Assembly (NCBI GenBank): GCA_910585575.1
Contig: CAJUFS010000018.1
Coordinates: 1-45,992 of the forward strand
Source: an uncultured Adlercreutzia sp.
Lineage (GTDB): Bacteria > Actinomycetota > Coriobacteriia > Coriobacteriales > Eggerthellaceae
Direction: 5' to 3'
DNA length: 45,992 nucleotides
In this document: positions 1 through 45,992 of the stretch, in pieces
Layout of the letters: each line of letters opens with the position of its first letter
How positions within the stretch are numbered: position 1 is the first letter of the stretch
Position numbers and translations under genes: made by a program
Notes under the pieces: model-generated
Seen by the model: the letters and a program-made list of their open reading frames with translations, nothing else
Told to the model about the DNA's origin: nothing
Databases searched by the model: none

Positions 1-1713
1 CCCGTCTCGGCCCTCGACCCTGCGGGCATCGTGCCGCCGGGCTCGGCCGAGTACGAAAAGCGCACCGTGGCCTTCGAGATTCCCGAGTGGGACGTCACCA
101 AGTGCGTCCAGTGCTACGAGTGCTCGCTCGTATGCTCCCATGCGGCCATTCGCCCCTACGTGGCCACCGATGCCGAGCTGAAGGGAGCCCCCGCCAGCTT
201 TGCCACCAAGCCAGCGGCCTTGAAGGAGCTTTCCGGCATGCACTTCCGCGTGCAGGTGTACCCCGAGGACTGCGTGGGCTGCGGCAGCTGCGCCGACAAC
301 TGCCCCGCCCCGGGCAAAGCGCTGGTCATGAAGCCTTTGGCCACCCAGCTGGAAACGCAGAAGGAAAACCTCGCCTTCGGCCAGCGCAACATCTCCCTCA
401 AGGATACTCAGGTAAGCACGGCGAGCATCCCGGGCACCCAGCTGCAGAAGCCGCTGCTGGAGTTCTCCGGCTGCTGCGGCGGCTGCGGCGAGACGCCCTA
501 CGTGAAGCTGCTCACCCAGCTGTTCGGCGATCGTCTCATTATCGCGAACGCCACGGGCTGTTCGTCCATCTGGGGCGCTTACATGCCCTCCATCCCCTAC
601 ACCGTCAACCCCAAGGGCCACGGTCCCGCCTGGGGCAACTCGCTGTTCGAGGACAACGGCGAGTTCGGCTACGGTATCGCCAAAGCCGTCAAGCTGCGCC
701 GTCAGCATCTGATAGACCTGGTGAAGAAGGCTGTGGGACAAACCGTGGACGATCCGGCCATCGCCAACCCCGTGGGCGGCGATGCCCAGGCAAATATCGC
801 CGGTGCCACCGGAGCCTCCACTGTCTTAACACCCACGGCGCCCGGCACCGCTGGCGCTCCCCTCTTCTCCGACGGCACCGCCACCCTTCTGCGTGATTGG
901 CTGGCCGAGGCCGACAACGCCGAAACCGCCTACACCTTGGGCCAAGCAGCGCAGCAGGCTCTGGCCCTGGAGCGCGACACCTTGCCCACGGGCAGCGCCG
1001 TCCGCACCCTGGCCAACGAGATCCTCGACTACGGCGAGATGTTCGGCAAGAAAAGCGTCTGGGCCGTGGGCGGCGACGGCTGGGCCTACGACATCGGCTA
1101 CGGCGGCCTGGACGAGGTGCTTGCCTCTGGCGAGAACATCAATGTGCTCGTCCTTGATACCGAAGGCTACTCCAACACCGGCGGCGAGATGTCCAAGGCC
1201 ACCGAGCTTGGCAGCGTCTCGGGCTTCTCCCTGGATGGCAAGCCCACGCCCCGCAAAGACCTGGGACGTATGTGCATGCAGTACGATTACGTCTACGTGG
1301 CCCAGGTGTGCCTGGGCGCCAACATGGAGCAGACCATCACGGCCCTGCGCGAGGCCGAGGCCTACGACGGCCCGTCTATCGTCATCGCCCTGTGCCCCTG
1401 CATTAGCTGGGGCATCAAGGGCGGCATGAGCACGAACCTGCGCGTGGCCCGCGAGGGCGTGCGCGCTGGCTACTGGCCGCTCTTCCGCTTCAACCCGTTG
1501 CGCGCTGCCCAGGGAGAAAATCCCCTTACCGTGGATTTCCGCAAACCCGACGACGATCTGGACGATTTCCTCGACAAGCAGGACCGCTTCGCCTCGCTTC
1601 TGGCCCGCGATCCAAAGCGCAGCCAGACCCTTCAAAGCGAGCTGGCCAAAGACCTGGCCCGCGAGTACACCGAGCTGGAGCGCGAAGTAAAGGTGTACCA
1701 GCCAGAGAGCTAA
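1..1713 (+). CDS. nifJ: Pyruvate:ferredoxin (flavodoxin) oxidoreductase, C-terminal part (5' end outside window)
   Basis: This enzyme oxidatively decarboxylates pyruvate to acetyl-CoA and CO2 and passes electrons to ferredoxin or flavodoxin in the cytoplasm. The frame is open from base 1, so the true start lies upstream; the GTG at 31 falls inside the conserved VPPGSAEYEKR stretch and is not a start. Two [4Fe-4S] motifs are visible: CVQCYECSLVCSH (about 103-141) and CVGCGSCADNCP (about 271-306). The thiamine diphosphate domain follows, with GCCGGCGETPY (about 469-501) carrying cysteines of the third cluster, GGDGWAYDIGYGG (about 1069-1107) and NTGGEMSKAT. The first motif has Ser where the family often has Pro before His. 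The length is that of the C-terminal half of the roughly 1,180-residue single-chain enzyme. It ends before a strong hairpin and converges on the respiratory operon. The family call is very secure. Confidence 0.96.
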   Translation, partial: PVSALDPAGIVPPGSAEYEKRTVAFEIPEWDVTKCVQCYECSLVCSHAAIRPYVATDAELKGAPASFATKPAALKELSGMHFRVQVYPEDCVGCGSCADNCPAPGKALVMKPLATQLETQKENLAFGQRNISLKDTQVSTASIPGTQLQKPLLEFSGCCGGCGETPYVKLLTQLFGDRLIIANATGCSSIWGAYMPSIPYTVNPKGHGPAWGNSLFEDNGEFGYGIAKAVKLRRQHLIDLVKKAVGQTVDDPAIANPVGGDAQANIAGATGASTVLTPTAPGTAGAPLFSDGTATLLRDWLAEADNAETAYTLGQAAQQALALERDTLPTGSAVRTLANEILDYGEMFGKKSVWAVGGDGWAYDIGYGGLDEVLASGENINVLVLDTEGYSNTGGEMSKATELGSVSGFSLDGKPTPRKDLGRMCMQYDYVYVAQVCLGANMEQTITALREAEAYDGPSIVIALCPCISWGIKGGMSTNLRVAREGVRAGYWPLFRFNPLRAAQGENPLTVDFRKPDDDLDDFLDKQDRFASLLARDPKRSQTLQSELAKDLAREYTELEREVKVYQPES

Positions 1714-1731
1714 ACCCTCAACCAGCAGCAA

Positions 1732-1764
1732 AGTCCCCTCCTCGTGCACTACGAGGAGGGGACT
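1732..1764. terminator. Hairpin between convergent genes
   Basis: A perfect 14-bp stem (AGTCCCCTCCTCGT and its complement) encloses a 5-base loop, 18 bases after the stop of the pyruvate oxidoreductase gene and about 40 bases from the 3' end of the minus-strand operon. Its position fits a bidirectional terminator. There is no clear T-run on either side, so termination may be imperfect or factor-assisted. Confidence 0.65.
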
Positions 1765-1804
1765 CTCCAACCCGCTCTAGCAGATTTCTTCACGTTGCAA
1801 AAAG

Positions 1805-2896
1805 CTAGTCAAGTGCTGCCGACGAGGTCACGGGCTCCAACTCCGTCGGCAGCTCTCCTTCGACGCCAGCCGTGCTTCCCTCGCGACGACGCAGGCCCCG
1901 CTTCGTGAAGCTGAGCGCTCCCTTCGGGCACGCCTCGACGCAGGCGCCGCAGCGCGTGCACTCCGACAGCGGGCGCGTACCCAGATTGCTGCGCGGGTCG
2001 ATATTCTCCGGACACACGCTGGCGCACACGGCACAGGGCTCGCCCGCCGTGCGCAGGCACAGCGACTCGTCGGCCTTGGGGCGCAAGGTGCGGTTGAACG
2101 ACGACACCAGCGACATGAGCGCGCTGACCGGGCACAGGTTGTGGCACCACCGGTGCAGCACCACCAGCTCGACAACGATAAGGGCCGGGAACAGCAGCAG
2201 ACCCCAGGACGGTTCGTTAAAGCCGATCAGGCGAACCAGCGACACCACGGTGCCGAAGGTCAGACCGATGGGGCAGATGAGGCAGAACACCGGGAAGCCG
2301 AAGATGAGCGCCGAGGCAAGCGCACCGCCGAGCACCACATGGCGGCTGTCGAGCCTCACCTTGCGGCGCGCCACCGAGTCGGAGGGCGCGGCGGGATCCT
2401 CGAGTTTGGATGCCTGCGTCGCCGAGGAGGGGTTCGACGACGGGCACGAAGCCGCGGCACCTTCTCCCGAGCATCCCGTGCATCCCGCGCACCCCGACGC
2501 AAGGCTCAACGCCTCGAAGCGCGAGAGAGCCTGGTCGGCCGACTGCTGACGCTCTTCTTTTTGCGCCGCCTTCGCCTTTTTCCCCGAAAGGAACCGTGAC
2601 AGGACATTGACCGGGCAGGCCCACGCGCAGAACGACTTTCCCAAGAGCAGTATCAGGGCAACCACGATGATCAGGGCCACCACCACCGAGAGAATCACCG
2701 AGCGCGACGCCAGCAGCGCCTCAAGACCTCCCAGGGGGCACAGCAGATAGAACTCGCCCACACCGAAGGAGGACAGCGTGCCCCATCCCACGTGAAATAT
2801 GCAGCTGATCACTACCGCCAGGGCCACCGCGCCCGCGACGATGCCGCGCAGCACCGTGGGCTTGAGGACCTTTCTGCCCTCGTAACGTTTCGCCAT
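1805..2896 (-). CDS. NapH-like membrane ferredoxin (quinol-oxidising electron transfer protein)
   Basis: This is a polytopic membrane protein of the NapH family, which passes electrons from menaquinol towards an exported ferredoxin. Hydrophobic segments lie at about residues 17-35, 64-86, 187-224 and 233-247. Family CxxxCP motifs occur at 90-94, 205-209 and 251-255, and a C-terminal ferredoxin domain has cysteines at 288-295 and 313-323. At 363 residues it is longer than a typical NapH of about 290. The excess is a soluble loop at about 103-185 with an unusual Cys-rich patch (C136, C139, C142, C151) that could hold another centre. It is the last gene of the operon, 45 bases after the NapG-like gene. 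Its ATG at 2896 has a GGAG eight bases upstream. The family is clear; the specific electron partner is inferred from context. Confidence 0.87.
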   Translation of the reverse strand: MAKRYEGRKVLKPTVLRGIVAGAVALAVVISCIFHVGWGTLSSFGVGEFYLLCPLGGLEALLASRSVILSVVVALIIVVALILLLGKSFCAWACPVNVLSRFLSGKKAKAAQKEERQQSADQALSRFEALSLASGCAGCTGCSGEGAAASCPSSNPSSATQASKLEDPAAPSDSVARRKVRLDSRHVVLGGALASALIFGFPVFCLICPIGLTFGTVVSLVRLIGFNEPSWGLLLFPALIVVELVVLHRWCHNLCPVSALMSLVSSFNRTLRPKADESLCLRTAGEPCAVCASVCPENIDPRSNLGTRPLSECTRCGACVEACPKGALSFTKRGLRRREGSTAGVEGELPTELEPVTSSAALD

Positions 2897-2941
2897 AGCT
2901 TCGACTCCGATCTCAACAAAGGTCGCTTAGCAACCGATAAC

Positions 2942-3571
2942 TCAATTTTGGGACACGGCAACGACGTTGATGCCTTTGTGGCCCGATCCGCTGTAGGTGC
3001 CGTAGGCACTCGACGGACAGAGGAACTGGCAGGCACCGCAGCCGTTGCATTTATCCTGGTCGATCTGGAGACGGCCCTGCTCGTCAAGCCACAGCGCCTC
3101 CCATTGGCAGGCACCCACGCAGCGAGCGTCGCATTTGCCCGACAGGATATAGGTGAGGCACTCATCGGGGTCGATCTCGGCAACGCCGATCTTGTCCGCC
3201 TCGGCGTCGAAAGGCGCCAGGGCATGGGTGGGACAGGCCTTAATGCACTTGTACTCCCCGTCGCACATATCGCAGTAGCCGAACTGGAAGCTCATGCGGG
3301 GCAGCCGGACGTTCACAATGCCGTCGGACACCGTGCACACCGTGATAGCCTCGCGATCGCACGCACTGCGGCAGCGGTCGCAGCGGATGCAAGCCCCGAG
3401 AAGCTGCTCGTAGTCCTGACCGCCCGGAGGCCGCAGAAAATCGCCGTCGCTGGCAAACGCCTTCCCCGCGCCGCCCAGCACCAGCAGGGCCGCGGCTACG
3501 GCGCAACCGCCCACCAGCTCTCGCCGCGACACGCCCGGCGCAAACTCGACCTTCTCCTTCTCTTCGCTCAT
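2942..3571 (-). CDS. NapG-like Tat-exported ferredoxin with four [4Fe-4S] motifs
   Basis: This protein probably shuttles electrons outside the membrane between the NapH-like protein and the exported reductase. The N-terminus has a Tat-type twin arginine (SRREL, R16-R17), a hydrophobic stretch at 19-35 and a likely cleavage near AFA at 38-40. Four cysteine groups follow: C61/64/67/71, C100/103/109/113, C138/147/151/155 and C175/178/181/185. The 209-residue length fits the NapG/MauM-type ferredoxin family. It begins 12 bases after the TorD-like stop, so the two are surely cotranscribed. An AAGGG precedes the ATG at 3571 at a slightly long distance. NapG with NapH normally serves periplasmic nitrate reductase; here they accompany a DmsA-type enzyme, so the role as an auxiliary electron route is inferred. 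Confidence 0.86.
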   Translation of the reverse strand: MSEEKEKVEFAPGVSRRELVGGCAVAAALLVLGGAGKAFASDGDFLRPPGGQDYEQLLGACIRCDRCRSACDREAITVCTVSDGIVNVRLPRMSFQFGYCDMCDGEYKCIKACPTHALAPFDAEADKIGVAEIDPDECLTYILSGKCDARCVGACQWEALWLDEQGRLQIDQDKCNGCGACQFLCPSSAYGTYSGSGHKGINVVAVSQN

Positions 3572-3583
3572 GGCGCCACGCCC

Positions 3584-4321
3584 TTACGCAGCGCGGGCCG
3601 CAGTGGCGCCCGAGGCACACTGAACGCGAGCCTCGTCGATGCTCGCCTGCTCTTCGTCCAGATAGGCCTTCGTCACCTTCAGCACGCCGCGATAGAAGCG
3701 CGTCTGGACAAAGGCCAGGGCGCGCTCGTAGAAGTCCCCGAACCAGCTTGCAATGTGGTTCTGGAAGAACTCCTCCTGAAGAGCCAGCTGATCGGCGCAG
3801 CCCTGCCAGTCGCCCTTATCGAGGCATTCCACGGCCCGATCGCACAGGATGGCCATGAACTCGAACTCGAACGCCAGGTGGTCCTCGGGAACGTTAAGCT
3901 CCTCGGGAAGCATGATGCGGGCTTGCTTGTACATACGGTAGACCTCGGTGCGCGGGGCGCGCATGAGCAGGCCCGACTCGTCGCGGAACAGCGACTCGTA
4001 GGGCATCGCCTGCTTCCCGGCGATAACGCGCGTGCCCAGAAAGGCACCGGTGTGATCGGCGGCAAGCTCTTGACGCGTGCCCGTATTGCGCTTGCGGAGA
4101 TAGCGGAAGATATCGTCGAAGCCTTCGGCCATGAGCGACTCTTCTTTTCCCGCTCTCAGTTCGGTGTAATCCGCCTGGGCCATCGCATCAATTTCATCCT
4201 GGGTAAGCGCCCGGAAGTAAAGGTCTTTCAGCATGCGATAAAAGTCAGCGCGCGCGTTCAGCTTTTCGCGAAGCTCGCAAGCCTCAGCGTGCACCGACTC
4301 CCTTGCCTCCAACGTTTCCAT
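3584..4321 (-). CDS. TorD/DmsD-family molybdoenzyme chaperone
   Basis: TorD-type chaperones bind the Tat signal of a molybdopterin oxidoreductase and hold it until cofactor insertion is complete. Family features are the all-helical composition, the stretch ELAADHTGAFLG, then PYESLFRDESG, and the diagnostic PEDHLAFEFEFMAIL. The open frame continues 28 codons upstream to 4405, overlapping dmsC. I place the start at ATG 4321 because AAGGAG lies six bases before it and the upstream codons fall in a hairpin. This gives 245 residues, near family size. The client is presumably the DmsA-like protein in the same operon. The 73-base gap from dmsC holds a stable hairpin that may set a lower expression level for this and the following genes. 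Confidence 0.88.
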   Translation of the reverse strand: METLEARESVHAEACELREKLNARADFYRMLKDLYFRALTQDEIDAMAQADYTELRAGKEESLMAEGFDDIFRYLRKRNTGTRQELAADHTGAFLGTRVIAGKQAMPYESLFRDESGLLMRAPRTEVYRMYKQARIMLPEELNVPEDHLAFEFEFMAILCDRAVECLDKGDWQGCADQLALQEEFFQNHIASWFGDFYERALAFVQTRFYRGVLKVTKAYLDEEQASIDEARVQCASGATAARAA

Positions 4322-4344
4322 TGCATTCTCCTTACCTTGAAGAG

Positions 4345-4381
4345 GAGGCGGCGAAGCGCTTTCGTCTCGCTTCGCCGCCTC
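4345..4381 (-). promoter_or_regulatory. Intercistronic stem-loop between dmsC-like and torD-like genes
   Basis: Perfect 14-base arms (GAGGCGGCGAAGCG and its complement) enclose a 9-base loop, just after the anchor gene and 24 bases before the TorD start. No T-run follows on the minus strand, so it is more likely an mRNA processing or stabilising element, or a leaky attenuator, than a full terminator. It separates the three structural subunits from the chaperone and ferredoxin genes. Confidence 0.6.
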
Positions 4382-4394
4382 GCCCCTCGAATCG

Positions 4395-5243
4395 CTACAG
4401 GCCAATGACGCGCGAGTTCATCGCCACTTCGAACAAGCCGAGAAAACCACTGCCGACGATCCACATGAACGCGCGCAGCGACACGGCGCCCACGGCCGTG
4501 GCGGCCAGGCCCACGCAGGGAACCGCCAGATTGTCCATGTTCTGATTGCGGGCCATAACGACCACGCCGCAGATGGCCGTGACGGCGATGCCGCACACCA
4601 CCAGGCCGCCCCACAGCAGCACCGGCTCAGCGGCAGCCGCGCCAAAGCCCACCGTGAGCACGTAGCCGAGCACGGACAGCGCGCCCAGCACCGCACCGAC
4701 GCCCACGGGAACGGCCATCTTGCGCACGTCCGCATCGTCCACCTTGCACAGCACGGCGCACACGGCGTAGAGGAACGCACCGAAGGCCAGAGAGGTGCCC
4801 AGGTAGGCCAGCGGCAGAAGCTCGGTGTTCCAGGTGGCCTGGGACTCGATCACATAGCCGTGGCCCGTGAAGAAGGCCAGCAGCAGCCCGAAGACGCCGC
4901 CGATCGCGCCCACGATCTTCAAGGGGGACTCGGCGACACCGCGCTTGACCATCACCATATAGGCGATCATCAGCACACAGGTGATACCGATGAGGATAAG
5001 CTCCACCGAGATGCCGGACAGCGAGCCGAGGTTCCACACGGCGGCCATCACGTTCTGGGGCGAGGCCAGGTGCAGCACCGAGCAGAAGCCGCCCACCACG
5101 GTCACAATGAAGGCAACCAGGGCAATCTGGAACTGACCCTTCTTATTGGAGGTCAGCAGATCGGACAGCGCCAAATAGGCAAACGTGCATCCTCCGCAGC
5201 CGGCGAGCAGGGAGAACAGAACCAGGGGCCATTCAACGGACAT
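4395..5243 (-). CDS. DmsC-like membrane anchor subunit of molybdopterin oxidoreductase
   Basis: This is an integral membrane subunit that anchors the catalytic and ferredoxin subunits and oxidises menaquinol. The 282 residues are mostly hydrophobic, with about eight predicted helices and short charged loops. The N-terminus (SVEWPLVLFSLLAGCGGC) resembles the DmsC family start, where the gene product begins directly with the first helix. No haem-ligand pattern is obvious, as expected for DmsC. Its ATG abuts the dmsB-like stop (TAAATG), which implies translational coupling and a fixed 1:1 stoichiometry. The family is clear from hydropathy, size and context; the natural acceptor of the complex is not. 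Confidence 0.87.
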   Translation of the reverse strand: MSVEWPLVLFSLLAGCGGCTFAYLALSDLLTSNKKGQFQIALVAFIVTVVGGFCSVLHLASPQNVMAAVWNLGSLSGISVELILIGITCVLMIAYMVMVKRGVAESPLKIVGAIGGVFGLLLAFFTGHGYVIESQATWNTELLPLAYLGTSLAFGAFLYAVCAVLCKVDDADVRKMAVPVGVGAVLGALSVLGYVLTVGFGAAAAEPVLLWGGLVVCGIAVTAICGVVVMARNQNMDNLAVPCVGLAATAVGAVSLRAFMWIVGSGFLGLFEVAMNSRVIGL

Positions 5244-5834
5244 TTAGATCAGCTCCTTCCACGCCGCAATAGACGGCGACAGAATGTACTTCGTCGCGGG
5301 ATGCGCGTTGCCCGGGTCGGGCAGCGAGTGAATCGCGTCGGCATCGTATTTGGCCAGCTCCTTGGAGGCGTCGCTTTCCGGATCGTCCAAGTCGCCGAAG
5401 AAACGGGCACCCGTGGGGCAGTTGTGCACGCAGGCGGGCACATCGTCGCCGGCCGCCGTCAGCTGGCTGCACAGGGTGCACTTCTCCACCACGCCCTCGA
5501 CCTCGTTGAAGTGGCGGACGCCGTAGGGGCAACCGAACATGCAGTAGCGGCAGCCAATGCACTTGTCCTTGTCCACCAGCACGACGTTGGTCTCGGGGTC
5601 GCGGTAGCTGGCGCCCGTGGGGCACACGCTCACGCAGGCCGGGTTCTCGCACTGCTGGCAGAACACGGGCAGCCAGTACATCTCCACGTCGGGGAAATCG
5701 CCGGTGGGACCCACGGCCGTCACATGGTTCCAGTACTCCCCCAAGCTCAGGCCGTTCTCGTACTTGCAGTGCACCACGCAGCTGTCGCACCCGCTGCAGC
5801 GGTCAAGATTTACTACTAGGCAACGCTTGCTCAT
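5244..5834 (-). CDS. DmsB-like four-cluster ferredoxin subunit
   Basis: This is the electron transfer subunit between the membrane anchor and the molybdenum subunit. The four cysteine groups are in the order typical of DmsB/NrfC/PhsB proteins: C13/16/19/23, C59/62/67/71, C92/95/98/102 and C119/122/135/139. It has 196 residues and no signal peptide of its own, as in the family, where it is co-exported with the Tat-bearing catalytic partner. The start is fixed by the junction with the upstream gene: the dmsA-like TAA is followed at once by this ATG. The stop in turn abuts the dmsC-like ATG, so A, B and C form one tightly coupled translational block. Confidence 0.92.
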   Translation of the reverse strand: MSKRCLVVNLDRCSGCDSCVVHCKYENGLSLGEYWNHVTAVGPTGDFPDVEMYWLPVFCQQCENPACVSVCPTGASYRDPETNVVLVDKDKCIGCRYCMFGCPYGVRHFNEVEGVVEKCTLCSQLTAAGDDVPACVHNCPTGARFFGDLDDPESDASKELAKYDADAIHSLPDPGNAHPATKYILSPSIAAWKELI

Positions 5835-8705
5835 TTAAAACACCACCTCATCGGTCTGGGGCTCGCCCTTCAACGTCGGCAGGAACGCCTCGAACTGCTT
5901 CGGCTCCGTCCAGATGCCCTCGGGCTTTTCGGCCTTCTCGATCTGCACATTGAATCCACGGTACGTGGCCGATCCGATGATGGGGTCGTTCACGTCGTCG
6001 CGCGTCAGGTTGGAAATGCCGTACTCCCAGCCGCCGGTGCGCTTGTTGCCGCGGGAATCGTCGAACAGCTCGGGGTACCAGAAGCGCTCCTCGCGCACCA
6101 CGCGGGGATTGATGCCACGGGTCAGATACGCGCGGCCATAGGCGGTGCCGCGGCGGGAGGTGAGCTTCACCCAGTCACCGTGCTCGATGCCGTAGGAGGC
6201 CGCCGTGTCCGGGTGCATGTAGCAGTCGGGCACCGGGGACAGCTCGCGATTGAACGGAGCATGGCGCAGCGTGCCATGGTGGAAGTGCTGCACGCGGCCG
6301 CTGGTGAAGACGAGCGGGTAGTCCGTGTCGTTCTGCAGGCCGTTCTCCTCGAACTCGACGTAACGGCAGATGGGGCTGTAGTCCAGGCCCGTGTCTTCCC
6401 ACTTGTAGGGCCAGGTGATGAAGCCGCCGTTCTTGCCCAGCTCCTTGAAGGCCCACACGTAGGGCTGCGTCTTGCGCGACTCGGTGGCAAAGCCCACCGG
6501 CAAGCCGTCGTCGGCCATGGCCTCGTGCTGGTAGTAGCTCCAGTACTCCTCGTCGGGCTGGACGAGCGGCGCGTAGTTGTCGTAGTTCTCAATGAGGTCG
6601 TCCCACGACTGGGCGCCGAAGCGCTCGGCCCACAGGGCCTTCTTGGCCGCCGGATCGTCGTAGACAACGCGGCTGTTGCCGTTGTACAGGTAATCGAAGT
6701 CGAAGAAGAAGTCCTCGCCCTTCTTCTCGGCGATCTTCTTCGCCACGGCCATGAAGGGGCGCTCGCAGGCCACGGTCTCGCCCAGATGGATCATGCGCTG
6801 GCGCAACCAGTTGTAGTTGATCTGGTTGTTCAGGTTCTCGAAGGAGTTGTACTCGGCCCACTCCTCGTCGGGCAGAATCAGATCGACGTAGTCCATGGTG
6901 AACGACGTGAAATTCGTGTACTGCTGCACGATGAAGTCCTGGGCGCGATAGCCGGCATCCCAGCCCGAGGTGTTCGCGATGGTACACATCTTGTTGCCGG
7001 AAACCTCGAACAGGATACGGGGACGATAGGGCTCGCCCGTGGCCGCCGCCTCGCGGATGCCACCCGTAACGGCCATGTCCATGAAGAACGAGCCGCGGTA
7101 CTTGTCGGAGCCGAAACGATCGGTGAGGATCTGCAGCATGCCCTTGGACATTTCCTCGGGATCCTTGCCCGACTCGCCGAAGGCCTTCTGGAGCGCCTCT
7201 TCGCGGGCCTTCTTGTTGCCGTTCTCGGTCAGACCGTAGGTCCAGCCCAGGCCCCAGCGAGAGTTGTGGTCGCCGGGGGCGTTCGTCATACGGGTCTCGC
7301 CGTAGGAGCCGTGATAGGTCAGGGTGCAGCCGGGCTTGTTGATGTAGCCCATCATGCACTCGAGGCCCAGAATACCAATGGGGACGTTCGAGGATACCTG
7401 CTGCATGTCGGCGAACACGCCCTCGGCAATGCCGGCGTGCTCGGCCTCGCCGTACAGGCGGATGGCCTTCTCGATGGCGTCGGCCTTCAGCCAGCACACC
7501 TCGGCCGTCTTCTCGAGCGTCCAGGGCTCGGCCTCTTCCCAGTAAATCTGGCCCGCGGTCTTGTAGGTCTTGCCATCGATCTCCACCTCGGTAAAGATCA
7601 TCGGGTCGACCGGCGAGTCCTCGGGCGCCGTGTAGGGGAAGGGCTGGATTTTGTTCGTCTTCGTGTCGAAGCACACGTAAGCCGGCGTGGAATAGTAGTC
7701 GTTGGGGTCGGCCGCGGGGTTCTTGTAGTCGGGCCAGATATCCTCAGCCAAGACGGGGTTGCCGTCGGGATCCATGAGGAAGGGCAGGTTGGTCCAGTAC
7801 TTGCAGAACTGCTCGTCGATGAGGTCGTTCTCGATGACATAGCGCATGAAGCACAGCACGAGCGCCGTATCGGAGCCCGGGCGAATGGGCAGCCACACGT
7901 CGGCCTTCGTGGCATCGGGAATCATGAAGGGATCGATGACCACCGTCTTCACGCCGCGATCGACGCGGGCGTCGGCCATGCCGTGGCCCGACTGGGCCGT
8001 CTGGCTCGTCGAGGGGGAAGCGCCCCAGATGACGCACACCTCCATGGTGGGGTTGTACTCGTTGAAGGGCTCCACCACCGAAGAGTCGGCCATGGACAGG
8101 CAGGGCTCGGCCTTGCCGATGATCAGGGAGCCGGCCATGCGACGGGGGCCGAAGCACTGCAAGGCGCCACCGGACAGCTGGATGGGGCCGCCGAACATCT
8201 TCGGGAAGATCTGGCCCTGGGGCGACACGTACTGGCCGCCGCCACCGGTGCCCATCCACACGCCGTAGGGGCCGTACTTCTCAACGCTGGTAATGAACTG
8301 GTCGGCGGCCAGATCGATGGCCTCGTCCCAGGAAATGCGCTCCCAGCTGGCGTTGGCGGCACCGCGCTCGCCCACGCGCTTCATGGGGTAGAGGATGCGC
8401 AGGGGGCTGTAGGCCGTGTGCTGCTGGGCCATGCCCTTCAGGCACATAGCGCCCTTGCTGACCGGGGCCTCCGGATCGCCCTCGAGCTTGACGATGACGC
8501 CGTCCTCCAAATAACCGATACACGGGCAGCACTGAATGCAGCCGTGGCAGCAGGTGCGGATGGCGGTACGCTCGGTACCCGACGCCGCAAATGCCTCAGG
8601 CGCCTCGATGAGCGTGCTCGAGGTCTCTACCCCCAGCGCCGCTACCGCGCCCGTCAATGCCGCAGCCTTCACAAAGCCGCGACGTGTCATAGCAGGTGAA
8701 CTCAT
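5835..8705 (-). CDS. Tat-exported molybdopterin oxidoreductase, DMSO reductase family catalytic subunit
   Basis: This catalytic subunit should carry a bis-molybdopterin guanine dinucleotide cofactor and one N-terminal [4Fe-4S] cluster and act outside the membrane. A canonical Tat motif, TRRGFVK, is at residues 7-13, followed by an Ala-rich h-region and cleavage near AFA (38-40). The cluster motif uses C53, C56, C60 and C88. The family signatures WGASPSTSQ and a C-terminal molybdopterin-dinucleotide domain (VQHFHHGTLRHAPFN onwards) are present. The frame is open to 8747, but ATG 8705 has AAGGAG six bases upstream and places the Tat motif near the N-terminus, giving 956 residues. Large expanded families of such enzymes in Eggerthellaceae reduce varied acceptors, including catechols, sulfoxides and other small molecules. 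The substrate cannot be told from sequence alone. Confidence 0.93.
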   Translation of the reverse strand: MSSPAMTRRGFVKAAALTGAVAALGVETSSTLIEAPEAFAASGTERTAIRTCCHGCIQCCPCIGYLEDGVIVKLEGDPEAPVSKGAMCLKGMAQQHTAYSPLRILYPMKRVGERGAANASWERISWDEAIDLAADQFITSVEKYGPYGVWMGTGGGGQYVSPQGQIFPKMFGGPIQLSGGALQCFGPRRMAGSLIIGKAEPCLSMADSSVVEPFNEYNPTMEVCVIWGASPSTSQTAQSGHGMADARVDRGVKTVVIDPFMIPDATKADVWLPIRPGSDTALVLCFMRYVIENDLIDEQFCKYWTNLPFLMDPDGNPVLAEDIWPDYKNPAADPNDYYSTPAYVCFDTKTNKIQPFPYTAPEDSPVDPMIFTEVEIDGKTYKTAGQIYWEEAEPWTLEKTAEVCWLKADAIEKAIRLYGEAEHAGIAEGVFADMQQVSSNVPIGILGLECMMGYINKPGCTLTYHGSYGETRMTNAPGDHNSRWGLGWTYGLTENGNKKAREEALQKAFGESGKDPEEMSKGMLQILTDRFGSDKYRGSFFMDMAVTGGIREAAATGEPYRPRILFEVSGNKMCTIANTSGWDAGYRAQDFIVQQYTNFTSFTMDYVDLILPDEEWAEYNSFENLNNQINYNWLRQRMIHLGETVACERPFMAVAKKIAEKKGEDFFFDFDYLYNGNSRVVYDDPAAKKALWAERFGAQSWDDLIENYDNYAPLVQPDEEYWSYYQHEAMADDGLPVGFATESRKTQPYVWAFKELGKNGGFITWPYKWEDTGLDYSPICRYVEFEENGLQNDTDYPLVFTSGRVQHFHHGTLRHAPFNRELSPVPDCYMHPDTAASYGIEHGDWVKLTSRRGTAYGRAYLTRGINPRVVREERFWYPELFDDSRGNKRTGGWEYGISNLTRDDVNDPIIGSATYRGFNVQIEKAEKPEGIWTEPKQFEAFLPTLKGEPQTDEVVF

Positions 8706-8753
8706 AGCCTCTCCTTGTCCTTCTCTTATTGCTCTGATGTCCTGCATCTTTTC

Positions 8754-9563
8754 CTACTGGGCGAGCTTCTCCATGAGCTCGAGGTACCTCCTCCCCCCTT
8801 CGGTGACGTTCCACGAACCCTTCCAAACCAAACCGCCGCTTCGCTCCAGCTGATCGATAAAGACGCTTGGTTGCAACGGTACGTTGGTGATGGTGTTGGC
8901 CGAGCCGGTCTTCAGGACCTCGGCTCCTCGAAGGAGCGAGTCGATTTCCTGGAAGGTGCGCGGCTGCTTGCAGAAATCCAAAACTTGGCAGTAGGTCTTA
9001 GCCCGCTTGGGGAACAAATTCATCAGATCGTCCATGCGCTTCTCGGGCTGCATCTGAGCGCGCACGTCGCGCCCGGCCTCGGTGTCGATGAACGCGTAGT
9101 CGAGGACCAGATCGTCTACCTCGTCCTCGGTGAGCCCCTCTTTCATTTCCTCGGTTACCCGATTGCCCTCTTCGTCCAGCTCGAGACGATCCAAGGCGCC
9201 GGCGTCTTCCAAGTTGATGATGAGGCGGTACTGGTTCTGGCCGCAATGCTCGAACTCGGCAAGCTCCCCCACCATGGCCTCTACGGCGCCCAGGGTGCGC
9301 TGCTCTTGGCAAAAATCGAGAATGGCGTAATAGATTTCACGGAAGCGCGGGTTGTCCATCATCGTGACAATGGCGGCCACACGTTCCTCATGAGTCAGCT
9401 CCACCGGCTCGAGATCTTCGACGGCCGATGCCTGCTCGAGCACCGATTGGTCTTTGGCCATCAAACGGGCCGCCTCGAGCGCCACCGCCTCGTCGCTCGT
9501 CTCCACTGCTCCGGCCGCGTCGCCGATCCCGTCCATCATGAAGTCATCCCGGGTATCGCCCAT
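8754..9563 (-). CDS. Unrecognised protein with two winged-helix-like repeats, first gene of the reductase operon
   Basis: I do not recognise a named family. The 269-residue protein is soluble and acidic in its first 70 residues, with no signal peptide or membrane segment. Two internally similar segments each contain an LDFC core followed by RT: LDFCQEQRT at 82-90 and LDFCKQPRT at 195-203. Each continues into a helix, a second helix with a hydrophobic face and a beta-like end, as in winged-helix domains. The second ends with WKGSWNVTEGGRRYLE, a typical wing and final helix. The frame is open to 9626, but ATG 9563 has GAGGAGG five to six bases upstream. It lies 48 bases before the catalytic subunit gene. 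It may be a regulator or a maturation adaptor; its position as first gene suggests a dedicated role. Function is unknown. Confidence 0.8.
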   Translation of the reverse strand: MGDTRDDFMMDGIGDAAGAVETSDEAVALEAARLMAKDQSVLEQASAVEDLEPVELTHEERVAAIVTMMDNPRFREIYYAILDFCQEQRTLGAVEAMVGELAEFEHCGQNQYRLIINLEDAGALDRLELDEEGNRVTEEMKEGLTEDEVDDLVLDYAFIDTEAGRDVRAQMQPEKRMDDLMNLFPKRAKTYCQVLDFCKQPRTFQEIDSLLRGAEVLKTGSANTITNVPLQPSVFIDQLERSGGLVWKGSWNVTEGGRRYLELMEKLAQ

Positions 9564-9760
9564 GGCATCCTCCTCGCCCTTATGCTCCTCTTGGTTACTG
9601 TCCGCCGCCGATACGGCGACAAACATTTGACAAGAGGCATCCTAAGGCCGCTGGGGAGGCTTGCCATCGCTTCTGAGAGTTGAGATGAGGAGGTTTTTCA
9701 GATATCCTCCCTCAGGGGGGAGGAGCAGAGTTTTCCCAGGTAAAAGTGGGATGAGAGAGG
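9564..9760 (-). promoter_or_regulatory. Intergenic region between luxR-type gene and reductase operon
   Basis: This 197-base gap must hold the operon promoter if the operon is not read through from the regulator gene. I see no convincing -35/-10 pair. Two dyads stand out. At 9705-9724 there are 7-base arms (TCCTCCC/GGGAGGA) around a 6-base loop without a T-run. At 9606-9618 is CGCCG-ATA-CGGCG, about 43 bases before the first start codon. Either could be a site for the neighbouring LuxR-type regulator, which would fit activator-dependent transcription from a promoter with weak core elements. Confidence 0.35.
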
Positions 9761-11296
9761 CTAATCGCCCTTAGAGAACTGATCGAAGAGCACAATGAGG
9801 GCCTCTTTGGAATTCGCCCCCGTCTTCTCGTAGATATGGTTCACGTGCGTCTTCACCGTGGACTTGGAAACGCACAATTGGTCCTCGATATAGGCCGTCG
9901 TATAGCCCTTCACCCACAGCTCCATAACGTCTTGCTCACGGCGCGTAAGATGGTAGCGCGCGGCAAAGGCGCTCAGCAATGCCTCGGCCGAAGGCGCCGA
10001 CAGAGAAGCCGCCTCCTCGGCATCGGCCGGCGCATCATCGGCCCCGTCCGAGGGGCGCCCCTGGTCGGCCAAGGCGAACTCGCCCCGCTGCTGTGCGCCC
10101 ATAACCAACAGCATGACCACAATGAGCACCATAAGGAACACAAGGGCTAAAGGCCCTCCGTTCTCCCCCAGCACCAGCGCGACGAAAAGCCCCGCCAAGG
10201 TGCCCGCGCAGTGGAGAAGCACCATCAAGCTATAGCAGAAGAGCGCCGGCACCTTCCGCTCGAGCACAATGCCGAAGAGCAAGTAGATGATGACGTAGCG
10301 GATCATTTCCGAGCCGACGCGGCTGACGCTGTGCAAAAACCCAATGGAGAACTCGAGCCCCAGAGCGGGCAGCGTCGATGCAAGCACGATAACCGGTATG
10401 GCAACGTAGAAGACAGCGGCCATATTCACGCGGGTAGCCACATAGGCAAGGCCAAGGGCAATAAGGTTGACGGACATGCGGCGAATGGTCTGCACGACAA
10501 CGGCCAGCAGGCCCACATCGCCAAACCCCTCGTTGTGCTCCACGACGACGAGCGCCTCCGAGGGAATATTGACAAGGCCAAGCACAATAATGAGCAAGAA
10601 GGGCACGGCGCGCAGCGCCTGCTTCGGGGATAGGACCGGCGCGGAGGTGGCTTCGTTGATATGCGGTCGATCCGCATTGCCGCCACCGAAAGCAACCGTT
10701 CCCTCGCGATGCCTTACCTGGAGAAAGATAGTCGAGACCAGCGGCAGAAGCGCATAGAAGACATACTCGGCGTTGGCGGGGAACAGCTCCGACGTCAAAC
10801 TGATGATCGCGCCCAGCACGATGGCGCTTCCGATGGCCAGCCACATATCGGCTCTGCGCAACGACGTCAGGCGCTCCCACCAGCATATGAGCAAAAAGCA
10901 ACGGGTGACGCCCGTCAAAACGTTCGCGACGGAAAGCCACTCGGCGCTGATGGCAGCGTCCAGCACCAGGTAAAGGGCAAAGGTGCCGAGCGTGCCCGCG
11001 AACCCGAACAGGTAGATGACCTCACGATGGCGGCGGCGAACAAGCGGCGCGATGCGGGAACAGAGCAAAAGCAGCACAAGCGGGGGCAGCAACGCGAACA
11101 CGTATTTGAGGATTTGGTCGAAGACCGGGGTCGAGGTGAGCACACTGGCCGACACCATCTGCCCCCAGGCATCGAGACACCCATAGCCGATAACGAACGG
11201 TGCCACCGCGGCCAAGCGGGCCTTCAGAGAGCGCGGGCTTTTCGCCACGGCAGAGGATGCCCGATTGGCTTGGCCCATCCCCTCAGAAGCTGTCAT
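9761..11296 (-). CDS. LuxR-type transcriptional regulator with about 12 membrane helices
   Basis: The N-terminal 400 residues hold about twelve hydrophobic helices, like a transporter-type sensor. A cytoplasmic linker rich in Asp/Ala/Ser follows, and the last 65 residues are a LuxR/GerE helix-turn-helix (LTRREQDVMELWVKGYTTAY, then VSKSTVKTHVNHIYEKT). There is no response-regulator receiver domain, so signal perception is probably by the membrane part. This architecture is common beside anaerobic reductase operons in Eggerthellaceae, and the next genes on the same strand are such an operon, so it is its likely controller. The start is uncertain: ATG 11296 has AGGAG ten bases upstream; ATG 11305 and GTG 11318-11320 are in the same frame but have badly spaced sites. 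The function class is secure; target and ligand are inferred or unknown. Confidence 0.88.
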   Translation of the reverse strand: MTASEGMGQANRASSAVAKSPRSLKARLAAVAPFVIGYGCLDAWGQMVSASVLTSTPVFDQILKYVFALLPPLVLLLLCSRIAPLVRRRHREVIYLFGFAGTLGTFALYLVLDAAISAEWLSVANVLTGVTRCFLLICWWERLTSLRRADMWLAIGSAIVLGAIISLTSELFPANAEYVFYALLPLVSTIFLQVRHREGTVAFGGGNADRPHINEATSAPVLSPKQALRAVPFLLIIVLGLVNIPSEALVVVEHNEGFGDVGLLAVVVQTIRRMSVNLIALGLAYVATRVNMAAVFYVAIPVIVLASTLPALGLEFSIGFLHSVSRVGSEMIRYVIIYLLFGIVLERKVPALFCYSLMVLLHCAGTLAGLFVALVLGENGGPLALVFLMVLIVVMLLVMGAQQRGEFALADQGRPSDGADDAPADAEEAASLSAPSAEALLSAFAARYHLTRREQDVMELWVKGYTTAYIEDQLCVSKSTVKTHVNHIYEKTGANSKEALIVLFDQFSKGD

Positions 11297-11414
11297 ACCC
11301 GCCATACTCCTTGCTCTCACCCCTCGTCATTTCGTTCAACCTCACCTCAAAAGAGGCTATTTCGCCTGGTGCTAGCGTCGATTTTTCCACCCCTCGTTCT
11401 ATCGACAAGATTTT

Positions 11415-11423
11415 AGTATAGCA
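11415..11423 (-). promoter_or_regulatory. Candidate extended -10 promoter of the luxR-type gene
   Basis: On the minus strand the sequence TGCTATACT gives an extended -10 (TGn plus TATACT) about 120 bases before the chosen start codon. No good -35 is present at 16-18 bases. A dyad with arms GTCGAT/ATCGAC (11377-11382 and 11401-11406) sits at and just after the expected start of transcription and could be an autoregulatory site. Confidence 0.45.
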
Positions 11424-11511
11424 GGGCAGCACGGGGGCCTCGCAAACTCTCCCATCGTTTTCTCGATTTTCCGAAGGGCGCGCAGCGTTCGTGCCCAACG
11501 AAGCCATGGGC

Positions 11512-11547
11512 AAAAAAGAACGACCGGAGCTGCTGCGCTCCGGCCGT
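11512..11547 (-). terminator. Rho-independent terminator of the giant gene
   Basis: On the minus strand an 11-bp GC-rich stem (ACGGCCGGAGC paired with GCTCCGGTCGT, one G-U pair) with a 6-base loop is followed by TTCTTTTTT. It lies about 30 bases after the stop codon at 11579-11581. It separates the giant gene from the luxR-type gene, so the latter needs its own promoter. Confidence 0.9.
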
Positions 11548-11578
11548 CCCTCGCTTGTTGGGCTGGGTCTGCGAAACC

Positions 11579-14500
11579 CTACTCTTCGTCGCGCTTGCGG
11601 CGGCGCCTCAAAGCCAAGGCCGCTAAAGCTGCGGCAGCGGCAGCCACCAGCATCAGCAAACCTACGAGGAGCTTGTCGCCGGTCTGCGCCAAAGGCGTCA
11701 GCCACTTCACCAGCGTCTTCCACCCGCTTTCGATGAGGTTCGTGCTCCACGGGTCCTCGGGATCGGGGTTCTCGGGGTTGGGGTTCTCGGGATTCTGCGG
11801 ATCTCCCTCATCGCCCGGCTCCTCGGGGAACTCCTTGTAGAACCCGAGGTCGACGCGCTTGCTCGTCCCAATGGCCCAATGATCGGGATCCAGAAGGTCG
11901 TAGCCGCGCCCGTAGGCGTCGAGGATATCCCTCACGCGCACCACTTCCAGCGCCTCGGTTACACCGGTCAGCTCCGGCGCCGTCTGTCCCATCAGGTTCA
12001 GGTGGCCAAGGTCGTTGTCCACGTCGTCGGCCACACCTTCGGGATTGAAGGGCACGAACTCGCCCTCGCCGTCGATGTCCATGCGCACACGGTAGCGATA
12101 GGCCTTGCCGTAGCCGTCCACCAGGGGAAGGTCGGTGAACGCGTAGGTGCCGTCCTCGTTGGGCAGCTGCGAGGCAACTACCTCCCACTCGCCTTCCGAA
12201 AGAATGCCGTCGTCCTCACCGCGCACCGGCGCCGTCTCGCCTTCGGATTCGGCGGCATCGTCCTCCGTCGGCACATTCGGCGTCGCCGAATCGCCCGTCT
12301 CGGGCGTCGTCAGGTCGTCGGCCGCGTCGGCAGCGTCAAGCGGCTCGCTCAGGGCTTGAGCCGCCATCCCTCCCTCGGCTTCGCCGCCCTCCCCCTCAGA
12401 CTCCGTCGGCGCTTCGGGCGTACTCGGCTCCGCAGGCTCTGCGGGATCCGTCGGCTCCTCGGGCTCATCGGGCCCAACGGGCGTCGGCGGCTCTTCCGGG
12501 TCCGTCGGATCCGTCGGCTCTTCCGGCTCAGTCGGCTCCTCCGGACCTTCCGGATCGACGGGCTCGGAGGGCTCGGTCGGCTCCTCGGTCTCTCCCAAAT
12601 CGGCCAAGGTCGGGTACTCGCGACTGGCGGCAATGATGGGCTCGCCCTCGCGATCGAGGTGGCTGCCCGCCATGCCGTCGCCCTGGCGACTGCCCACACC
12701 GGCATCGTAGGCCTCCTGGGCAGAGACGGCCTGGCGCTCCAGATAGACCGTCGAGGAGGTCCAGGGTCGCTCGTCGCCGCGCTGCACGCCGTCCTTGTCG
12801 TCGTCGATGAACACCTTGCCGCTAATTTCTACGCGCAAGTACTCCACCAGGCCCGCATCGTTATAGAGGCTGTCGCGCGTGCCCGCCGTCGACCAGCGGT
12901 TGTTCAGCGCTTCTCCCGCTCCTTGGTACCAGGGGCCCGCAATGGCCACGTCGGCCGATTCTCCCGAGGTAAGAGGCCGCGCCAAAACCATCAGCCCGTC
13001 GAGACCGGCGTCGGGCACCAGGCGCGTCGTCTCCTCGTCCAAATCGGAATCGATGACGGGATTGTTGCGCGCTGCCCGTCCCAGCTCCTCGTCGGCCGGC
13101 TCCGTCGCGTTCAGCTCGGTCACGCCCCAACCGTCGGGAATATCGGCCACATGGGCACGGTAGCCGTAAACCACCGTATTGTTGCTGTCGTAGGGCGACG
13201 GACCCGTGGCATCCAGACCCTCGAATACCCAGCGACCCTCTTCGTCAGTCAAGCGTTCCTGGGTGCCGAAGCCCTTGTCGTAGATCCACACGGCCTCGCT
13301 GCCCTCGGTCTCGCCCTGATACCAGTAGCGCGTCAGCGTCACCTTCACCCCCGGCACGCCGTCCTCGAAGACCGGCACCTCCTGGCCGTTCTCGTCGGTA
13401 CGAATGCCAGCCTCGCCGGCCTTCTGGTTGTACAGGCCGTTGCGATCCTCGTCGTCCCACACGCGGCCCGCGATGGACGCGGCATGGGGAATGGCCACAC
13501 CGCCGTCGCCGCCGTGGACGCTCACGCCGTGGGGCACATCGAGCGCCACGGCCGCGCCCGCCGAACTGGCCGCGGTCAGCGTGCCGCCGGCCGCAGTCAG
13601 GGTCGCCTCGTACTGGTGCCCGTCATCGGGGTCGGCCACCGTGCTCAGCAGCGCGTAGCCATCGTCGAGCGTGACGGTTCCGCCGTTGACGGCACTCAGG
13701 GCCACGCGCTGGCGCAGGTACAGCGTGCCGTCGGCGGCGCGGTCCAGATCGGAGTCGATGTCGGGATAGGCCCCGTCCTCAGCGCGGAACATGGTGGGGT
13801 TGCCGCCGGTGGGCTCGGCCATGGACACCCGGTAGCGCGCCGGCATCATCAGAGCGTCATCGCCGCCCGTGGTGCCGGGAGCCGCCAAGTCAACCCACCG
13901 ACCGTCGGCCGTCTGCTGCACGTAGGCCGCCAGGCCGGTGAAGCGGTAGGTGCCCGAAGCGTCGGTAGTGGTAACCCGCGCACCGGCCGGAGCGGGCGCC
14001 GAGGGCTCCTGGGGTGCCGCGGCGCCCACGGGAGTGTAGCCGTCGGAGCGACCCAGGTTCTCGGCCAAGGTGGTAACCGTGCAGGTATCCGCCACATCCT
14101 CGGTGCCCTTCAGGCGCACCGACACCGTGTAGGTGGTACGGGGCGCCAGGCCAGTCAACACCGTCAGACCGCCGCTCTCATCGGCCGTCCAGGTCTGGCC
14201 GTCCGCGGAGTACTCCCAACCGGCATCCTCCGCCGCCCCCTCGGGCAGGGGCAGCTCGCGGCTGACCAGCACCGAACCGCTCGTCACCTTCAGTCCCAGG
14301 CCCGCGGGCGTGTCCACGGCACAGGTGCCCGTGGTGCTTACCTTCAGCATATCCTCGGGGCCGGTGGTACCCACGGCGCGGCAGGCCACCGTGTACTCGG
14401 TAAGGGGCTGGATGGCGTAGCCGGCCGTGCGGTCGAACACGCCGCGCGCGCCGGGCCACGGCGTGTCGCCGCCGTACCACACGTCGTCCTGGCCGGCGCC

Positions 14501-17500
14501 GATGAGGCGGTACTCCATGCCCTCCATCACGTAACGCACGGTGACCGTGGTGTCGGTGGCGCGCAAGTTGCCCACCACCACTTCGCCGCCCGAGGCGCCG
14601 AAGTCGGGGTTCTTCACCCAGCGCGTGCCGTCGAAGTACTCCTGGGTCAGGTACAGCGGCTGGCCGTCCAGACCGGGCTCGGTGAAGTCGCGCACCACAC
14701 TCGTGGGCGCAGCCTCAGCCTCCGCCCCGGCGGCTGCCGCTGCAGCGGTGCGCAGGAAGGCCGTAGTCGAGCCGTCGCGCAGGCCGTTGTAGTTGTCGTC
14801 GATCCACACGGTGCCCTCGATGGTCTGACCCACGGGGATGAAGCCGCCGTTCATGCGAATCTCGTCGAAGCCCTTGGAGATGTCGAAGGAGGCCTCGGCC
14901 GCCGCGCCCACGGGCACGTCGCGCAGGTAGGCCTCGGCCATGCCGTCGCTGGCCGCAGAGGCCAGCACGATGCGACCGTCCACCACCGACGGCCCCGAGC
15001 CGTTGCGGGCCGCCACGCGGTTGGCGGCGCTGAAGGCCAGCGGGTAATCGTCGCCGTAGCCCACCGGCACCTGCAGCGCCGAGGCGCCCACGGCCTGGCC
15101 GGGGCGATGGGCCTTGGAGGCCTCGTCGTCGATCCCATCCACCAGGCGAGTGACCGGCAGACCGGCCACGCTGGCGCTCAGCGAGGCGGCGTCGGCCGAG
15201 CCCTCCACGGCAATGGTGTAGCCCAGCAGGTGCTGCTTGGCCGGATCGGCGTCATCGCCGTCGGGATCCTCCTCCACCGGTGTGCAGATGGGCACGTTGC
15301 GGAAGGCGAAGGCGCCCAGGGCGTCGGTAGTGGCCACGTCGTCGAAGGGACCGCTGTCCTCTACGTAGCGCGTCCACTGCTCGGCCTGCTCGTCCCACAC
15401 CCAGGCCTGCAGGTACACGCGCTTGCCGGCCAGGCCCTGCTCGTCGGCGTCGCAAATACCGTCGTAGTCGCTATCGTAGAACAGGGTGCCGGCGATGGTC
15501 TTCACCTGGCGCAGGCGAATGCCCGCGTCGTTGAAGGCACGGTCGCTGGCCGTGGCAGCGTCGTAGGTAAGCACCGGCTCGGTGGGCAGGGCGTCGGCCA
15601 AAATACCGAAGAGCGGCTGGTCCATGCCCCAGGCCCGGGCCCGCAGACTCGCGCCCGTGCCCAGCACCAGGTTCGGGTTATAGGGATTGGCCGCTTGCAC
15701 GTCGTTCAACGTGGTGGAGCTGTCGGCCCGCGCCTGATCCAGCAGCACCGTGTACTCATCGCGCTCGCGGCTCATCAAGTAAGCGTCGTCGTACACCAAA
15801 TCCGAATCCTCGGTGGGATCGGTGCCGCGCTGGTAGCGCGTGGTCAGATAGGTACGGCGCTTGTACTTGCCGTCGGTGATGCGAGTGCGGTAGGCGAACA
15901 CCGTCAGCGAGCCGTCGGCCTCGCGCCGCTGGGTGGCCAGGTTGTCGAAACGGTACACGCCGGCGCGCACCGCGCCGTCGGCGGCCACGTTCGCCCCGGT
16001 CAGCATCGAGTGGTTCATCACCAGCGGGTTCGTCAGGTCGGCGTAGTCCTTCTCGAAGTAATCGTCCCAAGCCTCTTGGGGAGCCCAGGTGGTGTCGGGA
16101 ATCCAACCGTCGGCGCCGTCGGACACGTAGCGCTCGAGGGTCACCTGCACGCCGTCCACGCCGGGCTCCTCCTCGGTGGGGTTGCCCGCCGCGTCCTTGT
16201 TCTGCATACCGTCGTTGTCCTCGTCGTTCCACACCACGCCCACCAGGGCACGCTCAGGCGCCGGCAGCTGGCCGGCGTCGCCGCCGGGCACCAGCACGGT
16301 GCCCGTGGCCTCGTCCACAGGGCAGTCGCTGCGCAGGGTCAGCCAGTCGTAGCGTACCGGAGCGCCGCTGACGGTATCGGTGCCCGGCAAGGTCACCTGC
16401 GAGTCCTGATCGGGACGGGCCGTCAGGGCCACGCCCGCCAGAATGACCTGGCCGTCATGGGGCCGCAGGGCCGGCCGCGCCGCTCCGTTGGCGCCGCGCA
16501 CCATTTCCCGGTCGGCCACGATCAGCGTTTTCGCGTCCACGATGTCGGAGTCGGCTCCCACCGCCCCGCCGGCCGCATGCTCGCGGGTGGGCAGCCACCA
16601 GTTGTCGTCGGTGGTCTCGGAAGTGCCCTTGTCGTCTACGTGAGTGCTCAGCAGGCGCACGCGGTAGGCTGCCAGATAGTGGCTGCCATCGGGGGCGCTG
16701 TAGGCGGCAGGCAGGTGGTCGAAGGTGTAGGTGCCCTCCTCGTCGGTGAGCACGCCCACCTCGCCCTCGGCCAGGGCCGACCAGGCACCCTCGTCGCGCA
16801 GGAAGCCGCCGGTCACCAGCGGCACCGTCTGGGTCACCGTAGTGCCGGTGCCCGTACCGTCGTCCACCTCCACCGTGGTCGACGAGCGCTTGTCGTTGCC
16901 GAACTGCTCGTTGCGGAACCAGTGGCTGCCACCGTCGGCGGCGTTGGTGCGCGTCGGGTCGTAGTACCACTGGGTCAGCGCCACCGGCTCGCCGGCCATG
17001 CCCGGCTCCACCAGCGCGCCGTCGGCGGTGCGCTCATCGGACTGCACGCCGTCGTAGTCGCCGTCGTTCCACACGCGGCCGGTCACCGAGGCCTGGGGAA
17101 TCTCCACCAGGCCCGCGTCCCACATCTCATAGCGCTGGGCGTTGTTCAGGTCGTAGTCCACCGACAGGCGCCCCACCTTCACCGTGCGCACGTCGTTGGT
17201 CTGGGTGGTGTCGCTCGGCTCGCCGGCCAGCACGATCATCGCCCCCGACGACAGGCCCGTGTCGAAGTCGAAGGCCGTCTCAGAGCCCGGCTCGTTCAGG
17301 TAGAACACCGGCTCGGTCTGGGTCTGGTCGGCCGGGTTCGGGCCGTCCAGGGGAATGGAGCGCACGTCGGAGTCAAGCTCCTCATCCACCGCCCCGCTGG
17401 TGTCGTAGGCGCTGTTGCGCTTCGTGATGGCGAAGTCCTGGCCCAAGGCTTCCAGGTCGTCCTGGTTGATGCGCAGGCGATACCCGGCAAGGAACTTCTC

Positions 17501-20500
17501 GCGCTCGTCATCGGGCTTGTAGATGTCGCGGTCGTTGGGGTCGGGCACATAGGTGGGCAGGCCCTTGAACACGTACTGGCCGGCCTTGTTGGTCACCTGG
17601 GTGCGCTCGGGCTGGTTGGGCACCAGCTCCCAGCCACCCTTGCCCTCCCCCTTCGAGTCGGGGTTCCACCAGTACTGCTCCAGGGACACCGTCAGGCCTT
17701 CCACACCGGGCTCCAGCGGATCCTGCACGCCGTCGTAGTTCTGGTCGTGCCACACGTAGTTGCCCAGGTAGCCCTTGGTGCCGTCCACGTAGCCCAGACC
17801 CAGCTTGCGATACACCGCATAGCCCAGAGCCGGGTCGTTCTGCTCGTACACGGCATGGCCTTGCGCATCCAGGGGCACCGCGCCGTCGAAGGGATAGGTC
17901 TCGCCGCGGCCCTTCACCAGGTACAGGTCGTTATCCCACACGCCGTCGGCCCCCGGCTGCTCCAGCGGGTCCTTCGTCTGCAGATAGGGCGTGGGCTTGA
18001 TCAGACGCGCGGTCACCTTGTTCTCGGCCCGCAGGCAGTAGCGATAGCCTGGCTGCAGGCGGAAGGCGAACTCGCCCGAGGCGTCCGTCTCCATGACGGC
18101 GGGGTTGCCCTCGGTGTCGATGACCGGGTCATCGGAGAACGTCTTGGTCTCGGGGTCGTAGCGATGCACGCTCACCACGATGCGGCCCAGGCGCATCTCG
18201 GTATTGCTCGTGGCCGCCACTGCCGGGTTCGACGGATCGGACTGGTGGTCCAGCAAGCCGTCGATGAAATCGGGCTCCAGATCGGTGCCGTCGGCCAGCT
18301 TGTCGTCGCGGAAGGCCACGCCCGTGAACTCCACGGGGCGGGCAATGCCCACGTCGTAGCTGGTGGCCTCGGCGTCGTAGGCGCGGTGGGCGCCGTCGGG
18401 GTTCATAAAGGCGTCCTCATGGGCCTTGAAGTAGGCCTCGTCGTAGGTCTTGTCCACGCCCGTGCCCTTGATGCCCTTCACCTCGATGGCGTTCTGGGTG
18501 ACGGCGTACATGGCCGTCTCGTCCTCGGGAGTGGCGGGGTCATCGGCCACGCGGGTGATCTCCAGCGGGTTGTCGGCCACGCCGTCGCCGTCCTTGTCGG
18601 GCCCGATGGACTTCGTGGTGATGGAGTAGTTTGCATAGGCCCGCGGGAACACGTAGCGCAGCTTGTAGCGGCCGGGCTTCAGGTTCGACAGAATCCAGTA
18701 GCCCTTGTTGTTATAGTAGTCCGACTCGGTGGTGAAGCTCACCGGGCCGCCGGCGTCGGCGTTCACGTAGCCGCCGCCGCTGTTGCGCAGCGGCTCGCCG
18801 GTCTTGGCGTCGCACTGCACCCAGCGATCCTGGCCGGCACCGGCGGCGTCCTTGATCTCACGCACCACCTGGCCGTCGCGGTTGACCGCCAGGCCGTACT
18901 CGTTCAGCAGCTCCACGGTCACGCCGTTCACGCCCGGATCGTCGGGGGTGCCGTCGTAGTCCAAGTCGCGGAACAGGGCCCGCGTCTCGGTCAGGGTGCC
19001 GTCAGCCGCCGTGTAGGCGCCCTTCCAGGCCCCGGTTTCCGCGTCGAAGGTCTTGGCGGTGGACAGCAGGAAGCGACCGTTCGAGGCACGGTGGTAGGTG
19101 GTCTGACGACCCAGGTCGTCCTTCACCACCGGGCCGTCGGTGTCGTTCTGCAGGCCGTCCCAGTTGAAGTCGAACCACACGTAGTCGCCCAGGTATCCGC
19201 GACCCTCGGGGGCGTCGATGAAGGCGCCCGAGGTCTTCAGCTCCAGGGCGCGGGCCGAGGCGTCGTGGGCATCGGTCTTGCCGGCGCCGTTGATGCGCTG
19301 CACGAAGGTGTTCCACTGGGTCACCTGGGCCAGGCGCTTCGACAGGTCGGGGTTGGAGCCCTCGTTCTCGCCGGGCTTGGCGTCCAGGTTCAGATCGAAG
19401 GTGGCGTCGCCCTTGGTGGAGCCCAGGTACTTGGGCAGGTTCAGCGGCGCGTGCATCTGGTAGCTCAGGCGGATGTAGCCCTGGCACGGCAGGAACATCT
19501 CGTCATCATCCACCTGGGTCCAGAAGGCCCGCAGCCCCTTCTGCAACACCTCGGCCTCGTCGGGATGGGCCGCCACGTAGCTCTTCAGCTCGCTTAGGGG
19601 CACGAAGCCGTCCTGGCGCAGCAGGGCCGGGTCGTGGCGACGCTCGTTGATCCACTTCATCTTGGCCGACGAGGTGCCCTGGGCCCACAGATGCGGCAGG
19701 TCGGTCTCGGCCTTGCACACCAGCTTGCCGTCGCGCCACTCGTAGGGGCCGGCCCACACCTGGGCTTCCGCGGCGGTTAGCTCGCGGCCCTTCGGGTACA
19801 GCGGATCGCCGGGATCGAACCGCGTCAGCTTGATGGAGTCGAGATCCTTGATCCAGCCGTTCCACGTGGACTCGCGCTTCTGCGGGGCCGCCTTCGTGCC
19901 GTTGTACACCTTGGTGTCATCGGTATGGGGCAGCACGTTCAGGAACGTGGTGCGCACGTAGTTCTGGGCCACCGACATATTGGCGCCGGGGTTGTCGGCC
20001 TGCAGGAAGTAGGTGTAGTCGCTGCCCTCGGGCACCGCGGCCGGACCGTTGATGTTGCGGGTGTACAAGGTGCTTATCTGCGAGGTGACGAAGTTTGACT
20101 GGTCCTGGGTGATGTTCGACGAGAAGCCCACGGCCGCCAGCTGCAACGCCAGCATCATCTGGTTGGTGTTGCCGTCCAGGTTGGTGTCGCGGGTGTCCAG
20201 CACGAAGCTGGTCTTATCGGCGCCCTGCACCTCGGGAATGTAGGGCTCGTAGTTGCCCTTCTTGTAACCGTAGCCCGTGGTGTTCAAAAGCTCGGTGGGA
20301 ATGGACGAGTTCGCGTCGTCGCGCACGGGCATCATGAACTCGATGACCACGGCCTGACCCATGCGCAGCGCGCCGCGGGTCACCTCGCCCGTCTCGTCGG
20401 GGTGTCCGGTGAAGCGCCAGTCCATGAACTTGCGGTCATAGCCCGTGGCCACGTCGCCCAGCTTGTCCACCACGGTCAGGTTGCCGCCCACCTGGGGCTG

Positions 20501-23500
20501 AATCAGCGTGATCTCGGGAACGTCCACCACTTCCTCGGTCTTGAAGAAGGGGTCACGGTTCTCGACGTGGTAGGTCCACATAGGCTTGGTGTCGTCCAGG
20601 TTCTGGGCGTACTCCACCACCTTGTTCTGGGTGATCACCTGGCCCGTGGGCAGAGTGGTCTCCACCTTCTCCACCACGGCGGTGCTCGTGTAGTTCTCGT
20701 TCAGCGGATGGCTCGACGACAGGGTGTCGCCATAGGGCACGTAGGCGAAGTCGCTCGGCGTCATGGTGCCCGCCGCTCCGAAGCCCTCGATGAAGGGCAG
20801 CAGGATGGACAGGTCGGGGTTCGAGCACGAGTCGGGGTTGCGCCCGTAGATGCCCAAGGTGTCCATCTGCTCCTTAGAAAGATTGGTGAGCGTCAGACGG
20901 AAGCGCATCATCTTCGACACGTTCAAATCCAGCGAGGGCGTACCCGGGGCCCAGCGGAAGGCGTCGCCTGCGTTGCCGTTGAAGTAGGCCTGCTCCAGGT
21001 CGATCTTCAGCGTGGGGTACTCCTCGTCGCGGTAGAAGCCGGCGCGGGCGCGCTCGGGCTCGCAGAACTTCGTGTCATCGTAGCGCAGCACCGCCGAGGC
21101 GTAGTGGTTCAGATGCACGGCGGACGTGGAGGCCACCTCGCTGTCGCCGCCGGCGCCGTCGTCCACCTCGTCAAGCACGTAGGTCTCGCACAGCACGCCA
21201 GCTGCGTTGTTCGTCAGCGTCAGCGGCATCTGGCTCTGGGGGCGCAGGATGCGCTTGCCCGTGGCCGAGATCATGTAGCCGCCGTTCTCGTCCTTCTGCC
21301 ATTCCCAGCCGGTGTTCAGGCGCTCGGGATCCACCTCGTCGGCCTCCTGCTTGCCCGCGGTGGCCTCGGCGTAGGTCTCGCTGCTGTAGTCGTCGGGGGC
21401 GGCGTCCACATCCAGGCGGAACCCGTGGGGCACCGGCGTGGCGTAGGTGGCCGCACTGTCCAGCAGGGCCTCGCGGCCGGTCTTACCCGGCTCCACGGCC
21501 TTCACGATCCAGCGAATCTGGCGGATGTCCTGGTTGGCCGAGCCGGTCAGGTGCGTGGTGTCGATGGCCACATTCTGTTTATCCGACACCGCATAGCCCG
21601 CCGGGTCGCCGATGATCTGCCACGAGCCCTGGGCCTCGTCAGCCGTATTGAAGTCGGCCACGTCATCCTCGCCGTACCAGTAGTCGCGGTCGGCATCGGT
21701 GCCGGGCAGGGCGTAGTTCTCGCGGTCGTTGCGCTCGGCGCCGTTCTGCTCGTAGTACACGCTCTTCAGCGAGCCCGTGGCGCAGTTCACGGTGCGGGCC
21801 AGCACGAACACGCGCAGCTGGCTCTCGGTGCGGGCAGCGTCGTTCAAAGGCGCGCCGCGGCGCTCCACCTCAACGGGCTCGCCGTCCTCGCCGGTCACCG
21901 TTTCCGTGATGGTCTCATATTCCGCACCGGGCACCTCCCACACGCCGGTGTTCACCGTCTTCACCTGCGGACGCGTGCGCACCGTGGGGTTGGCGGCGTC
22001 GAACAGCGGCGCATCGTAGGAGATGGAATCGAGCGTGGCCCAGTAGGGCACCTGCCAGTCCACCATGAAGCTGTTCACGGCGCCGCCCGTGTTTACCGCC
22101 TGGGTGACGTAGAACTGGTTGGAGCCGCCGCCGTGGGCGTCGTCGGCCAGGCTGAGGGCGAAGTCGGGGTCGGTCATCAGGCGGCGCAGATCGAAGGTGT
22201 CGGCGCGCACCGAGGCCGAGGGTTTGCGAATCTTGAAGTACCCCGAGGTGGCCGCCGTGTAGACGTCGGTGAACTGGCTGTCGCGGTCGTAGTCCACCGC
22301 CTCCACCACCTGGCCCGTGGCCGTATCAGTGTACTGCTCGTGGTCCTCCTGCTTGTTCACGAAGCGGAAGCGGGCCAGATCCTGGGCCGCGAAGCCATAG
22401 GGCACCATGGCCACGTTGGCCGGCACGCCCTCGGGCAGCTTCGCCTCCTGCACCGTGGGCTTCGCCGGCTGGCTGCCGTGGGTCCAGCCCACGCCGCCCT
22501 TAGTGGGATCGAGCCAGTCCATGGTAGTGTCGTGCACCGTGGCGTACACGGTGGACTCGCCGCCGTCCCAGGTGCGAATCTGCTGGATCTGCTGGGCGTA
22601 GGCCGCCTGCATGTCCTCCAGCACCGACTCGTCCTCGGGCAGGTTGTCCATGCGCGTGCGCACCTTCAGGGTAAGCACGTCCCCTACCCCGAAGTAGCCG
22701 TCGGCGTGGGCGCCGCTCCAGAAGGCCTCCAGCAGGCTGGGGTAGGCGGCGAACTCCTCGTCGGTGGCGTCGTCGGGCGGCGCCAGCTCGAACACCACTA
22801 CCTCGTTGGCGCGCGCCCGCTCCTTCACCGGATCGCCCGCGGGAATGACGTCGGACGGGTCGTCCTTATCCGGCTTGGCGTAGGTGCTGTCGCTGAAGTT
22901 GTTGGCGCCGTAGTTGGGCTGATGGGTGATGTTGATGGTCCAGCCGGCCTCCACCATCTGCTTGGGCGTCAATGTCTCCGTCACCGGCGCGGCGGCCCCG
23001 CGCGGCGTGTGGGTCCATTCCACAAAGAACTGGTAGTCGTCGCCCTCGTAGTCGGCGTAGTTGGCCGTAGACAGTGCGGCGCTCTTGTAGAAGGACAGCG
23101 CGTCGGGCAGATGCAGTGCGTACACCAGCTTGGCATGGTTCACCGGCGACTCGTCGTAGTCCACGGTGCCCGGGTTGTTGCGCAAGGTAGCGGCGTACCA
23201 CAGGGTGTCGCCGTACTCCCACGACTGCTCGTCGGCCCCGGTGAAGGCGCCGTCCTTATCCAGCACGCCGTGGCGCTGGGCGGCACCCTGGCCCACAGCG
23301 GTGGCGCGGTCGGCCATGATCTCGTAGTCCACCGACAGGTTCGGCGAGGCCCAGCTGCGCAGCTTCAGCCCGGTCATCAGACCGCCGTCCACGGTGGCAT
23401 CGGCCTTACCCGTGGCCTTGCGAACGAAGGCCTCGGTGGTGCGCACGTCATCGTTGCCGTTCAGGCCCTTAGTGGTGGCCTCGGACAGCGCCAGGGGCGC

Positions 23501-26500
23501 CCGGAAGCCGTAGTCCTCCACGTTCAGGCCCGCATGGGTGGCGCCCGTTACCATGCCCAGACCGTTTTCGGTCTCGGTATAGCGACGGGTAAAGCCGGGC
23601 AGCTTGTTGGTTTTCTTCTTCTCGAGGTTGATCTGGCTCACCGAGGACGGATCGCGCAGCGAGGTGCCATCGTCCAAGGCGTCGAAGGGCAGACAGCCGA
23701 TCTCAGAGAAGGTATAGCGCCAGACGTAGCGCCAGGAGGAGTACTCGACTTCCACCTTGCCCACCTTCGACCAAGTTTCTGCCGTGGCAGAATCTAGGAG
23801 GGCGTAGTCTTTCCCTTCCTCAGAGGAAAGGGTGGTCACGGGACGGGTGTCGATCCAGGTGTATTGCCCCGTCTGGAAGTTCCAGAGCTTATCTTGGTTC
23901 CAGCGCACCACACTTGTCGCAACGCGCGTCTGGCGCGCGTCAAGGCGCATATCATCGCCTTCGCCGCCGCGCCGGCGCAGCTGGGCCGCACCGCCCACCA
24001 AGTAGGGATTGCCGGAAATATCGCCATCGCTCAGGAACTGGTAGTTGTCCACGGCGCTCGTCACGTAGGTGCGGATATTCTCGGAGGAGCGGAGCACCTC
24101 GTCGTACTTCCCCTTCTCGCGCGCTGCCTGGGTGTTCTCGCCGATGGTCATCACATTGAACTTGAAGGTGTCCATGTCGTAGGCATCGATGGCCTGCTCG
24201 CGGTCCGGGTCGCCGTTGGGCCCGTCGCCCTTGGCGGTGAAGCGCACCACGAAGCGATACTGCTCGGTGCCCGTATTCTCATCGGCCACGCGCTCGTAGG
24301 TGATGGTGGCGTCAAAGTCGTTCCAGGGATCGGGCGCGTCCAGGGCATTGGCCAGTTTCGCGCGACCGGCAGTCGTGGCGTCGGCCTTGTTCGCATAGTT
24401 CACCGACCAGTCGCCGTTCTCGAACTTTTGCGTATAGCCGATCAGGCGCGGATAGGGAATGCCCGTGCTCTTGTGGATGGGCACGATGTTCTCGGGCAGC
24501 ACCGTGGTTACCACGGGCAGCGCCAAGGAGCCCATCTGGCCGCCATCCACGGCGTAGGTATGGCTGCGGCGCTCCCAACGGCCACGGTTCTCGTAGGCGG
24601 TGCGAATCTGATTGCCGTCGTCGTCGGTGGTGTAGGAGGTGTAGATCTCCTGACCCTGGTAGTTGGCGTCCTGAGCCAGGTCGTTCCACCAGTAGCGATT
24701 CTCCACATGGATGTTCAGCTGGCGGACGTCGCCCTCGCCCTTCAGATAGTACTGGTCGATATCATCGCCCACGCCGTCGTCGCCTACGGTGTTCCACACG
24801 CGCACGAAGGGCTTGCGCTGCACGGCGTTCGTACCCGTCTGCGCATAGAGGTTGGCAGCGTACTCCAACGAGTCCGATCCGTCCTTGTAGGCCTTAGACC
24901 AAGCCACCTCGGTAGTGGTGTTAAGCACCTTGGCGCCGCCGGGGTTGTCGTCGGTGGTGCGCACCGTGTTGTTCTGCACCGTGCGCCCGTTCACGCTGGG
25001 CATATTGGGCGAACCGTAGGACTGGTCCCAGACGGGATCGAGCTTGTAGTCGTCGCCGTCGCGGCGCCCCACCCAACGGTAGTCCATGCCCAGCTGCTGG
25101 GTGTGGTTGCGGTCGCCGTCGGAGTACTTGTCGCCGTCAGCCTCGGTCACGCGGCCCTCGTAGTGGTCAAGGTCGTACACCTGGAAGTAGGCACTCGACT
25201 TGGAGGCCACTTGGCCCTGAACGGTATCGGGGCCCGTTACCTCGCGGGTGTCGAAGGGGCGCACCAGCACACGGTCGTACCAGGCGCCGTTGGCGTTGTT
25301 GCCGAACACGTGGGCGTCTACGTCCACGTTGATCTTGTAGCCGGCGTTGCCCTTATAGATGTCGGGGTCGGCGGCGTTGTCAATGGAACCCACCGGCTGA
25401 CCGCTCTCGTCCACCGCACCGTCTATGTTGCGGCCGAACCACTTGCCCAAAGGCTGCGTTACGGTGATCTTCAGCACCCACGGCTGCGAGCTCTGACAGT
25501 AATCCTCTGTCTTGATGGAGGCCTGGGCGCTGCCGGCATCCGGCGCCGCCAGACTCTCGTAGGAAGTAGCACCCGTGGCCGCTGACACGTCGGGCTGCGA
25601 TCCGCTCTTCAGCGCGCGGCCGTTGCGATAGTCGGCCGGGTTCTGGGAATCGCTCGGCGCATCATAGCCCGCGTAAGCGCTCCAGGGACTCTGCACCACT
25701 TCCACCGTCACGCGCGAAGCATCGATGGGACGGTAGGTCTCCTTCAGGTTGGCGCTCGTGGTCTGACCGTCCCAGCCGTTCACCGACTGCAGCACCGAGG
25801 CGCTTACCTGCGGGTTGCCCTCCGCGTCCAGCACCGGCTCGGTGCCGCGGGGCATCACGTAGGTGAACTCCACGCCGTCCAGGGTGCGGTCGCCGTAGTT
25901 CAGCGCCTGCAAACGGGCCGTATAGCCCTGGTTGTACTGAAGAGCCGCATCGTACTGGTTCCACAAAAAGCCGCGCCAGTCGTACAGCTGCTTGGCTCCG
26001 CTGGGATCGTAGACGAACCAACGCTCATGGGGATCCCAGGTACGGTACTTGCGCTGGGACTCGTACTCCGCCGTGCCGCTATGGGACAGGCCCGTGGCAT
26101 CGGGGATCATCTGACTGGCCGTGGCCAGCCAGGCCTTCTGCAAGTGCACACGGGTCTCCGACCAAATAAGCGGCGTGGTGCTGCCCCAACGCTTCGAAGC
26201 GTCGGTACCGCCCTTGGTGCGGGCGCTGGTCACGAAGCTCCAGTAGTCGCGAATATAGGTATTCTCCTGCTTGAAGTTAAGCGGCTCGTCGTTAGGCGTG
26301 ATCAGCCACGTGTCGCTGGGAAGCTGGCCCTGCACCTGGGCGAGCGTGCCCAAAGGCGAGCGCGGCGTGTAGCGAGCCAGCTGCAGGTTCTTCGAGGTTT
26401 TCACATCCTCGTCCAGGTAAACGCCGCCCGTGCCGTCCTCGCCGTTGCGGTTTGTCTCCACGTAGCCGTAGGAAATCCACGTGTCGTACCACCAGCGCCC

Positions 26501-29500
26501 ATCCTCGTACTTGCGGTTCGTAGCGGTACCGGGAATGGCGGCGTAGGAGCCGTCGAACATCTCCCACAAGTCGCAATGGCGCGGCCGATCCGCCGTGAAA
26601 GCGGCATCGTGCAGCAGCGAATCCATGTCCATGAGCACATTCGAAGTATCGACGAACGTAACGCCCACGCCCAGGCCCGTGTTGCCGAACGAGCTGCCTG
26701 CCAGCGGGTTGCAGCCGGCATTGGACCAGGAGGACCAGTACTCGCCGAGGCGCGGGAAGTAGGCTGGCTCGGCGCCCGTCGTACCCGTTTGAGCGCCAAT
26801 GCCGCTGCTGTTCAGGTTCGTGTACACCTGCGGCAAACCATCCACCGCCGCGCACACGTCGAACCACAGCTCGAGGGTATCGCCCACCTCCACGCAGGTG
26901 CTGTTGGCAGCAGGCTTGTCCACCGGCGCCCAAGGATCGCGCTCAGCGGGAACCGGACGCGTCTCGTTGGCTGCCGCCTCCTGAACCGGCACCCACTCGA
27001 TGCGGAACAGGCCGAAGCGCGTCTCGCCGCTCACGCCCGCCGCCTGGGGGTTCAGGTCGGCAAAGGGCTTGCCCCAGTTGTTGTTCGCGTAGCCCTTCGG
27101 GCTGTTGGCGTAGGCCATGGCCCCACCGTAGTCGGGGGCCAGTTCAGGGGCATCCTCCTCGGCCACCCGCGTCACCTTCAGCGTCATGCCCGCCGTGCGC
27201 TCGGCCAGCACGTCCTGGCCCGCCGCGTTCGTCCAGCGAATCCGACCAGCTAGGCGCTCGGCCAGGTATGCGACCGTCACATCCTGCCCCTGGTCGTCCT
27301 TCAGGTAGTCCAGCGGAATACGCTCGTAGAATACGGGGTTATAGAGCTCGCCCTCGACGTCGGTACGTCCCTGGTTGCCGGAGCCCTTCTTCACGTTCAC
27401 TAAGGTGTCCTTGTACCACAGGCGCTCTCCTGGAATGTAGCCGGTTTTCTGGGCGGCGTTGCTGGAGAAGCTTGCCGCAGCGGCCGTCTCGGAGCCGAAC
27501 ACTTGGTTCTGGAAGCGCACTACTGGGTTGCGTCGCGCCACGGTGAAGGGCTCTGCCGTTTTGCCGGAGTCCTGCTTGATGCGGCCCCAGTCGCGAGCGA
27601 TGGGATCGGTGCGCTTCAGACCGCCCGCCTGCTCTACCACCGGCTGCCCCGCCCCGTCGGTAACCGAATTGCCGGCCTCATCGACGGCATAGGTGGTGGC
27701 ATCGAAGAAGTCGAGAGTGGTGCGCTCCTGGTGGTAGTGGGTGTAGCCCACGTCCAGAATGACGCCGGCGTCAGTCCAGCTTTCGTCCTGCTCGACGTTG
27801 GCAGCCAAGAGACCGCGCACGTCCTGGTAGCGACCAACGCCGACCAAGGCCACGTCCTCCAGACGGTAGGCCGATACGGCGCCGTTATACAAGCCGCCCG
27901 CAGGCAGATCGTAGTAGGTCCAACGCACCTCGGTGATGGTGCGGAAGGGGTTCACATTGACCAGATGGGTGTCATCGTAGGCCACGTTCTGGGCGTAGGT
28001 GGCACGCACCGTGGCCTCGTCGAGCCACGCGCCCGAACCTTCGTTGGCCAAGGGGTCAAAGTACTCCACCTTGATCGAGGGACGACGGTTGTCGCGTGCC
28101 GCACCTTCCGGGGTCGAGGGGTCGAGGAAATCTACCGCCGTATCGACCGACGGGCCGCTTTCCAGGTTCACGCTGGGCGGTAGATCCTTTGGGTAGCGCA
28201 AATCCACCACAGCTCCCTCTTCCTGAAGCACCGCAGTGGTGCTGGCGGCAATATGCGGCGCCTCGGTCAGCTCAAAGCTGCGACGACCGTTGCGGTCGTA
28301 CAGCTTCACGCTTACCGTCATGTTGCCGGCATGGTACGTGGTGTTGCGCAAATTGCCCACGGTTATCTGCGCCGGGTTGCCATCGACGTTGGCCGTGTAG
28401 CCAGCACTATGCACGTTCGCCTTGGTGAAGGCCACGCCGATGGTGGGCTCGGTGCCATGGTTCGGCGTGCCCGCCAAGCTGCGGTCGGCCAGGTGGTTGT
28501 ACAGATAGCACGTGCTGCGCGCCACGCCGCCATAGGTGGTGTGGCCGCCCACGGTGTACTTGCCGTGCTCGTGGCGGATGTTGCCGCTCACGGCCGGGTC
28601 TTTCCAGCCCGAGTCGGTGGTGTAACGCACCGTGCCATCGGCCTTGTCAGCCGAGTCCTTCAGGCGGTACTGGGTGTAACCGTGCTTGGGCGCCGACACC
28701 GTATAGAAGAATGCTTCCAAACCGCGGCCGCGCCAAGCAGGACAGTCGGCCGTGCCGTTGTGGGGCGTGTTTTCGGTGGCGGCGTAGTCCTCGTCCGATA
28801 CCTCGTTTGTCAGCTGGGTAATCACACGGACCCACACGCCGGCACCGGGAGCCATAATGCGCTCGCTCTCGTCGGTCATCGTGCCCGAGGCGTCCCATTT
28901 CGATGCACCCGCCTTGAACTCGATGTCGCGGTTCTCGGCAAAGGCCTCCTGTCCGTCCACAAGCGAAAGATCAGTTTGCGCTGGCGCGATCCGAGTGGGC
29001 TCACCAGTCGAAATGCTGCTGCCGATTTTCGCCGTAATGGGAAGACCCGTGCTGTTACGCTCGCGCCATACCCCATTCACCTGTTCCTTCGCCACTTCCC
29101 AGCCAACAATCCGCTGACCGGCCGGCACGCGGAACAGCGCATCCACACCCTCCAGGGGAAGGCTCGAGGCCGCATCAGCGCCCACGTACAGCTCGTACTC
29201 CACATAGTCGCCCACGTACAGGCCTCCGTCGGGAACGCCCCAGCCCACCGCCCCCGTGCCGTCGGGAGCAAAGGTCTCGGGCGAGGAGCTGTCGATGGCC
29301 GCCTTGTCGTAGCCAAAGATGCGACTCTCTACACCGTTCATAACCACCTTGCGCCCGCGTACCACTTCAGCCTGCATGGTAGCCATCAGGTGGCGCAAAC
29401 GGGTCGAATCTGATGAGGAGCTCGACGCCACCTCAGGGTCTTGATGGTTGGGATCTTTGGTTTCCACGGACCACACATTCATATAGTGCGTCGAGGTCAC

Positions 29501-32500
29501 AGTGCTGAATGCGCCGCCCTGCTTGCCGAACGACGGCGTGGAAGTTTCGTTCCAGCAGCCCTTCTCGGGGTCGGTGGTGGTTTCGGAGGCCCCATAGAAG
29601 TCTTCAGGGGTGCGGTCCGCATAGACACCGTCGTAAGCGAAGGTGAAACTGTTGCTAGCACCGGCTAGCGACTGGCCCGAATCGAGCATGCGCTCGGGAC
29701 GATCCTGCCGAGCATTCGGCGACGCGATGATCAGCGCGATATGACGCACATAGGGGCTCACGTAAGTCAGATCCACCGCAGGATCACCCTTGTAACCGTC
29801 GATGGTGTTTGTGCGCTGCGTAGCCGTATAGGTTGGCAATTTGAGCTCATCGCGATGCTCGCGCAGGTACTTTTCGATATCGATGGCATAACAACCCTCA
29901 TAGCCCCCATGGGTACCCGGCTCCTCCACGATGCCCAGCTTCTCGGCATCACTCCACGACAGGCTCAGCACTTTCTCAGTGCCATCAGCCAAGGGAATCC
30001 AGAAGCGGATGTTCTGCACTTGGAACCAGTTCTCGCTCCACAGGGCGTCTTTGGGCACGAACTCACGCGGCACGTACAAGCGCTGCATACGGAAATCGCT
30101 GGCTATGGCCACAGGGATTTCTGCCGAGCTGATATGGGACACCCGCTTTTTAGGATCGAGCTTGCCCGAGGTCATTCCGTCTTCGGCATTCGAGAAGAAC
30201 ACGCGGTAACGCTCTTTGTTGGGCGTCAGGTTGTCATCCTGATAATCGGTTACACTGTAAGATCCACTCACAATAGAGAAGCGGTACTTGAACGGGATAC
30301 GGTAGCTGTACATATACGCCTTATCCCGGAAGTAGAAGTTATCCTGAGTGCCGTTGGCGTCGCCGCGGTCAAGCGTGGTGTCCTGATACTCCGTGGCGCC
30401 AGTGTAGGCACGGCGGGTTAACGTCTCTGCCGAGTTCGTCGTATCCCGACGAACCTGAGGCTCCTCAGGATCCTTCTTGTCGGCAAAGGCGTAAGGTCGT
30501 CCGTACACGTACAGGTCTGCCATGTTGCGGTTCCAGACACTCGTGAACTCCATGCTATGGAAGGCGCCGGCATTGCCGCGACCGGTCTCGGTCGTGTAGT
30601 CGGCACTCCCCTCAATTTCCTTCATGACGATATCGAAGCTCGAAACGAATTCATTGAGATTCAACTGCAAATTGAAGCAGTAGGGAGCGCCCGCAAGCTG
30701 CGGCGCATCATCGTTGTCGGGATTCTTGAACCGCACGCACACGGAGCCGCCCGTCGCCACAGCAGCATCGCCCTGAAGCTGAGCGCGAGTTACCACGATA
30801 TCCCGATGGCCCGTTATGCTCGCACCGGTAATGGTAGCCGCCGAATATTGGTTTGTATGGAAGATGATCTTGTCTACGTAATGACGTACATCCTTCACGT
30901 CAGTGCGCGAGGTGGCCAGGGGAATCTCAATACCGGTAGGCAGCACACCATAGTATTTCGCGGTGATGTCAGGACGACACACTGGCAGCGTTTCGCGCAG
31001 GACAACCTCATCAGCATGAGACGTCAATCCCCATGTGCGCTCATAGAAGTCGAACTGGTGGCCGATGCCGCGAGTTCCACCACCACCGTCGGTGTCAATG
31101 CGATAGGTTCCCTCTTCCGCGTCTTTGTTCTCGTAGTTAGAACGCTCTCCGCCTCCCGGTAGCTGCCAGCGAGCGAACGATACCGCAAAGCGCTGATCGC
31201 TGGCAAAAGCCACGTCGCCCGTGCCGTCAACGTCATCGTGATCATTGCCGTCGAAGGAGCCGTCCTTCACCACGTCGTACGCCTTGCGCACAAAGTTGTT
31301 GGTCTCATATACCTGCACCTCAGCGCGGGAGATAAGATGCTGCATCTTGTAAGGCGAGAGCGCATCCTTTCCCAACGCACTGACATCCTTGTTCTGATCG
31401 CGGATGTAGTCAGTGAAGGACCAGCTTGACTTACCACCCGTTCCTCCATTAAGGTGACCGGCGTCATAGCGCACGGCAGCCTTATGTCCAGAACGCACGC
31501 TCCCCGAATAATCGCCACCAATGCGGAGAGCCGAATTGGTCGTACAGTACACCCCAGTTTCGTTCACCTTAAAGAAACGCCCCGTCACTTCAAAGGCGTC
31601 GGTCGTGGGATCTTTCGGATTGTAATCCAGGCCGAAATCGGGCGTGCCAGCCACCGTGGTGGTACCTGGCGCATAGGGACTCTGGTTAATGCGCAACGTA
31701 TAGGTGATTGTTCTTACGCGGAGCGCATCGGGCGGATCGCCATAATTGTAGTCATCAAACGCATCGCGGAAAGCTACAGCTTTGTTCTGGGAGAAATCAG
31801 CCACATGAGTGCCATTTGCGTCCGTAGCCAGCAAATTCAGGCGGAAGAATTTCTGGCCCGTGCTCGAGACTTGCACGGCATTGGCCTTGTGGGCCTGAAT
31901 TTCATCATGGCTCACACGCAGAGTGGAACCGTCCCGATAAGTAATGTTTATGGACTGCACGTAGTCAACGGCGGAAGGATGAATCTTCAAATAGTAGGCG
32001 TCGAAGGTATCCGAGGGCAGATTCTGCTGAATATCCATCGTCACACCTGTATTGAGCGACTTAAACGACAAGGGATACCACTCATTGAACGCCTTGGTTT
32101 GATCACTGAACTTATAGGTGTTCTTCCATTCGCCCTCCCAATTCTCGCGCGCCTGATCGATCCGAACCAAATCGCTTTGACGGAATCCCGCCAAGAAGGA
32201 GCCCTGGGCTTTGTAGCCAATCTCCAGGGCGAAATCTCGTTCAGTCATCGACGAGAAGTAGGATCCGAAAGGCTTTAAACGATGCCCGCCGTCATCGGCC
32301 ATAGCCCACCGGTCAAAACGGCGCTTGGCACCGCTCGCCAAGCCGTTCGCCGTCGTGCGATCGTCGGTAAAGGCCGAGCGTGATACCAGGTCGAAGAACA
32401 TCTTCGAGGTATACACCATGCTGCTGTCCTTGAAATGGCGCAGGGCCATCGCCTGACGAATTGCGCCCATGTAGGCGTTGGCATGGGCCTCGATGAAGGT

Positions 32501-35500
32501 GTAGCGCGACCCGAGGGCTGCATCGGAATAGCCGTTGAAGGTGATGCGCTGGGCCGAGGTGTCAATGTTGGCATTCGCCATGCCCTTCCACCCGCGCAGA
32601 TTCAAGGTCGTCAAATGGTCGATACCCAAAGCAATGAAATCGGTCTCCAGCAACTGTAAGCTGCCGTCGCCCGAAAGCGGGTAAAACGTATGGCCGTCGC
32701 GTAGCGTACGGCCCGGCGCCACGGCGGTGCCATCGTCGTCGGCTACAAAGCCCTCAAGGGCTCCAGCAGCATCAAACACGGGCGAAAGTACGGCCTTAAC
32801 GGCAGTTGGCAGCACCGTCTCGCTCTCGGAAGGGCCACCCAATTGGATAGTGCCCACCTCGTCGAACATGCGGAATAACGTCGAAGATACCGTGGCCTTC
32901 GTAGCGTGAAAACCGGTCCAGGCCTCTTTCGTACCTCCTGTTTCCTGCACAATGGATTCGCGCATGAGGAACAGCGAGACGTCGAAATCCAAGTCCTCGA
33001 TAATGGAGTAGTGCGTGTTGTTGTACAGTTGCGTCCACAAGGTGAAATCACGGTCGTAGGGCACCGCCAAATAGGATTCGGAATAGTCGCAGTTCGTATC
33101 GTTCGTCCATGCCCAATCATTTTCCCGTACGTCGAGGTAGCTACCGTGGGTGCGCACGGCTACATCGGGCCGCGGAACATACAAGTCCGCCGCAGCCGTC
33201 GTGGTACGGCCATCGCTCAGCTGCGTAGCCGTTACTCGTCCTCGCAAGGCGTTCGAGCTGTCGACGCTGTTGTACCAATCAGGTCGACCGACGAACTGCG
33301 CATGGAGGGTGCCGCTCGCATAGGCCGGCGCCATGACGCCGTAGTCGACCACCACTGTTTTCAGATAGCGGTCCTTAAACGGAGCAAAGGCTCCCTGATC
33401 CAACGCAAAGGTGTACCCCTTGGTGTAGTCAGAGGGATCGTTCTGATAGGCCGCCAAATCGGCCAGGGACAGCTCAATATCGGGCGTGTTCCCTACGATG
33501 CCCGTCACATTTGAAGCGAAGTAGAACTTTATCTTGGCAAGCGAGGAGCCTAGGCTGCCGTCGTCTTTGCGAATCGCGCCCAAATTGAACAGCCCTGCGT
33601 CCATGGCCAGCGTGCGCGCCTTGAATCCGCGCACGAACACCGCGCTCGTGTCGGATCGATTAATAACGCTTTCGAGATCGAACACCACGCGGTTCGCATT
33701 GGCGCGCGCCTGGGTGCCGTTGGCCACCGTGAACTTATAGCCTGAGCCCTCGGTCAGCACCGCCACGGGCACCGAAGAGCCCTCGGCATACCCCGACGGA
33801 TGCTGGCTCGTGGCAGGACGGAAGGCAGCGGCCGAGGTGCCAAAGCTGAAAGGCTCGATCCAGAAGTTCGCATCCACTTTCTGAGCAAAGGCATCGCCGT
33901 ACGTCCCAGTACGCGGATAGAAGTGCGCCGTGCTCACGGTGTAACCGCGTGTCGTGCTACCGCCGGCGGAGGGCAAACTGATAGTACCCGAGTGATCACC
34001 CAAGGTTTCTACTTTGCCATATACCCGCACATTAAAGGCATTGGCTCCTGTAGCCTGCTCCCCCAGCTCGCCAAAGGAAATGCGGATATTCTTAACAGCC
34101 GTCATATCTGCCAGGTTTTCAAGGGGGAGCTTCAACGTGCCAGACGCGTCGATGAAAGCAGCCAGATCGTCCATGGAGTAGCTCTTCGCGGGCGTCGGGT
34201 CGTTCTGCCAGTTGGACAGACCGCCGGTAATGGACTGTCCCAAATCAAACAAGTCAATGGCGCTCACAATGCTCGTACCGCACACCCATTCCCCCGCGGC
34301 GGTCTTCTTGAAGCCGCCGATCTCCAGCAGCGTCGGCACAAAGCCTTTCAACGAAGGGGAACCCGCGACGGACGGAACCTGCGCCAGCTCGTTCATCGAC
34401 AGCGTCAAATCCACATCCTTGGCCGAGGATTCCGTGGCGTTGGTCATGGTGTAGCCCATCCACGCCCGTTCGCGCTTGCTGTCCTCGCCCCAGCGATAAG
34501 GGCCGCACTCAGCCTGCTGCACGCCGTCCAAGCTCCACCCCGAGCTAGTGGTCAGCTTCGGATCGATGGTGGTGATGCGCAAGGTGGCCGCATGAGAGTT
34601 GGTCACGTTAGCCAACGGGTTTTCGTAGTTGGTGCGGAAAGTGCCCGTCACCTTGATGTCCTGCACCTTGGTGGGCGTGCCGTGGATGGCCACGTAGCCG
34701 CTCGCCGGATGCGTGGCCGACACAGGAACATTGCGCTGATAGAAGTCGAAGTCGATCTCGATATGTTGGAAGTACTCGTCGTCCCACACATCAGGCGTCA
34801 GTACCACTGCCCCATCCACGGCGGCCGCGTAAGTGCCGCCCGAAGGTGCGGGGTCGCCCGCCTTCACCTTGTAGGTTGCCAGCTCGGCCGCCGTCAGCGT
34901 CTTCACCACCTGGGTGCCGTCAAGGGCGCGAGAGTATAGCCGTACCGAGGCAATGCGCGAGCGTGCAAGGAAATCGCGAGACAACACGATCTCCGTAGTG
35001 TCAAAGCCACGATAGCCATCGCCCCATTTCTCGTAGGGTAGGTCGGAAGAGGTGAAGCGTCCAGGCACCACAGCTGAGGCATTCAAGCTGCCAAACTCAA
35101 ACCAGAAGCCCGACCGATTGGCGTTCAGCGGCGCGGTCTGCACTTGCGTCATTGAGTACTTCAAACCCAGCGGCGAGTTGTCGAAAGCGTACGTGTCAAG
35201 CTCCAACTGAGGCTTCGCCACGTGCAGGTTGGCATTGCTGGTATCGTTCATATCCAGGCCGCCACCGTAGAGCGACTCGAATTTCGCCGTCGTTCCGATG
35301 ACCTCGTTGTCATTGTCGTTCACGCGCGTGGGCGTGCCATGGTAGGCCATGTAGGGCGACGTGCCCAGGTTAGTGCCGCTCACGCCTTCGGTGAAGGAGT
35401 TGAAGTACACCTCGGCATGGGAGAAATGCTCAGTCCACGCCGAGCGAGGAATGATAATCGCGCCCGCTTGAGAGGCGTGGTATTTCTGGCCGTCCGGCGT

Positions 35501-38500
35501 CGAGCCGTCGGCAGCCACAAGGTACTTCGCCTTCAGATCGGCGATGCTGATGGTCTGAGAGGAACGGCTACCATCCTCGCTCAACGAATGGAGCACCATA
35601 TGGGTGATGGTGGCATACTGCAGAAACGCTTTGTTCAGAATGACGTACTCGGTCTCGAACCCATGGAGCTTTCCATCGTAGGACCACCGCACAAATGGCA
35701 GCGCTGTGGTGGAGAGGCGTCCGGGCATAATCTTCGAGCCATTGCCCGTTCCAATATAGAACACGTAGCCCGAGCGGCTATCATCCAAAGCCACGGTCTG
35801 CCGATCGCGCGAGTTACCGCTTACGTACACATCTTGATCGCGCCGCGCCGCGCTCAAATCGCCCGGGGCGTTCTTCTCAAAGCCATAGGCGTACACATAA
35901 GGCTGAGGACGCGCTACGGCAAGAGTGCCCGCACTCGTATTGGTCACATCCGCGCGCCCGAGCACGCTATCGTAGGTAGACTGCAACGTGCCCTGCACCG
36001 TTTGCTTATCGGGCTTGGTAGGGGTGCCGTACAGCGCCACATGGGGTCCCGGATTGGAGAAACGCGTCCCTGGGTCGAAATACACTTCCGAAGCGAACCA
36101 GTCGAAATACACTTCGATGTGCGAGAAATAACGATTCTCCCAGGCACTTGCCGGAATAATGATACTGCCCGTAGGAGGCACGCCCTTGCCGCCCGAAGGC
36201 GTATCGTAGGGATACGACTCGTACAGGTCGCGATAAGCGCCATCAACAGGATAGATGCGATTGGCTGCATCACTCGCACTGACGAGATACTTCTCTTTTA
36301 GCTCGTTGATGGAAAGGGTTTGCACTCGCTCGACATACGAGCCCTCATCGTCGGGCTCCAGCGAGTGAATGACCACTTTCGTAATGCCGGCGCTTGAAAG
36401 GAGCGCGCCACCCAAAGCTACCTCGCTCGTCTCAAAGCCGTGGAAGCCGTCCTTGTCGAAGTCGTGCACCACCGGCGTGGTGGAGAACTTGCCCGGTGTA
36501 ATGCGCGAAAGCGACCGATTCTCGAGATAGTACACATAGCCACTGCGCAGAGAGCCAAGAGCGGCCTCTTGAGTGCCCGTGCGAGACATGCGCACCTTAG
36601 ACCGACCCTGCATCTCTAAGCCGAAGGCGTTGATCCGTGGTGCCGGGGCCACCCCTACCAGCGTTACCTGCTCGCTGCTCTTCTGATCGAGCTTCGGGTC
36701 GTTGTAGTTGGTTCCGAAGGTGCCCTTCAACGGGTAACGGCCAACCGCCGTCACCGTGCCCACGAGCGAGATATAGGCATTCGCGCCACGCGAACCGGCC
36801 ACATTGGAGGCAAACACGTCCGTCTCCATGGCAACCGCTTGCAAATAGCCGTTGCCCCACACAGAAGAGGGCACCACCACGGAGCCCACCAGGTGCGTTC
36901 CGTACTTAGCGGCTTCCGCGCTGCCAGTTGCCACAATATAGGGCTGCAGCTCTTCCTCAGTCAGCTTAATGGTTGAGGCCACCCCTTCGGAATCAACCAC
37001 ATCAAGCTGCAAGAACTGAAAGCCGCTGATTTTTTCGAGGGCCATACGGCTGATAACCACGTGATCGGTCACAAATCCTGAGAAGGTTCCGTCGCTGCGT
37101 AACGCGTAGGGCAGCTTCGTGGTCTCGAAGCGTACCGGCTCCATGCGAGCGTCGCCCGGATTAACGAGATGGAACACATAGCCTGAGCGCTTTTCGTCGA
37201 GGCGGGCTTCCAAATCGCGATTCGAAGCCCCAGACACCGGATCACTCCAACGGCTGCCATCGGAAGCGCCGTTGGGCGTCCGACCACTGGCGTTATCGAA
37301 GGCGTAGGCCCAGCATTGGGGATTGGAAGGATCCACCTTCAGCTGCGCCGTGCTCTGGGTCTTCTGATTCTCATAGTCCTCATACTTTGTCTCGAAGGTG
37401 CCGGTCAGCGGGTAAGTGCCCAAGGTGGTAGGCTCGCCGTGAATGGCGACGAACGCCCCCTTTCCCGGCGTGGACGAATCTACCAGACCGTTGAACGAGT
37501 CGAACTGCACCGACACGTTCTTCAGGTGCACCCACCACTTTCCGTCGCCCTTCCACACGCTGGAGGGGATGACCGCCGAGCCCACCAAGGCGGTGCCATA
37601 GGCGGCAGCTTCCGCGCTGCCCGCCTTCACCACGTAGGCCTGCAGCTGCTGGCGCGTAAGCGTCAGCGGATCGCGGCCGTCTTTGTCGGTGCCGTGGTCG
37701 AAAGTAAGTGTCACCGAGGTGATGTCAGCGTTGTCGAGGAAGCCCTTGGAGATGATGACGCGCGACGGATCGAAGCCCAGATGGTTGCTGTGATACCACT
37801 CGTTTTCGTAATAGTGGCCGTTGATCCACTCACCCTTCCAGGTGCCGAGATTAGAACCGGGGCGATTCGGCACCCAAGTCGTACCCACCCAACGGCAGTC
37901 GCACGCCGTGTAGGACAGGTTCGAGGTGCTGAACGAGCCCGGCTCGGCCTTCGAGCGGCTGGGGTTCGACAGCTGGAAGATGAAGCCCGAGCGCTCCTCG
38001 CCCCAGGGGGCGTTCTGGGTGCCGCCCACGGCACCCCAGCGCATGCCCTGGGTGGGCGACACGTCGTAGGCGCGCGCCTGCACCGTGGGCTGCACGGGAC
38101 CGATAGCCAGAAGATGCGCCTGAGCCGTCTTCGTGTTCAGGCTGGCCGCCGTATAGCAGTTGCCCTGGTCGCCCACGGGCACCACCCATTGGGCGCGGCC
38201 GTAGTTCACCGTGGCTTTGTTGGTGTAGCGCCCCTCCGAGCCGTCGCTGGCGGGATGGCGCATAATGCCGCGCACGGTAATATCCACGGGAATGGTCGCC
38301 CCCACGGCGAACTCCTTCGCCATCAGGAAGCGCACGTTCCCCGTAAACTTCAGCGGGTTGGGCGTGGACAGCAGCGAGCTGCGCACCTTCGCCGCAATGC
38401 CCTGGGCCTCCAGCATCTGGGCGATGTTCGGCTGGCCCGCCTGGGTGCCCAGCGTCCATACCTCGTAGGTAACGCCGCCCTCGGTCTCCTCGCCCTTGTA

Positions 38501-41500
38501 CGTGGGAGCCACGGGGGTATCCACCCACGAGCCGGCGCCCGGGTCCGAGCCCACCTCGAACTGCACCACGCCCGCCTCGGCGCAGAACCACTGGGCAAAG
38601 CGCTCCTCCTTGGTCAGGCTGGCCGCCGTCACGGTTTTCGCATCGTAGAGCTGCGTGTTCAGCGCGTCTTTGCGCACGCGGAAGTCTAGCCCGGTCAGCT
38701 CGTAGTTCTTGGGCAAATCGTCGTTGACGATGGGACCCCAGGCGGTGTTCACGTCGGGCCCGGCAATCTTCACGTTGCCCGAGGCCTTCATGCCGTAGAT
38801 GCGGTACTTCGACTCGTAGCCGATGCGGTCAGAGCCCTGACCGCCATCGCCCTGCCATGCCTGTCGATCGTAGTCCCAGGCGGTCTTGTGCACCTCGAAG
38901 CCGTTCTTCGGCTCGATGAACGAGGCCGAGGCGCTCCCCTGCTTCGACCAGGTGTAGCCCTTGTCGCCCTTACCACCGAACACCACGGTAGAGGTGGTGT
39001 CGAAAGCCACCGTGGAGTAGATCTTGTTACCCGAGGGGTTCGTGTAGTAGCTGATGTTGGTGGTGTAGGGCACGGCCACCAGCAGCGTCAACTTGTCCCG
39101 CGCGCCTTCCACCGGGCTTTGCGGCGGATAGATGGGCTTGTCCACGCGGAAGGTCACCATGCCGTCGATGCCCAGGTTCTGGTAGGGCAACGGCGTCAGG
39201 CCGAAGTCGTCGATGTTCGAGAACTTCACGTGGTCCAGCTGATTCCACACGTCGTCGCGATCGGTCATGTCGTAGATGAGCACACCGCCCTCATCGGGCT
39301 TTCCGATGAAGCTGCCGTTTTTCATAATGTCGTTGGTGAGCTGGGGAATCTTGTTCCCGTTCTCATCCCACACCATGAGGTCGGCGCGGCGCACACCGCC
39401 CGAGGGGCTGCTCTCGTGGGACACGCGCACCGCATAGCGCATAAGGTCGATAACGGTATCCTCCTCGGTGGAGGTGTTCGTGGTTTCCACGCGATACACG
39501 GTGTAGTTGTATTTGTCCCATAAAATGGGCTCCCACAGTTTCTGAACCTTCGTCTCCCACTGCAGGTTTGTCTTGATGAACGTAATGCTGCGCAGCTGGC
39601 TGTCGCCCGTGTTCATCTCACCCGGCTCAATTTGGAAGGGCACCTCGGGCACGTGGGTCACGCCGTCGTCGGGGTCGGTGTAACACTCCACGCGGCCGCC
39701 CATGCGCACCACGGCGCTAGTGTTCTCGGGCACCTTCCCCAAGAAGGCCACGTGGAACACAGGGCGCTGGAAGCTGGAATCGAGCTCAAACGTGCCGTCG
39801 GAGCCGGTATACACCAGCGTGATCGTACCCGACAGGCCGTCCTTGTAGTATTCCTTGTACACATCCAGGCTGATGGGCGTGCCGTCCAGCAGCACGCTGA
39901 AGTCCATGAACAGCGAGGAGTCGGGGATGATGGCCAGGCGCATGGGCTCCGTTTCCGGATTGGCGTTGGGATAGCGCTTGATGCCGTCCTGATACTCCTT
40001 ATAAGTACGGGCCTCGATGATGGCGCCCTCATCGGTTTTGTACAGGTAGGGCGACACCAGGGTCAGCTGGGTGGGATGGTCCTTGTCGCCCAGCCAGCCG
40101 CCCTCGGGCAAATCAAGAAAGCCCAGTTCTGCTACGAAACCCGCGTCGGCGGTGCCCGTATCTTTAATCAGGTAGATGTTCTCGGCGTCGGGGAGGGCCT
40201 CCATGCTGCCTAAGGGTGCCGGATAGGGATTGAACACGTCCTTCAGGTTCAGCTCGCCCGCCGCGCGCACGGCAAACGGCGCTCCCAGCACATAGGCAGT
40301 GGGGTGAAGCGCCTGCTGCGTCACAACGTCGATAGGGTCTTCCTCGGGCACGCCGAACACCGTGGGCGCGTCGCTGAGGAGTGGAGCGTCGGTCTCCAAA
40401 GATGGCCGCGGCACACCTTCCCCTTCAGGCGAACCCGCCCCTTCAGTCGACTCCGAGCCGTTCGCGGCATCACCGCTTCCGACCCCCTCGCTCTCTCCAG
40501 CTGCACCCCCCGTTGGGGACGAGGGCTTCTGCCCTTCAGCGCCAGAGGCCGCGTTGCCGCCGGCATTGCTTGAGCCGGCGGCGGCGATCTCCGCGCGGGC
40601 GTCAACGGTAAAGGTGTAGGAGCAATCGCGCAGCTCGGAAAGCACCACGGTTCGCTGGCCTGCGCCCACGCTCATATGGAGCGAGAACGTCCCCTTAAGG
40701 GGCTCATAGGGCAGCAGCACGTTACGATGGGAAGACAGCAACTCGGACTGATAGGTCGCCTCGTCCTGGGCCGACCATGCCGGCGTCAGCGCCTGCTCGC
40801 GCACGGGAGCGGCAAAGAAAAGCACCCGTTCTTGACCAGGATCAACCGAACCCTCATCCCCCTCGAGCGCCACCGAGAGCACACCGTCTTTGCTGACAGT
40901 ATAGGGCAGAGGCGCCAGCCCCAGCGCCCTCAGGCTGGCGGCATCGGCGGGATCAAGCGTTGCGCGCTGCTCGTCCGTCAAGGCGGAGACATCGAGCACG
41001 ATCACGCCGCCCTCTCCCGGCTTACCTATGTAGCGCACCTGGTCGGAGCCTTGATCGTCGTCAGCGAGCACCGCCAAGGAGTACCGCAGGTCCTCTTTGG
41101 CCACGCCTCCGCGGCCCTGCTCGTCAGCGGGCCACTGGGCCGTCACGGCTATGCCCGAAGCCGCCGGGCTCTCGCCTGCCACGGCAAAAGTCACCAACGA
41201 GGTCGCCCAGCCAAGGCCCGCGCCGTTACGACGCGTCATAAGCGGAGCGGCAGCGCCCTTAATCGCAAGCGTGCTGCCAGAGAGCGCTTGCCTGGCCGCT
41301 TTCACCTGAATGTCAGAGCCGCTGCACAACGTGACACTGCCCGCCGCCGCCCGCTTGGCCAGCCCCCGCGTCACCGCGCCGGCGGCATCGGACATCGAGC
41401 GCACCTCGTAGCCCCACACAACGTCGACTTGAGCGCCCTCGGGAACCGATCCTTTGAGTCCAAGCTCGAAGGCGGGAAGCTCTGTCTCGGCGGTCACCGG

Positions 41501-42628
41501 ATTCTCGGCGCGCAGCACCAAGCGCCCCGACACACCTTCTTGCAATTCGGCTTCCGTAATGCGGCGATATCCCTCGCCGTGGACCTGCCACAGCGTCCAG
41601 CCCTTAGGAAGTGCCTGGCCGTAGAGGACAGCTCGAGCGGCAGAACGGGGCGTGTCGCCCTGAGCGCGCTGAGCGGCCGCGTCCTGTACCGCAGCCAATG
41701 TCGCCGTGGCATCATCGGCAGCCTTTTGGGCTTCGGTAGCCAAGGCCAGACGCAAGCGCCACTCTTCCTCCGAGAGCGTCGTCGCCATGGTTCCGTCATC
41801 TTTTTCATACAGATAGGGCACATCGAGCGTGAAGACAAACGGATCCGCGTCGTTCATGCCGCCCAAGGCGCCGCCCTGCAACAGCACAGCGCGATTTCCC
41901 AGGCCAAAGCGAACAGACAAACGCTGGTCATCGGTTAGGTAGCCCGAGGAAACCAAGGGAGCGCCCCATGCAGCCAACTCGGGGCGCAGAGCGGAGGACA
42001 CCAGCTGGGACATTTCAGCGGTCGCACCATCAAGCGTCGTCTGGGGAAGCACCTGCGCTACATCGGTAAGCTGCGCAGGCATAAGATTGCGAAGAGCTTC
42101 CTGATCAAGCGGCTGCTGCTGAATCGCAGCAAGAGATTCGCGTTCCGAAGCCGCTGTCTTGTCGGCGGATCCGTCAGCCTTGGCGCCGGAATCAGGGGCC
42201 GAAGGGGCTTCCTCATCGGCAGCCTTCGGCGTTGCCTCGGCGCTCTGGTCGCTGTCATTGTCTGAAGATGCGTCGGAAGAAGCAGGAGCGTCCGACGCGC
42301 CAGGCGCCGTTGCCGCCTCCTCACTCGAGGCTGAAGAGCCTTCGGAAGGCGGGGCCGATTCTTCTTCCTGCTCTTCCGCGGAAGAAGCGGGCTCCTCGAC
42401 GGGAGCGGGGTCGGCGGCGGCTTCCTCGGCCAGCACGCTTACGGCCGATGCGTCGAAGAGCGTCACCGCTAACAGAAACGAAAGAACCGTGGAGAGCGCA
42501 CGCACCCACGGTTTGGTGCGAAAGGATGGCGGAACCTCTTCCCGGCTGGAAGACCCCTCCTTTCGCGGCTCAACGGCATTACTTAGCTGTGAGCCCCCCC
42601 CCCCGCAACGTTTCGGGGTTCGTGGCAT
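11579..42628 (-). CDS. Giant LAQTG-anchored surface protein, 10,349 residues, with SdrD_B-like domains
   Basis: This is a secreted, wall-anchored protein of about 1.1 MDa (taking 110 Da per residue), probably an adhesin or biofilm scaffold. In order: a signal peptide (residues 37-67); an acidic Ser/Ala/Glu-rich stretch (68-165); two related N-terminal modules (about 230-1230) split by a Gly/Ser linker; about seven degenerate repeats (about 1520-3160); a long central part with DUF11-like segments (for example GDYVEYELYV, GDTLWYAATLRNN); eight SdrD_B-like domains from about 7810; a Pro/Thr/Glu-rich stretch; and LAQTG at 10313-10317 with a membrane helix and RRRRKRDEE. The frame is uninterrupted for 31 kb. 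ATG 42628 has no good ribosome site and directly follows an in-frame TGA; better starts at 42719 and 42668 are out of frame across an 11-G run, so expression may be phase-variable. Ligand is unknown. No sortase gene is in the window. Confidence 0.93.
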   Translation of the reverse strand: MPRTPKRCGGGGSQLSNAVEPRKEGSSSREEVPPSFRTKPWVRALSTVLSFLLAVTLFDASAVSVLAEEAAADPAPVEEPASSAEEQEEESAPPSEGSSASSEEAATAPGASDAPASSDASSDNDSDQSAEATPKAADEEAPSAPDSGAKADGSADKTAASERESLAAIQQQPLDQEALRNLMPAQLTDVAQVLPQTTLDGATAEMSQLVSSALRPELAAWGAPLVSSGYLTDDQRLSVRFGLGNRAVLLQGGALGGMNDADPFVFTLDVPYLYEKDDGTMATTLSEEEWRLRLALATEAQKAADDATATLAAVQDAAAQRAQGDTPRSAARAVLYGQALPKGWTLWQVHGEGYRRITEAELQEGVSGRLVLRAENPVTAETELPAFELGLKGSVPEGAQVDVVWGYEVRSMSDAAGAVTRGLAKRAAAGSVTLCSGSDIQVKAARQALSGSTLAIKGAAAPLMTRRNGAGLGWATSLVTFAVAGESPAASGIAVTAQWPADEQGRGGVAKEDLRYSLAVLADDDQGSDQVRYIGKPGEGGVIVLDVSALTDEQRATLDPADAASLRALGLAPLPYTVSKDGVLSVALEGDEGSVDPGQERVLFFAAPVREQALTPAWSAQDEATYQSELLSSHRNVLLPYEPLKGTFSLHMSVGAGQRTVVLSELRDCSYTFTVDARAEIAAAGSSNAGGNAASGAEGQKPSSPTGGAAGESEGVGSGDAANGSESTEGAGSPEGEGVPRPSLETDAPLLSDAPTVFGVPEEDPIDVVTQQALHPTAYVLGAPFAVRAAGELNLKDVFNPYPAPLGSMEALPDAENIYLIKDTGTADAGFVAELGFLDLPEGGWLGDKDHPTQLTLVSPYLYKTDEGAIIEARTYKEYQDGIKRYPNANPETEPMRLAIIPDSSLFMDFSVLLDGTPISLDVYKEYYKDGLSGTITLVYTGSDGTFELDSSFQRPVFHVAFLGKVPENTSAVVRMGGRVECYTDPDDGVTHVPEVPFQIEPGEMNTGDSQLRSITFIKTNLQWETKVQKLWEPILWDKYNYTVYRVETTNTSTEEDTVIDLMRYAVRVSHESSPSGGVRRADLMVWDENGNKIPQLTNDIMKNGSFIGKPDEGGVLIYDMTDRDDVWNQLDHVKFSNIDDFGLTPLPYQNLGIDGMVTFRVDKPIYPPQSPVEGARDKLTLLVAVPYTTNISYYTNPSGNKIYSTVAFDTTSTVVFGGKGDKGYTWSKQGSASASFIEPKNGFEVHKTAWDYDRQAWQGDGGQGSDRIGYESKYRIYGMKASGNVKIAGPDVNTAWGPIVNDDLPKNYELTGLDFRVRKDALNTQLYDAKTVTAASLTKEERFAQWFCAEAGVVQFEVGSDPGAGSWVDTPVAPTYKGEETEGGVTYEVWTLGTQAGQPNIAQMLEAQGIAAKVRSSLLSTPNPLKFTGNVRFLMAKEFAVGATIPVDITVRGIMRHPASDGSEGRYTNKATVNYGRAQWVVPVGDQGNCYTAASLNTKTAQAHLLAIGPVQPTVQARAYDVSPTQGMRWGAVGGTQNAPWGEERSGFIFQLSNPSRSKAEPGSFSTSNLSYTACDCRWVGTTWVPNRPGSNLGTWKGEWINGHYYENEWYHSNHLGFDPSRVIISKGFLDNADITSVTLTFDHGTDKDGRDPLTLTRQQLQAYVVKAGSAEAAAYGTALVGSAVIPSSVWKGDGKWWVHLKNVSVQFDSFNGLVDSSTPGKGAFVAIHGEPTTLGTYPLTGTFETKYEDYENQKTQSTAQLKVDPSNPQCWAYAFDNASGRTPNGASDGSRWSDPVSGASNRDLEARLDEKRSGYVFHLVNPGDARMEPVRFETTKLPYALRSDGTFSGFVTDHVVISRMALEKISGFQFLQLDVVDSEGVASTIKLTEEELQPYIVATGSAEAAKYGTHLVGSVVVPSSVWGNGYLQAVAMETDVFASNVAGSRGANAYISLVGTVTAVGRYPLKGTFGTNYNDPKLDQKSSEQVTLVGVAPAPRINAFGLEMQGRSKVRMSRTGTQEAALGSLRSGYVYYLENRSLSRITPGKFSTTPVVHDFDKDGFHGFETSEVALGGALLSSAGITKVVIHSLEPDDEGSYVERVQTLSINELKEKYLVSASDAANRIYPVDGAYRDLYESYPYDTPSGGKGVPPTGSIIIPASAWENRYFSHIEVYFDWFASEVYFDPGTRFSNPGPHVALYGTPTKPDKQTVQGTLQSTYDSVLGRADVTNTSAGTLAVARPQPYVYAYGFEKNAPGDLSAARRDQDVYVSGNSRDRQTVALDDSRSGYVFYIGTGNGSKIMPGRLSTTALPFVRWSYDGKLHGFETEYVILNKAFLQYATITHMVLHSLSEDGSRSSQTISIADLKAKYLVAADGSTPDGQKYHASQAGAIIIPRSAWTEHFSHAEVYFNSFTEGVSGTNLGTSPYMAYHGTPTRVNDNDNEVIGTTAKFESLYGGGLDMNDTSNANLHVAKPQLELDTYAFDNSPLGLKYSMTQVQTAPLNANRSGFWFEFGSLNASAVVPGRFTSSDLPYEKWGDGYRGFDTTEIVLSRDFLARSRIASVRLYSRALDGTQVVKTLTAAELATYKVKAGDPAPSGGTYAAAVDGAVVLTPDVWDDEYFQHIEIDFDFYQRNVPVSATHPASGYVAIHGTPTKVQDIKVTGTFRTNYENPLANVTNSHAATLRITTIDPKLTTSSGWSLDGVQQAECGPYRWGEDSKRERAWMGYTMTNATESSAKDVDLTLSMNELAQVPSVAGSPSLKGFVPTLLEIGGFKKTAAGEWVCGTSIVSAIDLFDLGQSITGGLSNWQNDPTPAKSYSMDDLAAFIDASGTLKLPLENLADMTAVKNIRISFGELGEQATGANAFNVRVYGKVETLGDHSGTISLPSAGGSTTRGYTVSTAHFYPRTGTYGDAFAQKVDANFWIEPFSFGTSAAAFRPATSQHPSGYAEGSSVPVAVLTEGSGYKFTVANGTQARANANRVVFDLESVINRSDTSAVFVRGFKARTLAMDAGLFNLGAIRKDDGSLGSSLAKIKFYFASNVTGIVGNTPDIELSLADLAAYQNDPSDYTKGYTFALDQGAFAPFKDRYLKTVVVDYGVMAPAYASGTLHAQFVGRPDWYNSVDSSNALRGRVTATQLSDGRTTTAAADLYVPRPDVAVRTHGSYLDVRENDWAWTNDTNCDYSESYLAVPYDRDFTLWTQLYNNTHYSIIEDLDFDVSLFLMRESIVQETGGTKEAWTGFHATKATVSSTLFRMFDEVGTIQLGGPSESETVLPTAVKAVLSPVFDAAGALEGFVADDDGTAVAPGRTLRDGHTFYPLSGDGSLQLLETDFIALGIDHLTTLNLRGWKGMANANIDTSAQRITFNGYSDAALGSRYTFIEAHANAYMGAIRQAMALRHFKDSSMVYTSKMFFDLVSRSAFTDDRTTANGLASGAKRRFDRWAMADDGGHRLKPFGSYFSSMTERDFALEIGYKAQGSFLAGFRQSDLVRIDQARENWEGEWKNTYKFSDQTKAFNEWYPLSFKSLNTGVTMDIQQNLPSDTFDAYYLKIHPSAVDYVQSINITYRDGSTLRVSHDEIQAHKANAVQVSSTGQKFFRLNLLATDANGTHVADFSQNKAVAFRDAFDDYNYGDPPDALRVRTITYTLRINQSPYAPGTTTVAGTPDFGLDYNPKDPTTDAFEVTGRFFKVNETGVYCTTNSALRIGGDYSGSVRSGHKAAVRYDAGHLNGGTGGKSSWSFTDYIRDQNKDVSALGKDALSPYKMQHLISRAEVQVYETNNFVRKAYDVVKDGSFDGNDHDDVDGTGDVAFASDQRFAVSFARWQLPGGGERSNYENKDAEEGTYRIDTDGGGGTRGIGHQFDFYERTWGLTSHADEVVLRETLPVCRPDITAKYYGVLPTGIEIPLATSRTDVKDVRHYVDKIIFHTNQYSAATITGASITGHRDIVVTRAQLQGDAAVATGGSVCVRFKNPDNDDAPQLAGAPYCFNLQLNLNEFVSSFDIVMKEIEGSADYTTETGRGNAGAFHSMEFTSVWNRNMADLYVYGRPYAFADKKDPEEPQVRRDTTNSAETLTRRAYTGATEYQDTTLDRGDANGTQDNFYFRDKAYMYSYRIPFKYRFSIVSGSYSVTDYQDDNLTPNKERYRVFFSNAEDGMTSGKLDPKKRVSHISSAEIPVAIASDFRMQRLYVPREFVPKDALWSENWFQVQNIRFWIPLADGTEKVLSLSWSDAEKLGIVEEPGTHGGYEGCYAIDIEKYLREHRDELKLPTYTATQRTNTIDGYKGDPAVDLTYVSPYVRHIALIIASPNARQDRPERMLDSGQSLAGASNSFTFAYDGVYADRTPEDFYGASETTTDPEKGCWNETSTPSFGKQGGAFSTVTSTHYMNVWSVETKDPNHQDPEVASSSSSDSTRLRHLMATMQAEVVRGRKVVMNGVESRIFGYDKAAIDSSSPETFAPDGTGAVGWGVPDGGLYVGDYVEYELYVGADAASSLPLEGVDALFRVPAGQRIVGWEVAKEQVNGVWRERNSTGLPITAKIGSSISTGEPTRIAPAQTDLSLVDGQEAFAENRDIEFKAGASKWDASGTMTDESERIMAPGAGVWVRVITQLTNEVSDEDYAATENTPHNGTADCPAWRGRGLEAFFYTVSAPKHGYTQYRLKDSADKADGTVRYTTDSGWKDPAVSGNIRHEHGKYTVGGHTTYGGVARSTCYLYNHLADRSLAGTPNHGTEPTIGVAFTKANVHSAGYTANVDGNPAQITVGNLRNTTYHAGNMTVSVKLYDRNGRRSFELTEAPHIAASTTAVLQEEGAVVDLRYPKDLPPSVNLESGPSVDTAVDFLDPSTPEGAARDNRRPSIKVEYFDPLANEGSGAWLDEATVRATYAQNVAYDDTHLVNVNPFRTITEVRWTYYDLPAGGLYNGAVSAYRLEDVALVGVGRYQDVRGLLAANVEQDESWTDAGVILDVGYTHYHQERTTLDFFDATTYAVDEAGNSVTDGAGQPVVEQAGGLKRTDPIARDWGRIKQDSGKTAEPFTVARRNPVVRFQNQVFGSETAAAASFSSNAAQKTGYIPGERLWYKDTLVNVKKGSGNQGRTDVEGELYNPVFYERIPLDYLKDDQGQDVTVAYLAERLAGRIRWTNAAGQDVLAERTAGMTLKVTRVAEEDAPELAPDYGGAMAYANSPKGYANNNWGKPFADLNPQAAGVSGETRFGLFRIEWVPVQEAAANETRPVPAERDPWAPVDKPAANSTCVEVGDTLELWFDVCAAVDGLPQVYTNLNSSGIGAQTGTTGAEPAYFPRLGEYWSSWSNAGCNPLAGSSFGNTGLGVGVTFVDTSNVLMDMDSLLHDAAFTADRPRHCDLWEMFDGSYAAIPGTATNRKYEDGRWWYDTWISYGYVETNRNGEDGTGGVYLDEDVKTSKNLQLARYTPRSPLGTLAQVQGQLPSDTWLITPNDEPLNFKQENTYIRDYWSFVTSARTKGGTDASKRWGSTTPLIWSETRVHLQKAWLATASQMIPDATGLSHSGTAEYESQRKYRTWDPHERWFVYDPSGAKQLYDWRGFLWNQYDAALQYNQGYTARLQALNYGDRTLDGVEFTYVMPRGTEPVLDAEGNPQVSASVLQSVNGWDGQTTSANLKETYRPIDASRVTVEVVQSPWSAYAGYDAPSDSQNPADYRNGRALKSGSQPDVSAATGATSYESLAAPDAGSAQASIKTEDYCQSSQPWVLKITVTQPLGKWFGRNIDGAVDESGQPVGSIDNAADPDIYKGNAGYKINVDVDAHVFGNNANGAWYDRVLVRPFDTREVTGPDTVQGQVASKSSAYFQVYDLDHYEGRVTEADGDKYSDGDRNHTQQLGMDYRWVGRRDGDDYKLDPVWDQSYGSPNMPSVNGRTVQNNTVRTTDDNPGGAKVLNTTTEVAWSKAYKDGSDSLEYAANLYAQTGTNAVQRKPFVRVWNTVGDDGVGDDIDQYYLKGEGDVRQLNIHVENRYWWNDLAQDANYQGQEIYTSYTTDDDGNQIRTAYENRGRWERRSHTYAVDGGQMGSLALPVVTTVLPENIVPIHKSTGIPYPRLIGYTQKFENGDWSVNYANKADATTAGRAKLANALDAPDPWNDFDATITYERVADENTGTEQYRFVVRFTAKGDGPNGDPDREQAIDAYDMDTFKFNVMTIGENTQAAREKGKYDEVLRSSENIRTYVTSAVDNYQFLSDGDISGNPYLVGGAAQLRRRGGEGDDMRLDARQTRVATSVVRWNQDKLWNFQTGQYTWIDTRPVTTLSSEEGKDYALLDSATAETWSKVGKVEVEYSSWRYVWRYTFSEIGCLPFDALDDGTSLRDPSSVSQINLEKKKTNKLPGFTRRYTETENGLGMVTGATHAGLNVEDYGFRAPLALSEATTKGLNGNDDVRTTEAFVRKATGKADATVDGGLMTGLKLRSWASPNLSVDYEIMADRATAVGQGAAQRHGVLDKDGAFTGADEQSWEYGDTLWYAATLRNNPGTVDYDESPVNHAKLVYALHLPDALSFYKSAALSTANYADYEGDDYQFFVEWTHTPRGAAAPVTETLTPKQMVEAGWTINITHQPNYGANNFSDSTYAKPDKDDPSDVIPAGDPVKERARANEVVVFELAPPDDATDEEFAAYPSLLEAFWSGAHADGYFGVGDVLTLKVRTRMDNLPEDESVLEDMQAAYAQQIQQIRTWDGGESTVYATVHDTTMDWLDPTKGGVGWTHGSQPAKPTVQEAKLPEGVPANVAMVPYGFAAQDLARFRFVNKQEDHEQYTDTATGQVVEAVDYDRDSQFTDVYTAATSGYFKIRKPSASVRADTFDLRRLMTDPDFALSLADDAHGGGSNQFYVTQAVNTGGAVNSFMVDWQVPYWATLDSISYDAPLFDAANPTVRTRPQVKTVNTGVWEVPGAEYETITETVTGEDGEPVEVERRGAPLNDAARTESQLRVFVLARTVNCATGSLKSVYYEQNGAERNDRENYALPGTDADRDYWYGEDDVADFNTADEAQGSWQIIGDPAGYAVSDKQNVAIDTTHLTGSANQDIRQIRWIVKAVEPGKTGREALLDSAATYATPVPHGFRLDVDAAPDDYSSETYAEATAGKQEADEVDPERLNTGWEWQKDENGGYMISATGKRILRPQSQMPLTLTNNAAGVLCETYVLDEVDDGAGGDSEVASTSAVHLNHYASAVLRYDDTKFCEPERARAGFYRDEEYPTLKIDLEQAYFNGNAGDAFRWAPGTPSLDLNVSKMMRFRLTLTNLSKEQMDTLGIYGRNPDSCSNPDLSILLPFIEGFGAAGTMTPSDFAYVPYGDTLSSSHPLNENYTSTAVVEKVETTLPTGQVITQNKVVEYAQNLDDTKPMWTYHVENRDPFFKTEEVVDVPEITLIQPQVGGNLTVVDKLGDVATGYDRKFMDWRFTGHPDETGEVTRGALRMGQAVVIEFMMPVRDDANSSIPTELLNTTGYGYKKGNYEPYIPEVQGADKTSFVLDTRDTNLDGNTNQMMLALQLAAVGFSSNITQDQSNFVTSQISTLYTRNINGPAAVPEGSDYTYFLQADNPGANMSVAQNYVRTTFLNVLPHTDDTKVYNGTKAAPQKRESTWNGWIKDLDSIKLTRFDPGDPLYPKGRELTAAEAQVWAGPYEWRDGKLVCKAETDLPHLWAQGTSSAKMKWINERRHDPALLRQDGFVPLSELKSYVAAHPDEAEVLQKGLRAFWTQVDDDEMFLPCQGYIRLSYQMHAPLNLPKYLGSTKGDATFDLNLDAKPGENEGSNPDLSKRLAQVTQWNTFVQRINGAGKTDAHDASARALELKTSGAFIDAPEGRGYLGDYVWFDFNWDGLQNDTDGPVVKDDLGRQTTYHRASNGRFLLSTAKTFDAETGAWKGAYTAADGTLTETRALFRDLDYDGTPDDPGVNGVTVELLNEYGLAVNRDGQVVREIKDAAGAGQDRWVQCDAKTGEPLRNSGGGYVNADAGGPVSFTTESDYYNNKGYWILSNLKPGRYKLRYVFPRAYANYSITTKSIGPDKDGDGVADNPLEITRVADDPATPEDETAMYAVTQNAIEVKGIKGTGVDKTYDEAYFKAHEDAFMNPDGAHRAYDAEATSYDVGIARPVEFTGVAFRDDKLADGTDLEPDFIDGLLDHQSDPSNPAVAATSNTEMRLGRIVVSVHRYDPETKTFSDDPVIDTEGNPAVMETDASGEFAFRLQPGYRYCLRAENKVTARLIKPTPYLQTKDPLEQPGADGVWDNDLYLVKGRGETYPFDGAVPLDAQGHAVYEQNDPALGYAVYRKLGLGYVDGTKGYLGNYVWHDQNYDGVQDPLEPGVEGLTVSLEQYWWNPDSKGEGKGGWELVPNQPERTQVTNKAGQYVFKGLPTYVPDPNDRDIYKPDDEREKFLAGYRLRINQDDLEALGQDFAITKRNSAYDTSGAVDEELDSDVRSIPLDGPNPADQTQTEPVFYLNEPGSETAFDFDTGLSSGAMIVLAGEPSDTTQTNDVRTVKVGRLSVDYDLNNAQRYEMWDAGLVEIPQASVTGRVWNDGDYDGVQSDERTADGALVEPGMAGEPVALTQWYYDPTRTNAADGGSHWFRNEQFGNDKRSSTTVEVDDGTGTGTTVTQTVPLVTGGFLRDEGAWSALAEGEVGVLTDEEGTYTFDHLPAAYSAPDGSHYLAAYRVRLLSTHVDDKGTSETTDDNWWLPTREHAAGGAVGADSDIVDAKTLIVADREMVRGANGAARPALRPHDGQVILAGVALTARPDQDSQVTLPGTDTVSGAPVRYDWLTLRSDCPVDEATGTVLVPGGDAGQLPAPERALVGVVWNDEDNDGMQNKDAAGNPTEEEPGVDGVQVTLERYVSDGADGWIPDTTWAPQEAWDDYFEKDYADLTNPLVMNHSMLTGANVAADGAVRAGVYRFDNLATQRREADGSLTVFAYRTRITDGKYKRRTYLTTRYQRGTDPTEDSDLVYDDAYLMSRERDEYTVLLDQARADSSTTLNDVQAANPYNPNLVLGTGASLRARAWGMDQPLFGILADALPTEPVLTYDAATASDRAFNDAGIRLRQVKTIAGTLFYDSDYDGICDADEQGLAGKRVYLQAWVWDEQAEQWTRYVEDSGPFDDVATTDALGAFAFRNVPICTPVEEDPDGDDADPAKQHLLGYTIAVEGSADAASLSASVAGLPVTRLVDGIDDEASKAHRPGQAVGASALQVPVGYGDDYPLAFSAANRVAARNGSGPSVVDGRIVLASAASDGMAEAYLRDVPVGAAAEASFDISKGFDEIRMNGGFIPVGQTIEGTVWIDDNYNGLRDGSTTAFLRTAAAAAAGAEAEAAPTSVVRDFTEPGLDGQPLYLTQEYFDGTRWVKNPDFGASGGEVVVGNLRATDTTVTVRYVMEGMEYRLIGAGQDDVWYGGDTPWPGARGVFDRTAGYAIQPLTEYTVACRAVGTTGPEDMLKVSTTGTCAVDTPAGLGLKVTSGSVLVSRELPLPEGAAEDAGWEYSADGQTWTADESGGLTVLTGLAPRTTYTVSVRLKGTEDVADTCTVTTLAENLGRSDGYTPVGAAAPQEPSAPAPAGARVTTTDASGTYRFTGLAAYVQQTADGRWVDLAAPGTTGGDDALMMPARYRVSMAEPTGGNPTMFRAEDGAYPDIDSDLDRAADGTLYLRQRVALSAVNGGTVTLDDGYALLSTVADPDDGHQYEATLTAAGGTLTAASSAGAAVALDVPHGVSVHGGDGGVAIPHAASIAGRVWDDEDRNGLYNQKAGEAGIRTDENGQEVPVFEDGVPGVKVTLTRYWYQGETEGSEAVWIYDKGFGTQERLTDEEGRWVFEGLDATGPSPYDSNNTVVYGYRAHVADIPDGWGVTELNATEPADEELGRAARNNPVIDSDLDEETTRLVPDAGLDGLMVLARPLTSGESADVAIAGPWYQGAGEALNNRWSTAGTRDSLYNDAGLVEYLRVEISGKVFIDDDKDGVQRGDERPWTSSTVYLERQAVSAQEAYDAGVGSRQGDGMAGSHLDREGEPIIAASREYPTLADLGETEEPTEPSEPVDPEGPEEPTEPEEPTDPTDPEEPPTPVGPDEPEEPTDPAEPAEPSTPEAPTESEGEGGEAEGGMAAQALSEPLDAADAADDLTTPETGDSATPNVPTEDDAAESEGETAPVRGEDDGILSEGEWEVVASQLPNEDGTYAFTDLPLVDGYGKAYRYRVRMDIDGEGEFVPFNPEGVADDVDNDLGHLNLMGQTAPELTGVTEALEVVRVRDILDAYGRGYDLLDPDHWAIGTSKRVDLGFYKEFPEEPGDEGDPQNPENPNPENPDPEDPWSTNLIESGWKTLVKWLTPLAQTGDKLLVGLLMLVAAAAAALAALALRRRRKRDEE
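11582..11692 (-). other. C-terminal cell-wall sorting signal (LAQTG)
   Basis: Residues 10313-10317 read LAQTG, followed by DKLL, a hydrophobic helix of about 20 residues rich in Leu/Ala/Val, and the terminal RRRRKRDEE. This is the tripartite sorting signal of sortase substrates. Ala replaces the usual Pro at position 2; class E sortases of high-GC Gram-positive bacteria are known to prefer LAxTG. Sortase class here is inferred from the motif only. Confidence 0.85.
12395..12594 (-). repeat. Degenerate Pro/Thr/Glu repeat encoding a linker in the giant protein
   Basis: About 66 codons encode tandem variants of EPTEP, EEPTDP and EPSEP. Such stretches usually span the peptidoglycan next to the sorting signal. 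Here the stretch lies about 230 residues earlier and appears to interrupt the last SdrD_B-like domain. Its repeated GC-rich DNA is a likely site of length variation between strains. Confidence 0.8.
12700..19200 (-). repeat. Array of eight SdrD_B-like domains in the giant protein
   Basis: Each domain opens with a strand motif close to GxVWxDxDxDGxQ followed by an EPGVxGVxVxL-type strand. Openings lie near 19198, 17772, 17088, 16250, 15505, 14826, 13487 and 12830 (about residues 7811, 8286, 8514, 8793, 9042, 9268, 9714 and 9934). The Asp-rich DxDxDG loops are typical calcium sites of the SdrD_B/Cna_B-like family. Spacing varies from about 230 to 475 residues because some domains carry insertions. 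The array should form an extended stalk near the wall. Confidence 0.85.
14060..14580 (-). other. Fibronectin-III-like pair inserted in the sixth SdrD_B-like domain
   Basis: About 170 residues here do not fit the SdrD_B pattern. They contain two segments with features of Fn3-like folds: LTEYTVACRAVG, and later GWEYSADGQTWTADESGG with LAPRTTYTVSVRLKG and DTCTVTT. They sit between the LTQEY strand of the sixth domain and its closing VTTTDASGTYRFTGL strand. The fold call is by pattern and is moderate. Confidence 0.55.
33150..38080 (-). repeat. About seven degenerate tandem repeats of 215-270 residues in the giant protein
   Basis: Each unit has an RSGYVF-like strand, a PGxFSTTxLPY-like segment, GFETxxVxLxxxFL, an (I)IPxSAWxxxYFSHIEVYFD-like segment and a GTPTK...VxGTFxTxY end. 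RSG-type openings are at 37993, 37189, 36547, 35776 and 35116 (residues 1546, 1814, 2028, 2285 and 2505). More diverged copies lie near 34470 and 33690. I do not recognise a named family. The repeats are protein-level; the DNA has diverged well beyond exact repetition. Confidence 0.75.
38930..41940 (-). repeat. Two related N-terminal modules (ancient duplication) in the giant protein
   Basis: Both modules contain PYLYxxDxG, then SGxxxL with an Fxxxx(L/F)xGxVPE strand, then IGKPxEGGV and, after 40 residues, LGLxPLPY or FGLTPLPY followed by DGxxxxxV. Copy one is about 40600-41940 and copy two about 38930-40130. A Gly/Ser/Ala-rich linker at about 40377-40590 separates them. Function is unknown; position near the N-terminus suggests a ligand-facing part. 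Confidence 0.65.
42428..42520 (-). other. Signal peptide of the giant protein
   Basis: Residues 37-67 have a basic n-region (FRTKPWVR), a hydrophobic core of about 20 residues (ALSTVLSFLLAVTLFDASAV) and a VLA-EEA cleavage site near residue 67. The preceding polar stretch is unusually long, and would be about 30 residues longer still from the start at 42719, as in the extended signal peptides of many large Gram-positive surface proteins. Confidence 0.8.
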
Positions 42629-42719
42629 TCACGCCGCCCGCCGTGTTGGTCAACGGCGCGGTCGCCATTTTGCCAAGCTCCTCGCTTGGCGAGATACCGT
42701 AGTCTCGATTCTGTTTCAT
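42579..42719 (-). CDS. 46-codon open frame that would be the real start of the giant gene (out of frame in this sequence)
   Basis: ATG 42719 begins MKQNRDYGISPSEELGKMAT and follows a moderate ribosome site (GGGG six bases upstream). A second in-frame ATG at 42668 has GAGGAG about nine bases upstream. The frame crosses the 11-G run and stops at TAA 42579-42581. With one G fewer it reads on as LRGGGSQLSNAVE into the giant protein, which would then have 10,379 residues (10,362 from the second ATG). I regard it as the N-terminal coding segment of the giant gene in its OFF configuration rather than as an independent peptide. Confidence 0.65.
   Translation of the reverse strand: MKQNRDYGISPSEELGKMATAPLTNTAGGVNATNPETLRGGGLTAK
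42594..42604 (-). repeat. Homopolymer of 11 G (coding strand) at the giant gene start
   Basis: The plus strand shows exactly 11 consecutive C, read as G on the coding strand, 25 to 35 bases after the opening ATG of the giant frame and between the alternative starts and the signal peptide. Runs of this length change length by slipped-strand mispairing during replication. It is the only such long homopolymer I noticed in the window. Confidence 0.9.
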
Positions 42720-42758
42720 GTGTATCCCCAGACTTCTAGAGTCCAACGTACTGCGTCT

Positions 42759-42900
42759 ATCGGAGCAACACTTCCGTTTTATGCAGCCAGTTCGCCACCC
42801 GCTTCAGGGTCGGCGAGCACCTTGAGCCCCTGCCGGTAACGAGCGCCCTGCGACAACCGTCATTGGGCAATGCACGACCACCAGGGCATACTGCTCCGAT
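42759..42900 (-). ncRNA. Candidate structured 5' leader RNA of the giant gene
   Basis: Reading the minus strand from 42900, nine bases (ATCGGAGCA) pair perfectly with TGCTCCGAT at 42767-42759. Between them I find GCCCTG pairing with CAGGGC (42887-42882 with 42850-42845), enclosing a small CATT/AATG hairpin. A further strong hairpin is CGCC-G-ACCC with GGGT-GGCG around a TGAAGC loop (42815-42793). The closing helix starts where transcription is expected from the upstream promoter. I do not recognise a known riboswitch class. It is a fold by eye, not an energy calculation. Confidence 0.45.
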
Positions 42901-42907
42901 CTTTCGA

Positions 42908-42936
42908 ATTGTAAGACTCCCGTTATCAAACTTCAA
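42908..42936 (-). promoter_or_regulatory. Predicted sigma-70-type promoter of the giant gene
   Basis: On the minus strand TTGAAG (42936-42931) and TACAAT (42913-42908) are separated by 17 bases, close to the consensus in both boxes and spacing. The expected start is near 42900, which gives a leader of about 180 bases before ATG 42719. Confidence 0.65.
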
Positions 42937-43209
42937 CCAAACTGTCTACTTCCATCCATTTGGAGCACCGTTCGATCTAGTATTTCTCCTGGTAAAACCT
43001 AATAAATCATCAAAGTTGACGCTTTGTTTACGGATGGAAACAAACACAGATGCGCCAACCAATTCCCTCATCTTTCCCCACGTCAACCTCAATTTCCGCA
43101 AAAAGCACCACCCTCCCCCGTGGCGCGCCTACTCTCCCTCTTGCCGAAGGCGGTTCTTTTATATAAGAACACTTGTACTATTATTATTCGCCTTTTACCC
43201 CGCTTCAAG
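42937..43209. other. AT-rich divergent intergenic region
   Basis: With the promoter and leader on its left, this completes about 580 bases without an established gene between the giant frame and the TcmP-like gene. Composition is markedly lower in GC than the neighbours (23 of 60 bases in 42961-43020). A dyad TTTGTTT-N8-AAACAAA is at 43023-43044 and a GTTCTT-N6-AAGAAC dyad at 43153-43170. Open frames here encode no recognisable protein, including no TcmP N-terminal part. Confidence 0.5.
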
Positions 43210-43560
43210 ATGCCCGAAAACCCCAATCAGCATAAGCTTGATGTGTTTTTCGGCGATAGCAGCTGGCAAAAGCTCTACTCGAATCCCCACAGCAACCAGC
43301 TCTCTCTTTTCGATAGCACAGAATCTGAAGTCGAACGCAAAGAAGGCCCGGACGAGCTGCTCTCGTACACCAAAACACGCCTCAAGACCGTCTTCCCCGG
43401 AGTGTTCGGCCCCGGCATCTTAAAAACATCGGGCAATGCTCCCCTCTTTGCGCTCTTTGCGCTAGTATCCAATCCAAGCAGCAGCGCACTGAACATCGCG
43501 GAACGCATTAGCGAGCACCTCATTCGAGAGATCAACGATTTCGGAGGAAAGCGTCTATGA
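43210..43560 (+). CDS. TcmP-like protein, C-terminal part only (three-Cys-motif partner, shortened)
   Basis: The 116 residues from ATG 43210 resemble the end of the three-Cys-motif partner protein TcmP: LDVFFGDSSWQKLY, then LSLF, a helical LLSYTKTRLKTVFPG stretch, and GNAPLFALFALVSNP with a final amphipathic helix. TcmP proteins normally have about 300 or more residues, and the N-terminal methyltransferase-like half is missing here. The open frame extends upstream to 43024, but that part is low-complexity and matches nothing I know. No ribosome site precedes ATG 43210, so the start is uncertain. The stop overlaps the next ATG by four bases (ATGA), as expected for the TcmP/radical SAM pair. 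It is either a decayed remnant or a naturally short version. The match is by remembered family pattern, moderate confidence. Confidence 0.6.
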   Translation: MPENPNQHKLDVFFGDSSWQKLYSNPHSNQLSLFDSTESEVERKEGPDELLSYTKTRLKTVFPGVFGPGILKTSGNAPLFALFALVSNPSSSALNIAERISEHLIREINDFGGKRL

Positions 43561-44360
43561 AGACCACCACGCGCAAGTCCATGCTCTATAAAACAAAAGT
43601 CGAATACGGCGATTACACCATGAACCATGTGCTGGGCTGCTCCCATGGGTGCCGATACCCTTGCTATGCCATGATGATGGCGAAGCGGTTTGGCACAGTA
43701 GCCTCGTATGAAGAGTGGTGCGACCCCGTCCTCGTTTCAAACACCCTCGAACTCCTGGATCGAGAAATACCAAAGCTCAAAGACAAGATCAACCATGTCC
43801 AGCTTTGCTTTACCACCGATTCTTTCATGTACGGATATCCCGAGATCTGCGCCATGAGCCTGCGGGCTATAGCCAAGCTCAACGAGCATGACATCCCCTG
43901 CATCGTCCTCACGAAGGGCGTTCTTCCCCTTGAGCTTGCCGAGTTCTCACAGGGCAACATCTATGGCATTACTCTTGTTTCCCTGGATGAAGCTTACCGC
44001 AGCAACTACGAGCCTGGGGCGGCGCCCTATCGCGAACGCATCGCCTCACTCCGCGCTCTTCATGATCGGGGATGCCGCACCTGGGTGAGCATGGAGCCTT
44101 ACCCGAGTCCCAACATTATCGACCAGGAGCTCGAGCCAATCCTCCAGGAAGTGAGCTTTGCCGACCGTATTATCTTCGGACGCACCAACTACAACAAAAC
44201 CGTCTCAAGCTACCCCGACATCAAAGAGTGGTACAACGAGCGTGCTCAGGAAGTCATCACATTTTGCCAAGCAAAGAATATCGATTACTACATCAAGCGC
44301 GGTACTCTCACTGGCAAAAATAAAGGCCTCACCTCAGATCGCACCGCGCTGACCGCCTAG
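43557..44360 (+). CDS. Three-Cys-motif radical SAM protein (spore photoproduct lyase-like)
   Basis: This protein should bind a [4Fe-4S] cluster and S-adenosylmethionine through the CxxxCxxC-like motif in LGCSHGCRYPCYAMMMAKRF (residues 26-45; Cys 28, 32, 36). The spacing is C-x3-C-x3-C, not the standard C-x3-C-x2-C, as seen in the three-Cys-motif and SplB-like groups. The rest is a partial TIM barrel, with CFTTDSFMYGYPE, ITLVSLDEAYR and a WVSMEPYPSPNI strand typical of radical SAM proteins. Its 267 residues fit a compact member. GGAGG lies 10 bases upstream of ATG 43557, and the start overlaps the TcmP-like stop, so translation is coupled. Biological substrate is not known; the partner gene suggests a modification or defence-like function, which is inference. 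Confidence 0.82.
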   Translation: MKTTTRKSMLYKTKVEYGDYTMNHVLGCSHGCRYPCYAMMMAKRFGTVASYEEWCDPVLVSNTLELLDREIPKLKDKINHVQLCFTTDSFMYGYPEICAMSLRAIAKLNEHDIPCIVLTKGVLPLELAEFSQGNIYGITLVSLDEAYRSNYEPGAAPYRERIASLRALHDRGCRTWVSMEPYPSPNIIDQELEPILQEVSFADRIIFGRTNYNKTVSSYPDIKEWYNERAQEVITFCQAKNIDYYIKRGTLTGKNKGLTSDRTALTA

Positions 44361-44467
44361 AGCTCTGAACCCCTCCCCTTCCCTTTCGCGTCCCTCGTCT
44401 CCGGTCAAAGTTCGCATCTATATGAACTCCTTCTCCGTGCTTGGACAAGCGATGCGCGGTGCTCTCC
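44361..44467. other. Gap between convergent radical SAM and XRE genes
   Basis: No gene and no strong terminator are visible in these 107 bases. A weak dyad AGTTC-N10-GAACT is present near 44407-44426. Confidence 0.4.
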
Positions 44468-44680
44468 TTACAAGCCGCGGAACAGCTCGGAGAGGGGCAC
44501 TCCGAGGGCATCGGCAATCCGTTCGAGCGATCGCAGAGTCAGGTTCTTCTTCCCGGCCTCGATTTCGCTCATGTAGGATTTCGTGATGCCCGTCATCAGG
44601 GCCAAGGTGCCCTGGGGAATGCCTGCTGCAATGCGCAGAACGCGGATACGACGGCCAACTTTGTCCTGAATGGTCCTCAT
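44468..44680 (-). CDS. Small XRE-family helix-turn-helix regulator
   Basis: This 70-residue protein is essentially one HTH_3 (Cro/CI-type) DNA-binding domain: RIRVLRIAAGIPQGTLALMT, then GITKSYMSEIEAGKKNLTLR and a closing LERIADALGVPLSELF helix pair. It lacks a sensor or dimerisation domain, so it may act with ligand-free repression or together with another protein. Its ATG 44680 follows only a weak GGAACC site. A perfect 14-bp palindrome lies 46-59 bases upstream, next to a TATAAG box, which suggests autorepression. It converges on the radical SAM gene and is separated from the CoA-transferase gene by a terminator, so it probably forms its own transcript. The family is very clear; targets are not known. 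Confidence 0.93.
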   Translation of the reverse strand: MRTIQDKVGRRIRVLRIAAGIPQGTLALMTGITKSYMSEIEAGKKNLTLRSLERIADALGVPLSELFRGL

Positions 44681-44725
44681 GGTTCCAGCCTAGCGGATGC
44701 CCGTCGGCACCCGTTTCCTTATAGA

Positions 44726-44739
44726 TGAACCATGGTTCA
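44726..44739. promoter_or_regulatory. Perfect palindrome, probable operator of the XRE gene
   Basis: TGAACCATGGTTCA is a perfect 14-bp palindrome. It is immediately upstream of a TATAAG -10-like box on the minus strand (44723-44718), so it would lie between the -10 and -35 of the XRE promoter, the classic position for a repressor site. The -35 is poor. Confidence 0.6.
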
Positions 44740-44747
44740 AGATGACG

Positions 44748-44784
44748 AAAAAAATCCGAGCCCGCCCAAGGCGGACTCGGATTT
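44748..44784 (-). terminator. Rho-independent terminator of the CoA-transferase gene
   Basis: On the minus strand a stem of about 15 bp (AAATCCGAG-T-CCGCC paired with GGCGG-G-CTCGGATTT, one internal mismatch) is followed by a run of T to 44748. It lies about 40 bases after the stop at 44823-44825. A-rich bases on the other side could let it work from the plus strand too. Confidence 0.88.
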
Positions 44785-44822
44785 CAAAAAAGGCATCCAG
44801 CCTGCTATAAGAAGCGGAAGGA

Positions 44823-45992
44823 CTACTTGCCGGCCTTCTTCTGCATTTCCTGGTACTCGGCGTAGGTGATAACCTTCACAGCCGGGTTGTGCGGCGTGGC
44901 CGGAGCCTCCAGCACGCCTTGCTCAGTGAACTGCTGCACCTGATCGGCGGTGTAGCCCAGGCTCTCCAGAATCTCGGCGTTGTTCTCGCCCAGGTCAGGA
45001 GCGCGCTTGTAGTCGGGCTTGAAGTTCGACATGGTGAAGGGCAGACCGATGGTCTTGAACTTGCCACGGGCGCCGCCCTGGTCGATCTCGGGGATGGTGC
45101 CGTCGTTCAACAAGTCGGAGTCGTTCTCGATCTCGTGCCAATCGAGCACCGGGCCCACCGGCACGCCAGCCGCGCCCAGCTTGTCGGTCAGCGTGAACTT
45201 ATCGTACTGCTTGGTGTACTCCTCGATGATGGGGTACAGCTCGTCCTTGTGCAGCTGGCGGTTCTGCCACGGCGTGAACTTCGGATCGTCGGCCAGCTCG
45301 GGCTTGTCGATAGCCGCGCACAGCTCCTTGAAGGCCTTCTCGGAGTTCTCGATGACGATGTACACATAGGCGTTGGGGTCGGTCTCCCAGCCCTTGGCCT
45401 TGTAGCACCAGCCGATAACCTGACCGCCCTCGGTGTTCTCGGCACGGGGAATAGTGTCAGTCCAATCCCAATCGGGGTACACCTCGTAGTGCGGCAGGGC
45501 GCCCAAGTTGTCGAGCATGATCTGGTCGCGCAGCTTGATGCGGCACAGGTTCAGCACGGCGTTCTGCATGGACTGGTACACATAGCAGCCCTCGCCGGTG
45601 TGCTCGCGCTGAAGCAGGGCCGAAAGGATGCCGATGCACAGGTGCATGCCAGTGTTGGAGTCGCCGAGCGCCGCCGAGGACTGGGTCGGCACGTTGAAAG
45701 AGCCCTCGTTCCAGCCCGTGGTAGACGCCGCGCCGCCCGCAGACTGAGCCACCGGCTCGAAGGCCTTCACCTTCGAGAAGCGCGAGTTCTGACCAAAGCC
45801 CTTAAGCGATGCCATGACGCAGCGGGGGTTGATCTTGTGGACGTTTTCCCAGCCAAAGCCCATTTTCTCAACGTCGCCGGGGCCAATGTTCTCTACGAAC
45901 ACGTCGGCCTCCTTCAGCAGCTGGGTGAGAATCTGCTTGCCCTCGTCGGTTTTCACGTTCAGCGTGAGCGACTTCTTGTTGGCGTTCAGCTG
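44823..45992 (-). CDS. frc: Formyl-CoA transferase-like class III CoA-transferase (5' end outside window)
   Basis: Class III (CaiB/BaiF) CoA-transferases move CoA between carboxylic acids; formyl-CoA:oxalate CoA-transferase starts oxalate degradation. The visible 389 residues align by eye with Frc from its NKRS segment to the end: NANKKSLTLN, EADVFVENIGPGDVEKMGF, GGAASTTGW, LGDSNTGMHL, LNLCRIKLRDQ and KGWETDPNAYVY. The Asp of GDSN (45660-45662), equivalent to the catalytic Asp169 of Oxalobacter Frc, is present. The active-site glycine loop is altered: GGNAGGGGQPGW of Frc corresponds to AENTEGGQVIGW here. About 50 to 60 N-terminal residues are outside the window, and GTG 45956 is internal, not a start. 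The usual partner, oxalyl-CoA decarboxylase, is not in view, so the substrate may be oxalate or another acid. Confidence 0.87.
   Translation of the reverse strand, partial: QLNANKKSLTLNVKTDEGKQILTQLLKEADVFVENIGPGDVEKMGFGWENVHKINPRCVMASLKGFGQNSRFSKVKAFEPVAQSAGGAASTTGWNEGSFNVPTQSSAALGDSNTGMHLCIGILSALLQREHTGEGCYVYQSMQNAVLNLCRIKLRDQIMLDNLGALPHYEVYPDWDWTDTIPRAENTEGGQVIGWCYKAKGWETDPNAYVYIVIENSEKAFKELCAAIDKPELADDPKFTPWQNRQLHKDELYPIIEEYTKQYDKFTLTDKLGAAGVPVGPVLDWHEIENDSDLLNDGTIPEIDQGGARGKFKTIGLPFTMSNFKPDYKRAPDLGENNAEILESLGYTADQVQQFTEQGVLEAPATPHNPAVKVITYAEYQEMQKKAGK

Follow-up and report, generated by a model that had tools for sequence, protein, structure and literature searches.

The start region of the giant gene

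The window, by which is meant the whole stretch of 45,992 bases analysed (63% GC), comes from an Adlercreutzia-group MAG (Eggerthellaceae) and carries, on the minus strand, a giant open reading frame whose product, of 10,349 residues, is a secreted and probably wall-anchored protein. The features of its start region, in the order of transcription, are as follows.

42936-42908, minus strand: sigma-70-like site (TTGAAG-17-TACAAT)
42719, minus strand: upstream ATG, preceded by GGGG with a 6-nt gap
42668, minus strand: upstream ATG, preceded by GAGGAG with a 9-nt gap
42628-11579, minus strand: giant frame of 10,349 amino acids, opening at ATG 42628
42604-42594, minus strand: run of 11 G, between the two upstream start codons and the giant frame

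A preliminary description of this DNA, made from its letters alone, had proposed that the 11-G tract parts well-placed starts, lying downstream of a promoter, from the giant frame, and this arrangement was confirmed. ATG 42719 and ATG 42668 share one frame, distinct from the giant frame, that passes through the G run and stops at TAA 42581-42579, and the ATG at 42628 is immediately preceded by an in-frame TGA. As had been stated, a run of 10 or 13 G would join both upstream starts to the giant frame; a run of 7 G would do the same. The claim that ATG 42628 is devoid of a ribosome site was not clearly borne out, as a simple anti-Shine-Dalgarno duplex calculation gave it a score of -5.8 kcal/mol, versus -5.5 for 42719 and -8.1 for 42668.

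Distribution of G runs

The 11-G run is the only homopolymer of at least 8 bases in the window, and the giant frame contains no other G run longer than 6. It is unlikely to be an ordinary glycine linker because GGG accounts for only 95 of the 959 glycine codons in the giant gene. Nor does it look like a product of chance, given its singularity in the window and the location of such runs across the family, and where those runs sit is the strongest argument on this point. Among the genome's five giant paralogues, three have a run of 10-12 G that follows a plausible start and precedes the signal peptide. Within the family, relatives occurred in 19 of 138 genomes, and sense-strand runs of at least 9 G were present at 13 of the 43 gene starts, versus 0.36 expected from genome density; antisense runs of this length at the same 43 starts numbered zero. 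These runs lie in the 5′ UTR, upstream of the signal peptide or downstream of it, and among the eight in coding regions the preferred start was in frame in three and out of frame in five.

A separate set of genes, in two related genomes, shows the same design. It codes for 20 secreted proteins in which BLAST found no similarity to the giants and which share a single leader with a G run, 4 of them being in frame and 16 out.

A putative slipped-strand switch

Runs of unequal length at the matching 5′ end of related genes suggest a reversible on/off switch for the giant gene, in which slipped-strand changes in run length would bring the upstream starts into or out of the giant frame. A slipped-strand translational switch is the best reading of the 11-G run, and the phase switch suggested at the outset is well supported by the comparisons within the genome, across the family and with the 20-gene set. 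That the gene was assembled in the OFF state is likely, but this reading is based on one assembled run length, and 42628 scores about as well as 42719, although codon signature speaks for the upstream frame.

The supposed novelty of such a switch in this lineage is in line with a literature search, judged mainly by titles and abstract openings, that found no example in Coriobacteriia, but the slipped-strand mechanism predicted here for Adlercreutzia is the same as that in a published account of the pili of Bifidobacterium breve, another gut actinomycete (PMC9187656).

Organization of the region upstream of the giant frame

The preliminary description had placed an 11-G tract between the better-situated start codons and the 10,349-residue surface-protein frame, and the sequence agrees. 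At the assembled length, the leader frame reads through the G run and terminates at TAA 42581-42579, in a frame other than that of the giant. The locus lies on contig C18 of a 2.76-Mb genome in 136 contigs. Its features are as follows.

Features of the giant surface-protein locus
42908..42936, minus strand: predicted sigma-70-like promoter (TTGAAG, 17-nt spacer, TACAAT), by consensus match
42726..42729, minus strand: candidate ribosome site GGGG for ATG 42719 (sequence; duplex score -5.5)
42678..42683, minus strand: candidate ribosome site GAGGAG for ATG 42668 (sequence; duplex score -8.1)
42579..42719, minus strand: leader frame from ATG 42719, 46 aa and stop, with a second start at ATG 42668
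42594..42604, minus strand: 11-G run, the proposed slippage switch (sequence)
11579..42628, minus strand: giant surface-protein frame, 10,349 aa, open from ATG 42628
42455..42499, minus strand: signal-peptide hydrophobic core, just past the G run in the giant frame (translation and hydropathy)
40769..41989, minus strand: N-terminal domain common to paralogues and homologues
34487..38128, minus strand: divergent internal repeats of ~250 residues each, protein residues ~1501-2714 (self-BLAST)
17558..17767, minus strand: SdrD_B-like domain PF17210 (Pfam, E=1.7e-21)
11582..11692, minus strand: LAQTG-type sorting-signal-like C-terminus with motif, hydrophobic stretch and RRRRKR tail (translation, by eye)

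The two leader starts fall into the giant frame at a run of 7, 10 or 13 G and out of it at 11, so the earlier prediction that 10 or 13 G would unite them with the giant frame stood up to computation. The run is the sole homopolymer of at least 8 bases in the window. ATG 42628, located right behind an in-frame TGA and 24 nt ahead of the run, had been described as lacking a ribosome site. This was not borne out, because its anti-Shine-Dalgarno duplex score was -5.8, compared with -5.5 for ATG 42719 and -8.1 for ATG 42668.

Codon usage suggests that the leader frame is coding. Scored with the codon table of the giant gene, it reached 4.7, a value attained in 0 of 5000 shuffles, while the remaining sense frames gave -46.4 and -24.3. 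With a table derived from five other genes of the window, 1 of 5000 shuffles scored as high, and two antisense frames outscored the leader. The same analysis of two paralogous leaders gave a modest result for C1 (151 of 5000 shuffles as high) and 736 of 5000 for C7, in which another frame scored slightly better.

The signal peptide was recognised by eye and by hydropathy. Pfam scans of the first 4,900 residues and of the last 549 aa of the giant returned zero matches, and the SdrD_B-like domain lies in the last third of the protein. The LAQTG tail is taken here to be a sorting-signal-like motif; the paralogue on contig C7 ends in LPQTG. The predicted structure of the N-terminal domain had a mean pLDDT of 75.3. 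Foldseek matches to this domain included integrins and the adhesins SdrD, SdrG and antigen I/II, but TM-scores did not exceed 0.27 among the 50 matches listed, so no fold is assigned to it. Among the seven neighbouring genes in the window, a Pfam scan gave matches for six (CoA-transferase, radical SAM, LuxR-type, molybdopterin enzyme, DmsC and 4Fe-4S), none for one, and zero sortases. An antisense open frame of 2,572 aa lies inside the giant gene (window 11879-19597, plus strand) and is probably a by-product of the codon bias of the giant.

Proposed mechanism and the G runs of paralogues

The preferred explanation of the locus is a slipped-strand contingency switch controlling the giant protein, a reading to which a probability of roughly 0.77 is assigned. 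Under this model, slipped-strand mispairing during replication would add Gs to the run or remove them. A length that puts ATG 42719, ATG 42668 or both in frame would allow the leader, a glycine stretch, the signal peptide and a 10-kilo-residue, presumably wall-anchored body, possibly active in adhesion, to be read. At other lengths, translation from the leader starts would stop at TAA 42579, and the giant would be absent or weakly made from ATG 42628. The assembled copy, with 11 G, would thus represent the OFF state for the leader starts. Run-length switching of this kind would yield a population mixing cells with and without the giant protein.

Four relatives of the giant are present in the same genome. 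Those on C7 and C2 comprise 11.3 and 12.8 kilo-residues, respectively, one on C1 near 18 kb comprises 23.4 kilo-residues, and another on C1 near 113 kb is broken by an assembly gap. Across the N-terminal domain, identity to the window protein was 40% for C7 and 39% for C1 near 113 kb. In C7 (G10) and in C1 near 113 kb (G12), the run is located between a start bearing a ribosome site and the signal peptide, and in neither is the start with the best-scoring ribosome site in frame as assembled; C7 also has, near the run, an in-frame ATG whose ribosome site is weak. The gene starts of C2 and of C1 near 18 kb carry no run. Overall, runs were found at 3 of the 5 giant starts of this genome versus 0.02 expected.

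In one alternative, translation begins at ATG 42628, the run encodes only a glycine stretch, and expression is constitutive at any length that keeps the frame. With 11 G that start is indeed in frame, and it scores no worse than ATG 42719 for duplex formation. The in-frame TGA directly before it, the mere 24 nt separating it from the run and the coding signature of the upstream frame nevertheless argue against it, as does the same placement of runs with different lengths in the paralogues. GGG is moreover a minor glycine codon in this gene (95 of 959 glycine codons), contrary to the expectation for a simple glycine stretch, and slippage would shift the frame regardless. Initiation at ATG 42628 with a functionally inert run is therefore considered improbable.

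Distribution of G runs among giant homologues

A first profile search of genome contigs recovered zero relatives, a second with a broader alignment returned 18 loci, and an IMG/VR scan for the protein gave 1 locus. With a profile built from three paralogues, the giant family was detected in 19 of 138 Eggerthellaceae genomes. Every family gene whose match included the N-terminal columns was retained, giving 43 gene starts; one partial hit (G058 C237) was excluded, and its first 2.5 kb held no run of at least 8.

A sense-strand G run of at least 9 was present at 13 of the 43 family gene starts, where the density of such runs in each genome, calculated with rounded genome sizes, predicts 0.36 (Poisson P about 2e-16, or 3e-13 when three orthologues are counted as one event). 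Antisense runs of at least 9 occurred at 0 of the 43. The placement of runs in this family is thus not random. The remaining 30 starts had no run of at least 9, including two of the five giants of the window's own genome, and additional upstream DNA at two starts (G077 C19 and G133 C1) lacked any run of at least 8. In the comparison of start regions among relatives that was suggested earlier, the runs of the family clustered at 5′ ends, and the window leader itself had no orthologue in 8 genus mates by DNA search. A scan of IMG/VR for the flanks of the window G run likewise gave 0 matches.

In eight family genes the run is inside a coding leader. The preferred start, chosen by ribosome-site score, ATG and frame of the leader, was in frame in three of these (A. 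mucosicola G9, G133 G9 and G079 G10, the ribosome site of G079 being weak); in the other five (the window, C7, C1, G135 C39 with G13 and G108 with G10) it was out of frame. In G135 C39, which comprises 34.9 kilo-residues, and in G108 C214, the run follows the signal peptide, and the signal peptide is in the other frame. The leader of the window aligned poorly with that of A. mucosicola; among the giants, good leader alignment was confined to the surroundings of the promoter-like site, within part of the C2-type group, and to the sequence that begins close to the signal peptide.

At the other 5 of the 13 run-bearing starts, the run lies upstream of the opening of the frame. In three of these it is in the 5′ UTR, with lengths that differ between species at one site (12 in A. 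caecimuris, 9 in A. muris and 11 in a MAG), downstream of a conserved promoter-like site, and given this position the reading frame is not at stake there. A metagenomic contig (L195) 98.75% identical to A. muris had the same G9 at the UTR site; this was the sole close pair compared at one site, and both members carried G9. Several giants also share a TATGCCC element, which recurs in the 5′ UTR past the promoter-like site. The family includes open frames of 20,000 to 34,927 residues, for example G135:C39 (L064), which are to our knowledge among the longest in bacteria.

A second set of genes with a shared leader

One exact pattern identified 20 genes for secreted proteins in the genomes G135 and G136 (L175-L194). 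Their layout consists of a ribosome site, an ATG opening an MSK...KTY leader, a (C)Gn run and a signal peptide of the form KVLSLILAG... The ribosome site, of the AGAAAGGT type, was visible in 19 of the 20, the twentieth gene being too near the contig start. Membership is defined by the exact pattern, which leaves out at least one variant, L149 of G136. The distance from the ATG to the G run was 33, 34 or 36 bases, with an extra C before the Gs in the 34-base members.

Combined C and G totals in the run were 9 (5 genes), 10 (10 genes), 11 (4 genes) and 13 (1 gene), which placed 4 genes in frame and 16 out of frame. In all 20 the downstream frame was open for at least 505 codons, up to the end of the stretch examined, and another upstream ATG or GTG was in frame for 4 of the 16 out-of-frame members. 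In the cross-genome pair of highest identity (72%), both genes were in frame. The ectodomains were divergent. BLAST of the ectodomains against the window giant and 12 N-terminal domains of set A2 gave no hit (E 0.01), and a Pfam scan of one ectodomain returned zero matches. From its sequence, the set looks like a surface repertoire under run-length control.

Whether these observations extend to a genome-wide slippage programme in Eggerthellaceae, acting on giant (10-35 kilo-residue) and smaller surface proteins alike, is judged an even bet. Such a programme would involve one giant family that gained runs repeatedly at differing sites (in the 5′ UTR, ahead of the signal peptide or immediately behind it). 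It would also involve a second set, some ten copies in each genome under one shared switchable leader. With most of these copies out of frame, any one cell would display a small and changing part of its surface repertoire.

A run-length difference within the assembly and alternative explanations

Two contigs of the window's own assembly, C71 (end, L025) and C43 (end, L022), share an overlap of ~79 bases in which the sole difference is a run of G10 versus G9. The run is immediately ahead of a GHKL-domain histidine kinase gene, and at G10 the frame before it continues into the kinase frame. The preceding gene was recognised as sensor-like by eye and had no Pfam match. The difference in length may reflect population variation or read error, and the ambiguity probably broke the assembly at this point.

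Recoding, that is, transcriptional slippage or ribosomal frameshifting on the run, would yield a steady in-frame minority of product from the leader starts with no switching at the DNA level. Long G runs may be slippery for both polymerases and ribosomes, and such a process would account for the giant frame having stayed open. Copies in which the start is already in frame exist, however, and run length differs among copies and between overlapping contigs, a variation for which fixed recoding has no need. Recoding is accordingly regarded as an unlikely sole explanation, and it could work alongside DNA slippage.

Because homopolymer counts in assemblies are unreliable, the run could be a fixed tract of 10 G, miscounted as 11 through sequencing or assembly error, with no switch involved. 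This would leave unexplained both the sense-strand 5′ clustering of runs of 9-13 in 13 of 43 family genes and the four different totals at one site in the 20-gene set, and is thought very unlikely. Decay of the giant gene, with the run as a frameshift lesion, deserves hardly any credence. Five of the 8 giants with a run in a coding leader do have the preferred start out of frame, but the window frame is open for 10,349 codons and those of four of the seven other coding-leader homologues for more than 11,000 (11,327 in C7, and 11,666, 11,693 and 34,927), the remaining three being open for 2486, 3000 and, up to an assembly gap in C1, 1226 codons.

Relation to known switching systems

In contingency genes of the Neisseria/Campylobacter type, the length of a run sets the frame or the promoter activity of surface genes. 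The principle is the same as that of the switch proposed here; those hosts are Gram-negative and their proteins unrelated to the giant.

The closest precedent is in Bifidobacterium breve UCC2003. The available excerpts of that report describe two sortase-dependent pilus genes (bbr_0113 and bbr_1889) in which slippage of an intragenic G tract during replication acts as the switch, as demonstrated by maximum depth sequencing (PMC9187656). In both B. breve and the window, the host is a gut actinomycete and an intragenic G run parts an upstream frame with promoter and ribosome site (predicted in the window) from a long surface-protein frame; in B. breve, the downstream 'start' is without a canonical ribosome site, and the reference sequence shows the two frames out of register (PMC9187656, same excerpts). 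The window differs in that its host belongs to another class, Coriobacteriia, its protein is about fourfold larger (10,349 aa vs 2,674 aa for bbr_1889b), and its signal peptide follows the run, whereas that of B. breve is in the upstream frame (PMC9187656). Slippage was measured in B. breve and concerned pilus genes, whereas the window is known from sequence, and no pilus cluster is claimed (PMC9187656).

In Gardnerella, according to the portion of the article available, many G/C and A/T tracts occur, commonly near genes with cell-surface motifs, and one varies between colonies (PMC11287997). Gardnerella is an actinomycete like the window host but of another family and habitat, its proteins are presumably not of the giant family, and its tracts are mostly upstream of genes (PMC11287997). 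Within Eggerthellaceae itself, excerpts of a preprint describe phase variation of the Eggerthella lenta capsule by megabase inversion, which is likewise reversible surface variation but proceeds by DNA inversion and concerns capsule rather than protein (PMC13174815). Prophage phase variation in E. lenta is described in part of a further report (PMC8778435). In the literature covered on phase variation and homopolymers in Coriobacteriia, Eggerthella, Actinobacteria and gut commensals, from partial texts and outside subscription journals, homopolymer switching in Coriobacteriia was not found. Together with the B. breve precedent, this suggests a known mechanism, here in a class new to it and applied to proteins of unusual size.

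If true, one base would suffice to switch a protein that costs over 10,000 residues per copy, an economical form of bet-hedging. Isolates within one species may differ in surface proteins through a single run length, and annotated giant genes and 'pseudogenes' in the family are possibly mis-started or mis-called. Run-length counts in existing reads would directly test for surface heterogeneity in Adlercreutzia and related bacteria of the gut, and the set in G135 and G136, with its 20 copies of one proposed switch, amounts to a natural experiment.

Other G runs

G runs of at least 9 were found in 127 of the 138 genomes of the family Eggerthellaceae, frequently outside surface genes. An excess of runs was dropped as evidence by itself because base composition can produce such runs; by hand estimate, independent bases at 63% GC would give ~0.2 runs of at least 11 per 46 kb. 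Runs of at least 10 were inspected in context in G000, the window's own genome (13 of 13), G001 (14 of 14), G136 (13 of 13) and A. mucosicola G003 (16 of 22), leaving aside those of G004 (8) and G005 (5).

Among 63 distinct runs of at least 9 examined, one lay in the spacer of a promoter-like -35/-10 pair, namely a G10 upstream of a secreted protein on C5 near 20348 of the window's own genome (L013; TTGACG, 17-nt spacer, TAGCAT). Since this was a single case, a promoter-spacer class is not claimed.

Several further runs were recorded. In the window's own genome, a gene for a UDP-glucose/GDP-mannose dehydrogenase has a G13 ~190 nt upstream (G000:C4 near 17466, L011). Two secreted-protein genes with very similar signal sequences, in G000:C70 (L024, a C69 peptidase by Pfam) and in G001 near 2660229 (L148), have G11 and G10, respectively, at a similar upstream place in a TTGC-Gn context. 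In A. mucosicola, two near-identical adjacent genes (L161, G003:C1 2400-7200), the first interrupted by an N gap, carry G11 and G13 right before the signal peptide.
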